Source: Archangium lipolyticum
GTDB taxonomy: Bacteria; Myxococcota; Myxococcia; Myxococcales; Myxococcaceae
Direction: 5' to 3'
DNA length: 64,000 bases
NCBI RefSeq assembly: GCF_024623785.1
Contig: NZ_JANKBZ010000043.1
Location: forward strand, 1 to 64,000
Notes under the pieces: generated by a model
Told to the model about the DNA's origin: nothing
Seen by the model: only the letters and a program-made list of their open reading frames with translations
The model's database searches: none
Part shown: positions 1 through 64,000 of the stretch, piece by piece
Layout of the letters: each line of letters opens with the position of its first letter
Numbering within the stretch: the first letter of the stretch is position 1
Translations under genes and position numbers: made by a program

Positions 1-62
1 GGACGACGAATGATGACGGATGAGATCGACAAGCGCGCGAAGAATTTTCGCCGCGATGGCGC

Positions 63-312
63 TCACCAGACCGCTTCGCTGTTGCGCCACGCCGGCAGTT
101 CTCGCACACGGTCGAACCACGCCAGCAGATGCGGGTAGTCGTCCAGCGGCAGGCGCGCCCGCTCGCGGTACATCTTCTCCAGGCGATCACGCCGATCGTC
201 GGCACGAAGTGCTGGCAGGCCCAGAACATCCAGCGGTTCACGTCGGCGCGCGCCAGCGGGTCGAGCGGGTAGACGGTCTGGCCCGGCTTGCGCCTCGGGC
301 GAAGGCAGCGGG
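63..312 (-). pseudogene. Glutathione S-transferase remnant, frameshifted and truncated
   Basis: The minus strand encodes a GST-like stretch (VYPLDPLARADVNRWMFWA then QHFVPTIG). The frame is then lost near position 180-190. The typical GST C-terminal end (LEKMYRERARLPLDDYPHLL, then a segment ending WRNSEAVW and a TGA at 63-65) continues in another frame. The central helical part of the C-terminal domain is missing and no N-terminal thioredoxin-fold half is visible upstream. The gene is therefore broken by a deletion and a frameshift. It sits next to a tRNA 3'-end-like segment, which fits a recombination scar. The family assignment rests on motif recognition only. Confidence 0.6.
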
Positions 313-323
313 CAACTTCTAGC

Positions 324-351
324 GGAGGCGGCGGGAATCGAACCCGCCGCC
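324..351 (-). other. tRNA 3'-end-like segment, possible attachment-site remnant
   Basis: Read on the minus strand this gives a T-arm (GCGGG-TTCGATT-CCCGC) followed by CGCCTCC and a G at the discriminator position. That is the shape of the 3' end of a tRNA-Ser, tRNA-Sec or tmRNA. No matching 5' acceptor strand (GGAGGCG) or anticodon arm is found within about 110 nt upstream, and the expected CCA is CTA. It is most likely a 3'-end fragment of the kind left by integrases that target tRNA or tmRNA genes. A chance match is possible because the core is palindromic. Confidence 0.35.
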
Positions 352-431
352 TGGCACTCCCAGAGCGGGCCCGGAGGAATCTCGTGGGCGCCTGGCGGTA
401 GCGTCCTGGCCTTCTGGGGCGGCGCTCATCC

Positions 432-953
432 TCAGGCCTTGAGCCGGAGGCGACCCATGAAGTCGAGCTTGCCGATGGGCGTCCCGCGTGAGCGCAGGAT
501 GTCGTAGGCGGTCGTGGCGTGGAAATAGAAGTTGGGAAGCGAGAATGAGAGCAGGAACTCCTCCGCGGTGAAGATCCTCGCTCCACGCGGCGTGTTGAAG
601 ACGACCTCCTGGCCTTCCCTTGCGTCGATCGCCTCGGCGGGGATGGCCTCGAGCTCGGCGCAGGCGTCCTTCACGAGTTGTTGAAGTTCCTCATAGGTGT
701 GAGCCGGGCGCTGGCCGGGCATGTTGAGCGCGCCGCTCCGGATCGCCTCGATGGCCCCGGTCGAATGGAAGGCGATGGATTGGACCTGGAAGCGGAACGG
801 ACGCATGTCCGGCGCGAGCTGGTGCTCGACGATCTCTTCCGGATTGACGCCGCTCTCGCGGGCGTGGGCGAGCCCCTTGTCCAGCACGCCGGACATGGCC
901 CGGAGCGTCTGCAGATAGGTCGGAATGCTTGCGTCGTAGAGTCGGATGGCCAT
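432..953 (-). CDS. DUF1993 family protein
   Basis: This 173-aa protein has the family pattern: an N-terminal LYDASIPTYLQTLRAMSGVL segment, a central QLAPDMRPFRFQVQSIAFHS stretch, and a C-terminal SFSLPNFYFHATTAYDILR segment. DUF1993 proteins are small all-helical proteins with a DinB-like arrangement. Their function is unknown, although they are often found in soil bacteria. No signal peptide or membrane segment is seen. The gene stands alone and is not obviously in an operon with the remnants on either side. Confidence 0.85.
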   Translation of the reverse strand: MAIRLYDASIPTYLQTLRAMSGVLDKGLAHARESGVNPEEIVEHQLAPDMRPFRFQVQSIAFHSTGAIEAIRSGALNMPGQRPAHTYEELQQLVKDACAELEAIPAEAIDAREGQEVVFNTPRGARIFTAEEFLLSFSLPNFYFHATTAYDILRSRGTPIGKLDFMGRLRLKA

Positions 954-1239
954 GGCTGTTTCCCCTTCGCCCTCTCCTGAGGCGCAAGGCGGCGAATCTA
1001 CTCAGGCCGGTCGGCAGTGGCCAATCGCGTCAGGGCGCGAAGTTCTGGGCGAGCACCTCAAGCGGAGCCCGCGGCCATGGGGGCATGCTTCCACGCGCCT
1101 GGCGTTGAAGGAACTGCGCGAGCGTACCGTGCCTTCGTCGCGGCGTTCCGAGAGGCGGCGGCTCGGTGGAGGCGGGGAGACTTCTCGGCGCGCTTTCCTC
1201 TCTACTCCTTCCCGTCGCGTGTCGTGCCGGGTCGCGTCG

Positions 1240-1455
1240 CTCGAATTCTTTGACACCCTCTCGGGGCTCATCGGCGACGTGACGGCCGAGGACCTGCGGA
1301 AGGTGTGGGAGCACTCCCCGCTGGCCTTTATGTCGGAAATTCTTTCCCTGAAATCCTTGCAGGAGGACGACGACGGCACCTCCTGGCGCCCCCGGGTGTC
1401 ACTGGTGTCGCCGCTGGTGGACGTGTACCGCACCAGTAAGAGGTGGAAGCTGTAG
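1240..1455 (+). other. Possible gene remnant or unannotated small coding stretch
   Basis: The frame ending at the TAG 1453-1455 reads like real protein in its last 70 or so residues (VTAEDLRKVWEHSPLAFMSE, ending VYRTSKRWKL). Upstream in the same frame it turns Arg/Ser-rich, as expected of non-coding GC-rich DNA. No convincing start or ribosome site is seen, so this is probably the tail of a decayed gene. I do not recognise the family. The rest of 954-1583 shows nothing else I can support. Confidence 0.25.
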
Positions 1456-1583
1456 CTCCGAGTCCCCGGCCTTGGCGAGGAGCCGGTGCAGTCGCTCAGG
1501 CCGGGGCGCCGTGTCGTTCATCCAATTCTTCGGCGCGGCGCTGCCACAGGGGACCTGATCCACCGCCTCCCCGCTTGGGTGAT

Positions 1584-2141
1584 TCAGACCTCCTCGAACC
1601 GGGCACCCGTCACGCCCAGTCGTTGCATCGCCTCCTTGATGCTTTCCGAGACGATGAGGGCAATCTCCCATCCCCAGGGACGGAAGATCCGGGCGCCTCC
1701 GACCTGTGTGGGAGCGATTCTCAAGCCGTACACGGAGAAGTATCGCCCGGTCTTCTCTGGAACTCCGTCTTCGGGCGTCCAGTAATTGACCTCTTCGCAA
1801 GCAGCATCATCGATGCACTTCACGATTCGCAGCACATTCAAAAGGCAATATTGCTCGGGATGTGTCTCAACGTTCGCCGGGATGAGCTGGACATCGGCTG
1901 GTGCCAGCTCGGCCAGGACCGAGGCCACCTTTGTGTGAACGACCGGCGCTGTATTCGCCAGGGAGAAGTCTAGCGCTCTTCCGGGCTGGAGGAAGGGAAC
2001 TCGAACAGGCCCGCTGACGCGAAGTGGATGACCCGCGAGAAATACGCCACTCAGCGGCTGGCCCGTCCGTTCATCGGTCGGGGTTCCCAGTATCCATCCA
2101 CCAGGGACATTCACGTCGTCCATCAGCTGGAAGTAGCGCAT
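1584..2141 (-). CDS. Imm11-family immunity protein
   Basis: This 185-aa protein starts MRYFQLMDDVNVPGGWILGT and has the SGPVRVP and ARIFRPWGWEIALIVSESIK blocks typical of the Imm11 family (DUF1629, named after MXAN_0049). These are cytosolic immunity proteins that block a cognate polymorphic toxin. It lies 13 bp downstream of the AHH nuclease gene on the same strand, in the standard toxin-then-immunity order. The target is inferred from that adjacency. No signal peptide is present, as expected for a protein guarding its own cell. Confidence 0.85.
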   Translation of the reverse strand: MRYFQLMDDVNVPGGWILGTPTDERTGQPLSGVFLAGHPLRVSGPVRVPFLQPGRALDFSLANTAPVVHTKVASVLAELAPADVQLIPANVETHPEQYCLLNVLRIVKCIDDAACEEVNYWTPEDGVPEKTGRYFSVYGLRIAPTQVGGARIFRPWGWEIALIVSESIKEAMQRLGVTGARFEEV

Positions 2142-2154
2142 TCGCTGGGTGTTC

Positions 2155-3015
2155 CTATCTTGCTGCTGGAGTCGTAATCCACTGGTTCAGCTTTGTTCCA
2201 GGAGTCGAGCACTCCACGCCCAACCGCCCAAGCGCTCTCGTGAGTCGTTCACGGCATTGCGCCACGCCGACGCAGTCATCCGTCGCGAGCATCAGTGCGT
2301 CACGAATCTGCCGATGGTACTGCTCGGGATGCGGGCCCCTGTGGCCTTTGACCTTCACCAGGTTGGCAGGGTCGTTCAACGTCATTCCCGCCTTTTCGAA
2401 GATCTGTCGGAACCTTGGCGTCCACGGTCCTCCACGGGCGTCGGACATTTCATTCTTATCGGTCGCGATGTGATGGAGGTCTCCGTCCTCCTCCTCGCGC
2501 TTGGCGGACTTGGGGGCAGGGGACTTGCTGGCCAGCTCGACTTCCGCCTTGACCTGTTCGGCCGCGCGACCGACTTCCTGGAGTTGCTCTTCCAGCACCC
2601 GTTTCTGACGGGATTCGTAGAGCCTGGGATCGTCATCGCTCTGGATGGTGACTAGCGAGAGGAAGATGACCCCCACCCTCCCGAGCACCGAGACCGTGCC
2701 TCGGGCCGCCGTAACCTCGCCTTCGGCGGCGAGCGCCTTGGTGCTTGCCGCGGCGCTCGCTTCGGCGGTGGCCAGTGTCCGTCCTGTCTGTGCGACGAGC
2801 TGGTCGTAGTCCGCCAGGGCCTTCTCCGCGCCCGCGAGCTTGTCGCTGAGCAGGGCCCACTGCTCCGGCGTGAGCTGGCCACGGGTCGCCGTCAATGCCG
2901 CCTTCGCATGGGCCAAACGAGTGGCGATCTCCGCGCTCGTGTCGCCGTAGGTGGGGCTTGCTCCGAGGAGAAGCGCGGCCACCGCGAGCCATGTTCCGAT
3001 TGCCTTCGCCAACAT
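2155..3015 (-). CDS. Secreted AHH-domain nuclease toxin
   Basis: The 286-aa product starts with a signal peptide (MLAKAIGTWLAVAALLLGAS). An alanine-rich coiled-coil region follows (about 30-170), then a C-terminal AHH nuclease domain from about 195. The domain shows HHIATDKN, then TPRFRQIFEKAGMTLNDPAN and a His-rich GHRGPHPEQYHRQI stretch, which are the expected HNH/EndoVII-superfamily catalytic histidines. AHH proteins are predicted nucleic-acid-cutting toxins of polymorphic toxin systems. The adjacent Imm11 gene supports a toxin role. A conserved Cys pair near the C-terminus may form a disulfide. How it reaches target cells is not shown by the sequence. Confidence 0.85.
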   Translation of the reverse strand: MLAKAIGTWLAVAALLLGASPTYGDTSAEIATRLAHAKAALTATRGQLTPEQWALLSDKLAGAEKALADYDQLVAQTGRTLATAEASAAASTKALAAEGEVTAARGTVSVLGRVGVIFLSLVTIQSDDDPRLYESRQKRVLEEQLQEVGRAAEQVKAEVELASKSPAPKSAKREEEDGDLHHIATDKNEMSDARGGPWTPRFRQIFEKAGMTLNDPANLVKVKGHRGPHPEQYHRQIRDALMLATDDCVGVAQCRERLTRALGRLGVECSTPGTKLNQWITTPAAR

Positions 3016-3163
3016 TCCGGCCTCCTCGTCGTTCTCGAGCGTAGCCGCTCAGTGGGGCTCGGAGCCATTCATCGCCATCGTCCAAGCTGGTGACAGGAGG
3101 GCGCGGTGAGCCTGCCCCGGCGCAGGAGGAGACCGAGCCCCACCTCACGCCCCACGGCCTCGT

Positions 3164-3850
3164 CTACCGGGAGGGCACCGGGCTGGTGTGGGTTCCCAAC
3201 CTCGCGCCCTGAGGGCGACCCGGGTGGGGCGCGACGAGCGCGGTGAGGAGCGTCTGCGCGAGCCAGGCCTCATACTCCTCGGGGGTGAAGCCGCCTTCGA
3301 GCACGAGGAGCCGGTAGACGTCGCGGCTCGTGTACATCCACAAGAGGCGGCGGGCCTTCTCGAGCGAGAGGCCTTCCCGCGCCCTGCCCGCCTCGAAGAG
3401 GCGACGGACACGCGCTTCCTGAAGTGCGAAGCGCTTCTCCTCCAGCGTGGCTTCCAGACGCCGGAGCGCGAGTGAGAAGCTGGAGGCCCCCCGAAGCAAT
3501 CCGAGCTCGGCGGCCTCGCCCTCGTAGATGCTTCGCGCCACGGAGGCCGTCATTCGAATCTGTTCCACGGGATCCACTTCCGCGTCGAGTCGCCCGCTCG
3601 CGGCCTGGTAGGCCTGCCCGAAGAGTGCCTCCTGGGTCAGGGCCATCAGGAGCCCTTCCTTCGATTTGAACAGCGCGTAGACCGACGAGCTCGAGACGCC
3701 CGCGCGCTCGGCGATTCCAGAGATGGTCACCGCATCGATTCCGCGGCGCGCGAAGAGCGTCCTGGCCGCGTCGAGGACGCGAGACCGGGTGGCGGCCGCT
3801 GCATCGTCCCGCTTGGGCGACGCGTAGGCCCGTTTGCGTCGGGTTGCCAT
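3164..3850 (-). CDS. TetR-family transcriptional regulator
   Basis: The 228-aa protein has an N-terminal TetR helix-turn-helix (RVLDAARTLFARRGIDAVTI then AGVSSSSVYALFKSKEGLL, about residues 23-70) and a variable helical ligand-binding domain. It is divergent from the DUF998 membrane protein gene. The 31 bp between its start codon and that gene hold an inverted repeat likely to be its operator, so it probably represses both genes. The ligand cannot be told from sequence. Confidence 0.92.
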   Translation of the reverse strand: MATRRKRAYASPKRDDAAAATRSRVLDAARTLFARRGIDAVTISGIAERAGVSSSSVYALFKSKEGLLMALTQEALFGQAYQAASGRLDAEVDPVEQIRMTASVARSIYEGEAAELGLLRGASSFSLALRRLEATLEEKRFALQEARVRRLFEAGRAREGLSLEKARRLLWMYTSRDVYRLLVLEGGFTPEEYEAWLAQTLLTALVAPHPGRPQGARLGTHTSPVPSR

Positions 3851-3876
3851 ATTGGATGGAGTAGACTATATCGAAT
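3851..3876. promoter_or_regulatory. Likely TetR operator
   Basis: An inverted repeat, ATTGGAT (3851-3857) and ATCGAAT (3870-3876), has six of seven positions matching and a 12-bp spacer. It fills the gap between the divergent TetR and DUF998 start codons. The position and symmetry fit an autoregulatory operator. Confidence 0.5.
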
Positions 3877-3881
3877 TCAAC

Positions 3882-4505
3882 ATGACCACCCTCGCCGCTC
3901 GAGTCGCCGTCGTGGCAGCCGCCGTCGCGCTTCTGTCCCTGCTGCTGCTCCACGTGCTGCGACCGGACCTCGCGCCGGCGTCCCACATGATCAGTGAGTA
4001 CGCGATCGGCCCTTACGGGGTCGTGATGGGGGTCTCGTTCGGGGCCTTTGCCCTGGCCAGCCTGGCGCTCCTCGTGGCGCTCGTAGGTCCGGCACGGGGT
4101 TGGCTCGGCCGGCTGGGGCTCGTCTGCCTCTTTCTGACCGCCGTCGGGCTCGCGCTGGGAGGCGCCTTCCCCATGGACCCGACGACGGCGGATCAGTCCA
4201 AGATGTCCTTCTCCGGAAGGATGCACGGCGTGGGGTTCATGATCGGCGTGCCGGGTGAGCTGCTGGCCGTGCTCCTCGTGTCGCTCGCGCTGCGGCGACA
4301 GGCGCCCTGGTCCGGGACGCGCCTGCTCCCGTGGGCCGCCGCCGTCTGGTTGAGCATCGCGATCATGGTTCCCCTGCTCATGCAGTTCCGCTACTTCGGG
4401 ATTCCCAACCGGACGTTCATGCTGGCGTACGGCCTCTGGGTGATTCTCGCCGCGCGGCCACTGACGCGAACGCCCCAGGTCGTGGCTCGGAACGCTACCG
4501 GGTGA
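3882..4505 (+). CDS. DUF998 family integral membrane protein
   Basis: The 207-aa product has about six hydrophobic segments and the DUF998 layout: a first helix, then LRPDLAPASHMISEYAIGPY, a second and third helix, and the loop FPMDPTTADQSKMSFSGRMH before the next helices. The start at 3882 (MTTLAARVAV) is chosen over an in-frame ATG at 3834, because the latter lies inside the divergent TetR gene and would bury the operator. The function of DUF998 proteins is unknown. The neighbouring TetR gene suggests inducible expression. Confidence 0.85.
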   Translation: MTTLAARVAVVAAAVALLSLLLLHVLRPDLAPASHMISEYAIGPYGVVMGVSFGAFALASLALLVALVGPARGWLGRLGLVCLFLTAVGLALGGAFPMDPTTADQSKMSFSGRMHGVGFMIGVPGELLAVLLVSLALRRQAPWSGTRLLPWAAAVWLSIAIMVPLLMQFRYFGIPNRTFMLAYGLWVILAARPLTRTPQVVARNATG

Positions 4506-4563
4506 ACGTCACAGCTCGCGCCGAACCCCGGATGGAGAGATCCGTCTCCGCCTCGTCCGAGCA

Positions 4564-6360
4564 CTAGCGGCCGAAGATGGCCTCGGGCTTGTCGAGGCCG
4601 CGCGCCTTGGCCAGCGGCAGGAGGATGTCCTCGGGAGGATCATCGGCGGTGAGCAGCAGGGCGCGCACCGCCGTCTCCACCACGTCCTCGGCGCTGGGGC
4701 GCACCATGCCCCGGCGCGCGTCCTCCACCTTGCGCTGGCGGTAGACGTCGAAGCGCTCCTTCACGCGCGTGGCGATGGCCACCATGGCCTTGTCGCCCGC
4801 CTCCACCCGGAGCTCCGCCTCGCTGCGCAGCTGCACCGGATCCGCCAGCACGCCCACCTTGTCGTAGGCCTTGTTGGCCGAGTCCTCGTGCATCGCCGCG
4901 TAGTCCTCGGTGCGCGGCGAGGCGGCGACGGCGTCCTTGGCCAGGTCCACCAGCCGCTCGGTGACGCTGGCGGTGATGGCGAGCCGGTGCAGCTCCACGT
5001 CATACGGGTATTCGCTATAGACGGGCTCCTCCACCGTGAGGGGCTCGCGGTAGTAGGCGTCCCGGCCGCGCTGCACCTCGCGCCGCTGGGCCTCGGCGCC
5101 CTCCTGGGCGGCCTCCAGCCGGCGCTCCAGCTCCTGCGCGGCGGCGGCCCGCTGCGACAGCGAGCCCTCCTCCCCATCACACTGCGTGTTGCAGCGCGCG
5201 GGGTTGCACTCCTGCGGCACCTGCCCGGGCTTGCCCTGGGAGACGGCGCGGGAGCACTCGGACAGGGCGGTGGCACACACCTTGCGCTCGCGCTCGCGGC
5301 AGCGGAAGGCCACCTCGCGCGCCTGCACCAGCTCGTCCTGCTTGCGCAGGTAGTCGCGCAGCACGCCCGACAGCTTGCGCTCCACGTCCTCCAGCTTGCG
5401 CTCCTGCTCCAGCAGCGCCGTCTCCAGCTCCACCCGGCGCGGGTTGGGCACGGCCTTGTTCGTCACCAGGTAGCGCTGCGTGCGCTGCGCCTGCTCCACG
5501 GACTTGTCCGGCCGCACCCGCTCCAGCGCCAGGCCCAGGCGCACGCCCTCGTGGTTCTTCGGCGCCTCGGTGGTGATGACGCGGATGGGCACCTCCTGCG
5601 GCAACAGCGCCGACAGCCGCCCGGGCGACAGCCGCTGCACCACGTCCGGCGCCTCCGCCTTGTCCTCCGCGGGCCCGGCCACCACCAGGAAGGCGATCTC
5701 ATCCTGAAGCTTGCGGCGCACCGCCTCGGCGCGCTCGCGGGCGGGCGTGGCCCCTACCCGCTCCTGGTCCGCGCGCACGTACGCCAGCAGCGCGTTGCCG
5801 TGCTTGCCCTCCTCCTCCAGCCGCTGCGCCGTGGTGAACCACCGCCGCGCCCACGCCGTCTGCACCGCATCCACGACCTTGCGCGCCTCGGCGTGCGTGG
5901 CGTCCACCGCCAGCACCGCGTCGAGCTCGGCCCGCGCTTCCTGCAGCCGCTCCTCCTTCAACGCCTTCCGCGCCACCTCCACCCGCGCGTCCAGCGTCTG
6001 GGTGAGGAGCGCACGGGCCGGATCGTTCTCACCGTCCAGCTCGAGCGCGCGCACCAGCAGCGGCGTGGCCGCGGCCAGGTCGCCCCCGGAGTGCTTCGCC
6101 TGCGCGGCCTGGAACACCTCGGCGCTCCACTGCTTGCGCATGGCGCGCAGCTTCACGCGCACCTCCGAGTCCCCCGGCTCCACGGCCAGGGCACGCTGGT
6201 AGGCGGCCTCCGCCTCCGCCCACTTGTGCTCGGTGGTGAGCTGGTCGCCTTCCTTCACCGCGCGGGAGAAGGCCGAGCAGCCCGCGAAGGCGAGCAGGGC
6301 GAAGAGGGAGAAGGCAATCAGTCCCAGACGGCGGGACGGAGACGATGAGGGGGCGGGCAT
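4564..6360 (-). CDS. TPR-like repeat lipoprotein
   Basis: The 598-aa product has a lipoprotein signal (LFALLAFAGC). Tetratricopeptide-like helical repeats follow (GDQLTTEHKWAEAEAAYQRA and similar, about 35-230), then a long charged coiled-coil region with a Cys-rich patch (CRERERKVCATALSECSRAV, about 350-400) and a helical C-terminal domain. ATG 6360 is chosen, with an in-frame GTG at 6369 as the alternative. It is probably a periplasmic or outer-membrane scaffold, but no specific role is visible. It is convergent with the DUF998 gene. Confidence 0.8.
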   Translation of the reverse strand: MPAPSSSPSRRLGLIAFSLFALLAFAGCSAFSRAVKEGDQLTTEHKWAEAEAAYQRALAVEPGDSEVRVKLRAMRKQWSAEVFQAAQAKHSGGDLAAATPLLVRALELDGENDPARALLTQTLDARVEVARKALKEERLQEARAELDAVLAVDATHAEARKVVDAVQTAWARRWFTTAQRLEEEGKHGNALLAYVRADQERVGATPARERAEAVRRKLQDEIAFLVVAGPAEDKAEAPDVVQRLSPGRLSALLPQEVPIRVITTEAPKNHEGVRLGLALERVRPDKSVEQAQRTQRYLVTNKAVPNPRRVELETALLEQERKLEDVERKLSGVLRDYLRKQDELVQAREVAFRCRERERKVCATALSECSRAVSQGKPGQVPQECNPARCNTQCDGEEGSLSQRAAAAQELERRLEAAQEGAEAQRREVQRGRDAYYREPLTVEEPVYSEYPYDVELHRLAITASVTERLVDLAKDAVAASPRTEDYAAMHEDSANKAYDKVGVLADPVQLRSEAELRVEAGDKAMVAIATRVKERFDVYRQRKVEDARRGMVRPSAEDVVETAVRALLLTADDPPEDILLPLAKARGLDKPEAIFGR

Positions 6361-6496
6361 CGAACGCACGGCCCCATCTTCGGGGAAAGCCGCGCCTGGA
6401 TGAAGAGATGATTGAAAGTCCGCTTACCAGGCGAGCAGTCTCTGGCAACGGACGGGTCACGACGCTAGAAGCAGGTTCCACCCAACGAGGTGACCC

Positions 6497-7105
6497 ATGT
6501 CCGTGCGCATCCGGCTGTACTCGGATTTCGTCTGACCGTTCTGCTTCATCGCGGAGCGGAGCAGCCTGGTCAGGTTGCAAGAAGAGTACGACGTCGAGGT
6601 GGAGTGGAAGGGCTTCGAGCTGAACCCGGAGACGCCCCGGGGTGGCGTCTCCCTGGACCGGCTCTTTCCGGGCCGGGGAGAGATGATGCGGGCCCACGCC
6701 GAGCAGTTCGGCCGGAGCTTCGGTGTGTCGCTGAAGGTGCCCGCGCGCATGTCCAACACGCGCCGGGTGCTCGCGCTGACGGAGTGGGCGAAGGATCAGG
6801 GACGCTTCCAGGCCTTCCACGGCGCGGCCATGGAGGCCTACTGGCAGCGGGGTGAGGACCTCGAGGACCCGGACGTGCTCGCCCGCCTGGCGGAGGAGGC
6901 GGGCCTGTCCGGCGAGGGAGCACGCGGCGCCATGGACGCGCCCGAGTACCAGGCCCGCGTGGACACGCTGCGGGACGAAGGCCAACGCGACAGCGTGCGC
7001 GGCATCCCCACCTTCTTCATCGGGAATACCCGCGTGGTGGGCTGCCAGCCGTACGAAGTCCTCGTCCAGGCCGTCCAGCAGGCGGGAGCCGGGCGCAGGC
7101 GGTGA
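6497..7105 (+). CDS. DsbA/FrnE-family oxidoreductase with in-frame TGA at the active site (candidate selenoprotein)
   Basis: From ATG 6497 (preceded by AACGAGG) the frame reads MSVRIRLYSDFV, then TGA (6533-6535), then PFCFIAERSSLVRL, and continues open to 7105. FrnE-type DsbA proteins have CPFC at exactly this point, so the TGA replaces the first active-site cysteine and would give Sec-Pro-Phe-Cys. The rest is a normal thioredoxin-fold protein with the helical insertion and the cis-Pro loop GIPTFFIGN near residue 172. It totals 202 residues with the TGA read as an amino acid. A standard caller would start at the TTG at 6575 and lose the active site. The alternatives are a nonsense mutation or a sequencing error. 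The hairpin at the TGA favours selenocysteine. Confidence 0.7.
6532..6573 (+). promoter_or_regulatory. SECIS-like hairpin at the TGA codon
   Basis: CTGACC (6532-6537, containing the TGA) pairs perfectly with GGTCAG (6568-6573). A 3x3 internal loop follows, then CTGCT (6541-6545) pairs with AGCAG (6560-6564), closing a 14-nt G-containing loop. A stem-loop that begins at the UGA and places its apical loop 10-15 nt downstream is the bacterial SECIS arrangement recognised by SelB. The base pairing is read directly from sequence; the function is inferred. Confidence 0.55.
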
Positions 7106-7245
7106 AGCGCTCGCTCGCCCGGCTGTTGTTCACCCGGAGCGCGCCCCCGCGCTCCCGATTCCCGCTCGGGAATGACGCGACGCACCAGTGGGTATGAATC
7201 CAGTCTCCAAGAGGGGGGCCCATATCCGAGAGGGAGTTTCAGCGA

Positions 7246-7488
7246 ATGGCCTGCTCGCCACCGAAGCCAAATCCCACCGAGCTCCGCCTGCCCATGTGGG
7301 CGGACCACCATCACGTCGAGGACTACCGCAACGTCCACTGCCGCCACTACGCGATGTGCATCGACGCGGCGGTGCGTGAGGACTGGGAGGGCTTCTCCTG
7401 CCAGAAGTGCCCCCTGTTCCACAATGACGCCGCGCCTCGCGCGGAGCAGTACGCGTACGATCAGCCAGCGGACAACGGCCGGCCGTAG
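7246..7488 (+). CDS. Small His/Cys-rich protein of unknown function
   Basis: This 80-aa hydrophilic protein has the pattern VHCRHYAMCIDAAVREDWEG followed by FSCQKCPLFH, giving four cysteines and several histidines (HHH near residue 20) that could bind a metal ion. GAGAGGGAG lies about 7-15 nt upstream of the ATG. No membrane segment is present. I do not recognise a named family. Its compact Cys spacing looks like a zinc- or iron-binding small protein. Confidence 0.65.
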   Translation: MACSPPKPNPTELRLPMWADHHHVEDYRNVHCRHYAMCIDAAVREDWEGFSCQKCPLFHNDAAPRAEQYAYDQPADNGRP

Positions 7489-7692
7489 TCCCGAAACCGA
7501 GCGTCTCTCCTCTGGATGCCCCCCCGGGTGTGTGCCAGCACACGGGCCCACCCGGGTGTGCGTGCACCGGAGCACGCGGGGCTTGTTCCCCCGGACACTG
7601 GCCTCCAGACGCATGTAGGTCCCCCTGGCCTTTCGGCAACCGCGACAGCAACTTGACGCGTCATCACGTGCGGACCACCCGCGGGGGGCGCG

Positions 7693-8646
7693 ATGCTGCG
7701 ACAGCTGCTTCTGTCCGAAACCGGAGCTCGAGCCGACGGTGCGATGCGGACCCTGCCCGGCGCATTCGCCCTGCTCACCGAGGAGTTTCCCACCATCACC
7801 GTCCAGCCCCCGGACGCTGCCAGCGACGCGAACGTGTTGCGGCTGGATGCCCAGGAGTGGCGCGCTCCCGGCTTCGACCCGTTCGACTGGGACGAGCGCG
7901 TCTTCGGCGCGTCCACCGGGGACGGGGAGGGACACGGTCTCGCCCTGCACCTCACGGGCACGCCACCCGAGGCGCTCGCCGGCACCGCGCTGGAGATCCT
8001 CACCCGCTACCAGGGCCTCGTCGGCCGCCGCAACGCCGAGTCCGAGGGGCCCCTCTTCGACGCCATCCTCGCGCGGCACCTGGCGCTGCACGACATGAGC
8101 AAGCCGCTCGTCGTCGCGGACCACCGGCACGCGCTGGACACGTGGCAGTGGGTGCTGAGGCTCGCGCCGCACGCCGACCTGGCCCTCCAGGCCGCGGCCC
8201 TCTTCCATGACGTGGAGCGCCTGCTGTCCGAGGCGGACAAGCGCGTGGAGCACCACGCCCGGGACTACCAGGCCTTCAAGGACGCCCACGCGGCCCGGGG
8301 CGCGGACGTGGCCTGTGGGCTGCTCGCGGAGGTGGGCGTCGACGCGGGCACCCGCGAGCGCGTGCGCTGGCTCATCGGCCGCCACGAGAGGCCCGAGGAC
8401 GACGTGTGCCTCGCGCTCCTCAACGACGCGGACGCCCTCTCCTTCTTCTCGCTCAACGCCTCCGGCTTCGCCCGCTACTTCCCGCTCGAGCACACCCGCC
8501 GCAAGGTGGTCTACACGCTCCGGCGGCTGCGCCCCAGCCAGCGCTGGCGGCTCGCGCGCATCCGGCTCGCTCCCCAGGTGCGGCGCCTCCTCGAAGAGGC
8601 CATCGGAGCCATCACCCTCCCCAACACGCAGCAGGAGTCGGCATGA
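7693..8646 (+). CDS. HD-like phosphohydrolase fold protein (DUF4202-like)
   Basis: The 317-aa product has a C-terminal HD-type helical domain: HALDTWQWVL, then AALFHDVERLLSEADKRVEH, a HARDYQAFKDAH segment, IGRHERP and LNDADALSFF. These match the metal-binding His/Asp pattern of HD proteins and most resemble DUF4202. The N-terminal 100 residues are less conserved. A GGGGGGCG ribosome site precedes ATG 7693. It is the first gene of a tight operon and its stop overlaps the next start (ATGA), so it probably serves the same glycan or cell-surface pathway. Its substrate is unknown. Confidence 0.65.
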   Translation: MLRQLLLSETGARADGAMRTLPGAFALLTEEFPTITVQPPDAASDANVLRLDAQEWRAPGFDPFDWDERVFGASTGDGEGHGLALHLTGTPPEALAGTALEILTRYQGLVGRRNAESEGPLFDAILARHLALHDMSKPLVVADHRHALDTWQWVLRLAPHADLALQAAALFHDVERLLSEADKRVEHHARDYQAFKDAHAARGADVACGLLAEVGVDAGTRERVRWLIGRHERPEDDVCLALLNDADALSFFSLNASGFARYFPLEHTRRKVVYTLRRLRPSQRWRLARIRLAPQVRRLLEEAIGAITLPNTQQESA

Positions 8647-9731
8647 AGTTGGTGATCTTCGGCCTCACGGTCAGTTCCTCGTGGGGCAATGGCCACGCCA
8701 CCCTCTGGCGCGGGCTCATCTCCGCCCTCACCGCCCGTGGGCACCGCGTGGTCTTCTTCGAGAGGGATCAGCCCTTCTACGCCTCGCACCGGGACCTGCT
8801 CGCGCTGCCCCGGGGCGCGGAGCTCATCCTCTACGCCTCGTGGGAGGAGGCGCAGCCGCACGCGCGCCGGCACCTGCGGGACGCGGACGTGGGCATGGTG
8901 ACGTCCTACTGCGCGGATGGAATCGAAGCGGGCCGCCTCGTGCTGGGCTCGAACGTGCCGGTGAAGTCCTTCTACGACATGGACACGCCCGTCACGCTGG
9001 AGCGGGCCGAGCGCGGGGAGCGCGTCGAGTACATCGGCCCGGAGGGCCTGGGGGACTACGACATCGTCCTGAGCTACACGGGTGGCGAGGCCCTCACGGG
9101 GCTGCGGCGGCTCTTCGGCGCGCGCCACGCCGTGCCCCTCTATGGCAGCGTGGATCCGCGGGTGCACTACCCGGTGCCGCCGAAGGAGCACTACCAGGGG
9201 CACCTGTCGTACCTGGGCACCTACGCCGCCAACCGGCAACAGGCGCTGGAGCGCTTCTTCCTGGAGCCCGCGCGGCGCATGCCCGAGCGGCGCTTCATCA
9301 TCGGCGGCGCGCAGTACCCGCGGGACTTCGCGTGGACGGACAACCTCTACTTCGTCCAGCACCTGCCGCCCTCGGAGCACCCGTCCTTCTATTGTTCATC
9401 CGCGCTCACCCTCAACGTCACCCGTGCCCCCATGGCCGCCATGGGCTGGTGCCCATCGGGCCGCCTCTTCGAGGCCGCGGCGTGCGGCACCCCGGTGCTC
9501 AGTGACGCGTGGGAGGGCCTGGCTTCGTTCTTCCGACCGGGCGAGGAGATCCTCATCGCGCATTCCACCGAGGATGCCGTGGAGGCGCTCTCCCTGTCGC
9601 CGGAGGAGCTGGCCCGGATGGGCCGACGTGCCCGGGAGCGAGCGCTCACCGAGCACACCGCGGAACGACGCGCGGAGGAGCTGGTGGTGTTGTTGGACGG
9701 AGCGCGCGTCTCGAACCATGTGAGGAACTGA
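8643..9731 (+). CDS. CgeB-like glycosyltransferase family protein
   Basis: The 362-aa protein has a Rossmann-type N-terminus (MKLVIFGLTVSSSWGNGHAT) and DIVLSYTGGEALTGL in the middle. The C-terminal GT-B half contains the family-typical FYCSSALTLNVTRAPMAAMG and AACGTPVLSDAWEGL. This is the CgeB/DUF3880-type layout of spore-coat and surface glycosyltransferases. It starts inside the stop codon of the upstream gene and is followed after 3 bp by a nucleotidyltransferase, so the genes probably act together on an activated sugar. Confidence 0.8.
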   Translation: MKLVIFGLTVSSSWGNGHATLWRGLISALTARGHRVVFFERDQPFYASHRDLLALPRGAELILYASWEEAQPHARRHLRDADVGMVTSYCADGIEAGRLVLGSNVPVKSFYDMDTPVTLERAERGERVEYIGPEGLGDYDIVLSYTGGEALTGLRRLFGARHAVPLYGSVDPRVHYPVPPKEHYQGHLSYLGTYAANRQQALERFFLEPARRMPERRFIIGGAQYPRDFAWTDNLYFVQHLPPSEHPSFYCSSALTLNVTRAPMAAMGWCPSGRLFEAAACGTPVLSDAWEGLASFFRPGEEILIAHSTEDAVEALSLSPEELARMGRRARERALTEHTAERRAEELVVLLDGARVSNHVRN

Positions 9732-9734
9732 GAC

Positions 9735-10508
9735 ATGTGGGGACTCATACCTGCGGCGGGAATCGGCAGCCGCATCCAGCCGCTCGCCTTCTCCAAGGAA
9801 CTGCTCCCCGTGGGAGGCCGTTACGACGGCAAGACGGAGCGGCCTCGCGCCGTGAGCGAATACCTGGTGGATCGCATGCTGCTCGCGGGGGCGGACAAGA
9901 TCTGCTTCGTCATCTCCCCGGGCAAGTCGGACATCATCGAGTACTACGGCGGCAGGGTGGGCGGAGCGATGGTGTGCTACGCCGTGCAGCCGGAGCCGCT
10001 GGGGCTGTGTGATTCGCTCTTCCGCGCCCTGCCCCTCATCCACCCGGACGAGGAGGTGGTGATCGGCCTGCCGGACACCGTCTGGTTCCCCGAGAATGGC
10101 CTGTGCAAGCTGCCGGAGGGAGGGCTGTCGTTCCTGTGCTTCCCGGTGGCGCGCCCCGAGCTGTTCGACGCGGTGGTGGCGGACAAGGACGGCACGGTGC
10201 GGGAGATCCAGGTGAAGCAGGAGGGCGCCACCAGCCATTGGATCTGGGGGGCCTTCAAGATGACCGGCGCCATCATGCGCGAGTTGCACGAGCTGTGGCT
10301 CACACGCGAGCCGAGGGACCCGTACATGGGCACGTTGGTGAACGAGTGGCTGGCGCGAGGCGGCAAGGCCCATGCGGTGCGAGCGGGCGAATCCTACGTG
10401 GACGTGGGGACGCTCAACGGTTACCGGGAGGCCATCCAGTTGCTCGGCACCCGTCCGGTCCGCACCACGGTCCTGGACGAGAGCGCCACCACGCCCACCC
10501 TGCAGTAA
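9735..10508 (+). CDS. Sugar nucleotidyltransferase
   Basis: The 257-aa protein opens with the nucleotide-binding signature of NTP-transferases (PAAGIGSRIQPLAFSKELLP, about residues 6-25; GSR replaces the usual GTR). It has YCVQP-type and LPDTVWF segments where the metal-binding Asp lies. Similar enzymes join NTP and sugar-1-phosphate to make nucleotide sugars. The C-terminal VDVGTLNGYREAI is also typical. It would supply the donor for the adjacent CgeB-like transferase. The sugar is not predictable. Confidence 0.88.
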   Translation: MWGLIPAAGIGSRIQPLAFSKELLPVGGRYDGKTERPRAVSEYLVDRMLLAGADKICFVISPGKSDIIEYYGGRVGGAMVCYAVQPEPLGLCDSLFRALPLIHPDEEVVIGLPDTVWFPENGLCKLPEGGLSFLCFPVARPELFDAVVADKDGTVREIQVKQEGATSHWIWGAFKMTGAIMRELHELWLTREPRDPYMGTLVNEWLARGGKAHAVRAGESYVDVGTLNGYREAIQLLGTRPVRTTVLDESATTPTLQ

Positions 10509-10514
10509 GAGCAT

Positions 10515-10550
10515 CCCCTCTCCCTCTGGGAGAGGGTCAGGGTGAGGGTC
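10515..10550. repeat. REP-like palindrome, copy 1
   Basis: CCCTCTCCC-tctg-GGAGAGGG followed by GGGTGAGGGTC. It lies between the nucleotidyltransferase and PIG-L genes and is one of ten copies of the same element in the window. Confidence 0.9.
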
Positions 10551-10623
10551 TACGGTCGTTTCAGAAGGTAAGGACGGGGAAGGGAGGGGGCGGTGGAAAG
10601 AGTTCCGGGAAGGAGGTGCACAC

Positions 10624-11490
10624 ATGCGACCTCCTGACGAGTCACCCTGGCTGGAGGAGCAGCAGGCAGAGGACACACGCACCGTGGCGGAGGTCCTCGG
10701 GCCGCTGCTACCGCCGCAGGCCCTGCATGGCTCCACATTGATCGTGGCCGCGCACCCGGAGGATGAGGTGCGGGGAGCCGCGTGGCTGCTGCGCCGCAGC
10801 CCCGGCTGTCACGTCGTCCACGTCACCGACGGAGCACCCAGGGACATGTCGTCGATCCGGCGCGAGGCCTATGCGCGCCTGCGTGAGGAGGAGTCCTTCG
10901 CCGCGCTGGCGCTCGCCGGAGTGCCTCGGCACCACCTGCTCTCGTTGGGGGCGATGGACCAGGAAGCGGCGCTGGACCTCGTCACCCTCACCGAGTACCT
11001 CATGGCGCTGTTGAAGGCGCTGCGTCCGGCACTCCTCGTTGTCCATCCGTACGAGGGTGGCCACCCGGATCACGATGCCGCCGCCTTCATCTCGCACGCC
11101 GCCGTGGCGCTGATGGCGAGGACGGGACGCACGCCTCCGGCACTGCTGGAGATGGCGTCCTACCACCGCCGCCAGGGGGAGCTCGTCACCGGCGAGTTCC
11201 TCCCCGCGCCGGACGGCAGTCCGGTGGCCACGGTGTCCCTCACCGGGTCCGAGCGCGCCCGCAAGCAGCGGATGCTCGCGTGCTACGCATCGGAGGCGAG
11301 GGAGCTGGAGTCGTTCCCGATGAAGCAGGAGCGCTACCGGGCCGCGCCCCGCTACGACTTCACCCGTCCGCCACACGAGGGGATGCTTCAATACGAGACC
11401 AACGTCTGGAGGATGACGGGCACACGCTGGCGGGAGCTGGCCCGGCAGGCCCTGGAGAGACTGAAGCTGCCGGAGGTTCCATGGCACTGA
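10624..11490 (+). CDS. PIG-L/LmbE-family deacetylase
   Basis: The 288-aa protein has the PIG-L fold motifs TLIVAAHPEDEVRGAAWLLR (about 39-58), THVTDGAPRD-type spacing, and HPYEGGHPDHDAAAF (about 141-155). In characterised members such as MshB the first motif is HPDD, where the first Asp is the catalytic base. Here it is HPED, a Glu in that place, while the zinc ligands His and second Asp remain. A strong AAGGAGGTG ribosome site precedes the start. The likely reaction is removal of an N-acetyl group from a sugar. It overlaps the next gene by 10 bp. Confidence 0.85.
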   Translation: MRPPDESPWLEEQQAEDTRTVAEVLGPLLPPQALHGSTLIVAAHPEDEVRGAAWLLRRSPGCHVVHVTDGAPRDMSSIRREAYARLREEESFAALALAGVPRHHLLSLGAMDQEAALDLVTLTEYLMALLKALRPALLVVHPYEGGHPDHDAAAFISHAAVALMARTGRTPPALLEMASYHRRQGELVTGEFLPAPDGSPVATVSLTGSERARKQRMLACYASEARELESFPMKQERYRAAPRYDFTRPPHEGMLQYETNVWRMTGTRWRELARQALERLKLPEVPWH

Positions 11491-12506
11491 GCTCCGATCT
11501 GGGAACGCCCCGGCTCCAACGGGTCCGGGCCCCCGCGCCCCTCGAGGTGGAAGAGGTCGTCTCCCCGCGTGGCCTGGAGCAGCTTCGAGGCGAGTGGCGC
11601 TGGTTGTGGGCCCGCTGTCCCGGGGCCACCACCTTCCAGCGGCCGGAGTGGCTGCTGCCCTGGTACCGGCACTTCGGTCAGGGCTTCTCTCCTCGACCTC
11701 CCTGGGTGGTGACGCTGCGGAGCGAGGGCCGGCTGGTGGGGCTCGCGCCACTGGCCGTTCGCGAGGAGCAGGGCGCGCGCGTGGTGAGGCTGCTCGGCGA
11801 GGGCCTCTCCGACTCACTCGATGTGCTGATGGATCCGTCCCTGGCCCCGCGGGGTGTGCGGACCCTGTTCGACTGGCTCGCCCGGAATGACGATCGCTGG
11901 GACCTGTGCGTCTTCGAGCAGCTCCGGGAGGACTCGCCCCTGCTGGGCACCCCCGTGCCCGCGGGCTGGGGCGAGCACAGCGAGGCGCGAGAGGCCTGTC
12001 CCCAGACGGTCCTTCCCTGGGCGGCGGGGAGACGGCTCGCGGCCATCCTGAGCCAGGCGCGTCGCCGCCTGGAGCAGCTGGGCCCGGTGCGCATCGAGGA
12101 GGCGAACGAGGGCAACCTGGACACGATGATGGACTCGCTGTTCCGGCTGCGGGGAGTGGAGGATGCCACGCTCCAGGCCTTCCATCGGGAGGTGGCGCGC
12201 GGCCTGCTCGCCGCGCGAGCCCTGCGCCTCTACGCCCTGCACGTGAATGAGCGGCCGGTGTCCGTCTTCCACGGCTTCCAGGACGGAGCGCACGTCCGCT
12301 ATCACCTCGGTGGAGTCGCTCCGGACTTCGAGCGCTACCACGTGGGCAACCTGTTGATCGCGCATGCGCTGGAGGAGGCGGCGCGCTCCGGGGCAACGGT
12401 GTTCGACTTCCCGCGTGGCCCCGAGCCCTCCAGGTACCTCTGGGGCGTGAAGGAGACACGCAACCACCGGCGCAGCGTGTGGCACGGCCCCGAGACGAAG
12501 ATGTGA
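11481..12506 (+). CDS. FemAB/CelD-type GNAT acyltransferase
   Basis: The 341-aa protein has two GNAT-like halves of the Acetyltransf_6 (CelD/BcsL) type, with TTFQRPEWLLPWYRHFGQGF near residue 50 and a C-terminal YHLGGVAPDFERYHVGNLLI plus VFDFPRGPEPSRYLWG. Such enzymes acylate sugars or lipids in exopolysaccharide pathways. It is the last gene of the operon that starts at 7693 and is followed by a strong terminator. A free amine made by the preceding PIG-L enzyme would be a logical acceptor; this is inference. Confidence 0.82.
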   Translation: MALSSDLGTPRLQRVRAPAPLEVEEVVSPRGLEQLRGEWRWLWARCPGATTFQRPEWLLPWYRHFGQGFSPRPPWVVTLRSEGRLVGLAPLAVREEQGARVVRLLGEGLSDSLDVLMDPSLAPRGVRTLFDWLARNDDRWDLCVFEQLREDSPLLGTPVPAGWGEHSEAREACPQTVLPWAAGRRLAAILSQARRRLEQLGPVRIEEANEGNLDTMMDSLFRLRGVEDATLQAFHREVARGLLAARALRLYALHVNERPVSVFHGFQDGAHVRYHLGGVAPDFERYHVGNLLIAHALEEAARSGATVFDFPRGPEPSRYLWGVKETRNHRRSVWHGPETKM

Positions 12507-12515
12507 AGAGACTTC

Positions 12516-12554
12516 GGGCCCCGGACTCCACACCCATCCGGGGCCCTCTTCTTT
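12516..12554. terminator. Rho-independent terminator, probably bidirectional
   Basis: GGGCCCCGGA (12516-12525) pairs perfectly with TCCGGGGCCC (12537-12546) over an 11-nt loop, followed by TCTTCTTT. It lies between the end of the glycan operon and the convergent lipoprotein gene. Confidence 0.9.
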
Positions 12555-12566
12555 CAACGGCCCGTC

Positions 12567-12959
12567 TCAGCGATTCGTGCCGCCACCCGAGTCGGCACCG
12601 GTGTCACCGCCCGTCGAGCCCGAGCCCGTGCCGCCGCTGCCCGCGCCGCCACTGCCCGTGCCGCGCCCCATGTCCTCCTGCTCGCCCGTGTTGTCCATGT
12701 CGTTCAGGCTGCCGCCGCTCCCCGAGCCGCCCACGTCACCCGCGCCCTGCGAGCTCCCCGAACCACCGGTCATGCTCCCGGAGCCGCCAGCACCACCACC
12801 CTGGGAGCCTCCCTGCATGCCCGCGCCGCCCGTCCCTCCCTGCTGACCCGTCCCTCCCTGCTGGCCCGCGCCGCCCTGCCCACCGCCGCCCTTGCACCCC
12901 GCCCCGAAGAGCAGAGCCGCCGCCATCGCTCCAACGAACATGGTCTTCATGTGCCGCAT
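12567..12959 (-). CDS. Gly-rich low-complexity lipoprotein
   Basis: The 130-aa product has a lipoprotein signal (MFVGAMAAALLFGAGC). The mature part is nearly all Gly, Ser, Gln and Thr in short repeats (GGTGQQGGTGGAG and similar), with one acidic stretch (DMDNTGEQEDMG). It is probably intrinsically disordered and surface-anchored. GGGAGGAAGG precedes ATG 12959. Myxobacterial genomes carry many such lipoproteins of unknown role. No enzyme domain is visible. Confidence 0.75.
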   Translation of the reverse strand: MRHMKTMFVGAMAAALLFGAGCKGGGGQGGAGQQGGTGQQGGTGGAGMQGGSQGGGAGGSGSMTGGSGSSQGAGDVGGSGSGGSLNDMDNTGEQEDMGRGTGSGGAGSGGTGSGSTGGDTGADSGGGTNR

Positions 12960-13162
12960 GATCCTTCCTCCCGTGGGACTGCTACCTGGAGGCTAGGGGC
13001 CCATCACGCGCCGCGGCATTGGACTCCCGGTTCAGGAGAGGGGCTCGGCGGGGAGTCGGCCCACCCTGCTGACGAGCCGCCGCCACTCACCGGGCCCATC
13101 CGCTCGTGGAAGGGCCGTCTCCCCCGCCAGCAGGATCTGGGGTCTGCTTCCCAAGCGGAGAA

Positions 13163-13204
13163 GCACCTGTCCCACCGGACGGGATTGACCTGGCGGACAG
13201 GTGC
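13163..13204. promoter_or_regulatory. Perfect 10-bp inverted repeat in the gap upstream of 13278
   Basis: GCACCTGTCC (13163-13172) is matched by GGACAGGTGC (13195-13204) across a 22-bp loop, followed by CTTTCC. It lies in the 12960-13277 intergenic stretch, which otherwise shows no gene. It could be an operator, an attenuator or a weak terminator. Confidence 0.5.
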
Positions 13205-13277
13205 CTTTCCCGCTGTCTCGTCAACAGATTGTCCGCATGCGGCTCTCCACTGCGCAGTCCCGGCGAGGAACACGTCC

Positions 13278-13541
13278 ATGACCCTGGCGATGCGAATCGA
13301 ACGTGAGCAGCAGCAGTCGCACCCCGCTCCCCGTCGGAGATGGGTGACGGTGGCGGCGGATGGGAGTGGCTGGTACGTCCGGCTCGAAGGCAATCACCGG
13401 GTCGACCGTTACCCCAACGTCACACAGGCCATCCACCGGGGGCGGAAGCTGGCGCACCAGCACAAGCCCTCGGGCCTCGTCGTCCAGTACCTGGATGGAG
13501 AGGAGGAAGAACTCCAGTACGAGAGCGCGACCCATCCCTGA
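13278..13541 (+). CDS. Small DUF2188-like protein
   Basis: The 87-aa protein has the DUF2188 pattern: WVTVAADGSGWYVRLEGNHR, then TQAIHRGRKLAHQHKPSGLV and VVQYLDGE. It is a small alpha/beta fold seen in many soil bacteria, function unknown. ATG 13278 is preceded by GCGAGGA at good spacing. Upstream in-frame sequence is not protein-like, so the longer frame is rejected. No membrane or signal segment is seen. Confidence 0.75.
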   Translation: MTLAMRIEREQQQSHPAPRRRWVTVAADGSGWYVRLEGNHRVDRYPNVTQAIHRGRKLAHQHKPSGLVVQYLDGEEEELQYESATHP

Positions 13542-13614
13542 AGACCCCGTCACGGGGCCGTGAGGACCTTTCACTACCCGACGTCCCGAGCCCCCATGTA
13601 ACCGGTGGGGGCAC

Positions 13615-14457
13615 GTGCCAGAACGCCGGGGGCTGCCCATCTTCCGTGCCGTGCAGGAGCGACGCGTCGAGAACTGGGTGGAGTTGCAGGACGCGCTCTT
13701 CGCGGGCTCGTGGAACGAGACCCTCAAGCGCTTCCGCCCCACCCTCGCCTTCCGGGGCATGCCGGACTCGGGCCATGACCTGGCCACCAGCCTCAACCGG
13801 CGTGGCGGCAACTACTCCCGACAGGAACACGTCATGCTGCGCGCCTTCCGCAAGTACGCGCGCGGCACCACCAACCCCAGCGAGTCCATCTGGGATTGGC
13901 TGTCGCTCGCCCAGCACCACGGGCTGCCCACGCGCCTGCTGGACTGGACCTTCAGCCCCTACGTGGCGCTGCACTTCCTCACGGAGAATCCGGAGCAGTA
14001 CGGCGTGGACGGTGTGGTGTGGTGCGTGGACTACCGCGAGACGAACCGGCTCCTGCCCCGCCCCCTCAAGGCCCAGCTCCACGAAGAGGGCGCCGACGTC
14101 TTCAGCGCGGAGATGCTCGCCGAGGTGGCCGGCAACCTCGCCACCTTCGACCGGCTCTCCCGCAGCCCCTTCGTGCTCTTCTTCGAGCCGCCCTCCATCG
14201 ACGAGCGCATCGTCAACCAGTTCGCCCTCTTCTCGGTGATGAACGACGCCTCGGCGCGGCTGGACGAGTTCCTCGAGCGGCAGAAGAAAGGCGTGCGCCG
14301 GCTCATCGTCCCCGCACGCCTCAAGCAGGAGGTGCGGGACAAGCTCGACCAGGCCAACATCACCGAGCGTGTGCTCTTCCCGGGCCTGGACGGGCTCTCC
14401 CGCTGGCTGCGGCGCTACTACAACCCGCAGCCCCCCGGCGCCCCTCATCCGCACTAA
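13615..14457 (+). CDS. FRG-domain protein
   Basis: The 280-aa product carries the FRG domain: TLAFRGMPDSGHDLATSL (about 44-61), then HVMLRAFRKYA, then the hallmark SLAQHHGLPTRLLDWTFSPY (about 100-119). FRG proteins are found in defence and mobile-element contexts in bacteria, but their activity is unknown. The GTG start at 13615 follows GGTGGGGG. Its stop overlaps the stop of the convergent small membrane gene by 4 bp. The C-terminus after residue 200 is helical and has no recognised domain. Confidence 0.85.
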   Translation: MPERRGLPIFRAVQERRVENWVELQDALFAGSWNETLKRFRPTLAFRGMPDSGHDLATSLNRRGGNYSRQEHVMLRAFRKYARGTTNPSESIWDWLSLAQHHGLPTRLLDWTFSPYVALHFLTENPEQYGVDGVVWCVDYRETNRLLPRPLKAQLHEEGADVFSAEMLAEVAGNLATFDRLSRSPFVLFFEPPSIDERIVNQFALFSVMNDASARLDEFLERQKKGVRRLIVPARLKQEVRDKLDQANITERVLFPGLDGLSRWLRRYYNPQPPGAPHPH

Positions 14458-14636
14458 TGGCTGGAGTGGGCCTCCGTCTGTCCGGGCATCCGCTGGTACG
14501 GGGTCGCGCGTCCCTCTCGCGCCACGCGCTTGTCGCTGATCCTGCTGATGCCACCGAGAATGATGGTGAGCGCGATGACGAGGAAGAAGAACACGAGGAC
14601 AGCGAAGAAAAACCCCATGGCGAACATGTCACCCAT
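14454..14636 (-). CDS. Small single-pass membrane protein
   Basis: This 60-aa protein has one strong hydrophobic helix (FFFAVLVFFFLVIALTIIL, about residues 9-27) and a basic C-terminal tail. ATG 14636 has a near-perfect AAGGAGGT ribosome site 8 nt upstream, which fixes the start against a longer frame running into a REP element. It is probably an inner-membrane protein of unknown role. Confidence 0.75.
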   Translation of the reverse strand: MGDMFAMGFFFAVLVFFFLVIALTIILGGISRISDKRVAREGRATPYQRMPGQTEAHSSH

Positions 14637-14689
14637 CGAGCGACCTCCTTTCGCCTCAAGGTAGGGCCGCTGTGGGAGCCCGTGCATGC

Positions 14690-14725
14690 CCCCTCTCCCT
14701 CTGGGAGAGGGCTGGGGTGAGGGTC
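14690..14725. repeat. REP-like palindrome, copy 2
   Basis: CCCTCTCCC-tctg-GGAGAGGG then GGGGTGAGGGTC, upstream of the small membrane gene. Confidence 0.9.
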
Positions 14726-14833
14726 TGCCTCCCCGCCCGCCCTCCATCCATTGACCGGGCTTGCCGTCTCTCCCGGACCACCAGACCTTGAGTCTCGAAT
14801 CCAACACACCCATCGCATCGGAGGACGCACGGC

Positions 14834-15028
14834 ATGCCTCGCAAACCCCAGGAAGAGAACCCCACGATGCACGGCGACGCCAAGATGAGCGAGGAGACCC
14901 GCAAGGAGGTCTTCGGCAAGTCGGAGAAGGAGAGCGCCCCCGAGGAAGCCGAGGGCAGGCAGCGCGAGTTCAGCGGGCCCTCCGAGGCCAACAGCAAGGA
15001 CAGCTCGGGGAGCGACAAGCACAGCTGA
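14834..15028 (+). CDS. Small charged disordered protein
   Basis: This 64-aa protein is almost entirely charged and polar (EETRKEVFGKSEKESAPEEA, then a Ser/Asp/Lys tail). It has no hydrophobic core, so it is probably unfolded in isolation, as stress- or spore-related hydrophilic proteins are. I do not recognise a family. The downstream gap to 15095 holds nothing I can support except the next REP element. Confidence 0.5.
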   Translation: MPRKPQEENPTMHGDAKMSEETRKEVFGKSEKESAPEEAEGRQREFSGPSEANSKDSSGSDKHS

Positions 15029-15094
15029 CCCGGGACTCGGGAGGTGGGTGCACGGCGCGGCCCCCTCCCTTCCGGATTCAACCCCCTTCACCAG

Positions 15095-15130
15095 AGACCC
15101 TCACCCCAGCCCTCTCCCGGAGGGAGAGGG
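15095..15130. repeat. REP-like palindrome, copy 3
   Basis: GACCCTCACCCC then CCCTCTCCC-ggag-GGAGAGGG. It overlaps the 3' end of the alpha/beta hydrolase gene and supplies that protein's last ten residues. Confidence 0.9.
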
Positions 15131-15754
15131 AGTGAGCTCGTGCAACAGCCAGTCTCGCACCACGGTGAAGACGCGCTCGGCGGCCTCGTCCAACACGTGC
15201 CCCGCTCCCGGAATGAGCTCCAGCACCTTCTTCCCTCGCGCCCTCTCGTGGATGGACCGTGAGCAGCTCGGCGGTAGCACTGTGTCCGACGTGCCGTGGA
15301 TGAGCAGCAGCGAGCGCGGCGGCAGCTCCGATACGGCCTCGGCCCCGTAGCTCTGCGATGACAGTCCCACCACCGTCGTCACCCAGGGCGACTGCACTCC
15401 GGCGGCGATCATCACCGCCCCGCCGAATGAGTGCCCCACCAGCGCCACCCGCTCCAGCCCGTGCTCCACCAGGAACTCCACCCCCGCGAGCACGTCTTGC
15501 ACCGACTCCGCCAGGTTCGTCGGGTTCCGGTACTTCAGCCGCAGCGTGGACAGGCCCTGCCGCAGCAGCTCCTCTCCCAGCCGCGGGTACAGCCCGAGCG
15601 CTGGCGTGTCGAAGCCCCCGCCCACTCCTCCGGCCAGCAAGACGCCCGCCTTCGCTCCGATGGCCTCGTACAGCAGTACATCCACCGCGCCCCGCCTCGT
15701 GCGCAACGTATGTGACCGCGGCGCCATACCCACCCCGTCTTGCGGCGTCTCCAT
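15101..15754 (-). CDS. Alpha/beta-hydrolase (dienelactone-hydrolase-like)
   Basis: The 217-aa product has the nucleophile elbow GHSFGGAV (about residues 105-112), a catalytic Asp region LLLIHGTSDTVLPP, and His in IPGAGHVLDEA. It is small and soluble, a generic esterase or lactone hydrolase type. ATG 15754 (METPQDGVGM) follows AGGAGCGGAG and is preferred over the longer 15805 start, which has no ribosome site. The last residues (TPSPSGRGLG) are encoded by the REP element at 15095-15130, so insertion of the repeat has altered the C-terminus. Confidence 0.8.
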   Translation of the reverse strand: METPQDGVGMAPRSHTLRTRRGAVDVLLYEAIGAKAGVLLAGGVGGGFDTPALGLYPRLGEELLRQGLSTLRLKYRNPTNLAESVQDVLAGVEFLVEHGLERVALVGHSFGGAVMIAAGVQSPWVTTVVGLSSQSYGAEAVSELPPRSLLLIHGTSDTVLPPSCSRSIHERARGKKVLELIPGAGHVLDEAAERVFTVVRDWLLHELTPSPSGRGLG

Positions 15755-15855
15755 CTTGGCTCCGCTCCTGCTCTCGTCCCTCCCCCTTGCACCTAGGGTG
15801 GACATGAGCGGCGGGCCGGGAAGGCGTGCGATATCGGGCGGGAGAGCGAAGGGTA

Positions 15856-15890
15856 GACCCTCACCCTGACCCTCTCCCAGAGGGAGAGGG
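15856..15890. repeat. REP-like palindrome, copy 4
   Basis: GACCCTCACCCT then CCCTCTCCC-agag-GGAGAGGG, between the hydrolase gene and the response regulator/kinase. Confidence 0.9.
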
Positions 15891-15918
15891 GATGGACACG
15901 GTGGGAATTCGCGAGGGC

Positions 15919-17046
15919 TCAGGTCTTCGGCGGATGGCGCGGCAGGTTCAGCCAGAAGCAGGTGCCCTCCGCCTCCGTGGAGCGCACCTGCAACGATCCC
16001 CCGTGCGCCTTCACGATTTCATGCGTGATGTAGAGCCCCAGCCCCAACCCCGAGCGCGCGCCCGAGCGCGCGCCATCCCGCCCGCGCACGAACGGGTCGA
16101 AGATGTGCGGCAACCGCTCCGCGGGAATGGGTGAGCCCCAGTTGTGCACCTCCACCCGCACCCCGTCTCCCTCGTCGCGCGCCAGCACCCGCACCACGCA
16201 GTCCTCCGGCGAGTACTGCACCGCGTTGCCCACCAGGTTCGACGCGGCCTGGGCGATCCGGTCCGCGTCCCACTCGCCCCATCCGGTGCCCGACACACCC
16301 AGCTCGAAGCGCCGTTGTGGATGCGCTACCTCCAGTTCCTCCACCACCTGCCGCAGCACGTCGTGCACGTTCATCCACGTGCGCTGCAGCGGATAGCCCC
16401 CGCCCAGCCGCGTCCGGGTGAAGTCCAGGATGTCGGAGATCATCCGCGCCATCCGGTCCGCGGAGATGGAGATGCGGTTGACGGCCTTGCGCTGGGGCTC
16501 GGACAGGCCCCCGTAGCGCAGCAGCAGCGCCGCGTTGCCGGAGATGGCCTGCAGCGGATTGCGCAGGTCGTGCCCGAGGATGCCCAGGAACTGCTCGCGG
16601 AACACCGCCGTCTGCCGCGCGGCCTCCTCGCGCTTGAGCCCCTCCTCCGCCCGCTTGCGCTCGATGGCGTAGCGCAGCGCGCGCACCAGCAGCGGCCCCG
16701 TCACCTGGCCCTTCACCAGGTAGTCCTGCGCGCCCGCGTGCACCGCCTTCATCGACAGCTGCTCGTCATCCGTGCCGGTGAGCACCACCAGCGGCAGCAT
16801 GGGCGCCGCCTGCAACATCCGCTCGATGTTGGACAGCCCCTGCCCATCCGGCAGCGACAGGTCCAACAGCACCACGTCCACCCCCGGCTCGCTCACCACC
16901 GCGAGCGCCTCCGCCATGCGCGTCACGTGGCGCACCTCGAAGCGCACGGACGGCACCTCCTTCAGTTCCTCCTGCAGGAGCCGGGCGTCCCCGGGGTTGT
17001 CTTCCACCAGCAGCAGCCGCAACGGCTGTCCCTCGTTCTGGGTCAT
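15919..17046 (-). CDS. Response-regulator/histidine-kinase hybrid
   Basis: The 375-aa protein has an N-terminal receiver ([18 protein letters not shown], phospho-Asp in VVLLDLSLPDG) to about residue 125. A HisKA dimerisation helix follows with GHDLRNPLQAISGNAALLL, His about 163. A HATPase domain with N, G1 and G2 boxes (ASNLVGNAVQY, GLGLGLYITHEIVKAHGG) reaches the end. It has no membrane segment, so it is cytosolic. It is the last of three co-oriented signalling genes (17500-20091 kinase, 17054-17503 regulator, this gene), and its receiver may be fed by the upstream kinase. Confidence 0.92.
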   Translation of the reverse strand: MTQNEGQPLRLLLVEDNPGDARLLQEELKEVPSVRFEVRHVTRMAEALAVVSEPGVDVVLLDLSLPDGQGLSNIERMLQAAPMLPLVVLTGTDDEQLSMKAVHAGAQDYLVKGQVTGPLLVRALRYAIERKRAEEGLKREEAARQTAVFREQFLGILGHDLRNPLQAISGNAALLLRYGGLSEPQRKAVNRISISADRMARMISDILDFTRTRLGGGYPLQRTWMNVHDVLRQVVEELEVAHPQRRFELGVSGTGWGEWDADRIAQAASNLVGNAVQYSPEDCVVRVLARDEGDGVRVEVHNWGSPIPAERLPHIFDPFVRGRDGARSGARSGLGLGLYITHEIVKAHGGSLQVRSTEAEGTCFWLNLPRHPPKT

Positions 17047-17053
17047 GGCTGGC

Positions 17054-17503
17054 TCACTCCGCCGAGGGCAGCCGCACCACCGACAACCAGAAGTCGTCGA
17101 TGGAACGCACCACCGAGATGAACTGATCCAGGTCCACCGGCTTGGTGATGTAGCAGTTGGCGTGCAGGTCGTACGTCCGCAGGATGTCCTCCTCCGCCTT
17201 CGACGTGGTCAGCACCACCACGGGGATGCGGCGCAGGCTCGAGTCCTCCTTGATCTCCGCCAGCACCTCGCGCCCGTCCTTCTTGGGCAGGTTGAGATCC
17301 AACAGGATGAGGTCCGGCCGGGAGGCCTCGGCATGGGGACCCTCGCGGCGCAGGAAGGCCAGCGCCTCCACCCCGTCGCGCGCGACGGAGAGGCGGTTGC
17401 GCACCTTGCCCTCCTTGAGGGCCTCGATGGTCAGGCGGACGTCTCCGGGGTTGTCCTCCACCAGGAGGATTTCGATGGGCCGTCCGCGGGTGTCATCACT
17501 CAT
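17054..17503 (-). CDS. Single-domain response regulator (Rcp1-like)
   Basis: The 149-aa protein is a receiver domain alone: [18 protein letters not shown], phospho-Asp in [31 protein letters not shown] and the [13 protein letters not shown] lysine region. This subtype often pairs with bacteriophytochrome-like kinases. Its ATG at 17503 overlaps the stop of the large kinase at 17500 (ATGA), so the two are translationally coupled and are probably cognate. Confidence 0.93.
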
Positions 17504-20091
17504 GAAGTAGCACCCTGAGGTGAGGGGGTGGGAATGGCGGGAAGGGTGAACCAGAACGTCGTTCCCTGTCCGGGCTGCGAATCCAGTCCGATGCGGCCAC
17601 CGTGCCGCTCGACGATCTTCTTGCAGATGGCGAGTCCGATACCCGTACCGGGGTACTCCTCCTTCCCGTGGAGCCGCTGGAAGATGACGAAGATGCGCTC
17701 GTAATACTGCGGCTCGATGCCGATGCCATTGTCCTCCACGGTGAAGCGCCACTCGTTGCCCTCGCGCTCGGCTTCCACCAGCACCCGGGGCGGCGTCTTC
17801 CCGCGGAACTTCAAGGCGTTGCCCACCAGGTTCTGGAAGAGTTGGATGAGCTGCGTCTCGTCCGCCATGACCATCGGCAGCTTGCCCTGGACGAGCGTGG
17901 CCTCCGACTCGTCCACCAGCGCCTTGAGGTTGGCCAGGGACTTCTCCAACGCGCGGCCGGAGTCGATGGGTTTGAACTCGTGGCCGCGGGTGCCCACGCG
18001 CGAGTAGGCCAGCAGGTCCTGGATGAGCCGCTGCATGCGGTTCACCCCGTCCACCGCGTAGGCGATGAACTCGTCCGCGTCCGAGTCCAGCTTGCCCTGG
18101 TAGCGCCGGGCCAGCAGCTGCGTGTAGCTGGCCACCATGCGCAGCGGCTCCTGCAGATCATGGGAGGCCACGTAGGCGAACTGCTGCAGCTCCTCGTTGG
18201 AGCGCGCCAGCTCCCGGGCGTGCTCCTGGAGGGCCAGCTCGGCGCGACGGCGCTCGAGGCCCTGGGCCACCGCGTCCGCCACCGTGGCCAGCGTGGCCAG
18301 CGCTTCCTCCTCGAGCGGGCTCCTGCCGAAGACGGAGAGCACGCCCACCAGCTGCCCGCTCACCAGCAACGGGGTGCCCACGAAGGACACCAGTCCCTGG
18401 GCCCGCATCCACTCGCGCGCCCGTGCACCGGGGTGTTGCAGCACGTCGTTGACCAACAGGGGCTGGCGGGTCTGCCCCACCGTTCCGGCGAACCCCTCCC
18501 CCAGCTCCAGGCGCGTGGGCTGGATGGAGGAAGGAACGGTAAGGCCCGCAGTGCCCTCCAGGACCAGGGCCCGGAACTCCCGGCTCCACCCCCAGACCTG
18601 GACCAGCGCCAGCGCCGGCAGGCTGCGCACCATCGCCCCGGCACAGTCCTGCAGCAACCGGGAAGGGGCCTCCTCGCGCGACAACACCTCGCTCACCTTG
18701 ATGCGCAGGGACTCCAGCTGGCGGGCACGCTGCTCGCTTTCCAGCCGCCGCGAGGACTCCTCGGCGTGACGCTGGGCGGTGATGTCCGTGGTGGTGCCAA
18801 TCCACTCGCGCGGGGTGCCATCGGCGTTGAAGAGGGGCACCGCGCGGCACAGGGTGACGGCGTAGCGCCCGTCCGGCAGGCGCACGCGCATCTCCACCTC
18901 ATAGGGCTGCTTGAGCGCCCGCGCCGCCTCCCACCCACGCCGCACCCGCTCCTGGTCCTCCGGGTGGATGGCGGAGAGCCAACCATGGCCCCGGTAGTCC
19001 TCGTAGGACTGCCCGGTGAAGGCACGCCAGGAAGGCGAGTCCTCCTCCACGAGCCCATCGGGCCGGCGGACCCACACGGCCTGGGCGCTGGCGGAGACGA
19101 GCGAGCGGAAGCGCTCCTCGGCGCGCAGGGCGTTGCCGTAGAGGCGGGCGTTGTCCACGGCGAGCGCGGCGCGGGAGGCCAGTTGCTCGGCGAAGACCAC
19201 GTCCGTGGGAGTGAAGCGCCGGCCGGACTCGGCGGTGACGAGCGCGAGGGCGCCGAAGGTGCGTCCCCGGGCCGTGAGGGGCACCGTCAGCGCCGAGCGC
19301 AGGCCCAGCTCGCGCGCGATGCGCAGGTGCTCCTTGTCCCGGCAGGAGGCCACCAGCAGCGAATCGGAGATGTCCGGGAGCACGGAGGAGCGGCCGGTGC
19401 GGATGACCTCGTGGAGGCCGTGGGGATCCTTGGGGTCGGGCGGATAGCGCTTGCGCAGCTCGTGGGCCCACTTCACCTTCGAGGGGTCCACGTGAGCCAC
19501 CGCGAGCAGGCGCACGACACCATCCTCGCCCTGGATGTCGATGGAGCACCAGTCGGCCAGCTGGGGCACCGCCAGGCGGGTGAGTGCCGCCAGCGTCGTC
19601 TCGTAGTCCAGCGAGGAGGCCAGCAGGGCATCGGCCTGGGTGAGGAACCGCAGCGAGTCCGTGACGCGCTTCTGCTCGTCGATGTCGGTGCAGGTGCCGA
19701 ACCACTTGACGATGCGGCCATCGGCATCGCGCACGGGTTGGGCGCGGCCGAGAAACCAGCGGTACACGCCGTCGTGACGCCGGCAGCGGTACTCCACCTC
19801 GTAGGTGTCCCCGGTGCGCAGCGAGTGCTGCCAGCGCGTCTGTGCCTCCGGCACGTCCTCCGGATGGAAGGGCAGGCGCCAACCGTCTCCCTGGGTCACA
19901 TCGAAGTTCGAGCCGGTGTAGTCGTACCAGCGCTGATTGAAGTAGTCGTGGAATCCATCCGGTCGCGCCGTCCACACGAGCTGGGGGATGGCCTCGGCGA
20001 GTTGCCGGAAGGTGGACTCCCCATCAGGGTGACTCAGGGTCTTGCTCAGCAGCGTGTGCACGTCCGGTACGCGTCGCTCGGAGGGATTCAT
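17500..20091 (-). CDS. Soluble multi-sensor histidine kinase (PAS/GAF)
   Basis: The 863-aa protein has, in order, a PAS domain (about 25-145: [20 protein letters not shown]), a GAF domain (about 150-305), a second PAS (about 310-435), and a GAF-like domain (about 440-590). A HisKA domain with [20 protein letters not shown] (His about 660) and a HATPase ([51 protein letters not shown]) follow. The kinase core is of the bacteriophytochrome type. There is no membrane segment. It is the first of the three-gene signalling operon. Confidence 0.93.
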
Positions 20092-20376
20092 GAAGGGGGA
20101 CGGGGGACGTTAACAGCGCCGGAACAGTCCGGAGCCGCCCTGCCCATTCCGCTTCCAACGGCTTTCCACCAGCGGACACTCCCGAGAAGGATGTTGGCCA
20201 CTCTGAAGACGGAGGATGAAGTCCTCGCCAGGCCGCCTGGTCCGCGGAGGGAGGAACGCGTCGCACCACGAGCCATCACCCCCGCTGCTCGTGACGAACA
20301 GAAGGAGCCATGGGAGGTGGCGCGGAGCCGTCGGCGGAAGCAGACATGGAGGGAGAGCGGACGCGAGGAGGACACC

Positions 20377-20661
20377 ATGGCGCGGGCGATGTGGAACGGA
20401 GCGGTGCTCGCCGAGAGTGACACGTACGAGCTGGTGGAGGGGAACGTGTACTTTCCGAGGGAGTCGGTGAAGCGGGAGGTGCTGAAGGACAGCGGAACGC
20501 ACACGACATGTCCGTGGAAGGGAGTGGCGAGCTACTACGACGTGGTCGTGGACGGGAAGTCGAACAAGGACGCGGCCTGGTACTACCCGGAGCCGAAGGA
20601 AGCGGCTGACAGCATTCGGGGCCATATCGCGTTCTGGAAGGGAGTGCAGGTGGAGCGCTAG
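20377..20661 (+). CDS. DUF427 domain protein
   Basis: The 94-aa protein has the DUF427 pattern: AMWNGAVLAESDTYELVEGN, YFPRESV, then THTTCPWKGVASYYDVVVDG and AWYYPEPKEAADSI. This is a small beta-rich fold, function unsettled. The ATG at 20377 is preceded by GAGGAGGAC. The 285 bp between it and the divergent kinase start contain no other gene I can support. Confidence 0.9.
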   Translation: MARAMWNGAVLAESDTYELVEGNVYFPRESVKREVLKDSGTHTTCPWKGVASYYDVVVDGKSNKDAAWYYPEPKEAADSIRGHIAFWKGVQVER

Positions 20662-20690
20662 CGAACCAGAGCGAGACCGGTGCACACTGT

Positions 20691-20726
20691 CCCTCTCCCT
20701 TCGGGAGAGGGACGGGGTGAGGGTAC
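20691..20726. repeat. REP-like palindrome, copy 5
   Basis: CCCTCTCCC-ttcg-GGAGAGGG then GGGGTGAGGGTAC, between the DUF427 gene and the TonB receptor. Confidence 0.9.
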
Positions 20727-20761
20727 CCGTCACCCGAGCTCTCAACGAAGAAGGCCCGTGG

Positions 20762-22816
20762 ATGTCCTGGTTCCTCCCCTGCGCGCTGCTCTCCGCCACA
20801 CTGTCCCAGACTCCGACACCCGAGGAACCATCGCCCGGGCCCCTACCCGAGGCCACCGCTCCTCGGGAAACGACGGTGGTGGCGCCGCGGGTGCCCACGC
20901 CGCTGAGCCGAACACCGACGGCCGTGAGCGTGGTGGAGCAGGAAGACATCCAGGAGGGGCGCCCCACGCTGGGCCTGTCCGAGGCACTGGTGGGAGTACC
21001 GGGGCTGCTGACGCAGAGCCGGAACAACTACTCACAGGACCTGAGGCTCTCGATTCGAGGCTTCGGGGCACGCTCGGCGTTCGGCATCCGGGGGGTGACG
21101 GTGCTGGTGGACGGCTTCCCGGAGACGATGCCGGACGGGCAGACGAACGTGGACAGCCTGGACATGGCATCCACGGCGCGCATCGAGGTGCTGAGGGGGC
21201 TGGCCTCGTCGCTGTACGGGAACGCGGCGGGGGGAGTGGTGAGCATCACCACGGAGGAGGGCCCGGACCGGCCCTTCGTGGAGGCGCGGACGCTGCACGG
21301 GGACGCGGGCCTGTGGAAGCTGCACGCAAAGGGCGGAGGAAAGAGCGGGGACGTGCGCTGGCTGGTGAGCGCGTCGAGGCTGGAGCAGGGAGGGTGGCGG
21401 CGGCAGTCGGGGACGGAGCAGGCGCTGCTGAACGGGAAGGTGGGCTGGACGCCGGATGAGCGCTCACAGCTGACGGCGGTGCTGTCGCTGGTGGATGCAC
21501 CCGAAGCAGGGGACGCCGGAGGACTGACGCGGCAGGAGGTGGAAGGAGACCCCCGGCAGGCCTCGCCCACCAACCTGGGCGCCCGCGCGGGCGAGTCGGT
21601 GAGGCAGGGGCGGCTGGGGCTGACGTACCACCGACGGCTGGACGAGACACAGGAGTTGAACGCGAGCGGCTTCCTGGCGCTGAGGCGCTTCCAGAACGCA
21701 CTGCCCTCGGTGGTGGTGGCCTTCGACCGGACGTTCGACGGGGTGTCGGTGCGCTACGGCAACCGGGCGCCGCTGTTCGGGCTGCGCAGCCGCTTCACGG
21801 TGGGGGCGGAGCTCCAGTCCCAGTCGGACCGGCGGAAGAACTTCGACAACGTGGACGGCCGGCCCGGGAGCACGTTGCAACTGGACCAGGACGAGGACGT
21901 GACGTCCCTGGGTGTCTTCGTGCAGGAGGAGTGGGAGCCGCTCGAACGCCTGACGCTGGTGGCGGGGGCGAGGTACGACGTATCGCGCTACGCGGTGGAG
22001 GACTTCCTGAAGGAGGACGGGGACGGGACGGGGACGCGGACGTTCCAGCAGCCCACGGGGCGGCTGGGGCTCATCTGGGCACCGAGGCCGGAGGTGTCGG
22101 TGTTCGCGAACGTCTCACAGGCCTTCGAGGCGCCGACGACGACGGAGCTGGCGGTGCAGCCGGGGTCGGGCGGAGGACTGTCGAGGGACTTGAAACCGCA
22201 GCACTCGGACGGAGTGGAGCTGGGGACGCGAGGACTGCTGTGGGGCCGGCTGCGCTACGACGTGGCGCTGTTCGCGGTGTTCATCCGCGACGGGCTGGTG
22301 CGCTTCGAGGACGAGAACGCGAGGGCGTACTACCGCAACACGGGACGTTCGAGGCACGTGGGGGCGGAGGTGGCGTTGGAGACGAAGGTGACGGAGGAGC
22401 TGCGGGTGCGCGCGGCGTACAACGCGTTGCAGGCGACGTTCCGCGACTACACGTCACAGGGGAAGCAGCTGCGAGGCAAGTCCATTCCGGGCATTCCGGC
22501 GCACCAGGTGAGCGCGGAGGCGGCGTACCAGCACGCGAGCGGAGCGAGGGCGGCGGTGGAGGTGTTCAGCGCGGGAGGGCTGTACGCGGACGACGCGAAC
22601 ACGGTGCGCGAGCACACGGCCTGGGTGATGAACGTGCGGCTGGGACACCACTTCCAGATGGGCATCTTCGAGGTGAGCCCGTTCCTGGGGCTGCAGAACC
22701 TGCTGTCGGCGCGCTACAGTGACAACGTGCGGGTGAACGCGGCCCGGGGGCGCTACTTCGAGCCGGCGCCGCCGCTGACGGTGTACGCGGGAGCGGGCCT
22801 GTCGCACCGCTGGTGA
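20762..22816 (+). CDS. TonB-dependent outer-membrane receptor
   Basis: The 684-aa product has a signal sequence, a TonB-box-like ETTVVAP near residue 37, and a plug domain (SRNNYSQDLRLSIRGFGARS, then VTVLVDGFPETMPDGQTNVD and RIEVLRGLASSLYGNAAGGV). It then has a 22-strand-type barrel with repeating amphipathic strands, ending TVYAGAGLSHRW. It is of the ferric-siderophore (FecA-like) type, but the ligand cannot be named. ATG 20762 gives a proper signal peptide. No adjacent transport genes are present. Confidence 0.92.
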   Translation: MSWFLPCALLSATLSQTPTPEEPSPGPLPEATAPRETTVVAPRVPTPLSRTPTAVSVVEQEDIQEGRPTLGLSEALVGVPGLLTQSRNNYSQDLRLSIRGFGARSAFGIRGVTVLVDGFPETMPDGQTNVDSLDMASTARIEVLRGLASSLYGNAAGGVVSITTEEGPDRPFVEARTLHGDAGLWKLHAKGGGKSGDVRWLVSASRLEQGGWRRQSGTEQALLNGKVGWTPDERSQLTAVLSLVDAPEAGDAGGLTRQEVEGDPRQASPTNLGARAGESVRQGRLGLTYHRRLDETQELNASGFLALRRFQNALPSVVVAFDRTFDGVSVRYGNRAPLFGLRSRFTVGAELQSQSDRRKNFDNVDGRPGSTLQLDQDEDVTSLGVFVQEEWEPLERLTLVAGARYDVSRYAVEDFLKEDGDGTGTRTFQQPTGRLGLIWAPRPEVSVFANVSQAFEAPTTTELAVQPGSGGGLSRDLKPQHSDGVELGTRGLLWGRLRYDVALFAVFIRDGLVRFEDENARAYYRNTGRSRHVGAEVALETKVTEELRVRAAYNALQATFRDYTSQGKQLRGKSIPGIPAHQVSAEAAYQHASGARAAVEVFSAGGLYADDANTVREHTAWVMNVRLGHHFQMGIFEVSPFLGLQNLLSARYSDNVRVNAARGRYFEPAPPLTVYAGAGLSHRW

Positions 22817-22823
22817 GGGTTGC

Positions 22824-23426
22824 TCAGGCCAAGGGCATCGCGGGCACTCCACAAAGCTCGGCAATCGAGCGAACCAACTTGTCGAATGACTCGGAGCGCT
22901 CCCGGAGGAAACCGATATCGATGCGCCGCGTCTCCTGGAGCTGGTGCACGGTCGGGGAATAATCCGGGACGAGCTTCCTCATCGTGCCCTTGGCGCCACG
23001 CCCCGACACCGGCACGGCCACTCCCGCCGCCAGCAACTCCGCATCCGGCCGGCTGAGCAGGAGCCACGTCTCGTACTCATGAACAGCCATCAAGGCGACG
23101 CCAGCCCCCAGACGGCGCATGACACGTGTGGCATCCGGTCCCCATACCGCGGCGCAATCCTCGTCCTCGTCACACAGCAACAGCACGGCATTCCCAGGAC
23201 GAGGCCGCCGCTGCGCCAGCACCATGGCCTTGACTACCTCGTCCTCGCGGCACGGCCGCCGAGGCCTCGGATGGCGAGCATCCACGAGCGCGGAACGCTT
23301 CCGGCGAATGGGCTCGGGATCCACCACCCAGCCCTGGACTCCGAGGTAGGCCATCACCCGGGCACACAGGTTCGGGATGGCAGCGACCTCCCCCTCTCCT
23401 TCCACGACACAGACGAGTCGCTTCAC
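22824..23426 (-). CDS. DUF4276 family TOPRIM-like protein
   Basis: The 200-aa protein has an N-terminal VEGEGE acidic motif, a central LLLCDEDEDC and a later AVHEYETWLLL. This Glu...Asp-x-Asp order is the TOPRIM-like pattern of DUF4276. It overlaps the stop of the upstream ATPase gene by 4 bp (ATGA). In PARIS-like systems the equivalent partner (AriB, DUF4435) is the TOPRIM effector nuclease released by the ATPase. That role here is inference from fold and order. Confidence 0.85.
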   Translation of the reverse strand: MKRLVCVVEGEGEVAAIPNLCARVMAYLGVQGWVVDPEPIRRKRSALVDARHPRPRRPCREDEVVKAMVLAQRRPRPGNAVLLLCDEDEDCAAVWGPDATRVMRRLGAGVALMAVHEYETWLLLSRPDAELLAAGVAVPVSGRGAKGTMRKLVPDYSPTVHQLQETRRIDIGFLRERSESFDKLVRSIAELCGVPAMPLA

Positions 23427-24589
23427 GCCAGATCGCGCGGATCCAGCGATTCTGGCTCCTCGCCCTCGATCCGGAGCGGCTCGCTACGCGCGAGCTCCGA
23501 CAGGCTCAAGAGTCCCTCTCGGACGACCTCCCGCTGGGCCGTGGAGAGAGGCCCGATTCGCGTGGTCCCGTTCCGGTAGCCGCACACGAGGATCTCCTCG
23601 TCCTGGGCCGCGTCCAGCAGCTCTGGGCTGTGGGTCGTCACCAGGACGGAGCCCCGCTGCGAGGCGAGCTTCAGCACCTCGAAGAGCAACGCCGCGGCCC
23701 CGGGATGGATGGCGACCTCGGGTTCCTCGACGATGAGCAAGCGGGCAAGGGAATAGGGCTCTTCCCTGGAGGGGAGGGTCCGGGCCGCGACAATGATGCC
23801 CAGGGCCCGCAGAGCCCCTTCCGACATGTTGGCCGCCGCGAAACGCGCCACTCCCGAAGGCTGTCGCTGACTGAATCGCAGGAGCAGGAACCCGCCCGCC
23901 TCCTCGACGGAGATGTCCTCCAGACCGGGGATGAGCCGTCGCATGGACATGACGACGAAATCGAACGCCCTCTTGTCCTGGCTGTGGAGACGTTCCAGCA
24001 CGCTGGCGATGTTGCTCCCGTTCTCCAAGAGCATCCCCGCTTCGCCGCGAGGCTGGGGCGCGATCATCTCGTCCAGGTCCAGACGCAGCCGCTGCACGTC
24101 GATGAACTCCCTGGGAATCAACTGCCGGATGTAGAGCATGATGCTCGTCGTGGGCGGCAGGTGTGGAAACCTGAAAGGGGGCTCACCCATCACGAGCTCC
24201 CCCTGACGCGTGAAGTGGAAGAACCGCGTCCCCGCCTTGACGAGCTCGAAGGTCTCGTCCAAGAACCTCCACCTGCCGCCATCCGCTGCGGCCATCGAGA
24301 AGAATTGCTCGGAATAGCTCGAAGCAAGCTCCTCCTTGCTTTCGCTGATGCGCATCCTCACCTGGAGCGTGTCGTCTTCCCCGACGCCCCAACGCCGGAT
24401 GGACGCCAATCCACCCCGCCGCTGGATGGCGGATGCGGCATCGAAGCCCAGCTCACTGGCGAGCACGAGCGCGTCGACGAAGTTGGTCTTGCCGCTACCG
24501 TTCGGTCCCACCAGGACCGTGAAAGGCGCCAGCTCCACCTCCGCGCTCTCGATGCTCCGGTAGTTCTTCAGCGCGATCCGCAGCCACAT
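23423..24589 (-). CDS. ABC-type AAA ATPase of a PARIS-like or OLD-like system
   Basis: The 388-aa protein has Walker A VGPNGSGKTNFVDALV (about 28-43) and an ABC-type signature region AANMSEGALRALGIIVAA. Walker B is LLIVEEPEVAIHPGAA, and the H-loop is VTTHSPELLDAAQ. It is an AAA_21/AAA_15-type ATPase without an extra nuclease domain. ATG 24589 (MWLRIALKNY) is chosen because the N-terminal fold starts there. It forms a two-gene unit with DUF4276, a pairing seen in defence and abortive-infection-like systems. Confidence 0.88.
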   Translation of the reverse strand: MWLRIALKNYRSIESAEVELAPFTVLVGPNGSGKTNFVDALVLASELGFDAASAIQRRGGLASIRRWGVGEDDTLQVRMRISESKEELASSYSEQFFSMAAADGGRWRFLDETFELVKAGTRFFHFTRQGELVMGEPPFRFPHLPPTTSIMLYIRQLIPREFIDVQRLRLDLDEMIAPQPRGEAGMLLENGSNIASVLERLHSQDKRAFDFVVMSMRRLIPGLEDISVEEAGGFLLLRFSQRQPSGVARFAAANMSEGALRALGIIVAARTLPSREEPYSLARLLIVEEPEVAIHPGAAALLFEVLKLASQRGSVLVTTHSPELLDAAQDEEILVCGYRNGTTRIGPLSTAQREVVREGLLSLSELARSEPLRIEGEEPESLDPRDLA

Positions 24590-24687
24590 GCGGCGTTCAT
24601 CCCTTGTCCCACACGCCGAGTCAATCTGTCCGCTTCCTGAGCGTCCACCCTCCTGCACGCCGCGCCTCCATGGCATAACTCTTCCCC

Positions 24688-26493
24688 ATGACCGCCCCCG
24701 CCTCGAACCCGCTGCTCTCCGATCGCGACGTGGACTTCCAGCTCTACGAGGTGCTGGACACGGAATCGCTCTGCAAGCTCCCGGCCTTCGCGGACCACTC
24801 GCGCGAGACGTTCACGCTCTTCCTGGACAGCACGCGCCGCTTCGCGCGGGACGTGCTCTTCCCCACGTATCGCCTCATGGACGCCGAGCCGCCGGTGTTC
24901 CGCGATGGCCGTGTCCACGTCCACCCACTGATGCGCAAGCTGTACCCCCAACTGGTCGAGCTGGGCCTGCTGTCGGCCACGCGGCCCGCCGAGGTGGGAG
25001 GCCAGCAGCTGCCGCTCACGGTGTACTCGCTGGCCTCGGCGTACCTGATGGCGGGCAACCTGAGCGCCTACGGCTTCGTCGGCCTCACCACCGGCGCGGC
25101 GCACCTCATCGAGGCCTTCGGCAGCCCCTGGCTCAAGGACACGTTCATGTCGCGCATGTACCAGGGCGAGTGGACGGGCACGATGGCCCTCACCGAGCCC
25201 CAGGCGGGCAGCAGCCTCGCGGACGTGCGCACCCGGGCCACGCCCGCCGCGGATGGCACGTACCTCATCACCGGCTCGAAGATCTTCATCAGCGGCGGGG
25301 ACCAGGACTTCACGGAGAACGTGGTGCACCTCACGCTGGCGCGCATCGAGGGCTCGCCGCCGGGAACACGGGGCCTGTCGCTCTTCGCGGTGCCGGCGCG
25401 CCGGCCCGAGGGGGGCCGGCTGGTGGACAACGACGTGCGGGTGGCGGGAGCCATCCACAAGATTGGTTGGAAGGGCATCCCCAGCATCGCGCTCAACTAC
25501 GGCGAGGGCGGGGACTGCCGCGGGTGGATTCTGGGCGAGCCGGGCAGGGGCTTGTCCCAGATGTTCCAGATGATGAACGAGGCACGCATCATGGTGGGCC
25601 TCAACGGCGTGGCGACGGCCTCGGTGGCGTACCACGAGGCGCTGGCGTACGCGCGGAACCGTCCCCAGGGGCGCCCCTCCTGGGAGAAGGACGCGACCCG
25701 GCCGCAGCACCCCATCATCGAGCACGCGGACGTACGGCGGATGCTGCTGCGGCAGAAGGCCATCGTGGAGGGCGGCCTGTCGCTGCTGGCAACCGCCTCG
25801 TGGCAGGCGGACGTGGCGGAGCACGGGAAGACGGAGGAGGAGCGCAAGCGCGCGGGGCTGCTGTTGGATCTGCTCGTGCCGCTGGCCAAGACCTTCCCCG
25901 CGGAGAAGGGCTTCGAGGCCAACACGCTCGCGGTGCAGGTGCACGGCGGCTACGGCTACTCGACCGAGTACCTGCCGGAGGCGTGGCTGAGAGATCAGAA
26001 GCTCAACAGCATCCACGAGGGCACCACGGGCATCCAGGGTTTGGACCTGCTGGGGCGCAAGGCGATGGCGGCGGGCGGCGCGGCGATGCAGGCGTTCGCC
26101 GAGGAGGTGGAGGCCACGGTGGAGCGGGCGCGCCGGGCGGGCGTGGACCCGGCCTGGGGTGATGCGCTGAGCAAGGCCATGCAGCAGGTGGCCGAGCTGA
26201 CGATGGACCTGGGCGCCGCGGGCATGGCGGGCGAGGTGGAGCGCATGCTGCGCCACAGCGCGCACTACATGGAGCTGTTCTCCATCCTGGCGGTGGCGTG
26301 GCGATGGCTGGCGCAGGCGGCGGCGGCTCAAGAGGGCATCGCTCGCGGCGGCGGCGACCGCGGCTTCTACGAGGGCAAGCTGGCCGCGGCACAGTACTGG
26401 CTGCACACGGAGCTGCCCCGGGTGTCGACCCTGGTCTCGCTGTGCCGCTCGGGGGAGGACTCGTACACGCGGATGCAGCCCGAGTGGTTCTGA
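24688..26493 (+). CDS. Acyl-CoA dehydrogenase
   Basis: The 601-aa protein is the long AidB/FadE-like type with a C-terminal extension. It shows [20 protein letters not shown] (FAD/substrate region, about 167-186), [39 protein letters not shown] and [20 protein letters not shown] with the adjacent [17 protein letters not shown]. It catalyses the first dehydrogenation of acyl-CoA in fatty-acid breakdown. The Cys-cluster gene starts 1 bp after its stop, so the two are co-transcribed. Confidence 0.95.
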
Positions 26494-26494
26494 C

Positions 26495-27328
26495 ATGTCC
26501 GTCTCGTTCCACCTGTGCCAGCCCGGCCGTGGCGCCTCCTGCGGAGCCTGCTGCGGCCTCTACAACTTCCGCGACCACTCGCGCGCCACGCTCACCGAGC
26601 GCCTCTCCACGCAGACCGACACCTTCCGCCCGCTCCCCCAGGAGCCCGAGGCCTGGCGCTCCGCCGCTCGCGGCCTGCTGGAGGCCCGCCACGCCACGAC
26701 GCCTCCCCTCTTCCCCGCCGTGCGCGTCTGCCCCCTGCTGGGCTTCCTCGACGCGGAGCGCACACGCGTGGGCTGCCTCGGCCACCCCAAGGTGACGGGC
26801 GGCGCGGACCTGCGCGACTGCGGCGTCTACCGCGCCGACATCTGCGAGACCTTCACCTGCCCCTCCTTCACCTGGCTCTCGGATGCACAGGCCCGGCTCG
26901 TCCAGGCAGCATGCGCGGACTGGTACCTGTACGGGCTCGTCATCACCGACGTGGAGCTCGTCCGGGGGTGTCTGCGCCTGCTGGAGTGGGAGCTGGCCGG
27001 GCCCGTGGACCCTGACGCCCTCATCGCCAACGGCGACGCGCTCGAGGCCGTGCGCCAGCTCTTCTCCTTGAAGGAGACCGCTCCCGGCCGCGGCTCACAC
27101 GCCGCCGTGTTCGGCCGGTTTACCCCCGACACCGAGGGTGAGCCCGTTTCGCGCAACCTCGACTACGCCGCGCTCGGTGCTCGCGCCGCACCAGAGGATG
27201 AGGTGGTGCTGTGCCTCGGGTATGCGCCCCGGACTTTGGAGGAGCTCACCGCGGCTCGGGAGTTGGTTCGCACGCATGTGCGCGCCGTGGCCCTCGCGCT
27301 CACGGTAGGCCCTATACCCTCACCCTAG
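26495..27328 (+). CDS. Cysteine-cluster protein (YkgJ-like)
   Basis: The 277-aa protein begins with GRGASCGACCGLYNFRDHSR (about residues 10-29), followed by CPLLGFL, GCLGHP, LRDCGVYRADICETFTCPSF. This is an array of eight or more Cys, the pattern of putative zinc/iron-chelating proteins. It begins 1 bp after the acyl-CoA dehydrogenase stop. The last residues (GPIPSP) are read from a REP element, so the natural C-terminus may have been altered. The function is unknown. Confidence 0.8.
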   Translation: MSVSFHLCQPGRGASCGACCGLYNFRDHSRATLTERLSTQTDTFRPLPQEPEAWRSAARGLLEARHATTPPLFPAVRVCPLLGFLDAERTRVGCLGHPKVTGGADLRDCGVYRADICETFTCPSFTWLSDAQARLVQAACADWYLYGLVITDVELVRGCLRLLEWELAGPVDPDALIANGDALEAVRQLFSLKETAPGRGSHAAVFGRFTPDTEGEPVSRNLDYAALGARAAPEDEVVLCLGYAPRTLEELTAARELVRTHVRAVALALTVGPIPSP

Positions 27329-27350
27329 CCCTCTCCCAGAGGGAGAGGGG
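27315..27350. repeat. REP-like palindrome, copy 6
   Basis: TACCCTCACCCT then CCCTCTCCC-agag-GGAGAGGG. It overlaps the 3' end of the Cys-cluster gene and supplies its TAG. Confidence 0.9.
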
Positions 27351-27443
27351 ATATGCACGGGGGCTCGGTCGGTTGCTCCGTGTGCAGGGGAACCGACGGG
27401 CGCCACTTGGTCTCTCCTGGGTCCAGTGTCCATCTGGAGACAC

Positions 27444-28280
27444 ATGAGACCCCTCATCCTCTCCGCCGCTCTGTTGGGGCTGCTGCTCGGATCGGGCTGC
27501 GCCTCCCTCGCCTCCGCCACCCGCCCCGCTACCCGCGCCATCGGCGAGCTCGTCCTGTCTCCCCAGGACGAGATGCGGCTGGGAAGCCAGCTCGCCGCCC
27601 AGGTGAGGCAACAGGAGAAGGTCCTCGACGACCCCCAGGTGCAGAGCTACGTGAACGCCCTTGGACAGCGCCTCGTCTCCCAGGCGCCCAGGCAGGAGCG
27701 GCCGTTCGACTTCCACTTCACCGTCATCGACGCGCCCGACAACGTCAACGCCTTCGCCCTGCCCGGTGGCCACATCTTCGTCTACTCGGGCCTCCTTCGC
27801 GCGGCCAGCAACGAGGCCGAGCTCGCGGCCGTGCTCGGCCATGAGGTCGCCCACGTCACCTCCGGTCATGCCCGCCAGCAACTCGCCAGCCAGGTGGGAC
27901 TGGGCACCCTGCAGCAACTCCTGCTCGGCGACAACCCGCACGCCCTCGCCCAGCTCGGCAGCGCCATCGCCGCCCAGGGCTACCTCGCCGCGTACACCCG
28001 CGGCATGGAGAGCGAGGCGGACAAACGAGGCCTGCTGTACCTGGATCAATCCGGCTACGACCCGGCCGCGATGGCTCGCTTCTTCGGCAAGCTCGACAAG
28101 CTGCAGGGCTCCAGGCCCAACTTCGTGAGCTCCTTCTTCGCCACCCACCCGAACCCCGGCGCACGCGCGCGCGAGGTGAGCTCCCTCATCGAGTCGCGTG
28201 GTTACGGTGGTGGGCAGGAAGCCATCGTCAGCAGTGAGTTCCAGAACATCCAGGCCCGGGTCGGTGGGCCGGTGCGCTGA
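27444..28280 (+). CDS. M48-family zinc metalloprotease lipoprotein
   Basis: The 278-aa product has a lipoprotein signal (ALLGLLLGSGC) and a peptidase domain with AAVLGHEVAHVTSGHARQQL (HExxH, about 134) and the downstream third ligand in MESEADKRGLLYL. This is the LoiP/YggG/BepA-type periplasmic protease. It probably trims outer-membrane or lipoprotein substrates. ATG 27444 follows TGGAGACAC and is preferred over the in-frame GTG at 27426. Confidence 0.93.
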   Translation: MRPLILSAALLGLLLGSGCASLASATRPATRAIGELVLSPQDEMRLGSQLAAQVRQQEKVLDDPQVQSYVNALGQRLVSQAPRQERPFDFHFTVIDAPDNVNAFALPGGHIFVYSGLLRAASNEAELAAVLGHEVAHVTSGHARQQLASQVGLGTLQQLLLGDNPHALAQLGSAIAAQGYLAAYTRGMESEADKRGLLYLDQSGYDPAAMARFFGKLDKLQGSRPNFVSSFFATHPNPGARAREVSSLIESRGYGGGQEAIVSSEFQNIQARVGGPVR

Positions 28281-28346
28281 GCCACGCTTGCCGCTCCAAC
28301 CCCGGCACCCCACCTTCCCCCGGCGGGCGAGCACCGGGAGCGTGGG

Positions 28347-28991
28347 ATGGTCAGATGGGCGATGGGGTTGGGGCTGGTGGGGTGGTGCGTCCTCTGCTCG
28401 GCGGGCTGCCGGAAGCCAGCGGGGCCGGAGATGGCGGTGCCCGCCCCGGCCGAATCCCGTCCCAGCCAGAAGACCCTCGACGTCGTCGAGCTGCCAGAGT
28501 CCACGCCCCCCACCGCCGTGGCCCGCGAGGCCGCGCCGTCCTCGCTCCCCATCGCCACCACCCAGGTGACGGACGAGGAGCAACCTCCTTCACGGCTGCT
28601 GGAGACGGACTCCGAATCCTGGGAGTGGCCGGAGCGTCGAACCGTCCGTGCAACCTCGGAGGATGACGAGGAGCGAGCCTGGTTCCGAGAGGCCGCCGAG
28701 GCCGCGCGTGCTGGCAACACGGGCGTCTCCGCCTCAGATCCCGTCGAGGAGGTCATCATCGCCAGCGGCACCGTGGACGGGCGGGTGAAGCGCGTGCGGC
28801 CCGGCTCCATCGAGGTGAGCGACAACGAGGGCAACGTCTACGAGCTGCGCATCGACGGCCGCAGCCGGGGCCTGCGCCGGGGCCGCCACATTCCCCTCAA
28901 GCGCATCACCGAGGGCACTCCCGTGCGTGCCTCGTTCGACCTCGTGGGCGGCGGAGAGAGCCTCGCGCGCGACATCGAGCTGCGGCGCTGA
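28347..28991 (+). CDS. Lipoprotein of unknown function
   Basis: The 214-aa product has a lipoprotein signal (LVGWCVLCSAGC), a Pro/acidic linker to about residue 130, and a C-terminal beta-type domain (VDGRVKRVRPGSIEVSDNEG, then YELRIDGRSRGLRRGRHIPL). The latter resembles small OB- or SH3-like modules, but I cannot assign a family. It lies 66 bp downstream of the M48 protease on the same strand. Confidence 0.7.
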   Translation: MVRWAMGLGLVGWCVLCSAGCRKPAGPEMAVPAPAESRPSQKTLDVVELPESTPPTAVAREAAPSSLPIATTQVTDEEQPPSRLLETDSESWEWPERRTVRATSEDDEERAWFREAAEAARAGNTGVSASDPVEEVIIASGTVDGRVKRVRPGSIEVSDNEGNVYELRIDGRSRGLRRGRHIPLKRITEGTPVRASFDLVGGGESLARDIELRR

Positions 28992-29002
28992 GGAAAAGAC
29001 GA

Positions 29003-29033
29003 CGGGCGGTCCCCCCATGAAAAGGACCGCCCG
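29003..29033. terminator. Hairpin after the 28347 lipoprotein gene
   Basis: CGGGCGGTCC (29003-29012) pairs with GGACCGCCCG (29024-29033) over an 11-nt loop rich in A (tgaaaa). The tail is not U-rich, so this may be a weak or bidirectional terminator. Confidence 0.55.
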
Positions 29034-29059
29034 CCATTCACCCATCCTGTACGTCGGGA

Positions 29060-29143
29060 CTACGGAGTGGAGGAGCAAGCGTAGCAGTTGTACGTGTCGC
29101 CCGGCTCGTCGTAGTGGGTATCGACGTGTGTGTGACCCACCAC
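29060..29143 (-). CDS. Tiny candidate peptide gene (27 aa)
   Basis: A GTG at 29141-29143 begins a 27-codon frame on the minus strand ending at TAG 29060-29062. It has the sequence MVGHTHVDTHYDEPGD then TYNCYACSSTP. A GAGAGGG lies about 8 nt upstream. The His/Asp-rich body and the NCYAC end look like a real small peptide rather than random GC-rich DNA. It may instead be the tail of a decayed gene, because a TGA closes the frame 12 nt upstream of the start. It is divergent from the DUF1615 gene. Confidence 0.35.
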   Translation of the reverse strand: MVGHTHVDTHYDEPGDTYNCYACSSTP

Positions 29144-29214
29144 CGATTCGCCCTCTCAACATTCGAGAGTGCACGGCATGCTCGAGCCGTGTAGACCGCA
29201 CTCGAGAGGCTCCG

Positions 29215-30462
29215 ATGGTTTCCAGGATTTTTTCCGCTTCAACGGCTGCAAATGTTGGCTCGAGAGCATTCGTCTCGCGATTCTTCCACCGGGCTCCGGG
29301 CGTGCTGGCGCTGGGACTGCTCGCGCTCCTGGCCGCGTGCGCCCGCAACGTGCGTCCCGCGGAGCCCCCGCTCCCACCGCGCGTCACCGTGGAGCAGGCG
29401 GCGAAGCTCATTCCCCCGGACGAGAAGGATCGGGAGGGCTGGGCGGAGGACGTGATGGCCGCGCTGGAGGCGCACCGGATGTACCCCTCGGCGGAGGCGG
29501 TGTGCTCGGTGCTGGCCGTCATCGAGCAGGAGTCCGGCTTCGAGTCCAACCCGCCCGTGGCGGGACTGGCGCGCATCGTCCAGCAGAAACTGGACGCCTA
29601 CGCGGACAAGCTGGGTCCCCTGGGGCCGCCCGCGGTGAAGGCACTGCTCGAGGGCAAGGCCCCGGGCCAGAGACAGACGTTCGAGCAGCGTCTCAAGCAG
29701 GTGAGGACGGAGCGGGACCTGGACCGCATCTTCCGTGAGATGCTGGAGTACTACGAGACGGAGTACCCGAAGTCGTACGCTGCGGCGCAGCTGGCGAGCA
29801 CGCTCTTCAAGTCCACGCGGTTGGAGGACCTCAACCCCATCACCACCGCCGGCTCCATGCAGGTGAGCGTGAAGTTCTCGGCGGACCTGGCCGGCGGGGA
29901 CGAGCAGGCGATGCAGCGGGTGCGTGAGGAGCTCTACACGCGCGGCGGCGGCGTCTACTACGGCACGGCGCGGCTGCTCGGCTACGAGGCCCACTACGAC
30001 GACCCCATCTACCGCTTCGCGGACTACAACGCGGGCTTCTACGCCTCGCGCAACGCGGCGGTGCAGGCGCAGGTGAGCCGCCTCACTGGCATCAACCTGG
30101 TCCCGGATGGAGACCTGCTCGCCTATGACAAGCAGGGCGAGCCCCTGGACCAGGACAGCAACTCGCTCAAGGCGCTGCTCGCCTTCCGGGAGAGATACGC
30201 CTCGGATGACCTGAGCGAGCGCCGCGTGCGCAAGGACGCGCTGCTGGAGAAGGAGCTCGCCTTCGAGGAGACGGACACCTGGAACGCCATCAAGCGGGCG
30301 TACCAGGAGGTCACGAACGAGACACCAGCCTACGCGCAGCTGCCCACGGTGGTCATCCGCAGCCCGAAGATGAGCTCGGAGCGCTCCACGGCGTGGTTCG
30401 CGCAGTCGGTGAACAGGCGCTACCAGAAGTGCATGGCCCGCTACGCGGCACTGCCGAAGTAG
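29215..30462 (+). CDS. DUF1615 family lipoprotein
   Basis: The 415-aa product has a lipoprotein signal (LGLLALLAAC) and the long helical DUF1615 domain with SVLAVIEQESGFESNPPV (about 104-121) and TAGSMQVSVKFSADLAGGDE. That pattern resembles the catalytic-Glu region of lytic transglycosylase-like folds. ADYNAGFYASRNAAVQAQ follows. A role in peptidoglycan handling in the periplasm is suggested but unproven. GAGAGGC precedes ATG 29215. Confidence 0.85.
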   Translation: MVSRIFSASTAANVGSRAFVSRFFHRAPGVLALGLLALLAACARNVRPAEPPLPPRVTVEQAAKLIPPDEKDREGWAEDVMAALEAHRMYPSAEAVCSVLAVIEQESGFESNPPVAGLARIVQQKLDAYADKLGPLGPPAVKALLEGKAPGQRQTFEQRLKQVRTERDLDRIFREMLEYYETEYPKSYAAAQLASTLFKSTRLEDLNPITTAGSMQVSVKFSADLAGGDEQAMQRVREELYTRGGGVYYGTARLLGYEAHYDDPIYRFADYNAGFYASRNAAVQAQVSRLTGINLVPDGDLLAYDKQGEPLDQDSNSLKALLAFRERYASDDLSERRVRKDALLEKELAFEETDTWNAIKRAYQEVTNETPAYAQLPTVVIRSPKMSSERSTAWFAQSVNRRYQKCMARYAALPK

Positions 30463-30498
30463 CGGACCCCGGACTCAAGAGCCGGTTGCGTCAGCGGC

Positions 30499-31404
30499 TC
30501 AAGGACAACCGGAGCTCACCTCGAGCGCGTCGTACGCCATCCAGCCGTTGCGCTTGGTGCCGGTGGCGGCGATGACGTAGCCGTAGATGAACTTCATCGT
30601 CCCCGACTGCTGGCGGTAGCGGCCCGTGCTGTCCTGGACCCAGAGCGGGATGTCGATAGACGGAGCGCCGTTGTCGGTCGGCACGTCCAGGCGCTGGAAC
30701 TTCGTGCCCGCCGGCCAGTGGTCCACCGCCGGGCCACCCAGACCGAAGCCCGGCACATTGAAGGCGAGGTTGGCCGAGCGCCGGCCATTGGCACGCACCA
30801 GGGGCAGGTAGTCGCCCGCGCGCTCGTTGCTCGACGTGGAGTCGTAGACCACCTTCTTCACCTCGAGGTTGGTGTCGTGCCAGTTGCGCACGGCGTAGCA
30901 GGCCATCTTGGACAGGCCCGCGCCCAGTGCCGAGACGTGGCCAACCTTCTGCTCGAAGGACGTCCGCCCCAGGATGGCCGACATCGGCAGCCACCCGGCG
31001 CTCGAGTTGGAGGTCGACACCGCGAACGCATGGAGCTCGCCGGCGAAGGTGCGCGTCTGACCGTAGTTGAAGGCGGCGCTCGTCCGGGTGTTGGTGCCCA
31101 CCACGGTGCCGTTGCCGTCACGGATGGGAACGCCCGTCACCAGGCCCCAGTTGTCGTCGGCGGGATCATTGGTGGGGACGCGATTGCCGCCGGACTCCTG
31201 CAGCTTGCAGTTGTACGGGCTCTCGAGACAGTACGTCCCGTTCACGCCCGAATAGGCGGCCTGCTCCCGAGTCGAGAGCGCCTCACCCGCCCCCGTGCCC
31301 TCATCGGCGGGCAGCTCGCCGCCACACGCGGAGGACACCAGCGCCACAGTACAAATCGTGAATAGCTCGTTTCGCATGACATCATGGAAGACCGTGCTCC
31401 TCAT
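30499..31404 (-). CDS. Secreted lipoprotein of unknown function
   Basis: The 301-aa product has a lipoprotein signal ending ALVSSAC (about residue 27). Its mature domain has several Cys (GTYCLESPYNCKLQESGG), many aromatic and small residues, and a C-terminal YGYVIAATGTKRNGWMAYDA. I do not recognise the family. The start is uncertain: ATG 31404 is taken, and ATG 31377 (MRNELFTICTVALVSSAC) is equally possible and gives the tighter signal peptide. Confidence 0.7.
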   Translation of the reverse strand: MRSTVFHDVMRNELFTICTVALVSSACGGELPADEGTGAGEALSTREQAAYSGVNGTYCLESPYNCKLQESGGNRVPTNDPADDNWGLVTGVPIRDGNGTVVGTNTRTSAAFNYGQTRTFAGELHAFAVSTSNSSAGWLPMSAILGRTSFEQKVGHVSALGAGLSKMACYAVRNWHDTNLEVKKVVYDSTSSNERAGDYLPLVRANGRRSANLAFNVPGFGLGGPAVDHWPAGTKFQRLDVPTDNGAPSIDIPLWVQDSTGRYRQQSGTMKFIYGYVIAATGTKRNGWMAYDALEVSSGCP

Positions 31405-31417
31405 GGATGTCAAACGA

Positions 31418-31460
31418 CTCCCAGTGCGCCCCCGTCATCTGACGGGGGCGGGTCTGGGAG
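31418..31460. terminator. Large hairpin downstream of the M16 gene pair
   Basis: CTCCCAG (31418-31424) pairs with CTGGGAG (31454-31460). Inside it CGCCCCCGTCA (31427-31437) pairs with TGACGGGGGCG (31440-31450) across a 2-nt centre. It separates the M16 genes from the lipoprotein gene downstream on the same strand and probably ends or attenuates their transcript, although no T-run follows. Confidence 0.55.
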
Positions 31461-31479
31461 GCGGGCGCTGGAGGGGTGT

Positions 31480-32940
31480 CTACTTCTTCACAGCGGCCCG
31501 GGGAGCGAAGTGCGGGTCGGTGATGCTCATCTCGGTGACGGTGCCGTACTTGCGGGCCACGTCACGGATGTCCGCGGCCTTGCCGATGAGCACCACGGTG
31601 AGGTCGTCCCCGGAGGGCACCACGCGCTGGATGGCGGCCTGGATGCGGGCCTTGTCCGAGCTGGCCACCTGGGCGGCGAAGTCGTCCACGTCGCTCGCGT
31701 CGAGCCCGTAGAAGGCGAGCTCGGACAGCTTGCTGGCGATCTGCAGGCTCGTCTCCAGGGTGGGCGGGAACTGCCCCATCATGTACTCCCTGGCGGAGGC
31801 GAGCATCGCGTCATCCATGCCCTTCTGGCGGTAGCTCGCGAGCACCTCCAGCGCCAGGTCCAACGCCTTCCCGGTGGACTCCGTCTTCGTATACGAGGAG
31901 ACGGCGAACGCGCCCGGCTGCGTGTCGCGCATCACCAGCGAACCGGCGCCGTAGGAGAGGCCGGACTTGATGCGCAGCGCCGTGTTGAGCAGCGAGGTGA
32001 AGCGGCCACCGAGCACCGTGTTGGCCAGGGCCACGTCCACGCGAGCGGGGTCCGTGCGCGCGATACCGGTGTTGCCGGCCCAGAAGTAGGTCTGCGTGGC
32101 GTCGGGCTTGTCCACCAGCAGCACGCGCCGGCCCTTCGTCGCCTGGGTGGGCGGGGCCACCGGGGCCGGCGTGGACGCGCGCGCCCAGCCACCGAGCGCC
32201 GCCTCCAACTGCTTCGCGAGCTTCTTCGCGTCGATGTCGCCCACCACCGAGAGGATGAGCCGGTCACCGCCCAGGTGCGCCTTGGCGTACGCCAGCACGT
32301 CCTCGCGCTTGAGCGTGGCCAGCGAGGCCTCGCTGCCGCCCACCGGACGGCCGTACGGGTGCGTCCCGAAGTGGAAGGCCTGGAAGTAGGTACCGATGAT
32401 GCCGCGCAGGTCGCCATCCTTCACGGCGGCGAGCTCCGACACCATGCGCTCGCGCGTCTTGTCCAGCTCGGCCGGCTCGAAGCGGGGCCGCATCAACAGG
32501 TCCGAGAGCAGCTCCACCATGAGCGCGGTGTCGCGCGACATGAACTGCCCGTAGACGTCGAGCCCCTCGCGGCCGGGAGACACCGAGATGGAGCCGCCCA
32601 CGCTGTCCACCGCCTCGGCGAATTGCCGGGCATCACGCGAGCCAGCACCCTTCTGGAGCATCTCGGCGGTGAGCGCGGCCAGACCCTCCTTGCCCTCCGG
32701 ATCTCCGAGCGCCCCACCGCGCACCTTCGCGCTGAAGGACACCATCGGCACCTCGCGCTTCTCCACCAGGAGCAGCTTCGCGCCGTTCTTCAGCTCCAGC
32801 ACGGTGGCCTTGGGCAGCTTCACCGCGTCCCGCACCTGGGCCTGCTGAGCCGCCGGGCGCTGTGCCTTCGCGTCCTGGGCCCCCGCGCTGGAGGCCACCA
32901 GCAGCGCCGCGAGCGCCGCCTTCCCCATGAACACCTTCAT
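31480..32940 (-). CDS. M16-family insulinase-like protein, non-catalytic partner
   Basis: The 486-aa product has a signal peptide ([14 protein letters not shown]) and M16 fold features: [20 protein letters not shown] where an active peptidase has Hxx[22 protein letters not shown], and [18 protein letters not shown]. The zinc motif is missing, as usual for the regulatory half of two-subunit M16 enzymes. It starts within the stop of the upstream active subunit (ATGA, 32937-32940). The pair should form a periplasmic heterodimer that degrades peptides. Confidence 0.9.
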
Positions 32941-34331
32941 CGCGCCGCCTCCTTCTTCGCCTCGGCCGCGGCCTCGGGCACCAGCACGCCCACCGTGCGG
33001 TTGTTCTTCGTGAACACCTTCTCGGCCACCTTGCGCACCTGCTCGCGCGTCACCGCCTCGTACTGCGTGGGCGCGCTGAAGAGCTTCTGCCAGTCCCCAT
33101 GGAACACCTCGTAGGTACCGAGCGCCTGCGCCCGGCCGCTGTTGGTCTCCAGGTGGCGCCAGAAGTCCGCCACGACGATGTTCTTCGCCTTGCGCAGCTC
33201 CGCGTCGGTGACGCCGCCGGACACCACCTTGCCGAGCTCCTCGTCGAGCAGCGTCTCCGTCTTGCCGAGGTCCCCTCCCGGCGGCAGGTCCACCAGCAGC
33301 CACGTGAGGCCCGGGTCGAAGCCGGCCGAGCGGTAGCCCTCCACATGGATGGCCACCTGCTCCTCCTCCACCAGACGCCGGTGCAGCCGCGAGGAGTCCC
33401 CCCCCGTGAGGATGCGCACCAGCAGCTCCAGCGCGGGCGCGTCGGGGTTGCTGGCGTTGAAGCCGTGGAAGGCCATCTGCAGCAGCGGGGCCTGCGCCAG
33501 CTTGCGCACCACCACCCGGCGCTCGCCCTGCTGCGGCGGCTCCTGGGTGCGCACCGGCTCGGGCGCGGGCTGGGCCGGGATGGGCTCCAGGTACTTCTCC
33601 GCGAGCGAGAAGATCTCCTCGGGCGTGACGGCCCCCACCACGATGAGCGTGGCGTTGTTGGGCGCGTAGTAGGTGCGGAAGTAGCGCTCCAGGTCCTCCT
33701 GCTTCCAGCTCTCGATGTCCGAGGGCCAGCCGATGGTCGGAATCTGGTACGGGTGGGCCACGAAGGCGGTGGACTGCACCTGCTCCATGAGCAGGCCGGC
33801 GTTGTTGTTGTCCACGCTGGAGCGCCGCTCCGAGTAGACGACGCCGCGCTCGCTCTCCACCACCTTGGGGTCGATGGAGAGGTACTGCAGCCGGTCCGCC
33901 TCCAGGTCGAAGATGGTCTCCAGCGCCGAGCGCGGGAACCCGTCCATGTACACGGTGACGTCCTCGGAGGTGTAGGCGTTGTTGCGGCCGCCGTGCGCCT
34001 CCATGACGCGGTCGAACTCACCGGGGCCGTACTTCTTCGCGCCGTTGAACATCATGTGCTCGAAGAAGTGGGACAGGCCGGTGATGCCGGGGCGCTCGTT
34101 GCGGCTGCCCACGCGGAACCAGTTGAAGAGCGAGATGCTGGGGTTGTCCGGGTCCGACCAGACGATGATCTTCAACCCGTTCTTCAGCGTCTTCGTCCGC
34201 ACGTTGGCGCCGGGCTTCTGCGCGGCGGTGGCGGTGGACGACGTCTCGGTCCGCACGGCGCGACCCTGGGCGCACGCGGCCGAACCGGCCAGCAGCATCA
34301 ACCCCGTGACGAGCAACTTCTGTCTGAACAT
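32937..34331 (-). CDS. M16-family zinc protease, catalytic subunit
   Basis: The 464-aa product has a signal peptide and the inverted zinc motif: [20 protein letters not shown] (HFFEH, about residue 85) followed by the third ligand in [18 protein letters not shown]. The C-terminal inactive M16 domain completes it. It would hydrolyse short peptides together with the non-catalytic partner encoded directly downstream. Both are probably periplasmic or membrane-anchored. Confidence 0.95.
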
Positions 34332-34399
34332 CCGCTCTCCCTATGCGAAGGCACCCCTCAACGAGGGGAACTGCGGGTTATTCCCCGGAGAGCTGGCCG

Positions 34400-36052
34400 T
34401 CAAGCCACCGATGCGTACGGGAAGGCCGGGACGGACCCGAGCGACGGAGGTGTCTCCCCGTGCAGGGGCCCGTGGATCCACCCGCGCAGCGCGGCGGTGA
34501 GCCAGCTGAGGTGTGAGCCGCGCACCGCGCCGAAGAGGTAGCGGTCCGGGCGGAGGACGGCGATGTCCACCTTGTGCTCGCGGAACCACGCGTCGAGCTT
34601 GCCCTCGACGTCCACCGCCTCGCCCGGCTCGGCCACGCCGGAGCGCGGAGGGATGACGCGCACGCAGCGGGCGCCAATGCTGTCGGCGAGCGCCTGCGCG
34701 GCCCGGCGCGAGGCCTCCGGAGTATCCGGGTGCACCACCACCGAGAAGCCGGGGCCCAGCAGCTCGTCCAACCGCAGCAGCCCTCCCCCCGGAACGCCCA
34801 CGCGGGGCTGCGGGAAGTAGGACCCCTCGGGGGCCTGACGGTGGGCGCGCGAGCCCCCCAGCATGAAGCCGCGGGTGATGAGGGGCTGGGGCTTGAACTC
34901 GAAGTCGCGGATGAAGCGCTGCGCGCGCGGGATGCGGTGGATCGCCTTGAGGAGGTTGTCGCGCAGGAACGCGACCGGGCGGCTGCCCGTGAGCATGACC
35001 TTGCCCAGGTTCACGCTGGTTTCGATCATCGCCTGCGCGTGGGGGCGGCGCTCCTGCTCGTAGGAATCGAGGAGCGGCTCATCGGCGTGGCCCTGGAGGA
35101 CGGCCGCGAGCTTCCAGGAGAGGTTGGCGGCGTCGCGCAGGCCGGAGCAGAGCCCCTGGCCCAGGAAAGGGGGCATGAGGTGGGCGGCATCGCCGAGCAG
35201 GAACATCCGCCCGTCCCGCCAGCGCGAGGCCACGCGGCTGTTGGTGATGTAGGCGGCGGCGCGGAGGATGGTGGCGCGATCCGGGTCCACGTGGGGGGCG
35301 ATGAACTCGCGGATGCGCTCGGGGCGCAGCAGGTCCTCCTGCTTCTCCTCCGGGCGGATCCGGCACTCGATGCGCATCTCGTTGCCGGCACAGCGGGTGA
35401 CGAAGATGTGACGGTAGGGGTCGCAGATCATGCGACTGATGGGCGGAGGCGTGTCGTGCAGGAGGAGGGAGATGGCGATGGTGCCCTCCTCGTCGGTGGA
35501 GCCCACCATGTCGATGCCGGCGAGCTGGCGCACGGCGCTGCGGCCCCCGTCACAGGCCAGGAGGTAGCGGGCACGCACGATGCGCTCGGCGCCCTGGGGG
35601 TCGCGGACGGAGACCGAGATGCGCTCGGCGTCCTGCGTGTAGGACTCGACGCAATGACCGAGCCGGAAGTCGACGTGGGGGAAGCGCGAGAGCCCCTGGC
35701 GCAGCACCTGCTCGAGATAAGGCTGGCTGAAGAAGCGGAGGACGGGGAAGCCGAAGCCGAAGTCGAGTCCCTGGGCGACGACGCGGGCGAAGAGCTCGCC
35801 CGAGCCCCCGACGAACTCCACCTCGGGGCAGTCGTACATATGGGCATCCAGGACGTTGGCGAGGCCGACGGCCTGGTAGATGCGCATGGCCTCGTCGTCA
35901 CAGGTGATGGCGCGAGGCTGGCTGTGGGGGGTGAGGTCACGCTCGAGGACGAGCGTCCGCACCCCATACAGACCGAGGAAGTTGGCCGTCAGCGCACCCA
36001 CCGGGCCGCATCCGGCGATGAGCACGTCCGTCTCTTCGACCTGGGGCGTCAT
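34400..36052 (-). CDS. FAD-dependent aromatic monooxygenase (MhpA-like)
   Basis: The 550-aa protein has the FAD Rossmann motif DVLIAGCGPVGALTANFLGL (about 9-28), the DG motif ARYLLACDGGRSAVRQLAGI, and the second FAD motif RMFLLGDAAHLMPPFLGQGL (about 290-309), then the C-terminal thioredoxin-like domain of this group. It is of the 3-(3-hydroxyphenyl)propionate hydroxylase type, which hydroxylates phenolic rings with NADH and O2. The exact substrate is unknown. ATG 36052 follows GCAGGAG. A palindrome 150 bp upstream may control it. Confidence 0.9.
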   Translation of the reverse strand: MTPQVEETDVLIAGCGPVGALTANFLGLYGVRTLVLERDLTPHSQPRAITCDDEAMRIYQAVGLANVLDAHMYDCPEVEFVGGSGELFARVVAQGLDFGFGFPVLRFFSQPYLEQVLRQGLSRFPHVDFRLGHCVESYTQDAERISVSVRDPQGAERIVRARYLLACDGGRSAVRQLAGIDMVGSTDEEGTIAISLLLHDTPPPISRMICDPYRHIFVTRCAGNEMRIECRIRPEEKQEDLLRPERIREFIAPHVDPDRATILRAAAYITNSRVASRWRDGRMFLLGDAAHLMPPFLGQGLCSGLRDAANLSWKLAAVLQGHADEPLLDSYEQERRPHAQAMIETSVNLGKVMLTGSRPVAFLRDNLLKAIHRIPRAQRFIRDFEFKPQPLITRGFMLGGSRAHRQAPEGSYFPQPRVGVPGGGLLRLDELLGPGFSVVVHPDTPEASRRAAQALADSIGARCVRVIPPRSGVAEPGEAVDVEGKLDAWFREHKVDIAVLRPDRYLFGAVRGSHLSWLTAALRGWIHGPLHGETPPSLGSVPAFPYASVA

Positions 36053-36202
36053 GGAACTCCGAACTCCTGCCTGGGAGACCCCCGGGATGGGGTCCTGGCA
36101 GGCGGGAATGTACCGGATGGCGGGCGGCCCACCACAGCCCATGTCGTGGACGCCCCTCCGTAGCTTGCCCGCCCGTCGAGCGGCCATCTCTTCATTCCAG
36201 CG

Positions 36203-36223
36203 ATATGACTTCCCAAGTCATAT
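36203..36223. promoter_or_regulatory. Perfect palindromic operator between divergent genes
   Basis: ATATGACTT (36203-36211), CCC, AAGTCATAT (36215-36223): a perfect 9-bp inverted repeat, AT-rich in an otherwise GC-rich region, in the 334-bp gap between the monooxygenase and the DUF6884/dpdA-like operon. The architecture fits a dimeric MarR- or TetR-type repressor site. No regulator is encoded next to it. Confidence 0.65.
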
Positions 36224-36386
36224 GCGGCCACACTACATTGGCGGTCTTCACCTTGTGCGGTCCACGGGCATGGCGCGTGGACTTCACCTGGAGAGTCAAT
36301 CATCGAGGGCCAGACCACCCGACTCACTGAATCGACCCGCCGCCCCTTATTTCTGGGTATACCCACCTTGCATCACTCCACCCCCC

Positions 36387-37325
36387 ATGCGCACGGACCT
36401 CCATATCATCGCCAGCTGCACCAAGAGGAAGCGGGCTCCGGTCCCCCCGGAGCTGCGCCTGCGGGAGCTGCGCGAGACGACGCCCGACGCCCGGGCCCGG
36501 CGCTGGTGGAGCCGACTGCACGAGCATCCGCACCCCCCCCTGCCCGCGGAGTCCCTGTACGCGGGCGAGCACTGGCGTGTCGTCCTGGAGCTGCCCTCCC
36601 TGGCCCGTCAGGCCCGGCTCCGGCCGCGGCTGTGGGTGGCTTCGGCCGGCTACGGGCTCATCCCCTCGGATGCTCCCATTCGTCCCTACTCGGCCACCTT
36701 CTCCCGGGACGACGAGGACTCCGTCGGAGCCCTGTCACGGCAGTGGTGGATGGCACTCGCCCGGGAGGCGGGTCCCGCCCCCGGAGAGCCCCGGCTCCTC
36801 CACCACCTGGCACGCGCCTCCCCCGACGCCCGCATCCTGGTGGTGGCCTCGCCCTCCTATATCGGTGCGCTCGAGGAGGACCTGGCGCTCGCGGCCCGCG
36901 CCCTGCACCGCCCCGAGCACCTGCTCGTCATCTCCGCGCCCGGCCCCACCTCCCGGGGCGTGCTCGCGCCCCACTGGGTCCCCTCGAGCGCCCGGCTCCA
37001 GGCCGCCATGGGCGGCACCCGGAACGCCCTGAGTGTCCGGATCGCGAAGGACCTGCTGAGGCGCGCGCACAGGGAGGACGTAACGGATTTGGACGCCGCC
37101 AGGGTCCAGGGTTATTACGGGCGTCTGATCCACCGCAGCGCGCCTCCTCCGCGCTTGCAGCGGACGCCCATGACGGACGACGAGGTACGGCGGTTCATCG
37201 CGCGGGAGATGCGTACGGAGCAACGGACATGGAGCGCCATGCTGCGGCGGCTGCGCGACAGCGGCCTCGCCTGCGAGCAGCAGCGCTTCCGCCGGCTCTT
37301 CCACGAGCTCCAGGAGCGCCCATGA
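36387..37325 (+). CDS. DUF6884-like protein, first gene of dpd-like operon
   Basis: The 312-aa protein has the DUF6884/YaaA-like layout: LHIIASCTKRKRAPVPPELR (about 5-24), PLPAESLYAGEHWRVVLELP, then WVASAGYGLIPSDAPIRPYS and a second Rossmann-like RILVVASPSYIGALEEDLAL. Its C-terminal 70 residues form a helical tail. It overlaps a 16-codon coupling frame that runs into the dpdA-like gene. In the S. Montevideo dpd cluster DpdC converts preQ0 to the amide; whether this protein plays that part is inference. Confidence 0.75.
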   Translation: MRTDLHIIASCTKRKRAPVPPELRLRELRETTPDARARRWWSRLHEHPHPPLPAESLYAGEHWRVVLELPSLARQARLRPRLWVASAGYGLIPSDAPIRPYSATFSRDDEDSVGALSRQWWMALAREAGPAPGEPRLLHHLARASPDARILVVASPSYIGALEEDLALAARALHRPEHLLVISAPGPTSRGVLAPHWVPSSARLQAAMGGTRNALSVRIAKDLLRRAHREDVTDLDAARVQGYYGRLIHRSAPPPRLQRTPMTDDEVRRFIAREMRTEQRTWSAMLRRLRDSGLACEQQRFRRLFHELQERP

Positions 37326-37372
37326 GCCGCCTCCCCCCGCTGCCCCTTCCCCACCTCTGGATGCTCGCGTGA
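37322..37372 (+). CDS. 16-codon translational-coupling frame
   Basis: ATG 37322 overlaps the DUF6884 stop (ATGA). The frame reads MSRLPPLPLPHLWMLA and its TGA at 37370-37372 overlaps the GTG start of the next gene (GTGA). The double overlap ties translation of the two main genes together. The peptide itself is probably not functional. Confidence 0.45.
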   Translation: MSRLPPLPLPHLWMLA

Positions 37373-38688
37373 AGTTCTTCCTGCCAGACAGCCAGGATCT
37401 CGTCGATCCCTCCTTCGACTTCGAGCTGGAGCGCCGCTCGATGACCCGCCAGCGCCAGCGGGACGACCTCTACGCCCACGAGGTCTTCTCCACGCCCGCC
37501 TTCGACGGCCTGCTGGTGTCCAAGGGAATCGTCGACGGCTTCGGCGTCCTGGGCAGTCGCTACACCCTGTCCCAGCGCCGGAGGCTCCAGCGCGATGGCG
37601 CTCCCCGGTTCTTCCGTCTGGACAACGCCTCCTACCCGCTGGAGATCATGGGCGACTGCGGCGCCTTCACCTACGTGGACGAGGAGGAGCCTCCGTACTC
37701 CGTCGACGAGGTGCTCGCCTTCTACGAGAGCTGCCGCTTCCACTACGGCGTGTCGCTCGACCACGTCATCCTCGAGTTCGACCCCGCCGCGGATGCCCCG
37801 GGGGCGGAAGAGGACGTCATCCCGCCCGCCATCCGCGCCCGGCAGCAGCTCACCCTCGAGCGCGCCCGGGAGTTCCTGCGCAAGCACAAGGCGGGGGGCC
37901 ATTGCTTCAAGCCGCTCGGGGTGGCCCAGGGGTGGAGCCCGAAGTCGTATGCCGCCGCGGTGAAGGCGCTCCAGAAGATGGGCTACGACTACATCGCCCT
38001 GGGCGGCATGGTGCCCCTCAAGACGCAGGAGATCCGCCTGTGCCTGGAGGAGATTCAAGCGGTCCGCAAGCCGGGCACCCGCCTGCACCTGCTGGGCGTG
38101 ACGCGCCCCGAGCACCTCCAGGAGTTCTCCCGCCTGGGCATCGCCTCCTTCGACAGCACGTCCCCGCTGCGGCAGGCCTTCAAGGATGCGCGCGACAACT
38201 ATTACCTGGACGGGCACAAGTACACGGCCATCCGCATCCCGCAGATCGAAGGCAACCCCGACCTGCAGAAGAAGATCTTCGCCGGCCAGGTCTCCCAGGA
38301 GCGCGCGCGCCAGCTGGAGCGCGAGTGCCTGGAGTCCATGCGTCTGTTCGATCAGGGCCGGCGCACGGTCCGTCAGACGCTGGAGGTGCTGCTGGAGTAC
38401 GAGCGGCTCTACGACCCGGACGCGAAGCAGAAGAGAAACGACCACGCCGCCGCCTACGAGCAGACGCTCGAGAATGCTCCCTGGCGCCGCTGTGCGTGCG
38501 AGGTGTGCGGGAAATTGAAACACCACGTCATCCTCTTCCGGGGCGCGGAGCGCAACCGGAGGCGCGGCTTCCACAACATCTGGACGCTCTACCGCCAGAT
38601 GCACGAGCGCGGGCTGGGCGAGGGCTCCCCCTTCCAGGAGGAAACGGGTGCGCGCGCGCGCCGGGCGAAGGCGCGCGCCCACGGGTGA
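37369..38688 (+). CDS. dpdA: DpdA-like (DNA) guanine transglycosylase
   Basis: The 439-aa protein is a TGT-fold enzyme. It has the base-exchange Asp in EIMGDCGAFTYVDEEEPPYS (equivalent of DSGG, about 85-104), the nucleophile region GIASFDSTSPLRQAFKDARD (about 259-278), and a zinc site CACEVCG with a distal His. Unlike bacterial Tgt it lacks the usual DSGGFQ and carries the DpdA-type GDCGAF. DpdA inserts preQ0 into DNA in place of guanine. Its partners on both sides (DUF6884 and DGQHR genes) fit the dpd system. GTG 37369 is the only start in frame. Confidence 0.85.
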   Translation: MKFFLPDSQDLVDPSFDFELERRSMTRQRQRDDLYAHEVFSTPAFDGLLVSKGIVDGFGVLGSRYTLSQRRRLQRDGAPRFFRLDNASYPLEIMGDCGAFTYVDEEEPPYSVDEVLAFYESCRFHYGVSLDHVILEFDPAADAPGAEEDVIPPAIRARQQLTLERAREFLRKHKAGGHCFKPLGVAQGWSPKSYAAAVKALQKMGYDYIALGGMVPLKTQEIRLCLEEIQAVRKPGTRLHLLGVTRPEHLQEFSRLGIASFDSTSPLRQAFKDARDNYYLDGHKYTAIRIPQIEGNPDLQKKIFAGQVSQERARQLERECLESMRLFDQGRRTVRQTLEVLLEYERLYDPDAKQKRNDHAAAYEQTLENAPWRRCACEVCGKLKHHVILFRGAERNRRRGFHNIWTLYRQMHERGLGEGSPFQEETGARARRAKARAHG

Positions 38689-38704
38689 GGGAGAGGGAAG
38701 AGAC

Positions 38705-39853
38705 ATGCCGAAAGAACTGAAGCTTCCCGCCGTCGAAGTGCGCCAGTCCAAGGGCCGGACGCTGTACTCGTTCGCGGTGGACGGGAAGCTGGTCCATCGC
38801 TTCGCCACCATCTCGCGCGTGAGCCGCAGGGAGGGACAGCTGCACGGCTACCAGCGGCCCGAGGCCCTGGCGCACATCGAGGAGATCCGCAACTACCTCG
38901 AGAGCCCCTCACCGATGGTGCCCAACGCCGTCATCCTGGCCTTCGACTCGCGCGTGCGCTTCAAGCCGGCGGAGACGAAGCCTCCCTCCAAGGAGGTCTA
39001 CTCGCGGCCGGGCACCATCATCATTCCGATGGAGGAGCAGCCCGACGAGGACAAGCCGGGCTTCATCGTGGATGGCCAGCAGCGCCTGGCGGCCATCCGG
39101 GACGCGGCCATCGACAGCTTCCCCATCTGCGTCACGGCCTTCATCACCGACGACATCGGCCAGCAGGCCGAGCAGTTCATGCTCGTCAATTCGACGAAGC
39201 CCCTGTCCAAGGCGCTCCTGTACGAGCTGCTCCCTCAGACCCGCGCCCAGCTCCCCTCGTCCCTCAGCCGCCGCCGGCTCCCGGCCCAGCTCATGGTGCG
39301 GCTCAACCAGGATGAGCGCTCTCCATTGAAGGAGATGATCCAGACGGCGACCCATCCCACGGGCATCATCAAGGACAACTCCATCCTCAAGATGCTCGAG
39401 CACAGCCTGATCGATGGCGCGCTCTACGAGGTCCGGAAGCGGGGCAACACGGAGGACGGCCTCGAGCCCATGATGGAGCTGCTGCGCAACTACTGGACGG
39501 CGGTCTCCCAGGTCTTCAAGGAGGCCTGGGGGAAGCCGCCGAAGAAGTCGCGGCTCATGCATGGCGCGGGGATCATCAGCATGGGCCTGATCATGGACGA
39601 CGCCAGCGCGCTCCTCATGGAGACGGCGCGCCCTCCGACCGTCCAGCAGTACGCGGCCGCGCTCCAGCCGCTCGAGAAGCTCTGCCATTGGACCTCGGGC
39701 ACCTGGGACTTCGGCAATGGCCGCACACGCAAGTGGAATGAATTGCAGAACACGCCCAAGGACATCGATCTGCTCGCCAGGTACCTCACCGACCAGTACA
39801 GGAGTCTGGTGAAGGACCGGCCGCAGAAGCTGCGCCGGGTCGCCCAGCGCTGA
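38705..39853 (+). CDS. DGQHR-domain protein (DpdB/DndB-like)
   Basis: The 382-aa protein has the signature FIVDGQQRLAAIRDAAIDSF (about 119-138), preceded by HGYQRPEALAHIEEIRNYLE and followed by EQFMLVNSTKPLSKALLYEL. This is the ParB-like DGQHR fold of DndB/DpdB, which assists the transglycosylase or binds DNA in modification systems. It starts 16 bp after the dpdA-like stop, behind a GGGAGAGGGAAG ribosome site, and closes the three-gene operon. Confidence 0.85.
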   Translation: MPKELKLPAVEVRQSKGRTLYSFAVDGKLVHRFATISRVSRREGQLHGYQRPEALAHIEEIRNYLESPSPMVPNAVILAFDSRVRFKPAETKPPSKEVYSRPGTIIIPMEEQPDEDKPGFIVDGQQRLAAIRDAAIDSFPICVTAFITDDIGQQAEQFMLVNSTKPLSKALLYELLPQTRAQLPSSLSRRRLPAQLMVRLNQDERSPLKEMIQTATHPTGIIKDNSILKMLEHSLIDGALYEVRKRGNTEDGLEPMMELLRNYWTAVSQVFKEAWGKPPKKSRLMHGAGIISMGLIMDDASALLMETARPPTVQQYAAALQPLEKLCHWTSGTWDFGNGRTRKWNELQNTPKDIDLLARYLTDQYRSLVKDRPQKLRRVAQR

Positions 39854-39869
39854 GAGGTGCCACGCTCCC

Positions 39870-39891
39870 GGGGCCCACGCCCCGTGGCCCC
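39870..39891. terminator. Hairpin after the dpd-like operon
   Basis: GGGGCCCACG pairs with CGTGGCCCC with one bulged base, positions 39870-39891, 17 bp after the operon stop. It is GC-rich with no long T-run, so it is a weak terminator call. Confidence 0.45.
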
Positions 39892-39975
39892 ATCTCCTTG
39901 GCCAGGAGGGATTCCCCGAGGCCCGGAAAGACGAAAGGCCGATATGCTGTGCGTGCAGAGAGCCACACTGCCGGC

Positions 39976-40374
39976 CTAATGCGGCATCGGCGGGACTCGC
40001 TCGAACTGCTGCACGCCGTCGGCGATATCGTAATAGTCGCCTTTCTCTCCCACGAAGACGTGCACGGCGATGTGCGTGTTCGTGGGCGTGTCGAAGGCGC
40101 CCATGGCAAGGCCGATCCAGTCGCGGAACAGCGGATCCCAGAACAGCGAAGAGCCGCAGACCGCACAGAATCCGCGGCGCGCCTTCTCCGACGACTGGTA
40201 CCAGCTCACATGCTCTTCGCCGTTGATCCGCACGCGGGATCGCGGCACGTCCGTAGACACGAAAACATGACCCGACTGCTTGCGGCATGCGGTGCAATGG
40301 CAGGCGTCCGGCGCGGGCAGTTCGCCGTCTACCTCGAAGGTCACAGCGCCGCAGAGACAGCTCCCTTTGTGCAT
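39976..40374 (-). CDS. GFA-family zinc protein
   Basis: The 132-aa protein starts HKGSCLCGAVTFEVDGEL and has HCTACRKQSGHVFVST and FCAVCGSSLFWDP, the Cys pairs of the glutathione-dependent formaldehyde-activating (Mss4-like) fold. A start at 40374 (MHKGSCLCG) gives the family length. A longer frame from 40488 is rejected as non-protein-like. The role is unknown. Confidence 0.92.
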   Translation of the reverse strand: MHKGSCLCGAVTFEVDGELPAPDACHCTACRKQSGHVFVSTDVPRSRVRINGEEHVSWYQSSEKARRGFCAVCGSSLFWDPLFRDWIGLAMGAFDTPTNTHIAVHVFVGEKGDYYDIADGVQQFERVPPMPH

Positions 40375-40519
40375 GGTGATCGGCCCCGTTGTTTGCAGGC
40401 CGATACTAAACGCCATCCGGTCGGTTGCGGCAACCCGCCGGAGGACAGGAACCGTCCCGTGCGAGGCTACCCAGCACGCGTCCTTCACCCTGGAGTGAAG
40501 GCGCGCGCGCGGATCCGGC

Positions 40520-40827
40520 TCAGGGGTTCACGAGGCGACCGAGGAAGAGCACGCTCTTCGTCTCCACGTCCTCGATGAGGAAGAGGAAGGGGCGGTCCAC
40601 GACATACGGCTCGGGCATGGACGTCACCGAGCCGACGATCGCGGTGGCGGCGGCCGCCTCGGTCCCCTGCTCGTTCACGGCGATGAAGGCCTGGTGTTGC
40701 GCGGCCGAAATGAACAGCGCCTCCTGCCGGCTCACGCCCGACAGGTCGGCGCGCGGCGGAGCGCCAAGCCCAGCGCGTTCACGGCCGGATGGAGCCGCTC
40801 CTGCGGCAGGGTGAAGTGGGAAGTCAT
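40520..40827 (-). pseudogene. Serpin remnant
   Basis: The minus strand has a start MTSHFTLPQERLHPAVNALG, then a frame break near 40750. The serpin C-terminus follows: a breach/hinge segment QAFIAVNEQGTEAAAATAIV and the closing FLFLIEDVETKSVLFLGRLV. A functional serpin has about 380 residues; here the core 270 or so are missing. The hinge and the final strand are unmistakable. It is a deletion derivative. Confidence 0.75.
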
Positions 40828-41244
40828 GTCTTGTTCCTCCAAGGAGTGTTGGCCCGCCCGGAAAGCAAGGAGCGTGCGCGCGATGGAAACGAGAAACCGG
40901 CCTGGATTTCGACGAGGCGCTCGCCGCGCCGGACGCCGGAGGTGCCCGGATTACATGGGGTTGGCGCGTGGCCCGGGAATTCTTCCGGGCGAAATGCGCC
41001 ACCCGGGCCCGGCGTGTGTCCTGGAGTCGATGCCCCCCACGGCCCCATGCACCGAGCGCTCACGCTCCCCGGACGACCCCAGGCGCGAGCTCATGGGGAT
41101 TGTATTGCCTTTACCTACCCTTTCACGTTCTCCCAGTGAGTCACGCCCCACAGGGTTGTCGCGAGCAATGTCAGACCCAGGTGGGAAGTTTGCTGTCCGG
41201 CGAAGCACAGACAAGCCCACCCCAGCCAGAGGAAGTGCGCGCAC
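40828..41244. other. Intergenic region upstream of the candidate RiPP cluster
   Basis: These 417 bp hold no frame I can support. A GAGGAAG ribosome site lies at the right end before ATG 41245. A TTGTATTGCC region near 41100 is a possible promoter but has no good -10 partner. Confidence 0.5.
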
Positions 41245-42747
41245 ATGACACTGGACCAACTGAGCGAGGGTCGTTTCGGGCGTCGCGCCTTCGAGGCATT
41301 CGAGTCCGAGACCACCGGCGCCGTGGAGCGGCTCCAGGAACTGCGGCGCGAACTGGACCGCGCCGGCTACCGTGAGGAACAAGTCACCGCGCTGCTGGGG
41401 CTCCCTCACCTGCTCGCACTGCGGCCGGAGCACTTCCACTACTACGATCGCTGGGTCCTGCCCGCCACGCCCCTCGCGGACCTCGTCCGTCTCTTCCTGC
41501 TCGACCTCCCACTCGCGCGGCCCGCGCTGGAGGCGGCGCTGTCTCCGGGCTCCGTGGACCTGCTGGTGGAGCTCGGCGTCCTCGTTCCCTCGGGAGAGCG
41601 GTGGCGCTCCCTGGTGCATCTCTTCTGTTTCGGGAAGCTGCTGCTCGCGACGGACACCGGCCGCTACTCGCCCCTCTGGCCCGAGGGCGAGGATCTGTCG
41701 GATCGCGTCATGTACATCGGCGCCGACAGCGTCGGGCTGGGCCACGCCGCTCCCCGTTCGCCGAGCCGGCGCACGCTCGACCTCTGCTGCGGCAGCGGCA
41801 TCCAAGCGCTCGTCGCCTCGCGCTACAGCGAGGAGGTGCTCGGGGTGGACCTCAACCCCCGGGCCGTCCGCTTCTCGCGCTTCAACGCCGCGCTCAACGG
41901 CATCCGCAACGCACGCTTCGTCCAGGGAGACCTCTTCGAGCCGGTCCGCGGCGTCAGCTTCGACCGCATCCTCGCGAATCCTCCGTTCGTCCCACAGCCC
42001 CCCTCCGTCGCGCGCCTCCTCTACCGCGATGGCGGGCCCACGGGAGAGGACATCCTCCGCCGGCTCTTCCAGGAGGGGCCGCGGCACCTCACCGAGGGGG
42101 GGATGCTGTCCATCACCACGGACCTCATCAACCTGGACGGACTGGAGGAGCGCATCCGCACCTGGACCGAGGGCACACCGACACTCGATGTGCTCGTCCT
42201 CGTGGAGAAGGCCCTGCCCATCGCGAGCTACGCGGAGGGGCACTCGGGCCACCTGAGGACCCCGAGCGAGCGCCGGGCCCATGTCCGCGCGCTCCTGGAC
42301 CACTTCCAGGAGGTGGGCATCACCACCCTCCACGGCGGCTACCTCGTCCTCAGGCGCCTGCCGGAAGGCACGCGGGGCTCCTACCACCTGCTGGACACCG
42401 CGGAGTCCGTCACGCGCCCCGTGGCCCACCACGTCGAGGAGTACTTCCACACGCGCGAGGCCCTGCGCGGCGGAGCGTGCGCTCGCGCCCGGGTGGGGCT
42501 GGCCGAGGGCCTGCACTTCCGGGTCGAGGTCACCAGCGGACCGGAGTCCGAGGAGCAGCGCGTCCAGCTCGTCTGCCCCGGCGATGACTTCTTCCCACCG
42601 ATGGAGATCAGCGAGGGCGTTCATCAATTGCTGCGCTACTTGAAGAAGAACCGCCCGGCCTGGAGCGCCATCGCCACCGAGAGCAGCCGGCCCGTGGTGG
42701 AGGAGCTCCTGCTGCGAGGTGTGCTCCGGCTGCACCCGCGGGAGTGA
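41245..42747 (+). CDS. Class I SAM-dependent methyltransferase
   Basis: The 500-aa protein has a helical N-terminal domain (to about residue 165). A Rossmann methyltransferase core follows with motif I RTLDLCCGSGIQALVASRYS (about 174-193), GVDLNPRAVRFSRFNAALNG, and the NPPF motif in FDRILANPPFVPQPP (about 236-250), typical of N- or O-methyltransferases acting on peptides or nucleic acids (PrmA/HemK-type). An uncharacterised C-terminal domain of about 150 residues completes it. It is on the same strand just upstream of the RiPP precursor and is probably a tailoring enzyme, though a separate promoter lies between. Confidence 0.85.
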   Translation: MTLDQLSEGRFGRRAFEAFESETTGAVERLQELRRELDRAGYREEQVTALLGLPHLLALRPEHFHYYDRWVLPATPLADLVRLFLLDLPLARPALEAALSPGSVDLLVELGVLVPSGERWRSLVHLFCFGKLLLATDTGRYSPLWPEGEDLSDRVMYIGADSVGLGHAAPRSPSRRTLDLCCGSGIQALVASRYSEEVLGVDLNPRAVRFSRFNAALNGIRNARFVQGDLFEPVRGVSFDRILANPPFVPQPPSVARLLYRDGGPTGEDILRRLFQEGPRHLTEGGMLSITTDLINLDGLEERIRTWTEGTPTLDVLVLVEKALPIASYAEGHSGHLRTPSERRAHVRALLDHFQEVGITTLHGGYLVLRRLPEGTRGSYHLLDTAESVTRPVAHHVEEYFHTREALRGGACARARVGLAEGLHFRVEVTSGPESEEQRVQLVCPGDDFFPPMEISEGVHQLLRYLKKNRPAWSAIATESSRPVVEELLLRGVLRLHPRE

Positions 42748-42869
42748 GGTGCGCGGTGGAAGACTCGCCTCTGGACGCGCGACCCGCGCGAGGTGGACGT
42801 GTGCGCGCATGCACTCGCATGTCTGTCTGTGTTTGACCGGCGATTACCTTTTTCACTCGTCTCACCGGG

Positions 42870-42900
42870 TTGAGGGTCATTTCTTGAAATGATATATAAT
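42870..42900 (+). promoter_or_regulatory. Promoter of the RiPP precursor operon with an embedded palindrome
   Basis: TTGAGG (42870-42875) and a consensus TATAAT (42895-42900) are 19 bp apart. Between them TCATTTC (42877-42883), TT, GAAATGA (42886-42892) form a perfect 16-bp palindrome. A consensus -10 is rare in this GC-rich DNA. The palindrome would be bound by a dimeric regulator and would occlude or remodel the promoter. No regulator gene lies in the cluster. Confidence 0.7.
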
Positions 42901-42960
42901 TGTCACCCCGGAGAGGTTCTGAAGAGCAGCGGCGGCACCCCACCCACCCCGAAGGCAGTG

Positions 42961-43272
42961 ATGAACATGAAGAAGGAAATCGAGCAGGAGAAGCAGAATC
43001 AGGAGTCCGAGGCCCCGGCCCGTCCGGTCTCCCGCGCTTCCGCGGCGATCGCGGCGGTGGCGGTGGCTGGCCTGGCGCTGCCCGCGGTGGCCAGCGAGCT
43101 GCCGCAGGCCGAGCAGGCCCCGGTGGAGCAGTCCCAGCCGGCCGAGCTGTCCGGTGATGCGCTGGACAACCTCCTCAAGGGCGCCGACCTCAAGGCCGGC
43201 AAGAACGTCCGTGTCATCAAGGCCCTGGAGATCCGCCCGGGTGCCGTGATCGCTCGTCAGTACGACCGCTAA
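42961..43272 (+). CDS. RiPP precursor peptide candidate
   Basis: The 103-aa product has a charged start (MNMKKEIEQEKQNQESE), a hydrophobic segment with an AxA-like site (AAIAAVAVAGLALPAVAS, about 28-45), and an acidic leader ending ELSGDALDNLLKGADLKAG (about 62-80). The C-terminus is basic (KNVRVIKALEIRPGAV then IARQYDR) with four Arg and many Val/Ile. No Cys exists anywhere, and no Ser or Thr beyond residue 64, which rules out lanthionine and azoline chemistry in the core. It sits 19 bp before the radical SAM gene. The Arg residues fit the arginase-like enzyme, and the Val/Ile and Asp residues fit the B12-radical-SAM and MNIO enzymes. GAAGG precedes ATG 42961. Confidence 0.75.
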   Translation: MNMKKEIEQEKQNQESEAPARPVSRASAAIAAVAVAGLALPAVASELPQAEQAPVEQSQPAELSGDALDNLLKGADLKAGKNVRVIKALEIRPGAVIARQYDR

Positions 43273-43291
43273 TCAAAAAAGGTGATGTCCA

Positions 43292-45376
43292 GTGAGTGTC
43301 CGCACGGTGAGAGAGGTTCTCGAGGCATCGACGCAGCGTTGGTCCAACAGGTGGGGTGACTCCGCACGTCGCAAGGCCCCGGTCTATCTCACACTGTGCG
43401 GCACCACGGACATCACCCAGCCGTACCACAGTCATTCGTACCTGGCCGGAGCGCTCAACCGCTCCGGCCACTCCTATGCCGTCAGGGATCTGGCCATCGA
43501 GTTCTGGCATTACGTCATGTCGCCAGAGGTGATGACGGAGTTGCGCCGCGAGTGCCTGCGGCGGATGGACACGGAGAGCGGTGAGCGGGCCCGGCTGCTG
43601 CGGCTGTTCGCCGGCCTGATGGAGAATGGCGACCGGTTCCGCGCCGCCTTCCAGGCGCTGCGCGATCCGCAGTCCTTCCATCACCTGCCCTCGTACCTGG
43701 CGGCCATCCGCGAGCTCAACCTGCTGCCGCGGATGCTCACGCTCCTGTCGCGCAAGGCCATCTACCGCACCTTCAGCAGCGCCAGCCCGCCGGGCAGCGA
43801 GGAGGACCGCATCAACCTCGTCACGCTCCGCTCCGAGGTCGAGGCGGGCTTCGGCGTCGAGGTGCTCGACTACTTCTACGACTACCACGCGGACCAGATC
43901 GCCTCGCTGGCGCCCGGGTTGGTGGGGCTGAGCATCCCCTTCATCTCGCAGCTCGAGCACAGCCTGATGCTGGGCCACCGGCTGCGCAAGCGGGGCGTCA
44001 AGGTCGCCATCGGCGGGCCCATCGCCGCCAAGTTCTACAAGTACATCGACGACGTGGAGAAGCTGGACATCCTCTCGTTCGGCATGGACTCCCTCATCAC
44101 GGGCGAGGGCGAGACACTCATCTGCAAGCTGGCGGATCAGGCGCAGAACGGCGCCAACATCGGACGGCCCGACAACTTCGTGGACCTGCACGACCCCAAG
44201 CCGCTGGAGCGCTTCTTCTTCGAGAACGTGGAGGAGCTGCCCTCGCCGGACTACAGCCTCTGGGACTACTCGCTCTATGCCTCGCCGGAGCCTGGTGGAC
44301 TCTACTCGCCCACGCGGGGCTGCTACTGGAACAAGTGCTCCTTCTGTGACTACGGCCTGGCGATGAACACCCCGACCTCGCCGTGGCGCACGCGCTCGCC
44401 GGCCAAGGTCGCCGAGGACCTGACCGCGGCCTCCCAGTACGTGAAGTACTTCTTCTTCGCAGTGGACGTGCTGTCGCCCAGCTACGCGCTCAAGGTGTCG
44501 CGCGAGCTCATCGAGCGCGACGTGAAGGTGAAGTGGATGGCGGACTTCCGCCTGGAGTCCACCTTCAAGCTGGAGAACGTGAAGGTGTTCGCCGAGGCCG
44601 GCTGCCTCGGCGCCGCGTTCGGCATGGAGAGCACGGACCAGGACGTCCTCGATCTCATCAACAAGGGCACGCGGGTCAACCGGCTGGAGTACCTCGTCGA
44701 GTCGTTCGCTGGCGTGGGCATCCCGGTGCAGCTCATGGGCTTCACCGGCCACCCGGGAGAGACCCATCGGCAGGCGAAGACGACGCTCGACACGGCCCGG
44801 GCGCTGCTGAAGTCGGCGGCCACGGTGGCCCTGGGCAAGTTCGGCCTGACGCCCGGCGCGGACATCGCCAGGCGGCCCGAGCGCTACGGCATCGACGTGC
44901 ACTACGACGCCTCGGGGGACACGGCCATCCCGTGGGAGCTGCGCTGGACGCACCGCCGCCCGGTGGACAGCTACCCGGAGGACGACTACCGCGAGTCGCT
45001 GCGGCTGGTGCGCGGCTTCCCCTACCCGTTCCTCGGCGCCACGTCGACGCTGCACAGCCTGCTGTACTTCGAGCGCCGGCCCAAGGCCCCCTTCCCCATC
45101 CCCCAGTGGGGGTATGAGCTGTCGTGGGGCCGCTTCCACATCATCCCCTTCTTCGTCCAGATGGCCGAGGGGGACGAGGTGACGGTGCAGAGCGGGCTCA
45201 CCGGCCGCGTCATCCTCCTGCCGCGCGCGGAGGCCGAGACCCTGGAGCGACTCTTCCCCAAGAAGGCCTGGCTGCGCATCGACGCCACCCAGGGCGTCTC
45301 GCAGCAGGTGCAGGATCTGCTCGACTTCCTCGTCGAGCACTCCCTGGCCATGTTCATCCCCGAGGACAGCGTATGA
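43292..45376 (+). CDS. B12-binding radical SAM protein 1
   Basis: The 694-aa protein has an N-terminal cobalamin-binding-like Rossmann domain (LVGLSIPFISQLEHSLMLGH, AIGGPIAAKF, about 180-265). A radical SAM core follows with GCYWNKCSFCDYGLAMN (about 346-362): three Cys spaced CX4CX2C instead of CX3CX2C. It then has AVDVLSPSYALKVSRELIE, and a C-terminal domain of about 200 residues. Such enzymes methylate unactivated carbons in peptides. Start GTG 43292 follows AAAAAAGGTGAT. It overlaps the next gene by 4 bp. Confidence 0.88.
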   Translation: MSVRTVREVLEASTQRWSNRWGDSARRKAPVYLTLCGTTDITQPYHSHSYLAGALNRSGHSYAVRDLAIEFWHYVMSPEVMTELRRECLRRMDTESGERARLLRLFAGLMENGDRFRAAFQALRDPQSFHHLPSYLAAIRELNLLPRMLTLLSRKAIYRTFSSASPPGSEEDRINLVTLRSEVEAGFGVEVLDYFYDYHADQIASLAPGLVGLSIPFISQLEHSLMLGHRLRKRGVKVAIGGPIAAKFYKYIDDVEKLDILSFGMDSLITGEGETLICKLADQAQNGANIGRPDNFVDLHDPKPLERFFFENVEELPSPDYSLWDYSLYASPEPGGLYSPTRGCYWNKCSFCDYGLAMNTPTSPWRTRSPAKVAEDLTAASQYVKYFFFAVDVLSPSYALKVSRELIERDVKVKWMADFRLESTFKLENVKVFAEAGCLGAAFGMESTDQDVLDLINKGTRVNRLEYLVESFAGVGIPVQLMGFTGHPGETHRQAKTTLDTARALLKSAATVALGKFGLTPGADIARRPERYGIDVHYDASGDTAIPWELRWTHRRPVDSYPEDDYRESLRLVRGFPYPFLGATSTLHSLLYFERRPKAPFPIPQWGYELSWGRFHIIPFFVQMAEGDEVTVQSGLTGRVILLPRAEAETLERLFPKKAWLRIDATQGVSQQVQDLLDFLVEHSLAMFIPEDSV

Positions 45377-47133
45377 GCACCACGCGGCTGCTGGTCATCG
45401 TTCCCCCCCATGCGGTGAGCATGGTGAATGGCCCCCCCCTGGCGCCCCTGCTGTTGAAGAACGCGCTGGGTCCCTGCGGTGTCGACGTCCGGCTCTTCGA
45501 TGCCAACGTGCGCTTCTTCCGCTGGCTGCTGCGGCCGGAGGTGCGCCAGGAGATCACCGGCGAGCTCAAGCGCCTGGTGCAGGAGCAGTTCGCCAAGGAG
45601 GTCCTCTCCCAGGACGACCTGACGCGGGTGGGCCGCCTGCTGACGTTCCTCAGCAGCGACTACTGCCAGGGCAAGGACTTCGCCCTGCAGCGCTCGGGCA
45701 TGGACTGGGGTGGCGCCCACGAGGTGTTCATCAACCCGCCGGACACCGTGCCGGATCCGGCATTCCGCGCGCGCCTGATGGCCCAGGCCATGGACGTGCT
45801 GGCCGAGGAGATCGCCGCCCAGTCGCCCGAGCACATCGCCTTCTCGGCGCTGTTCCACACCCAGTGCGAGACCATCGTCGCGCTCTGCAAACGCCTGCGC
45901 GCGCGCGGCTTCCAGGGGAAGATCATCCTGGGCGGCGCGGCCATCAAGCTGAGCGATGACCCGTACCTGGGCTTCCTGCTGCGGGAGTCCACCGCCAACC
46001 TCGCCTACAAGTTCAACCTGTACCAGGAGTTCCCCACGCTGGCGGACTACCTGGCGGGCCGCATCGGCGTGGAGGGCGTGGCGCACGGCACCTACCTGGA
46101 TGCCGCGGGGAACATCCAGCACACGGCCACGCAGACGAGCCGGGTGAAGAAGCTCGCCGGTCCCCTGGCCTACGACATCGTCGAGCCGGACAACTACATG
46201 GGGGACCTCATCTTCCCGGTGCTGTTGTCCGAGGGCTGCTACTGGGGCAAGTGCGACTTCTGTGACTACCCCTTCCTGGCCTCGCAGAACCCCTTCACCA
46301 TCTCGGCCATCTTCCGGGACCCGGTACACGTGCTCCAGGACGTGAACAACGTGGTGGAGCGGTTCGGGGTGAAGCGGATCGATCTCATCTCCGACGCGGT
46401 GCCCATGGGCTACTTCCCGCGTCTGGCGAAAGCCGGAGGCGAGACGCTGAAGGCGCTCGGCGTGAGGATGGAGTGCTCCGTCCGGGCCGAGCCCAAGGCG
46501 CAGCCGCAGCACTTCGAGGCCATGGCCGCCTGCGGCATGGATCTGGTGACCATCGGCGTGGAGTCCGTCTGCGACGAGGTCCTCGAGGGGATGAAGAAGG
46601 GCAACACGTACGCGGACATCGTCCGGTGCATGCAGATGGCCCGGCAGCACGGCATCAAGGTGAAGGCCAACCTCATCCACAACCACCCCCGGATGAAGCC
46701 CCACCACATCACCGAGACGCTCACCCGCCTCCAGGAGATCATCCCGTACATCGAGTCGCTCGGCGTGCACTCCTTCGGGCTGACGCCGCACGCGCCCATC
46801 GCCTACGCGCCGCAGGAGGCCAACCTCGTCATCCTGCCGGACCGGAAGACGACCAACGACCATGGCCAGCACCACCTGCAGTTCGTCCGCGCCGACCTCA
46901 CCCCGGAGCTCGCCCAGGGCTTCGAGGCGCTGAAGACGGAGGTGGAATCGCTCGCGTTCGAGCTGGAGATGCGCAAGGGCGCGATGAGCGCCGAGCAGAA
47001 GGTGCTAAAGCTCCCGTACCGCTGGGCAGGGGACCATGCCCGCCGTGACAGCACCCAGCCGGACCTGATGGTGGAGATCCCCGGCAAGCGCACCCCGTTC
47101 TCCTTCTTCGTGGGCGAGTATGCGGGAGCATGA
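45373..47133 (+). CDS. B12-binding radical SAM protein 2
   Basis: The 586-aa protein has an N-terminal B12-type domain (LLVIVPPHAVSMVNGPPLAP, HIAFSALFHTQCETIVALCK, KIILGGAAIKLSDDPYLGF) and a radical SAM core with EGCYWGKCDFCDYPFLASQ (about 291-309), again CX4CX2C. A TIM-barrel with GVESVCDEVLEGMKKGNTY follows. It shares ATGA with the preceding gene and overlaps the next by 14 bp. Two distinct B12-radical-SAM enzymes in one cluster suggest two different carbon modifications. Confidence 0.88.
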   Translation: MSTTRLLVIVPPHAVSMVNGPPLAPLLLKNALGPCGVDVRLFDANVRFFRWLLRPEVRQEITGELKRLVQEQFAKEVLSQDDLTRVGRLLTFLSSDYCQGKDFALQRSGMDWGGAHEVFINPPDTVPDPAFRARLMAQAMDVLAEEIAAQSPEHIAFSALFHTQCETIVALCKRLRARGFQGKIILGGAAIKLSDDPYLGFLLRESTANLAYKFNLYQEFPTLADYLAGRIGVEGVAHGTYLDAAGNIQHTATQTSRVKKLAGPLAYDIVEPDNYMGDLIFPVLLSEGCYWGKCDFCDYPFLASQNPFTISAIFRDPVHVLQDVNNVVERFGVKRIDLISDAVPMGYFPRLAKAGGETLKALGVRMECSVRAEPKAQPQHFEAMAACGMDLVTIGVESVCDEVLEGMKKGNTYADIVRCMQMARQHGIKVKANLIHNHPRMKPHHITETLTRLQEIIPYIESLGVHSFGLTPHAPIAYAPQEANLVILPDRKTTNDHGQHHLQFVRADLTPELAQGFEALKTEVESLAFELEMRKGAMSAEQKVLKLPYRWAGDHARRDSTQPDLMVEIPGKRTPFSFFVGEYAGA

Positions 47134-47995
47134 GAAGACGTCCCCGGGTGAGCCCGAGGAGCTGATCGGCTTCGGCGGGGCGGTGGTCCGTTCCATGGAG
47201 GAGCTGCCCGAGCAGTCCGGGGGGGCCGCGTGCTTCTTCGGGGTGGACAGCGAGCTGTCGCGGCGCTTCGGTGCCTCCAACGAGGGGGCCGCCGTCTTCA
47301 TCCGCTCGGCCTCGGCGCGGATGCGTCCGTGGACGCGGCGCGAGCGGCCCGGGGCCACCGACGTGGGCGTGCTACGGGGCTCGCCCGCCCAGGTGATGGA
47401 GGAGACACTCTTGATGGGAGCGGGCCTGGCGGCCCGGGGCTTCGTCCCCGTGGCGGTGGGGTGTGATCACACCGTCAGCTACGCCCACGCGCTCGGCGTG
47501 TGCCGGGAGCGCCGCACCACGTACGTCTACCTCGATGCGCACCTGGACCTCGGCCTGCACGACGACCGGCGGCAGCCGGACCTCCACAACGGCAACTTCA
47601 TTGGCGCGTTGGTGCGCAGCGGACGCTTCGAGCAGGTGGTGAACGTGGGCGCGCGCTCCTGGACCACCCATGACGAGGCCTATGAGGCCCAGACCGGCGT
47701 CACCATCCTGCGCTCGGCCAGTCTGGATGCGCTGGCCTTCCTGCGGGGCCGTGACGTGTATGTGAGCCTCGACGTGGACGTGCTCGACCCGACCTTCGTT
47801 CCCAACATGTGCTGCCGCGAGCCCTTCGGCTTCACACCGCGGGAGCTGCTGAGCATCATGGAATGGCTGCGCCGCCACTGCAACGTGCTGGGCGCCGACG
47901 TGTCGGAGCTGGCTCCGGACACACAACACGGGCACACCGCGGAGATCGCGATGCGCTGCGTACACGAGTTGATCGGCCCCCGAGGAGGACCGTGA
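47120..47995 (+). CDS. Arginase/agmatinase-family enzyme, likely peptide arginase
   Basis: The 291-aa protein has the ureohydrolase manganese motifs: AVGCDHTVSYAH (His ligand), YVYLDAHLDLGLHDDRRQPD (DAHxD), HNGNF, and VYVSLDVDVLDPTFVPNMCC (DxDxxDP), then GADVSELAPDTQ. All the metal ligands are present, so it should be active. In a RiPP cluster such an enzyme would convert precursor Arg to ornithine. The role is inferred from context; the fold is clear. Confidence 0.88.
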   Translation: MREHEKTSPGEPEELIGFGGAVVRSMEELPEQSGGAACFFGVDSELSRRFGASNEGAAVFIRSASARMRPWTRRERPGATDVGVLRGSPAQVMEETLLMGAGLAARGFVPVAVGCDHTVSYAHALGVCRERRTTYVYLDAHLDLGLHDDRRQPDLHNGNFIGALVRSGRFEQVVNVGARSWTTHDEAYEAQTGVTILRSASLDALAFLRGRDVYVSLDVDVLDPTFVPNMCCREPFGFTPRELLSIMEWLRRHCNVLGADVSELAPDTQHGHTAEIAMRCVHELIGPRGGP

Positions 47996-48540
47996 TGACG
48001 ACCTTGACGTCGCGGCGCGTGGTGTTGCGGCCGCATACCCCCCAGAGCTTCGAGCGCCTCCACCGGTGGAAGAACGACCGGGAGATCCTGGAGCTCAGCT
48101 CCGACAGCATGGAGCCCTCCCCCGAGGAGAAGACGCGGCGCACGCTGGAGCGGTGGATGAAGGAGAGCGAGGACATCATCCACTTCGCCATCCACCGCGC
48201 GGACACCGACGAGCTCATCGGGTTCCTGCACCTGGCGCTCATCGAGCGGGAGCACCAGCGCTGCAAGCTCGGGCTCGTCATCGGGGAGAAGCAGTACTGG
48301 GGTCAGGGGTACGGCACCGAGGCGGTGCGGTGCGCGGTGGACCATGGCTTCTCGCAGCTGGGCCTGAACCGGATCTCCGCCGAGGTGTACGCGACCAACC
48401 CGCGCTCGGTGCGGATGTTGGAGCGTGCCGGCTTCCGGCGCGAGGGGGTGCTGCGCGAGAGCATCCTCAAGGACGGCGCCTTCGTCGACGAGTACCCCTA
48501 CGCGCTGCTGCGCCGCGAGTGGGAGGAGGCCCGCCGATGA
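47995..48540 (+). CDS. GNAT acetyltransferase (RimJ/RimL type)
   Basis: The 181-aa protein has the RimJ/RimL layout: VVLRPHTPQSFERLHRWKND, then GLVIGEKQYWGQGYGTEAVR (CoA-binding QGYGTEA, about 95-114) and NPRSVRMLERAGFRREGVLR. Its ATG shares a base with the arginase stop (TGATG). The likely substrate is an amine on the modified peptide, possibly an ornithine side chain or N-terminus. It overlaps the next gene by 4 bp. Confidence 0.9.
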   Translation: MTTLTSRRVVLRPHTPQSFERLHRWKNDREILELSSDSMEPSPEEKTRRTLERWMKESEDIIHFAIHRADTDELIGFLHLALIEREHQRCKLGLVIGEKQYWGQGYGTEAVRCAVDHGFSQLGLNRISAEVYATNPRSVRMLERAGFRREGVLRESILKDGAFVDEYPYALLRREWEEARR

Positions 48541-49343
48541 TCTCCCTCGGCATCAGCGTCTCGGACTACATGCCGGACCGGGGACACATCGACCCGGAGG
48601 TGTACGCGCGCGTCGACTACATCGAGTACGGCGGCCACTTTCCCCCGGTGAAGGACCTGGGGGTGGAGCGCATCCGGGCCCTGGGGCATGCCCCGCGGAT
48701 GACGCGGCACCTGGTGTCGGTGGAGCTGCCGGCGGAGCTGGACGTGGCCGCGGAGGTGGAGAGCATCCGGAACGACCTCGCCGGGGTGCGACCCGAGTAC
48801 CTCGTGACGGACTTCGGCTACTGGCGCCTGGGCGGGCGGGAGCTGGAGAGCCTCTGGTTCCGGCCCTGTACGCTCTCCGAGGCGGCCGCGAGCCGCATCG
48901 CCCACAACGCCGAGGCCCTGGGCGCGGAGCTCGGCATGGCCGTGCACCCCGAGAATCCCTTCTCCCTGAGCTTCGTGGGGGAGTTGAACCTCTCCGACTT
49001 CATGCGGGCGCTCGCCGAACGCGGGGCGAAGCTCTGCTTCGACGTGGGCCACTTCTATGCCGTGTGCGTCAACACCGGCACGCCAGTGCACGAGGCCTTC
49101 GAGCGCCTGCCCTTCGAGGCGTTCCGGGTGGCGCACATCGCGGGCCTCTCCAGCGTCGAATACGGAGGACAACGCTTCCTGCTCGACAACCACAACGTCC
49201 CGCCGCTCCCGGAGTGCGTGGAGCTGCTGGCCGAGGCGGCACGCAGGTCCCCGGGCATGCAGTGGGTGACCTACGAGGCGGAGCTGGCGTCCACGGACGT
49301 GCAGCACGCGGGACTCGACGCGATTGCGAGGAAGCTGAGATGA
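48537..49343 (+). CDS. DUF692-family (MNIO-like) enzyme 1
   Basis: The 268-aa protein is a TIM-barrel of the DUF692 type. It has VDYIEYGGHFPP, MAVHPENPFSLSFVGELNLS (H-x-E-N-P, about 139-158), KLCFDVGHFYAVCVNTGTPV (D-x-x-H plus N, about 169-188), VAHIAGLSS and a later DNHNVPP. These supply the His, Asp, Glu and Asn ligands that hold the iron cluster in MbnB- and ApyH-like multinuclear iron enzymes. It would modify the precursor oxidatively. ATGA overlap on both sides. Confidence 0.82.
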   Translation: MISLGISVSDYMPDRGHIDPEVYARVDYIEYGGHFPPVKDLGVERIRALGHAPRMTRHLVSVELPAELDVAAEVESIRNDLAGVRPEYLVTDFGYWRLGGRELESLWFRPCTLSEAAASRIAHNAEALGAELGMAVHPENPFSLSFVGELNLSDFMRALAERGAKLCFDVGHFYAVCVNTGTPVHEAFERLPFEAFRVAHIAGLSSVEYGGQRFLLDNHNVPPLPECVELLAEAARRSPGMQWVTYEAELASTDVQHAGLDAIARKLR

Positions 49344-49984
49344 GCACGAAGAATGGTAGCGAGGAGATTCTGGACACGGACTGCTTCCGGCAGCTCGTGC
49401 GCACCCCGCCTCCGGCGTCGGACGTCCCAGCGCACCTGGCGTGGGTGCGGCTCATGGCCCAGGTGCTGGCGAGCCTGGAGTCGTGGGCCCCGCACTTCAC
49501 CACCGCGCTCCTGTCCCACTACCGCTCGCTGGACGGGCTGCGGCCCTTCTGCGAGGCGGGAGAGTACGAGCGCGCGTACCTGGACCGCGTCCCCCACGCG
49601 CTCAACTTCCTGCGCTACTTCCTGGGCACGTCCGAGCCCCAGTGGCTCAAGGACCTGGCGCGCTGCGAGACGTGGTCCGCCGCGCTGCGCGGCGGCGTGT
49701 CCCCGGAGCTGCGCGGGCGCCTGAAGGAGGTGCTCCGCATCGAGTCGCGAGGCGACAAGGAGTTCGCGCTCGTCTCCCATGACGTGCTGGAGACGCTGCA
49801 GCACCTGACGGGCTTCGCCGACACCACGATGAGCCGCACGGGACGGATGCTGTGGCTGCTCGGCGTCCCCCCCATCTACCCCGTCCAGCGCACGGTGGCG
49901 CGGCCGGGCCTCGTTCTCTTCCGGAGCTTGGGGGGGGACGTGGAGATGACCTACCTGCCCGCCGGGGAGTCGGCCTCGCGATGA
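49340..49984 (+). CDS. Unknown protein between the two MNIO genes, likely a partner
   Basis: The 214-aa, mostly helical protein has WVRLMAQVLASLESWAPHF, then LDRVPHALNFLRYFLGTSEP and a C-terminal PPIYPVQRTVARPGLVLFRS. I do not recognise a family. Its place, translationally coupled to MNIO genes on both sides, is where a precursor-recognition partner (compare MbnC or TglI) usually lies. No membrane segment or signal is present. Confidence 0.6.
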   Translation: MSTKNGSEEILDTDCFRQLVRTPPPASDVPAHLAWVRLMAQVLASLESWAPHFTTALLSHYRSLDGLRPFCEAGEYERAYLDRVPHALNFLRYFLGTSEPQWLKDLARCETWSAALRGGVSPELRGRLKEVLRIESRGDKEFALVSHDVLETLQHLTGFADTTMSRTGRMLWLLGVPPIYPVQRTVARPGLVLFRSLGGDVEMTYLPAGESASR

Positions 49985-50829
49985 GCTCCGTGAGGATCGG
50001 CGTCGGCGTGGAGGCGGCGTGCGACCAATACGCCGAGAGCGCCCTGAGCGAGGCGGGTCTCACCGACTTCGTCGAGTACGGCATCCACGTGGCCAGGGGG
50101 GTGCCCGAGTGGGTGCGGGCCGTGCGGGAGCGGCTGGGTGCGCGGCTCAACCTGCACCCGCTCGACCTGAACCTGGGCGGCGGTGACAGCACCACCGATG
50201 GGTGGTGCGAGGCGCTGGCGGGGCTGGCCCGGGAGCTGCGTGCGACCGCCCTCGTGAGTGACATGGGCTTCTGGTACCTGGGCCACCGCGGCTCGACGTG
50301 GCCCCGGCCACCGAGCATGCCCGCGGCGGCGGCGGCCTGCCGGGACACCGCGGCCCGCATCGCCCGGGCGTGTGGCATCCCGTTCCGCGTGGAGAATCCG
50401 CCGCTGGAGTGGGTGCCCGGTCAGCCCTCGCTCTGGCACTTCCTGGAGCAGGCCTCGGCCGAGGACGGCGTGGAGCTCTGCCTCGATCTGTCGCACCTGC
50501 TCCAGTTCGAGATGAACGTCCACGGTCGGGCGCCCACCCTGCCGCGCTCGTTCCCCTGGCAGAAGGTCACGGAGCTCCACCTGGCCGGGTTCATCCGGGT
50601 CGAGTACCAGGGGCGCCAGCACTACATCGACGAGCACCTCGCGGACATCCCCGACGAGGAGTACCGCCTGCTGTCCCAGGTGCTGGAACTGCGCGGGAGT
50701 GGGAGCCCGCTGGAGATCTGCCTGGAGATGGAGCCCCGCGGAGCAGCGGCCTTCGAGGCCGAGGCCAGCCGCCTCCGGGAGGCGCTCGGCGGGAGCGCCC
50801 GCCAGGCCCTCGAGCGCCGTAGGCGGTGA
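49981..50829 (+). CDS. DUF692-family (MNIO-like) enzyme 2
   Basis: The 282-aa protein has FVEYGIHVARGVPEW, ALVSDMGFWYLGHRGS, PFRVENPPLEWVPGQ (E-N, about 136-150), ELCLDLSHLLQFEMNVHGRA (D-x-x-H and N), ELHLAGFIRV and YIDEHLADIPDEEY, with a last Glu in EICLEMEP. It shares the DUF692 fold with the gene two places upstream but is only distantly similar, so the two probably catalyse different steps. It is the last gene of the operon. Confidence 0.75.
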   Translation: MSSVRIGVGVEAACDQYAESALSEAGLTDFVEYGIHVARGVPEWVRAVRERLGARLNLHPLDLNLGGGDSTTDGWCEALAGLARELRATALVSDMGFWYLGHRGSTWPRPPSMPAAAAACRDTAARIARACGIPFRVENPPLEWVPGQPSLWHFLEQASAEDGVELCLDLSHLLQFEMNVHGRAPTLPRSFPWQKVTELHLAGFIRVEYQGRQHYIDEHLADIPDEEYRLLSQVLELRGSGSPLEICLEMEPRGAAAFEAEASRLREALGGSARQALERRRR

Positions 50830-50921
50830 GGCGGGTGTGCGTTCGACACCGCGTCCAGCGTTCCGTCCGCGCGCAGGAGCTGCTCCATGGCAACACGCCA
50901 TACGCTTCGCGGGCAAAAAGA

Positions 50922-50951
50922 AAGGGCGTCAGACCGGAGTCTGACGCCCTT
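50922..50951 (-). terminator. Rho-independent terminator of tRNA-Phe
   Basis: AAGGGCGTCAGAC (50922-50934) pairs perfectly with GTCTGACGCCCTT (50939-50951). On the minus strand it is followed by TTTCTTTTTG, downstream of tRNA-Phe. It may also stop the RiPP operon from the other side. Confidence 0.92.
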
Positions 50952-50970
50952 CAAATTTCGTGAGACTTTG

Positions 50971-51043
50971 TGCCCAGGGGCGGAATCGAACCACCGACAC
51001 GGGGATTTTCAGTCCCCTGCTCTACCAACTGAGCTACCTGGGC
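50971..51043 (-). tRNA. tRNA-Phe (GAA)
   Basis: The minus strand folds as a cloverleaf with acceptor GCCCAGG/CCTGGGC, D-arm AGCTCAGTTGGTAGAGC, anticodon loop CTGAAAATC (anticodon GAA) and T-arm GGTTCGATTCC. The length is 73 nt and the CCA is not encoded. Confidence 0.97.
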
Positions 51044-51235
51044 GTTCTGCTCAACCGCGCGAAGTACGGGCGATTTACGGGGACTCGGCCCTTACGTCAA
51101 GCTGGTTCTTCAACTCCACCCCACTTCCTCTCCTTCCCCCTCCCCGCTCGCACGCCCGGCCGCCCTCCTCTCCTCCCGCCCGCACACCCCGTGCGTTTCC
51201 GTTAAATCCCCGCCATCTCCCCCGGAGGCCCCTGC

Positions 51236-52132
51236 GTGAGCTGGCTCAACTACCACCACCTCCTCTACTTCTGGACCGTCGCCCGCGCCGGCTCCATCGC
51301 CAAGGCCAGCCAGGAACTCCACCTCGCCCAGCCCACCATCAGTGCCCAACTCAAGCTCCTCGAGGAGTCCCTCGGCCACAAGCTCTTCGAACGCCAGGGC
51401 CGCCGCCTCGTCCTCACCGACGTCGGCCGCACCGTCCTCCGCTACGCCGAGGACATCTTCCGCCTCGGCAACGAGCTCAAGAACGTCGTCAACGGCATGC
51501 CCTCCGGCCAGGGCCTCCGCGTCGCCGTCGGCGTCACCGACGTCATCCCCAAACTCGTCGCCGAACGCCTCCTCCAGCCCGCCTTCGACGTCTCCCCAGA
51601 CCTCCGCATCACCTGCCGCGAAGGCCCCCTCCCCCAGCTCCTCGCCTCCCTCGCCCTCCACGAGCTCGACGTCGTCCTCGCCGACTCCCCCTCCCCAGAG
51701 CCCGTCAGCGTCCGCTCCTTCAACCACCTGCTCGGCAAGTGCGGCGTCTCCTTCTTCGCCGCCCCCAGGCTCGCTCACCTCTCGAAGGGATTCCCTCGCT
51801 CCCTCGACGGGGCTCCCGTCCTCCTGCCCTCCGATGCCTCCTCCGTCCGCCGCTCCCTCGAGATGTGGTTCGACTCCCGCGGCATCCACCCCGTCATCAC
51901 CGGCGACTTCGACGACTACGCCCTCTTGACCGCCTTCGGTCAGCACGGCCACGGCGTCTTCGCCGCCCCCTCCGTCATCGAGCAGGAGGTGTGTCGACAG
52001 TTCAATGTCTCCGTCATCGGGCACACCGCTGACATCGAGACCTGCTTCTACGCCATCTCCGTCGAGCGGCGACTCAGGCACCCCGCCGTCGTCGCCATCG
52101 CGGAGACTGCTCGGTCACGGTTGTTCGGGTAG
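51236..52132 (+). CDS. nhaR: LysR-family regulator (NhaR-like)
   Basis: The 298-aa protein starts MSWLNYHHLLYFWTVARAGS and has the LysR wing-helix IAKASQELHLAQPTISAQLK, followed by a periplasmic-binding-like effector domain. The YHHLLYFWTVAR opening and the tail IETCFYAISVERRLRHPAVV are characteristic of the NhaR subgroup, which responds to sodium. GTG 51236 follows CGGAGG. No nhaA gene is adjacent. Confidence 0.88.
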   Translation: MSWLNYHHLLYFWTVARAGSIAKASQELHLAQPTISAQLKLLEESLGHKLFERQGRRLVLTDVGRTVLRYAEDIFRLGNELKNVVNGMPSGQGLRVAVGVTDVIPKLVAERLLQPAFDVSPDLRITCREGPLPQLLASLALHELDVVLADSPSPEPVSVRSFNHLLGKCGVSFFAAPRLAHLSKGFPRSLDGAPVLLPSDASSVRRSLEMWFDSRGIHPVITGDFDDYALLTAFGQHGHGVFAAPSVIEQEVCRQFNVSVIGHTADIETCFYAISVERRLRHPAVVAIAETARSRLFG

Positions 52133-52140
52133 CGAGGGTA

Positions 52141-52175
52141 GACCCTCACCCCAACCCTCTCCCAGAGGGAGAGGG
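52141..52175. repeat. REP-like palindrome, copy 7
   Basis: GACCCTCACCCC then CCCTCTCCC-agag-GGAGAGGG, between the LysR and amidohydrolase genes. Confidence 0.9.
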
Positions 52176-52186
52176 TGTTGCTTCGC

Positions 52187-53893
52187 TCAGGGGGAACGGT
52201 GCACTTCACGGCCATCCACCACCGTCGCCACCACCTTCGCGTCCACCAGTTTCTTCGGCTCGTCCGTCACCGGATCCACCGATAGCACCGTGAAGTCCGC
52301 GTCCATCCCCTCCACCAGACGCCCCCTTCGTCTCTCCGCGAACGACGCCCACGCCGGCCCCACCGTGAAGCCCTCCAGCGCCTCTTCCCCCGTCAGTCGC
52401 TCCTGGGGCTGCCAGCCCCCCTCCGGTCTCCCCCCCCCGTCCTGACGCGTCCTCGCCGCATACAGCCCCGCCAGGACGTCCGGGTTCTCGATCGGGAAGT
52501 CGCTCCCCAACGCCAGCACCGCCCCCGCCTCCTTCAGGCTCCTCCACGCGTACGCCCCCTTCAGCCTCTCCGCCCCAAGTCTCGCCTCCGCCCACCCCAT
52601 GTCGCTCGTCGCGTGCGTCGGCTGCACGCTCGCCACCAGCCCCGCCTCCCCCAGCTTCTCGATGTCCTCCGGCCGGAGGATCTGCGCGTGCTCCACCCGG
52701 TGCCTCAGCGCCTTCGTCCCCGTCCCCGCCGACGCGCGGATCAGCGTGTCCACCACCAGCGTGTTCGCCCGATCCCCTATCGCGTGGATGCACACCTGGA
52801 AGCCCCTCTCCATGAACGCCCACGTCCTCGCCGACAGCTCCTCCGGCTCCATCAGCAACAGCCCCGTCTCCCCTGGCGCGTCGCTGTAGGGCTCGTGCAG
52901 CGCCGCCCCTCTCGAGCCCAGCGCCCCGTCCAGCAGGAACTTCACCGCCTTCATCTCCAGCATCCGCCCGCTGTACGTCCCCAGCTCCAGGTACGTCTGC
53001 CGGTCCCCTCCCTGCCCATCCGCCATCGCGTACACCCGCACCGGCAGCCGCCCCGCCATGTCCCACATCTGCAGCCGCCGGAACGTCCTCAGGTCCATCC
53101 CCGCGTCGTGCACCCCCGTCAGCCCCACCTCCGCGCACCGCGCCAGCGCCGCCGAGAGTCTCGCCTCCAACTGCTCGTCCGTCGGCGGCGGCACCACCCC
53201 CGCCACCAGGTCCATCGCGTTGTCCACCAGCACGCCCGTCGGCTCGCCCTTCGTGTCCCTCAGGATCCGCCCTCCCGCCGGATCCGGCGTCTCGCGCGTG
53301 ATGCCCGCCCGCCGCAGCGCCTCCCCGTTCACCCACGCCGCGTGATGGTCCACCCGCGTCAGGTACACCGGAGTCTTCGCAAAGCGCGCGTCCAGCTCGG
53401 CCCGTCCCGGAAAGGCCTTGCCCGGCCACCCGTTCTGGTCCCACCCCTTCCCCACCAGCCAGTCCCCCTGGAAGCTCGTGGACGGTGCCTCCCCCAGGCG
53501 CTGGATGACCTCGTCCACCGAGCGCGCTCCCTCCAGCCTCGCCACCGTCAGGCTCCGCCCCAGTCCCGCCAGGTGCGCGTGCGCGTCCACCAGCCCCGGC
53601 ACCACCACCGCGCTCCCGTAGTCGACGACCCGCGCCCCCTCGCCCGCCGCCTTCAGCACCTCCGCCTTCGTCCCCACCGCCAGCAGCCGCCCCTCGCGCA
53701 CCGCCAACGCCTGGGCCTCCGGCTTCCTCGCGTCCAGCGTCCGGATCCGGCGTGCCACGTAGACTGTCGTCTCCACTCGCGCTCCCTCGGGCGCCCTCCG
53801 GGCGCACCCCAGCCCCAGCGCCAGCACCAGCATCCCCAAGAGGACGCCCCGTGCCGCACCGCGGGCCCGTGTTCCGTGTTCGTGTTGGACCAT
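52187..53893 (-). CDS. Amidohydrolase lipoprotein (YtcJ-like)
   Basis: The 568-aa product has a lipoprotein signal (LGMLVLALGLGC) and an Amidohydro_3 domain. It has the metal-binding VPGLVDAHAHLAGLG (about 98-112), LVGKGWDQNGWPGKAF, ALRHRVEHAQILRPEDIEKL and ALGSDFPIENPDVLAGL. Such enzymes hydrolyse amide or related bonds. The substrate is unknown. It may act on external compounds from the cell surface. Confidence 0.9.
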   Translation of the reverse strand: MVQHEHGTRARGAARGVLLGMLVLALGLGCARRAPEGARVETTVYVARRIRTLDARKPEAQALAVREGRLLAVGTKAEVLKAAGEGARVVDYGSAVVVPGLVDAHAHLAGLGRSLTVARLEGARSVDEVIQRLGEAPSTSFQGDWLVGKGWDQNGWPGKAFPGRAELDARFAKTPVYLTRVDHHAAWVNGEALRRAGITRETPDPAGGRILRDTKGEPTGVLVDNAMDLVAGVVPPPTDEQLEARLSAALARCAEVGLTGVHDAGMDLRTFRRLQMWDMAGRLPVRVYAMADGQGGDRQTYLELGTYSGRMLEMKAVKFLLDGALGSRGAALHEPYSDAPGETGLLLMEPEELSARTWAFMERGFQVCIHAIGDRANTLVVDTLIRASAGTGTKALRHRVEHAQILRPEDIEKLGEAGLVASVQPTHATSDMGWAEARLGAERLKGAYAWRSLKEAGAVLALGSDFPIENPDVLAGLYAARTRQDGGGRPEGGWQPQERLTGEEALEGFTVGPAWASFAERRRGRLVEGMDADFTVLSVDPVTDEPKKLVDAKVVATVVDGREVHRSP

Positions 53894-53975
53894 CCCCGGC
53901 TCTAGCTAGCCGAATGCCCCGGCCATTGCATCGAGCTTCTGGGTCCACCCGTCCCCGGTGCGGCTCACGTGGGGC

Positions 53976-54179
53976 TCACCGCGGCTGTGGAGGGATTCCC
54001 GCGTCCGGCTCGGTGATCGGTCCCGCGGGCCCCGGCGGCTCCGAGGGCACGTTCTGCACCGTCTCCCGCTGGGCCGCGTCATCGAGCGGCTCCCGGTTCT
54101 CCGTCCCAGGTGGCTGGGTCGTCCGGCAAGCCAGGAAGCCAACGAGCACTCCCATCCCTATCAGTAGCGCACGGCGCAT
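53976..54179 (-). CDS. Small Pro-rich lipoprotein
   Basis: The 67-aa product has a lipoprotein signal (MRRALLIGMGVLVGFLAC) and a short Pro/Glu/Gln-rich tail ending DAGIPPQPR, with no folded domain. A GGTGGAGGTG ribosome site precedes ATG 54179. It is convergent with nothing and divergent from the trehalose synthase gene. Confidence 0.7.
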   Translation of the reverse strand: MRRALLIGMGVLVGFLACRTTQPPGTENREPLDDAAQRETVQNVPSEPPGPAGPITEPDAGIPPQPR

Positions 54180-54384
54180 GGGCACCTCCACCTTCCAACG
54201 CGTTCCGGCCCACCGTAGGGAGCCCCTCCTTCCACCGCAACGCGCTCCCTCCCACTCCGTCCGCCAGCGGATTCACCCACTCCGCCAGGCACCCTCCTTA
54301 TCGCCCCCCTCCCCTCCCACCGAGCCTCTCCCTCCCTCCTCCACGCTCGCCACCTCGGCCCCATCCTTCCCGCCAGGAGGTCTC

Positions 54385-55689
54385 ATGCTCGACGTCGTCG
54401 ACATCGGTGATCGCTCCCTCGAGTCCTACCGGGGCGTCGCTCCCGACGAGCAGCTCGATGAGCTCGTCCGCGTCGCCCGCAACCTGCGCGGCGCCCGCAT
54501 CCTCCACCTCAACGCCACCTCCTATGGCGGTGGTGTCTCGGAGATCCTCCGCTCCAGCGTCCCCCTCCTCAGGGCCCTCGGCCTCCAGGCCGAGTGGAAG
54601 ATCATCCGCGGCGACGACGCCTTCTTTCAAATCACCAAGCGTCTCCACAACGGGCTGCAGGGCGCCCCCGGCGAGCTCTCCGACACAGAGAAGGCCCTCT
54701 ACCTCGGCAATGCCCAGCTCAACGCGCCCCACCTCTCCGAGGGCTATGACTTCGTCATCGTCCACGACCCCCAGCCCGCCGCCATCCCCGGTCTCGTCCA
54801 CCACCGCGGCCCCAAGTGGATCTGGCGCTGCCACATCGATACCTCCCACCCCAACCCCGCCATCTGGGACTTCCTCCTCCCCTACCTCGGCTCCTACGAC
54901 GCCGCCGTCTTCACCCTCCAGAGCTTCATCCCTCCCCGCTTCCCCGTCCGCCGCGTCGCCCTCATCCCTCCCGCCATCGACCCCCTCAGCCCCAAGAACC
55001 TCTCCCTCCCCGAAGACCTCGCTCGCCACATCCTCGAGTGGATCGGCGTCCGCATCAGCCACCCCCTCGTCACCCAGGTCAGCCGCTTCGACAAGTGGAA
55101 GGACCCCCTCGGCGTCGTCGCCGCCTACCGGCTCGTGCGCCAACGCATCCCCCGCCTCCAGCTCGCCCTCCTCAGCTCCATGGCCCAGGACGACCCCGAG
55201 GCCTGGGACATCTACGAGAAGGTCCGCGCCGAAACCGCCGGCGATCACCTCATCCACGTGTTCACCAACCTCGTCGGCGTGGGCAACGTCGAGGTCAATG
55301 CCTTCCAATCCCTCTCCGACGTCGTCATCCAGAAGTCCCTGCGCGAGGGCTTTGGGCTCGTCGTCTCCGAGGCCCTCTGGAAGGGCACCCCCGTCGTCGC
55401 CGGACGCGTGGGGGGCATTCCCATGCAGATGCCCCCGGGCATCGGCGGCATCCTCGTGGACAGCGTCGAGGAGTGCGCCGATGCCATGTTTCATCTCCTG
55501 CGCTACCCGCAGCAGGCTCATGCGCTCGGCGCGAGCGGACGAGAGCGCGTCCGCCAGCACTTCCTCATGCCCCGGCTCGTTCTCGATGAGTTGCTTCTGT
55601 TGGAGGCGCTCGCTCAGGAGCGGCCCGTAGGTGAGGCCTCGCGGGAGAGCGCGGCGGAGTCCTCGATGGCTGGCGACATGGGGCACTGA
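54385..55689 (+). CDS. treT: Trehalose synthase-type glycosyltransferase (TreT-like)
   Basis: The 434-aa protein is a GT4 retaining glycosyltransferase with HLNATSYGGGVSEILRSSVP (about 36-55), DFVIVHDPQPAAIP, WRCHIDTSHPNPAIWDFLLP, VTQVSRFDKWKDPLGVVAAY and QKSLREGFGLVVSEALWKGT (the E-x7-E region). This set is typical of TreT, which joins NDP-glucose and glucose to make trehalose. In myxobacteria trehalose builds up in spores and under salt stress. ATG 54385 follows CAGGAGG. Confidence 0.88.
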   Translation: MLDVVDIGDRSLESYRGVAPDEQLDELVRVARNLRGARILHLNATSYGGGVSEILRSSVPLLRALGLQAEWKIIRGDDAFFQITKRLHNGLQGAPGELSDTEKALYLGNAQLNAPHLSEGYDFVIVHDPQPAAIPGLVHHRGPKWIWRCHIDTSHPNPAIWDFLLPYLGSYDAAVFTLQSFIPPRFPVRRVALIPPAIDPLSPKNLSLPEDLARHILEWIGVRISHPLVTQVSRFDKWKDPLGVVAAYRLVRQRIPRLQLALLSSMAQDDPEAWDIYEKVRAETAGDHLIHVFTNLVGVGNVEVNAFQSLSDVVIQKSLREGFGLVVSEALWKGTPVVAGRVGGIPMQMPPGIGGILVDSVEECADAMFHLLRYPQQAHALGASGRERVRQHFLMPRLVLDELLLLEALAQERPVGEASRESAAESSMAGDMGH

Positions 55690-55699
55690 GACGGCGGAA

Positions 55700-55736
55700 G
55701 ACCCTCACCCCAGCCCTCTCCCAGAGGGAGAGGGGG
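55700..55736. repeat. REP-like palindrome, copy 8
   Basis: GACCCTCACCCC then CCCTCTCCC-agag-GGAGAGGG, 10 bp after the trehalose synthase stop. It is in tandem with copy 9, 29 bp away. Confidence 0.9.
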
Positions 55737-55764
55737 CATACACGGATTCAACCCGGGGCTCGCG

Positions 55765-55800
55765 TACCCTCACTCCGTCCCTCTCCCGAAGGGAGAGGGG
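55765..55800. repeat. REP-like palindrome, copy 9
   Basis: TACCCTCACTCC then CCCTCTCCC-gaag-GGAGAGGG, tandem with copy 8 and just downstream of the cyanophycinase-like gene. Confidence 0.9.
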
Positions 55801-55810
55801 TGGTTGGGTT

Positions 55811-56734
55811 CTACGGAAGCAGTGTCCTCTGGCCCAGATGGAATCGCTGGCCCTCCACCAGCGCGTGCTGCACCAGCCCCGACACCGCCAGCCGGTTGTC
55901 CCTCATGCGCACCACTCGCGCCTGCGTCGCGTCATAGATGACCACCCACCCCTGCCCCAACACCTCCAGCGTCCCCTCCGGCTTCACCCACGCCGCCGTC
56001 GCCTCGTCGATCCCCAGGCCCAGCAGCTCCGGGTTCTCCAGGACCAGGCTCTCCAACCGGCCCTGACGCTTCCTCGCCACGAAGTGCGAGTCCACGATCG
56101 TCCCCGGCAACAGCCCGATTCCCCGTGTCGTGACGATGTTCGATGCTCGCAGCACCGTCTCGTCTCCTTCGCCCACGAACATCTTCTCGCTCTGGCACGC
56201 CGCCCCCGCGCTCGTCCCCGCCACCACTCCTCCCCGCCCCATCAGCTCACGGATGCTCTCCAGCAACGGCGTGTCCACCAGCCGCTGTGAAATCCGGTTC
56301 TGGTCTCCTCCCCCGAAGAACACTCCTCCCGCTCGCCGCACTGTCTCCGCCATCTCGGGCTTCAGCGCGTCCCGGCGCTCGTCAACGTGCACCACCTGCA
56401 CGTTCCTCGCCCCGGCCGCTACCAGTTGCGCCTTGAGCTCCTCTCCCGTGGGACGGCTCTTCTCGCTCGCCAACGGGAACACCACCACGGGCTTCTCGCC
56501 GCCTCCCGCCAGTTCCACGAAGCGCTTCATGATCTCCGGCGGTTTGAAGCCTCCGCCAATCAGCAGCAGGTGCCCGCTTCTCACCGGAGCCCTCGGCTCC
56601 ACGGCGTTCCTGTTCAGCGCGTTCAGCGGTTCGAGCGGTGCTTCGTTCCAGCGCCGGGCCTCGGCGAACACGGGGGCGGGATTCAGTTGGATCGAGGACA
56701 CGAGGTGTCGCTGTGTAACACAGGACCCCTTCAC
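55811..56734 (-). CDS. Cyanophycinase-like serine exopeptidase
   Basis: The 307-aa protein has the S51-type GHLLLIGGGFKPPEIMKRFV (about 44-63), GGVFFGGGDQNRISQRLVDT, and the nucleophile Ser in GGVVAGTSAGAACQSEKMFV (about 146-165). This is the cyanophycinase family, which cuts beta-Asp-Arg dipeptides from cyanophycin. No cyanophycin synthetase is nearby, so the natural substrate may be another isopeptide. The start is uncertain: GTG 56734 sits immediately after GGGA, and an internal GTG may be used. Confidence 0.85.
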   Translation of the reverse strand: MKGSCVTQRHLVSSIQLNPAPVFAEARRWNEAPLEPLNALNRNAVEPRAPVRSGHLLLIGGGFKPPEIMKRFVELAGGGEKPVVVFPLASEKSRPTGEELKAQLVAAGARNVQVVHVDERRDALKPEMAETVRRAGGVFFGGGDQNRISQRLVDTPLLESIRELMGRGGVVAGTSAGAACQSEKMFVGEGDETVLRASNIVTTRGIGLLPGTIVDSHFVARKRQGRLESLVLENPELLGLGIDEATAAWVKPEGTLEVLGQGWVVIYDATQARVVRMRDNRLAVSGLVQHALVEGQRFHLGQRTLLP

Positions 56735-56842
56735 TCCCGAGGCCGTGCACGGCTGGACGCATGCCCTCCAAGGTGGGGTGACCCGGGCCGGGTTGGTGCT
56801 CAGTGGTCTGGCCGGTTCTCAGAGGTGAAGCACGGAGACGGG

Positions 56843-56878
56843 TACCCTCACCCCGTCCCTCTCCCAGAGGGAGAGGGG
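56843..56878. repeat. REP-like palindrome, copy 10
   Basis: TACCCTCACCCC then CCCTCTCCC-agag-GGAGAGGG, upstream of the NfeD gene. Confidence 0.9.
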
Positions 56879-56913
56879 TTGGGGCCGCGGTGTTGAGCCC
56901 GCGGTGAACGGAA

Positions 56914-58269
56914 GTGGGGTTCGCGATGCTCGGGGGGTTCGCGCGATGGGTCGCGGCGGCGCTGGTCCTGACCTTGCCCCTGTTCGGCCAGGCAGACGAG
57001 CGCGCGGATTCCCCCTCCCTTCCCACCGTCTCCCTCTGTGTCCTCGATGGCATGGTCGATGCCGGCTCCAGCGCCTATCTCGTCGACTGTGTCAGGCGCG
57101 CCCAGGACGCCGGTCATCAGGCCCTCCTCCTCCGCCTCGACACCCCAGGTGGTGAGCTCGAATCCACCCGCGCCATCGTCCGCGCATTCCTCGGCGCTCG
57201 TATCCCCGTCCTGGTGTGGGTCGGGCCTTCCGGCGCCCGCGCCGGCAGTGCCGGTGTCTTCATCACCCTCTCCTCCCATCTCGCCGCCATGGCCCCCGGC
57301 ACCAACATCGGTGCCGCCCATCCCGTCGTCGGTCTCACCGGCCAGGACCCCGAGGAGGCCGGTGGCAAGGAGATGGCTCGCAAAATCGAGAACGACGCCG
57401 TCGCCTTCGTCGAGGCCATCGCCAAACAACGCGGCCGCAACGTCGAGTGGGCCATCAGCGCCGTCCGCCAGAGCGAGAGCGTCCCCGCCGAGAAGGCCCT
57501 CGCCCTGCACGTCATCGAGCACCTCGCCCCCACCCAGGAGGCCTTCCTCGAATGGGCCCACGGCCGCACCGTCACCGTCGCCGACACGCCCGTCACCCTC
57601 CGCACCGCCAATGCCCAGATAGTCGAGCTCGCCCCCTCCCTCTCCCAGCGCGTCCTCCACGTCCTCGCCCAGCCCGCCGTCGTCTACATCCTCTTCCTCA
57701 TCGCCGGCCTCTGCATCGCCGTGGAGCTCACCCACCCCGGCCTCTTCGCCCCAGGCATCACCGGTGTCGTGTGTCTGGTCCTCGCCCTGCTCGCCTCCTC
57801 CGCCCTCCCCGTTCGCACCGGCGCCCTCGTCCTGCTGCTCCTCGGCGTCGCCCTGCTCGTCGCCGAGCTCTTCGTCACCAGCGGCCTGCTCGGCGCCACG
57901 GGCACCGTGCTGCTCGTGCTCGGCGGCGTGTTCCTCGTCGACCGTTTCGACGCGAGCTGGTTCGTCGACCGTCCCCTGCGGCTCCCCCTGCATACGGTCA
58001 TTCCCACCGCCGTCTTCTTCGCCGGAGCCGCCGTCTTCCTCGCCTTCCGCGCCGCCGAGACCCGCCGCAGGCCCCAACTCGCTGGCGACGTGGGCCTCGT
58101 GGGCGAGATGGGCCAGGTGCTCGAAGCCGTCTCTCCCTCCGGCGGCGCGGTGTTCGTCCATGGCGAGCGCTGGTCCGCCCTCTCCTCCTCGCCCCTTCCC
58201 CCCGGCACCCGCGTGGTCGTGCGCCGCGTGGAGGGGCTCACCCTCTTCGTCGACGAGGTGAAGCCATGA
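56914..58269 (+). CDS. NfeD-family membrane serine protease
   Basis: The 451-aa protein has a ClpP-like N-terminal protease half: [40 protein letters not shown] with the catalytic Ser in RAGSAG (about residue 112), [20 protein letters not shown] with the Lys. Four or so membrane helices follow, then a C-terminal OB-like NfeD domain ([20 protein letters not shown]). It works with an SPFH partner, encoded directly downstream (4-bp overlap). The start at 56914 is GTG; ATG 56926 is an alternative. Confidence 0.9.
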
Positions 58270-59036
58270 ATGACTTCTTCCTGAATGCCCTCGGCCTGCT
58301 CATCCCCCTGGGCATCCTCGTGCTCCTCTTCATCTCCGGCGTGCGCATCGTCAACGAGTACGAGAGCGGCGTCGTCTTCCGCCTCGGCCGCTTCGTGGGC
58401 CTCAAGCGCGCCGGCTTCCGGTGGATCATCCCCTTCGTCGAGCGCATCGTCATCATCGACATGCGCACCGTCGCCCGCGACGTGCCCCCCCAGGACGTCA
58501 TCACCAAGGACAACGTCAGCGTGAAGGTCAACGCCGTCGTCTACTTCCGCGTCATCCACGCCGACAAGGCCGTCCTCCAGGTCGAGGACTACCTCTACGC
58601 CACCAGCCAGCTCGCTCAAACCACCCTGCGCGCCATCCTCGGCCAGGTGGAGCTGGACCAGCTCCTCTCCGAGCGCGACCGCGTCAACCGCGACATCCAG
58701 AAGGTGCTCGATGCCCATACCGACCCCTGGGGCATCAAGGTCTCCAACGTCGAGGTGAAACACATCGACCTGCCCGTGGAGATGCAGCGCGCCATCGCCC
58801 GCCAGGCCGAGGCCGAGCGCGAACGCCGCGCGAAGATCATCGCCGCCGAGGGCGAGCACCAGGCCGCCGAGAAGCTCTCCCTCGCCGCCGACGTGCTCAA
58901 CCGCAACCCCATCACCCTCCAGCTCCGCTACCTGCAGACCCTCGTGGAGATCACCGGCGGCGGCAACCAGACCATCATCCCCATCCCCCTGGACCTCATG
59001 CGCGCCCTCGGCCTGCAAATCCCGCAGCCCAAGTGA
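58266..59036 (+). CDS. SPFH/stomatin-like membrane protein
   Basis: The 256-aa protein has an N-terminal membrane helix ([18 protein letters not shown]) and an SPFH domain ([60 protein letters not shown]). A coiled-coil with [20 protein letters not shown] and a short C-terminal tail follow. Stomatins form lipid-organising oligomers that bind the NfeD protein encoded upstream. The pair is a conserved two-gene unit. Confidence 0.95.
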
Positions 59037-59114
59037 GCCTCCTGACGTTGATTTTCCAGCTCTTTCCTACTATCGAGCAATCCCCGTATTGCCCGAACAA
59101 GAGGAGAGAGAAGA

Positions 59115-60800
59115 ATGGTCCTGGCGCCCCACCGCATCACCCGTTCGCGAAGGCTCGTCGCCGTCTCCGTGCTGCTTCCCCTGCTGACCCTGGGGTCCGC
59201 GTGTGGCGGCGGCGCATCCCCGGACGAGACGTCCGAAGCGTTCATCCAGGCGGACGGCATCGGTACCGCGCTCGCCGACTCCAACCTGTACGACTCGTTC
59301 ACCCGCGCGAACAGCACCACCACGCTGGGCAGCCTCGAGACCGGCGGACAGGCCTGGAGCTACACCCCCTCCACCGCGAAGTGGGGAATCATCTCGAACA
59401 GGGCCTATCTCGCCACCGATGACGGCACCTGGTACGACCACTACGCCACCGTCAATGCCACCTCCAACGTGCGCGTGATGGTCACCCTGGCCACCCTCGG
59501 CCAGTACTCCGGCCTCACCTTCCGCTTCATCGACCGGAACAACTGCTGGAAGCTGGCCACCGACACCAGCGAGGGAAAGTACTTCCTCACGAAGTTCGTC
59601 GGCGGCACCCAGACGTTCCCCCTGCAGATCTCCCAGGCGCCCGCCGCCGGTGACGTCCTCGAGGTCCGCACCTCCGGAGACCGCATCGACGTCTACATCA
59701 ATGGCGTGCTCAAGGGCGGCGTCAACGACGCGAGCCACCAGAGCGCTACCCGCGTCGGTCTGCTCGGCAGCCAGGACAACCTCGCGCGCTACGACGAGTT
59801 CAAGGTCTACACCACGGCTAGCACCCGCGACGCCACGCTGCAGCCGTTCCGCTCGAGCTCCATCTGGAACCTGCCCATCGGCACCCAGGCCACGTACGCG
59901 GAGACGACGGATCCCGCGACGAAGGATTTCATCGCCACCAGCATCAACGGGATGACCATCAACACCTGGGCCAACTGGGATGTCTATTCCCACCCCATCA
60001 CCTTCGCCTCCTCGAGCGATCCCTGGGCGACGGTGACCGACTACAACGACTCCTCGCGCAACGGGGCCTATTACATTCCCTCGACGGCCGTCATCGCCAA
60101 CGGCACCGACAAGCACATGCACATCATCCACCCGACCCGCGCGTTCATCGACGAGGCCTGGGACGTGACGCGGCAGTCGACCACGTCCTACAGGGTCGGG
60201 CGTCATCACAAGATCGACCTCTTCGGTAACGGCATCGGGCCACAGAATGGTGTGCGCGCCTATGGTGGCTCGGCCATCGGCGGGCTCATCCGCGGCTGGG
60301 AGACCGACCCCACCCATCCGAAGTACACGGGGAAGATCCAGCACGCGCTGGCCGTCGCCGTCGACCGCGTCCAGCTCTATTACAGCGGCGGCTACAGCGG
60401 CTACGACGCGAACGGATACGGCACCGCCAAGGGTTACGTCTGGCCCGCCACCGAGCAGGACTGGGGCAGCGAGACCACCTACAAGGGCCACGTCCCCATG
60501 GGCGCCTACTTCGCCATCCCGCCCTCGGTGGACATCAACGCGCTGGGCCTCTCGCCGCAGGGCAAGATGGTCGCCCAGGCCCTGCAGGACTTCGGTGCCT
60601 ACGTCACCGATGCCACCGGCGCCACCGTCGCCTTCTACGTCGAGCCCACCGCCCCCTCCTCGTTCGTCAACGCCCTCCGCAAGGATCTCCCCCTCATCCG
60701 CTCGAAGATGCGCCGGGTGACGAACAACAGCGCCTCCACCCCCAACGGCCCCGGAACGCGCCGCGTCCCCATGCTGCCGGAGCTGGCTCCCGCTCCCTGA
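59115..60800 (+). CDS. Secreted lipoprotein with LamG-like N-terminal domain
   Basis: The 561-aa product has a lipoprotein signal (LLPLLTLGSAC) and an N-terminal beta-sandwich region of the concanavalin/LamG type (LYDSFTRANSTTTLGSLETG, then VRVMVTLATLGQYSGLTFRF and GDRIDVYINGVLKGGVNDAS, to about residue 235). The large C-terminal domain of about 300 residues is rich in aromatics and Asn (HHKIDLFGNGIGPQNGVRAY). It probably binds or processes polysaccharide outside the cell. I do not recognise the C-terminal family. Confidence 0.75.
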   Translation: MVLAPHRITRSRRLVAVSVLLPLLTLGSACGGGASPDETSEAFIQADGIGTALADSNLYDSFTRANSTTTLGSLETGGQAWSYTPSTAKWGIISNRAYLATDDGTWYDHYATVNATSNVRVMVTLATLGQYSGLTFRFIDRNNCWKLATDTSEGKYFLTKFVGGTQTFPLQISQAPAAGDVLEVRTSGDRIDVYINGVLKGGVNDASHQSATRVGLLGSQDNLARYDEFKVYTTASTRDATLQPFRSSSIWNLPIGTQATYAETTDPATKDFIATSINGMTINTWANWDVYSHPITFASSSDPWATVTDYNDSSRNGAYYIPSTAVIANGTDKHMHIIHPTRAFIDEAWDVTRQSTTSYRVGRHHKIDLFGNGIGPQNGVRAYGGSAIGGLIRGWETDPTHPKYTGKIQHALAVAVDRVQLYYSGGYSGYDANGYGTAKGYVWPATEQDWGSETTYKGHVPMGAYFAIPPSVDINALGLSPQGKMVAQALQDFGAYVTDATGATVAFYVEPTAPSSFVNALRKDLPLIRSKMRRVTNNSASTPNGPGTRRVPMLPELAPAP

Positions 60801-60833
60801 GCGCACTCCCCAGCACGCGCCCTGAAAGAGAAG

Positions 60834-60866
60834 AGCGGTCCCTGGCATGTGCCGGGGACCGCTTTT
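60834..60866. terminator. Rho-independent terminator
   Basis: AGCGGTCCCTGGC (60834-60846) pairs with GCCGGGGACCGCT (60851-60863, one T-G wobble) over a 4-nt loop ATGT, followed by TTT. It lies just after the secreted protein gene and before the convergent DUF2721 gene. Confidence 0.9.
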
Positions 60867-60910
60867 CAGTTCATCCGGACGTCAGCCGGCTCCCCGGTGG
60901 GAGCACCCCC

Positions 60911-61408
60911 TCACCGGCTCCGCTCACCGGGCGGCGAGGGAGTCTCCGCGTCCCTGAACATCTCGCGCTTCTCCAGCGCGATCGCGTCCCGGCCGAGCCG
61001 CAGCGACGCCAGCGCGAACACCGCGATGACTCCCAGCAACACCACGCCCACCGAGAAGGACACCACCGGCAGCACATCCGGCACGCCGAAGCGCCGCTGC
61101 GACAGGTACAGCAGCGAGGTCAGCACGAACGAGATGAGCGCCCCGTAGGCCATCCCCATCGCCCGCGCCAGCAGCAGGTGCCTCCGGTCCAGGATGGCCA
61201 CCTCCGCCTTCAGCACCTCGCGCCGTGGGTCTTCCTCCGGCAGCGAGCGCCACTCCTTCAGCATCTCCCGCAGGCGGGACGTCATCCGCGCGATCTGGTT
61301 GTCCAACCCCGAGGCCAGGATGCCGCACGCGGACACCATCACCGCTGGTGTCACCGCCGCTCCAATGACCCGGATGGAAGAGATGTCCACGCCGACCGTC
61401 GCGTCCAT
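60911..61408 (-). CDS. DUF2721 family membrane protein
   Basis: The 165-aa protein has three membrane helices (about 14-34, 86-106 and 113-135) and the DUF2721 layout: AAVTPAVMVSACGILASGLD, then NQIARMTSRLREMLKEWRSL, DRRHLLLARAMGMAYGALIS. The function is unknown. It is divergent from the MerR gene, and the 140 bp between their starts hold the ACAGTG half-sites. Confidence 0.88.
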   Translation of the reverse strand: MDATVGVDISSIRVIGAAVTPAVMVSACGILASGLDNQIARMTSRLREMLKEWRSLPEEDPRREVLKAEVAILDRRHLLLARAMGMAYGALISFVLTSLLYLSQRRFGVPDVLPVVSFSVGVVLLGVIAVFALASLRLGRDAIALEKREMFRDAETPSPPGERSR

Positions 61409-61473
61409 GGGCCCTGCTCTGTCCCACCGCGACCCGCCTGGTGCAAGCCCGGCTGCCCGCCCCCTCCCTCTTC

Positions 61474-61541
61474 ACAGTGGCTTCATGACAGTGGCGAATC
61501 AACAGTGGGAACTTGACACCAGCACTGTCGAATCCTACTGT
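61474..61541 (+). promoter_or_regulatory. merR-type promoter with five ACAGTG half-sites
   Basis: ACAGTGG occurs at 61474, 61488 and 61502, exactly 14 bp apart. Two inverted copies follow at 61523 (CACTGT) and 61536 (TACTGT), 13 bp apart. A sigma-70-like promoter TTGACA (61513-61518) with TACTGT (61536-61541) and a 17-bp spacer lies among them. The MerR start codon is 7 bp downstream, so the transcript is leaderless or nearly so. This is a strong autoregulation pattern. Confidence 0.75.
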
Positions 61542-61548
61542 CAGGGTC

Positions 61549-62055
61549 GTGAGCACGACGAAGACACCCAGGGAGTGGAAGCTGACGGAGCTGGCCGAGG
61601 CGGCGGGCGTGTCCCCGCGGACCGTGCGCTACTACGTCCAGCGGGGACTCCTGCCCGCCCCGCCCTTCAAGGGGCCGGACACCGCCTACGGGGAGGACCA
61701 CCTGCTGCGCCTCAAGGCCATCCGCGCCCTGCAGGCGAAGTTCCTCCCGCTCGATGCCATCCAGGTGGAGCTGGCGCGTCTGGGCCCCGATGAGCTGAAG
61801 GCGCTCGCCGAGTCCGGCCCCGCCCCTCTTCCGCCCCCTGGACCCATCCCCGCCGCCGAGGCCCCCGCCCCGGCTCCCCTCACGGCTCCAGAGAAGGCCA
61901 GGGCCTCTGTGTCCTCCCCCGACGGGGTGACAAGCTGGCGCCGGTGGGAACTGGCGCCAGGGCTGGAGCTGCACCTCGCCGATACGGCGGACGCGAAGAC
62001 CCGGGCGCTCGTGGAGCGAGTGCGCGCCCTCATCCAGGAGTCCCAGGAAAGGTAG
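61549..62055 (+). CDS. MerR-family transcriptional regulator
   Basis: The 168-aa protein has a MerR winged helix-turn-helix: WKLTELAEAAGVSPRTVRYY, then VQRGLLPAPPFKGPDTAYGE and LRLKAIRALQAKFLPLDAIQ. A Pro/Ala-rich linker and a short C-terminal domain follow. GTG 61549 is chosen, because the upstream TTG at 61513 is the -35 box itself. It is probably autoregulated through the ACAGTG sites and controls the downstream VIT/VWA gene, which starts 5 bp after its stop. Confidence 0.88.
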   Translation: MSTTKTPREWKLTELAEAAGVSPRTVRYYVQRGLLPAPPFKGPDTAYGEDHLLRLKAIRALQAKFLPLDAIQVELARLGPDELKALAESGPAPLPPPGPIPAAEAPAPAPLTAPEKARASVSSPDGVTSWRRWELAPGLELHLADTADAKTRALVERVRALIQESQER

Positions 62056-62059
62056 AGCC

Positions 62060-64000
62060 ATGGAGAACGTCGAGAACGTGAAGGCAGGGCTGTACACGCA
62101 GAGCGGTGCGCAGGTTCCCCTTCAGGGCGTGGACGTCACCGGCGAGCTCCTCGGCGGCCATGCCCGGGTGCGCGTACGCCAGCGCTACCGCAACGCCGAG
62201 TCCAAACCCGTCGAGGCCGTCTACGTCTTTCCCCTCCCCTCCGACGCCACCCTCACCGCGTTCTCCATGGAGTGCGCCGGGCGCCGCATCCAGGGTGTCC
62301 TCAAGAAGCGCGAGGAGGCCTTCCGCGCCTATGACGACGCGGTGACGGCCGGCCACGGCGCCGCGCTGCTCGACCAGGAGCGCCCCAACGTCTTCACCGC
62401 CCAGGTGGGCAACCTCCTGCCCGGTGAGGAGACGCTCGTCGAAGTCGAGTTCCTCCAGGCCATCCAGGTGGAGGAGGGCTGTGTGCGCTGGGCTTTGCCC
62501 ACCCTCGTGGCTCCCCGCTACATCCCCGGCGCTCCGATGGGCGATCGCACCGCCCACGGCGCCGCCGACCCCACCGACCGCGTGCCCGACGCGGACCGCA
62601 TCACCCCGCCCGTGGGTGACGCGCGTTACGGCCTCACGTTGGACCTGCTCGTCTCGCTCGGCCGCGAGGTGGTGGTGGAGAGCCCCTCGCACAAGCTGGA
62701 CGTCTCCCGCGCCGAGGGTGGGATGCGCGTGAAGCTCTCCCAGCCGGGCGTGGCCCTGGACCGGGACCTCGTGCTCAGCGTGCGCAGCCCCGATACGAGC
62801 ACCCCGCTCACCACGCTCGTCACCCACCGCCAGGGCCAGGAGCCCGGCACCTTCGCGCTCACCGTGGTGCCGGACCTGCTCGGCATGGCCGCGGGCCCCA
62901 AGCGCCAGGAGGTGGTGTTCGTCGTGGACACCTCCGGCTCCATGGACGGCGAGAGCCTCCCCCAGGCCCAGGGCGCGCTCCGCCTGTGCCTGCGCCACCT
63001 GCGCGAGGGCGACCGCTTCAACGTCATCGCCTTCGAGAACTCCTTCCACCTCTTCTCGCCCGAGCCCGTCCCCTTCACCCAGAGGACCCTGGAGCAGGCC
63101 GATCGCTGGGTGGCCGCCCTGCACGCCAGCGGTGGCACCGAGCTGCTCGAGCCCATGCGGGCCGCCGTGCGGGCCGTGCCGGACGGTGTCGTGGTGCTCC
63201 TCACCGACGGCCAGGTGGGCAACGAGTCGGAGATCCTCGACGCGGTGATGGCCGAGCGGAAGACGGCCCGCATCTACTCCTTCGGCATCGGCACCAACGT
63301 GAGCGACGTGCTGCTCAAGGACATGGCCCGCCAGACGGGCGGCGCGGTGGAGTTCATCCACCCTGGCGAGCGCATCGACGACAAGGTGGTGGCCCAGTTC
63401 TCCCGCGCGCTCGCCCCGCGCGTCACCGGCGTGGAGGTGCGCTTCGAGGGCGTGGAGGCCTCGGAGCTGGCCCCCGCCGAGCCCCCGCAGCTCGTGGACG
63501 GCTCGCCGTGGAGCCTCTTCGGCCGCTACACCACGCCCGGCTCGGGCAAGGTGCTGCTCAAGGGGAAGTCCGGCGCGGAGACGTTCTCGCTCTCCATCCC
63601 CGTCAGCTTCCCCGCCGAGAGCGACAGGCCCGCCGTGGAGAAGCTGTGGGCCGCCGAGCGCATCCGCTCCTGGCAGGACGCCGCGCTCGTGGGCCGGCGC
63701 GCACAGGCCCTCCAGGAGCGCATCGTTCAACTCGCGCTCGCTCACGGCATCGTCACGCCGTACACCTCCTTCGTCGTGGTGGAGGAGCGCACCGGCGAGC
63801 GCCGCGCCTCGGGTCAGCCGGAGACTCGCGTCATCCCCGTCCACGCCCCCGCCGGCTGGGCCATGTTCGACACCGCCAAGGAGGAGGCGGAGGGCTCGCC
63901 GGTACAGCACCCCAGGGTGGCGATGGCGAAGAAGGTCGCGTCCTTCGCGAATGTCTCCGCGGGTGCGCCCCCGCCCCCTTCGCCCATCCGGTACGCGTCC
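62060..64000 (+). CDS. VIT and von Willebrand A domain protein (partial, runs off window)
   Basis: The frame opens at ATG 62060 (behind AGGAAAGG) and stays open to the window end, at least 647 residues. It has an N-terminal VIT domain (to about 140; YRNAESKPVEAVYVFPLPSD, AFRAYDDAVTAGHGAALLDQ) and a VWA domain with the MIDAS motif FVVDTSGSMDGESLPQAQGA (about 291-310) and a later LTDGQVGN. It has no signal peptide. Inter-alpha-trypsin-inhibitor-like VIT/VWA proteins are common in myxobacteria; the role is unknown. It follows merR by 4 bp and is probably co-transcribed. Confidence 0.88.
   Translation, partial: MENVENVKAGLYTQSGAQVPLQGVDVTGELLGGHARVRVRQRYRNAESKPVEAVYVFPLPSDATLTAFSMECAGRRIQGVLKKREEAFRAYDDAVTAGHGAALLDQERPNVFTAQVGNLLPGEETLVEVEFLQAIQVEEGCVRWALPTLVAPRYIPGAPMGDRTAHGAADPTDRVPDADRITPPVGDARYGLTLDLLVSLGREVVVESPSHKLDVSRAEGGMRVKLSQPGVALDRDLVLSVRSPDTSTPLTTLVTHRQGQEPGTFALTVVPDLLGMAAGPKRQEVVFVVDTSGSMDGESLPQAQGALRLCLRHLREGDRFNVIAFENSFHLFSPEPVPFTQRTLEQADRWVAALHASGGTELLEPMRAAVRAVPDGVVVLLTDGQVGNESEILDAVMAERKTARIYSFGIGTNVSDVLLKDMARQTGGAVEFIHPGERIDDKVVAQFSRALAPRVTGVEVRFEGVEASELAPAEPPQLVDGSPWSLFGRYTTPGSGKVLLKGKSGAETFSLSIPVSFPAESDRPAVEKLWAAERIRSWQDAALVGRRAQALQERIVQLALAHGIVTPYTSFVVVEERTGERRASGQPETRVIPVHAPAGWAMFDTAKEEAEGSPVQHPRVAMAKKVASFANVSAGAPPPPSPIRYAS

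Follow-up and report, generated by a model that had tools for sequence, protein, structure and literature searches.

We believe that nine consecutive genes of Archangium lipolyticum, lying within the 64,000-nucleotide stretch of DNA analysed here (the window), probably constitute a RiPP-type cluster, a variant of the biphenomycin-like MNIO group that would make a small modified peptide from the C-terminus of its precursor, with an arginine converted to ornithine. The nine-gene block is a real unit. Its integrity and conservation, the enzyme families that it encodes, the partner-like fold of one of its proteins, the invariance of a C-terminal QYDR motif and the biphenomycin-type signature of its MNIO enzymes are all direct results of the computation. 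At the same time, our data modify the initial annotation of this locus: the RiPP cluster, its one precursor, its enzyme families and its conserved order all stand, and the supposed absence of a close precedent does not.

The block spans 9.6 kb of the forward strand (41245-50829), where the nine genes first called there, A to I, are confirmed and all intact. Gaps of 219 bp and 19 bp separate A from B and B from C, and from the first radical-SAM gene onwards every junction overlaps, exactly as had been noted, at six of six (C/D by 4 bases, D/E by 14, E/F by 1, and F/G, G/H and H/I by 4 each). The initial annotation had called for a check of gene order elsewhere, and the identical nine-gene order is kept in another genome from this family, with proteins of 84-92% identity, and in three Streptomyces genomes at 45-67% identity (two of these three copies are near-identical, at 99.5%), for five known copies including the source genome. 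When the two same-family copies are compared over window positions 36001-56000, similarity is confined to 41217-42742 and 42923-50810; blastn between two of the Streptomyces loci, L014 and L015, likewise finds similarity only at 7644-9249 and 9591-17515, a range that takes in these nine genes. In the same-family pair, a count over seven genes (A, C, D, F, G, H and I, with B and E left out) places differences most often at third codon positions in every gene, these positions accounting for 46-69% of the total. Conservation of the order in four other genomes and this third-position bias together indicate that the cluster is more than a chance assembly.

The genomic setting is that of a variable slot, whose right edge is a tRNA-Phe gene (GAA; 50970..51043, reverse strand). 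Of five same-genus relatives, four regain homology on the right side at 50967-50970 and the other one at 50913, and the slot adjoining the tRNA varies among relatives, being near-empty (183 bp) in one. A search of the window for any further copy of the tRNA-Phe end found only the tRNA itself, and plasmid searches gave one distant match with C and none with H. The RiPP cluster of nine genes was probably gained as one block.

The claim of one plausible precursor is strengthened by the conserved tail of gene B (101 residues, forward strand), whose profile finds a strong match, one per genome, in four of four genomes. We infer that its best start is at 42967 (stop at 43272), because the second same-family genome supports neither the ATG at 42961, which is not ATG there, nor that at 42889, which falls in DNA absent from the common part of the two genomes; in that genome a different in-frame start codon, its own, lies 63 bp upstream of MKK. 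A hydrophobic, signal-peptide-like segment (IAAVAVAGLALPAVA; 43048..43092, forward strand) reaches a Kyte-Doolittle maximum of 2.35, and the matching maximum in the Streptomyces L014 precursor is 1.95. Between the same-family and Streptomyces groups, tblastn matches only the last 36 residues of B (43162..43269, forward strand; 61% identity), and the rest diverges. The C-terminal QYDR (43258..43269, forward strand), the likely modification site, is identical in all four aligned precursors, as is a second Arg in a VRV stretch, so that the arginase target is not fixed to the terminal Arg. B contains no Phe, no FRF motif and no Cys, and nothing was found on QYDR as a RiPP precursor motif in the literature searched. 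The leader bears a likeness to biphenomycin precursors that is suggestive only: at widths of 10, 13 and 16, respectively 45, 67 and 16 of 1000 column shuffles did as well, and the width-10 optimum lies in another register.

Both MNIOs, G (MNIO 1, 268 residues; 48537..49343, forward strand) and I (MNIO 2, 282 residues; 49981..50829, forward strand), exceed the PF05114 cut-off of 25, at 50.9 and 56.2 bits, in line with the two divergent DUF692/MNIO enzymes of the initial annotation. The profile of G matches TglH in the PDB (E 2.9e-7); that of I matched no MNIO there at E up to 1. Ligand-type residues occupy all nine TglH ligand positions in G and I, with two substitutions, His107 to Asp and Asn187 to His, at positions that are among the TglH ligands described in PMC10880893. 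This biphenomycin-type Asp/His signature is shared by 13 of 13 sequences (four G, four I, four biphenomycin-type MNIOs and L004, from the same genome), and His and Asn are kept in 17/17 of the other MNIOs in the set. In a tree, the split between the 13 and the 17 receives 100/100 support, long branches being flagged, a warning that covers the joining of G-plus-I with the biphenomycin-type rows; L055 (an empty read) and L060 (an in-frame stop) were dropped from the tree, and L005 and L063-L077 were left out. As judged by sequence, G and I fall in the PbsC/BipE MNIO group. Both also keep the two TglH Fe3 residues, Asp229 and His231, which disfavours a role like that of PesH; this enzyme and PflD, both Asp beta-hydroxylases, are described as lacking the Fe3-binding motif.

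The initial annotation assigned functions to eight of the nine genes and gave no label to H (214 residues; 49340..49984, forward strand), which its modelled TglI-like fold marks as probably the MNIO partner protein. H has no Pfam or NCBIfam match at E up to 1, and its hhalign comparison with biphenomycin-type partners (probability 0.1) reveals no sequence similarity. In structural alignment of the model, MNIO partners took the top three places among 793 chains, namely TglI 8hi7_A (Z 8.6, rmsd 5.0 over 169 residues), TglI 8hci_A (Z 8.4) and MbnC 7dz9_C (4.1), with the first unrelated chain at 4.0; the model is helical, and a Z under about 13 may reflect only a common arrangement. Confidence in the model is low in places (mean pLDDT 67.5; below 50 at both ends and across residues 156-187), and the 79 matches that Foldseek alone gave at E up to 10 included none at 0.001 and were headed by an unrelated globin. 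The architecture, a helical N-terminal domain with a small alpha/beta RRE-like domain, fits that of a known partner. A correlation between precursor leader and partner type is reported in section 19 of PMC12452194, and the combination of a signal-like B with a TglI-like (PME-type 2) H runs counter to that correlation as described.

The B12-radical-SAM pair of the initial annotation is upheld as to the radical-SAM domain, and its B12 part comes from sub-cut-off and weaker matches. C (694 residues; 43292..45376, forward strand; GCYWNKCSFC) and D (586 residues; 45373..47133, forward strand; GCYWGKCDFC) exceed the PF04055 cut-off at 45.1 and 56.6 bits, possess the three-Cys motif CX4CX2C, and share GCYW[GN][KR]C.FC with both biphenomycin-type enzymes examined. 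Their scores for the B12-binding PF02310 (24.2 and 25.0 bits) lie under the curated cut-off of 32.1, and those for TIGR03975, the NCBIfam RiPP radical-SAM C-methyltransferase family (E 3.4e-21 and 1.3e-25), are also below cut-off. In the PDB, the profile of C matches AprD4 (E 0.00016) and TokK (E 0.0022) and that of D matches OxsB (E 3.7e-9), the TokK and OxsB matches aligning over the radical-SAM part. Both are probably of the B12 type, as far as such matches can indicate. The predicted model of C is poor (mean pLDDT 37).

Pfam scores above cut-off likewise sustain the three remaining enzyme assignments. A (500 residues; 41245..42747, forward strand) is a class I SAM methyltransferase with matches to PF05175 (58.7 bits) and PF23186 (44.5 bits), both above cut-off, and to NCBIfam PrmC/HemK families under theirs. 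Its NPPF motif (N245-P246-P247-F248) is invariant in four of four copies, and it appears N-methyltransferase-like, its profile finding a gentamicin N-methyltransferase first in the PDB (5u4t, E 1.3e-26; HemK 2b3t, 1e-8). E (291 residues; 47120..47995, forward strand) belongs to the arginase/agmatinase (ureohydrolase) family, at 112.1 bits against a PF00491 cut-off of 22, with agmatinase 1wog matched at E 3.4e-19; its metal-binding motifs are intact, GxDH, DAHLD and DVDVLD being invariant in all four copies. F (181 residues; 47995..48540, forward strand), which aligns in 4/4 copies, is a RimJ/RimL-like GNAT acetyltransferase (PF13302, 106.9 bits, cut-off 25.4), with sub-threshold NCBIfam matches to spermidine and antibiotic acetyltransferases.

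A general pathway can be sketched from these proteins, its substrates, reactions, step order and export being those that we infer. For example, consider a newly made B, whose tail would be bound by H with G and/or I and its QYDR presented to the enzymes. The two MNIOs would oxidise invariant residues, the best target being Tyr, by aromatic hydroxylation in analogy with biphenomycin, and Asp being less sure. C and D would C-methylate or cross-link the peptide, and A would methylate an amide, that of the invariant Gln being the best candidate. E would turn an Arg of B into Orn, most likely the invariant C-terminal one, and F may then acetylate the amine newly exposed by E. That an arginase gene is followed by an acetyltransferase gene within a single operon points to conversion of Arg to acyl-Orn, a route that to our knowledge is not known in any RiPP. 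Since a Pfam search of the nine genes found neither a protease nor a transporter, cleavage and export would use host systems or the signal-like segment of B.

Among known systems, biphenomycin provides the precedent. Its clusters (pbs/bip, published in 2025) combine an MNIO, a partner protein, an arginase and a B12-radical SAM, as described in PMC12257519 and PMC12707348, and the Asp/His signature of both MNIOs makes biphenomycin a nearer relative than aminopyruvatide, the comparison first offered. An Asp/His MNIO, a separate partner, a radical SAM with GCYW[GN][KR]CxFC, an arginase and a short core near the C-terminus are common to both systems. Unlike biphenomycin, however, the present cluster has a QYDR rather than an FRF core, two MNIOs and two radical SAMs, the added N-methyltransferase-like A, a GNAT and a signal-like leader; its arginase is of PF00491, whereas BipC is described as UPF0489 (PMC12707348); and the TldD protease, MFS and hydroxylase of biphenomycin are not found among its nine genes. 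The biphenomycin-type locus L047 carries a TldD-type protease and a transporter. Although the enzyme classes and the MNIO signature are the same, these differences make it scarcely credible that we are dealing simply with a biphenomycin-type cluster, and biphenomycin proper is refuted by the sequence of B, which has no Phe, and by the different arginase family. A FHAFRF pattern search hit 9 of 392 Streptomyces genus-sample genomes and its reversed control 10, which is no enrichment; five matches in short precursor-like frames were kept (L036, L038, L040, L042 and L043), and all of these except L043 were enlarged.

Aminopyruvatide (apy) resembles the cluster, as described, in its MNIO and partner, B12-radical SAM, SAM methyltransferase and C-terminal motif with Tyr and Asp. 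Its family is described as having a C-terminal Asp and a conserved leader Cys motif (PMC10635010), whereas the Asp of B is penultimate, B has no leader Cys motif, and the nine genes include no P450; C and D score 29.7 and 18.5 against 750 for the ApyD model. That identity is ruled out, B ending in Asp-Arg and having no Cys. A bufferin-like MNIO RiPP is also ruled out, by the absence of Cys from the 101 residues of B and of a DUF2063 partner, H having no Pfam match. Nor is a second MNIO-like gene distinctive in itself: nitrilobacillin (pes) has PesH and PesX, and other two-MNIO clusters are described in PMC12452194. In nitrilobacillin, where PesHI beta-hydroxylates Asp, an MNIO acts near the C-terminus, as is proposed here; its cluster, too, has two MNIO-like proteins with one partner, and a predicted arginase is present in some of the orthologous clusters. 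The nitrilobacillin pathway as described differs in its R(V/T)DN core, its nitrile synthetase and its lack of a radical-SAM enzyme, where two are present here; PesX is described as lacking the metal residues and PesH the Fe3 motif, and G and I keep both. The literature searched contained no example of the full combination, namely two metal-site-intact MNIOs, two radical SAMs, a PF00491 arginase, a GNAT, an N-methyltransferase-like enzyme and a QYDR core.

Other readings can be set beside this one. In the most far-reaching, the cluster would be the first representative of a class of RiPPs whose seven tailoring enzymes all act on QYDR: two metal-site-intact MNIOs with one partner oxidise two different residues, and arginase and GNAT make a terminal N-acyl-ornithine, giving a four-residue product that is non-standard throughout and possibly a metallophore or antibiotic; we advance this only tentatively, with the balance against it. 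It is somewhat unlikely that E or F instead works on free small molecules or in self-resistance, with the GNAT acting on a toxic product and the peptide bearing only MNIO, radical-SAM and methyl marks: agmatinases are the nearest PDB relatives of E, and F is a generic GNAT with those sub-threshold matches, but both genes form part of the overlapping operon and are retained in 5/5 copies, and a peptide arginase adjoining an MNIO is described for biphenomycin. We think it unlikely, too, that B is a pearlin-like carrier whose C-terminus yields a product of just one modified amino acid or a dipeptide. Seven tailoring enzymes (A, C, D, E, F, G and I) for four invariant terminal residues, the lack of a protease or transporter gene, and the modelled fold of H, nearest to TglI of the pearlin 3-thiaglutamate (tgl) pathway, would all suit a carrier; yet the nine genes include no PEARL-type ligase, and the invariant end is four residues rather than one. 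The tgl pathway differs in its substrate, described as a PEARL-added Cys. A metallophore is very improbable. Three metal-binding groups in one short peptide would come from Orn and from the oxidised forms of Asp and Tyr, which is chemically plausible in the light of siderophore chemistry, but we know of no MNIO that performs N-hydroxylation, the nine genes include no uptake gene, and the eight upstream regions checked contain no good iron-box-like site, the best matching 12/19 positions of the consensus. MNIO RiPPs are nevertheless often metal-linked, as described in PMC12452194.

Returning to the biphenomycin-like variant that we prefer, its nearest known relatives are described as making a potent antibiotic (PMC12707348). 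The chemistry of MNIOs has been explored only to a small extent, characterised MNIOs being described as a small share of their family network (PMC13174530). In this context, two metal-site-intact MNIOs beside one partner gene allow one to ask whether a single partner serves two catalytic subunits; the second MNIO-like protein of the pes cluster is described as inactive. A compact unit, present in two distant groups with a single short precursor, is directly testable by co-expression. The mass-shift check proposed in the initial annotation would require high-resolution MS/MS, with E and F used separately, because their shifts almost cancel: by arithmetic, the -42.02 Da of the Arg to Orn step and the +42.01 Da of acetylation leave a net change of about -0.011 Da.

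We read genes A to I as a real, rare and horizontally acquired cluster of predicted RiPP type. All nine genes are intact, at 41245-50829 on the forward strand, in the order A (methyltransferase), B (precursor), C and D (radical-SAM), E (arginase family), F (GNAT), G (MNIO), H and I (MNIO). Gaps of 219 bp (A/B) and 19 bp (B/C) are followed by six junctions that overlap by 4, 14, 1, 4, 4 and 4 bases, in agreement with the initial annotation, which had placed nine genes here with overlaps from the first radical-SAM gene onward. A search of 145 genomes from the same order with gene C (E up to 1e-40) found it in two, that of the window and one further genome; gene D (E up to 1e-20) was found in the identical pair among 195 genomes of the phylum, a sample that overlaps the first. 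Comparing gene order, as the initial annotation had suggested, recovered all nine genes in this second genome, of the same family, at 84-92% protein identity; the third codon position is the commonest site of change between the two copies in all seven genes counted (A, C, D, F, G, H and I), and blastn of the second copy against window 36001-56000 gave similarity only at 41217-42742 and 42923-50810. The order is also that of the two loci, both from Streptomyces, that gene C matched among genome contigs; they carry all nine genes at 46-67% identity, with gene B aligning by tblastn in its last 36 residues only (61%). A gene C profile gave eight matches at E up to 1e-40 in 392 genomes of the genus Streptomyces, two of them full clusters (L014 in genome G195 and L028 in G554, 99.5% identical) and six a distant C relative only, and a gene H profile found nothing beyond G195 itself in 396 genomes of the Streptomyces phylum. 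This brings the known copies to five, spread over two distant groups; four of these are clearly distinct, and among the genomes sampled the unit is rare.

Because flank homology and spacing differ among relatives within the genus, we place the cluster in a variable slot adjoining tRNA-Phe. Four of the five relatives show right-flank homology from the tRNA-Phe gene on (window 50967-50970); in G045, the fifth, it starts at 50913. DNA of another kind fills the slot in G047 and G043, to a length of about 3.1 and 5.1 kb respectively; in G044 the left flank stops, at window 39820, 183 bp short of the tRNA edge, and in the stretches compared from G046 and G045 the left flank was not seen. The slot itself spans window 39854-50969, from a gene end at 39853 to tRNA-Phe, and is nearly empty (183 bp) in G044. 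A search within the window for a second copy of the tRNA end found none. By eye, a short minus-strand stretch at about 40520-40800 resembles the C-terminal end of a serpin, with no intact gene identified.

For precursor gene B the best candidate start is 42967, preferred since the second genome lacks the upstream ATG at 42961, and another, at 42889, falls in unshared DNA; in the second genome a start codon of its own lies in frame, 63 bp upstream of MKK. The precursor opens with a neutral to basic segment, followed by a hydrophobic, Ala-rich stretch and a conserved tail, LD..L..ADL.....VRV.K.LEI.PG...A.QYDR, whose final QYDR is identical in all four aligned precursors. The precursor profile gave one strong match per genome in the four genomes searched (E 1.5e-45 to 5.6e-45; next best 0.049).

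The two MNIOs connect this cluster to biphenomycin. TglH, the reference MNIO, has as ligands His71, His107, Glu151, Asp184, Asn187, His216, Asp229, His231 and Glu258, according to PMC10880893; G and I have Asp at the His107 position and His at the Asn187 position, and keep the other seven. Exactly these two changes recur in four biphenomycin-type MNIOs, from clusters recovered from Streptomyces via the published FHAFRF motif, and in L004, a locus of the window's own genome. Across the set, Asp/His is found in 13 of 13 G-, I- and biphenomycin-type sequences including L004, and His/Asn in all 17 others, a division that the MNIO tree reproduces at 100/100. On this signature and split, G and I can be assigned from their sequences to the biphenomycin-like MNIO group. 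They are sisters at 94/91, an unstarred join in a tree with long-branch joins flagged, and are perhaps the product of an old duplication. L004 (G000:C1:680522-681241, minus strand) lies in a 550-codon open frame, long enough to hold a putative second domain fused to it; frames of 550-720 codons with an MNIO match of about 100 bits occur in many family members' genomes and may be of the L004 type. The loci with FHAFRF precursors (L036, L038, L040, L042 and L043, among the 392 Streptomyces genomes) make a handy comparison set.

Gene H, the probable MNIO partner, has no family match; its predicted model has a mean pLDDT of 67.5, and Foldseek returned nothing convincing for it. In a second structural alignment the best-ranked chain was TglI 8hi7_A at Z 8.6, then TglI 8hci_A at Z 8.4 (rmsd about 5 across 170 residues), and MbnC came third at Z 4.1, with 4.0 for the first unrelated chain; helical models with Z below about 13, as here, may share a common arrangement. 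In favour of the match, all three leading hits out of 793 chains are MNIO partners. Chain 8hi7_A (269 aa) is TglI, since its complex has a separate DUF692 chain of 304 aa and PMC12452194 names 8hi7 as TglI. Aligning H with biphenomycin-type partners by hhalign gave no alignment. Sec signal peptides are common among MNIO RiPPs but associated with DUF2063-type partners (PMC12452194); if the hydrophobic segment of gene B is a true signal peptide, then gene B with a TglI-kind partner would be an exception to that correlation.

The radical-SAM motifs, GCYWNKCSFC in C and GCYWGKCDFC in D, are close to those of two biphenomycin-type enzymes (GCYWGKCTFC and GCYWGRCVFC). The nearest solved structure is OxsB for D (3.7e-9), and AprD4 (1.6e-4) and TokK (0.0022) for C. 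E belongs to the PF00491 ureohydrolases, and its metal motifs are invariant; the biphenomycin arginase BipC, by contrast, is assigned to UPF0489 in PMC12707348; at the biphenomycin-type locus L047, where MFS and TldD genes are present, the arginase candidate (420 aa) matches TPR models only. F is a plain GNAT. A, in which NPPF is invariant, resembles HemK/PrmC enzymes, its closest PDB entry being a gentamicin N-methyltransferase. HemK enzymes methylate a Gln amide, and as the Gln of QYDR is invariant, our first guess for the target of A is that amide.

We infer reactions for these enzymes as follows. H and an MNIO would bind the gene B tail, and the MNIOs would oxidise its Tyr and/or Asp; E would convert Arg to Orn, which F may acetylate; A would methylate nitrogen, and C and D would methylate or cross-link carbon. 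MNIO precedents include Phe ortho-hydroxylation, Asp beta-hydroxylation, C-terminal Asp conversion and homocitrulline hydroxylation. The Asp beta-hydroxylases PesH and PflD are without the Fe3 motif that G and I keep, which makes the Phe/Tyr precedent the better one for G and I. E may act after the MNIO step, and an order similar to that of biphenomycin is plausible: there the arginase PbsE works after MNIO hydroxylation (PMC12257519), and Sg_BipC also takes unmodified peptide (PMC12707348). The Fe3-motif contrast, with the pes (nitrilobacillin) precedent of two MNIO-like proteins and one partner, slightly lowers our confidence in the main reading, which we still call probable.

Among published clusters, in mostly open-access work without its supplementary files, those for biphenomycin, aminopyruvatide and nitrilobacillin come closest; no cluster with the full A to I enzyme set turned up, and QYDR in connection with RiPPs gave no match there. 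Two MNIO-like genes per cluster are already known, from pes and from others mentioned in PMC12452194. The initial annotation's view of an enzyme set outside any known pathway stands for the full set within that literature and gives way on the paired MNIOs and on kinship: judged by sequence, the cluster is biphenomycin-related through its MNIOs and radical-SAM motif, yet distinct in its core, its two MNIOs and its extra tailoring enzymes.

Five Streptomyces genomes have distant relatives of C in another RiPP-like cluster (L029-L033; 32-34%), and a further one lies on Sinorhizobium meliloti plasmid pAK76 (L013; 32%). L029-L033 encode a short conserved peptide of 65-68 codons (longest frame 92, in L030) ending in NVVC or NVLC. 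Among the loci scanned, L029 has as conserved neighbours a second radical-SAM gene and an MFS gene, and L030 a flavoprotein; L013 shares the flavoprotein and radical SAM with the Streptomyces loci. Together these loci perhaps represent a RiPP family whose C-terminal Cys is decarboxylated.
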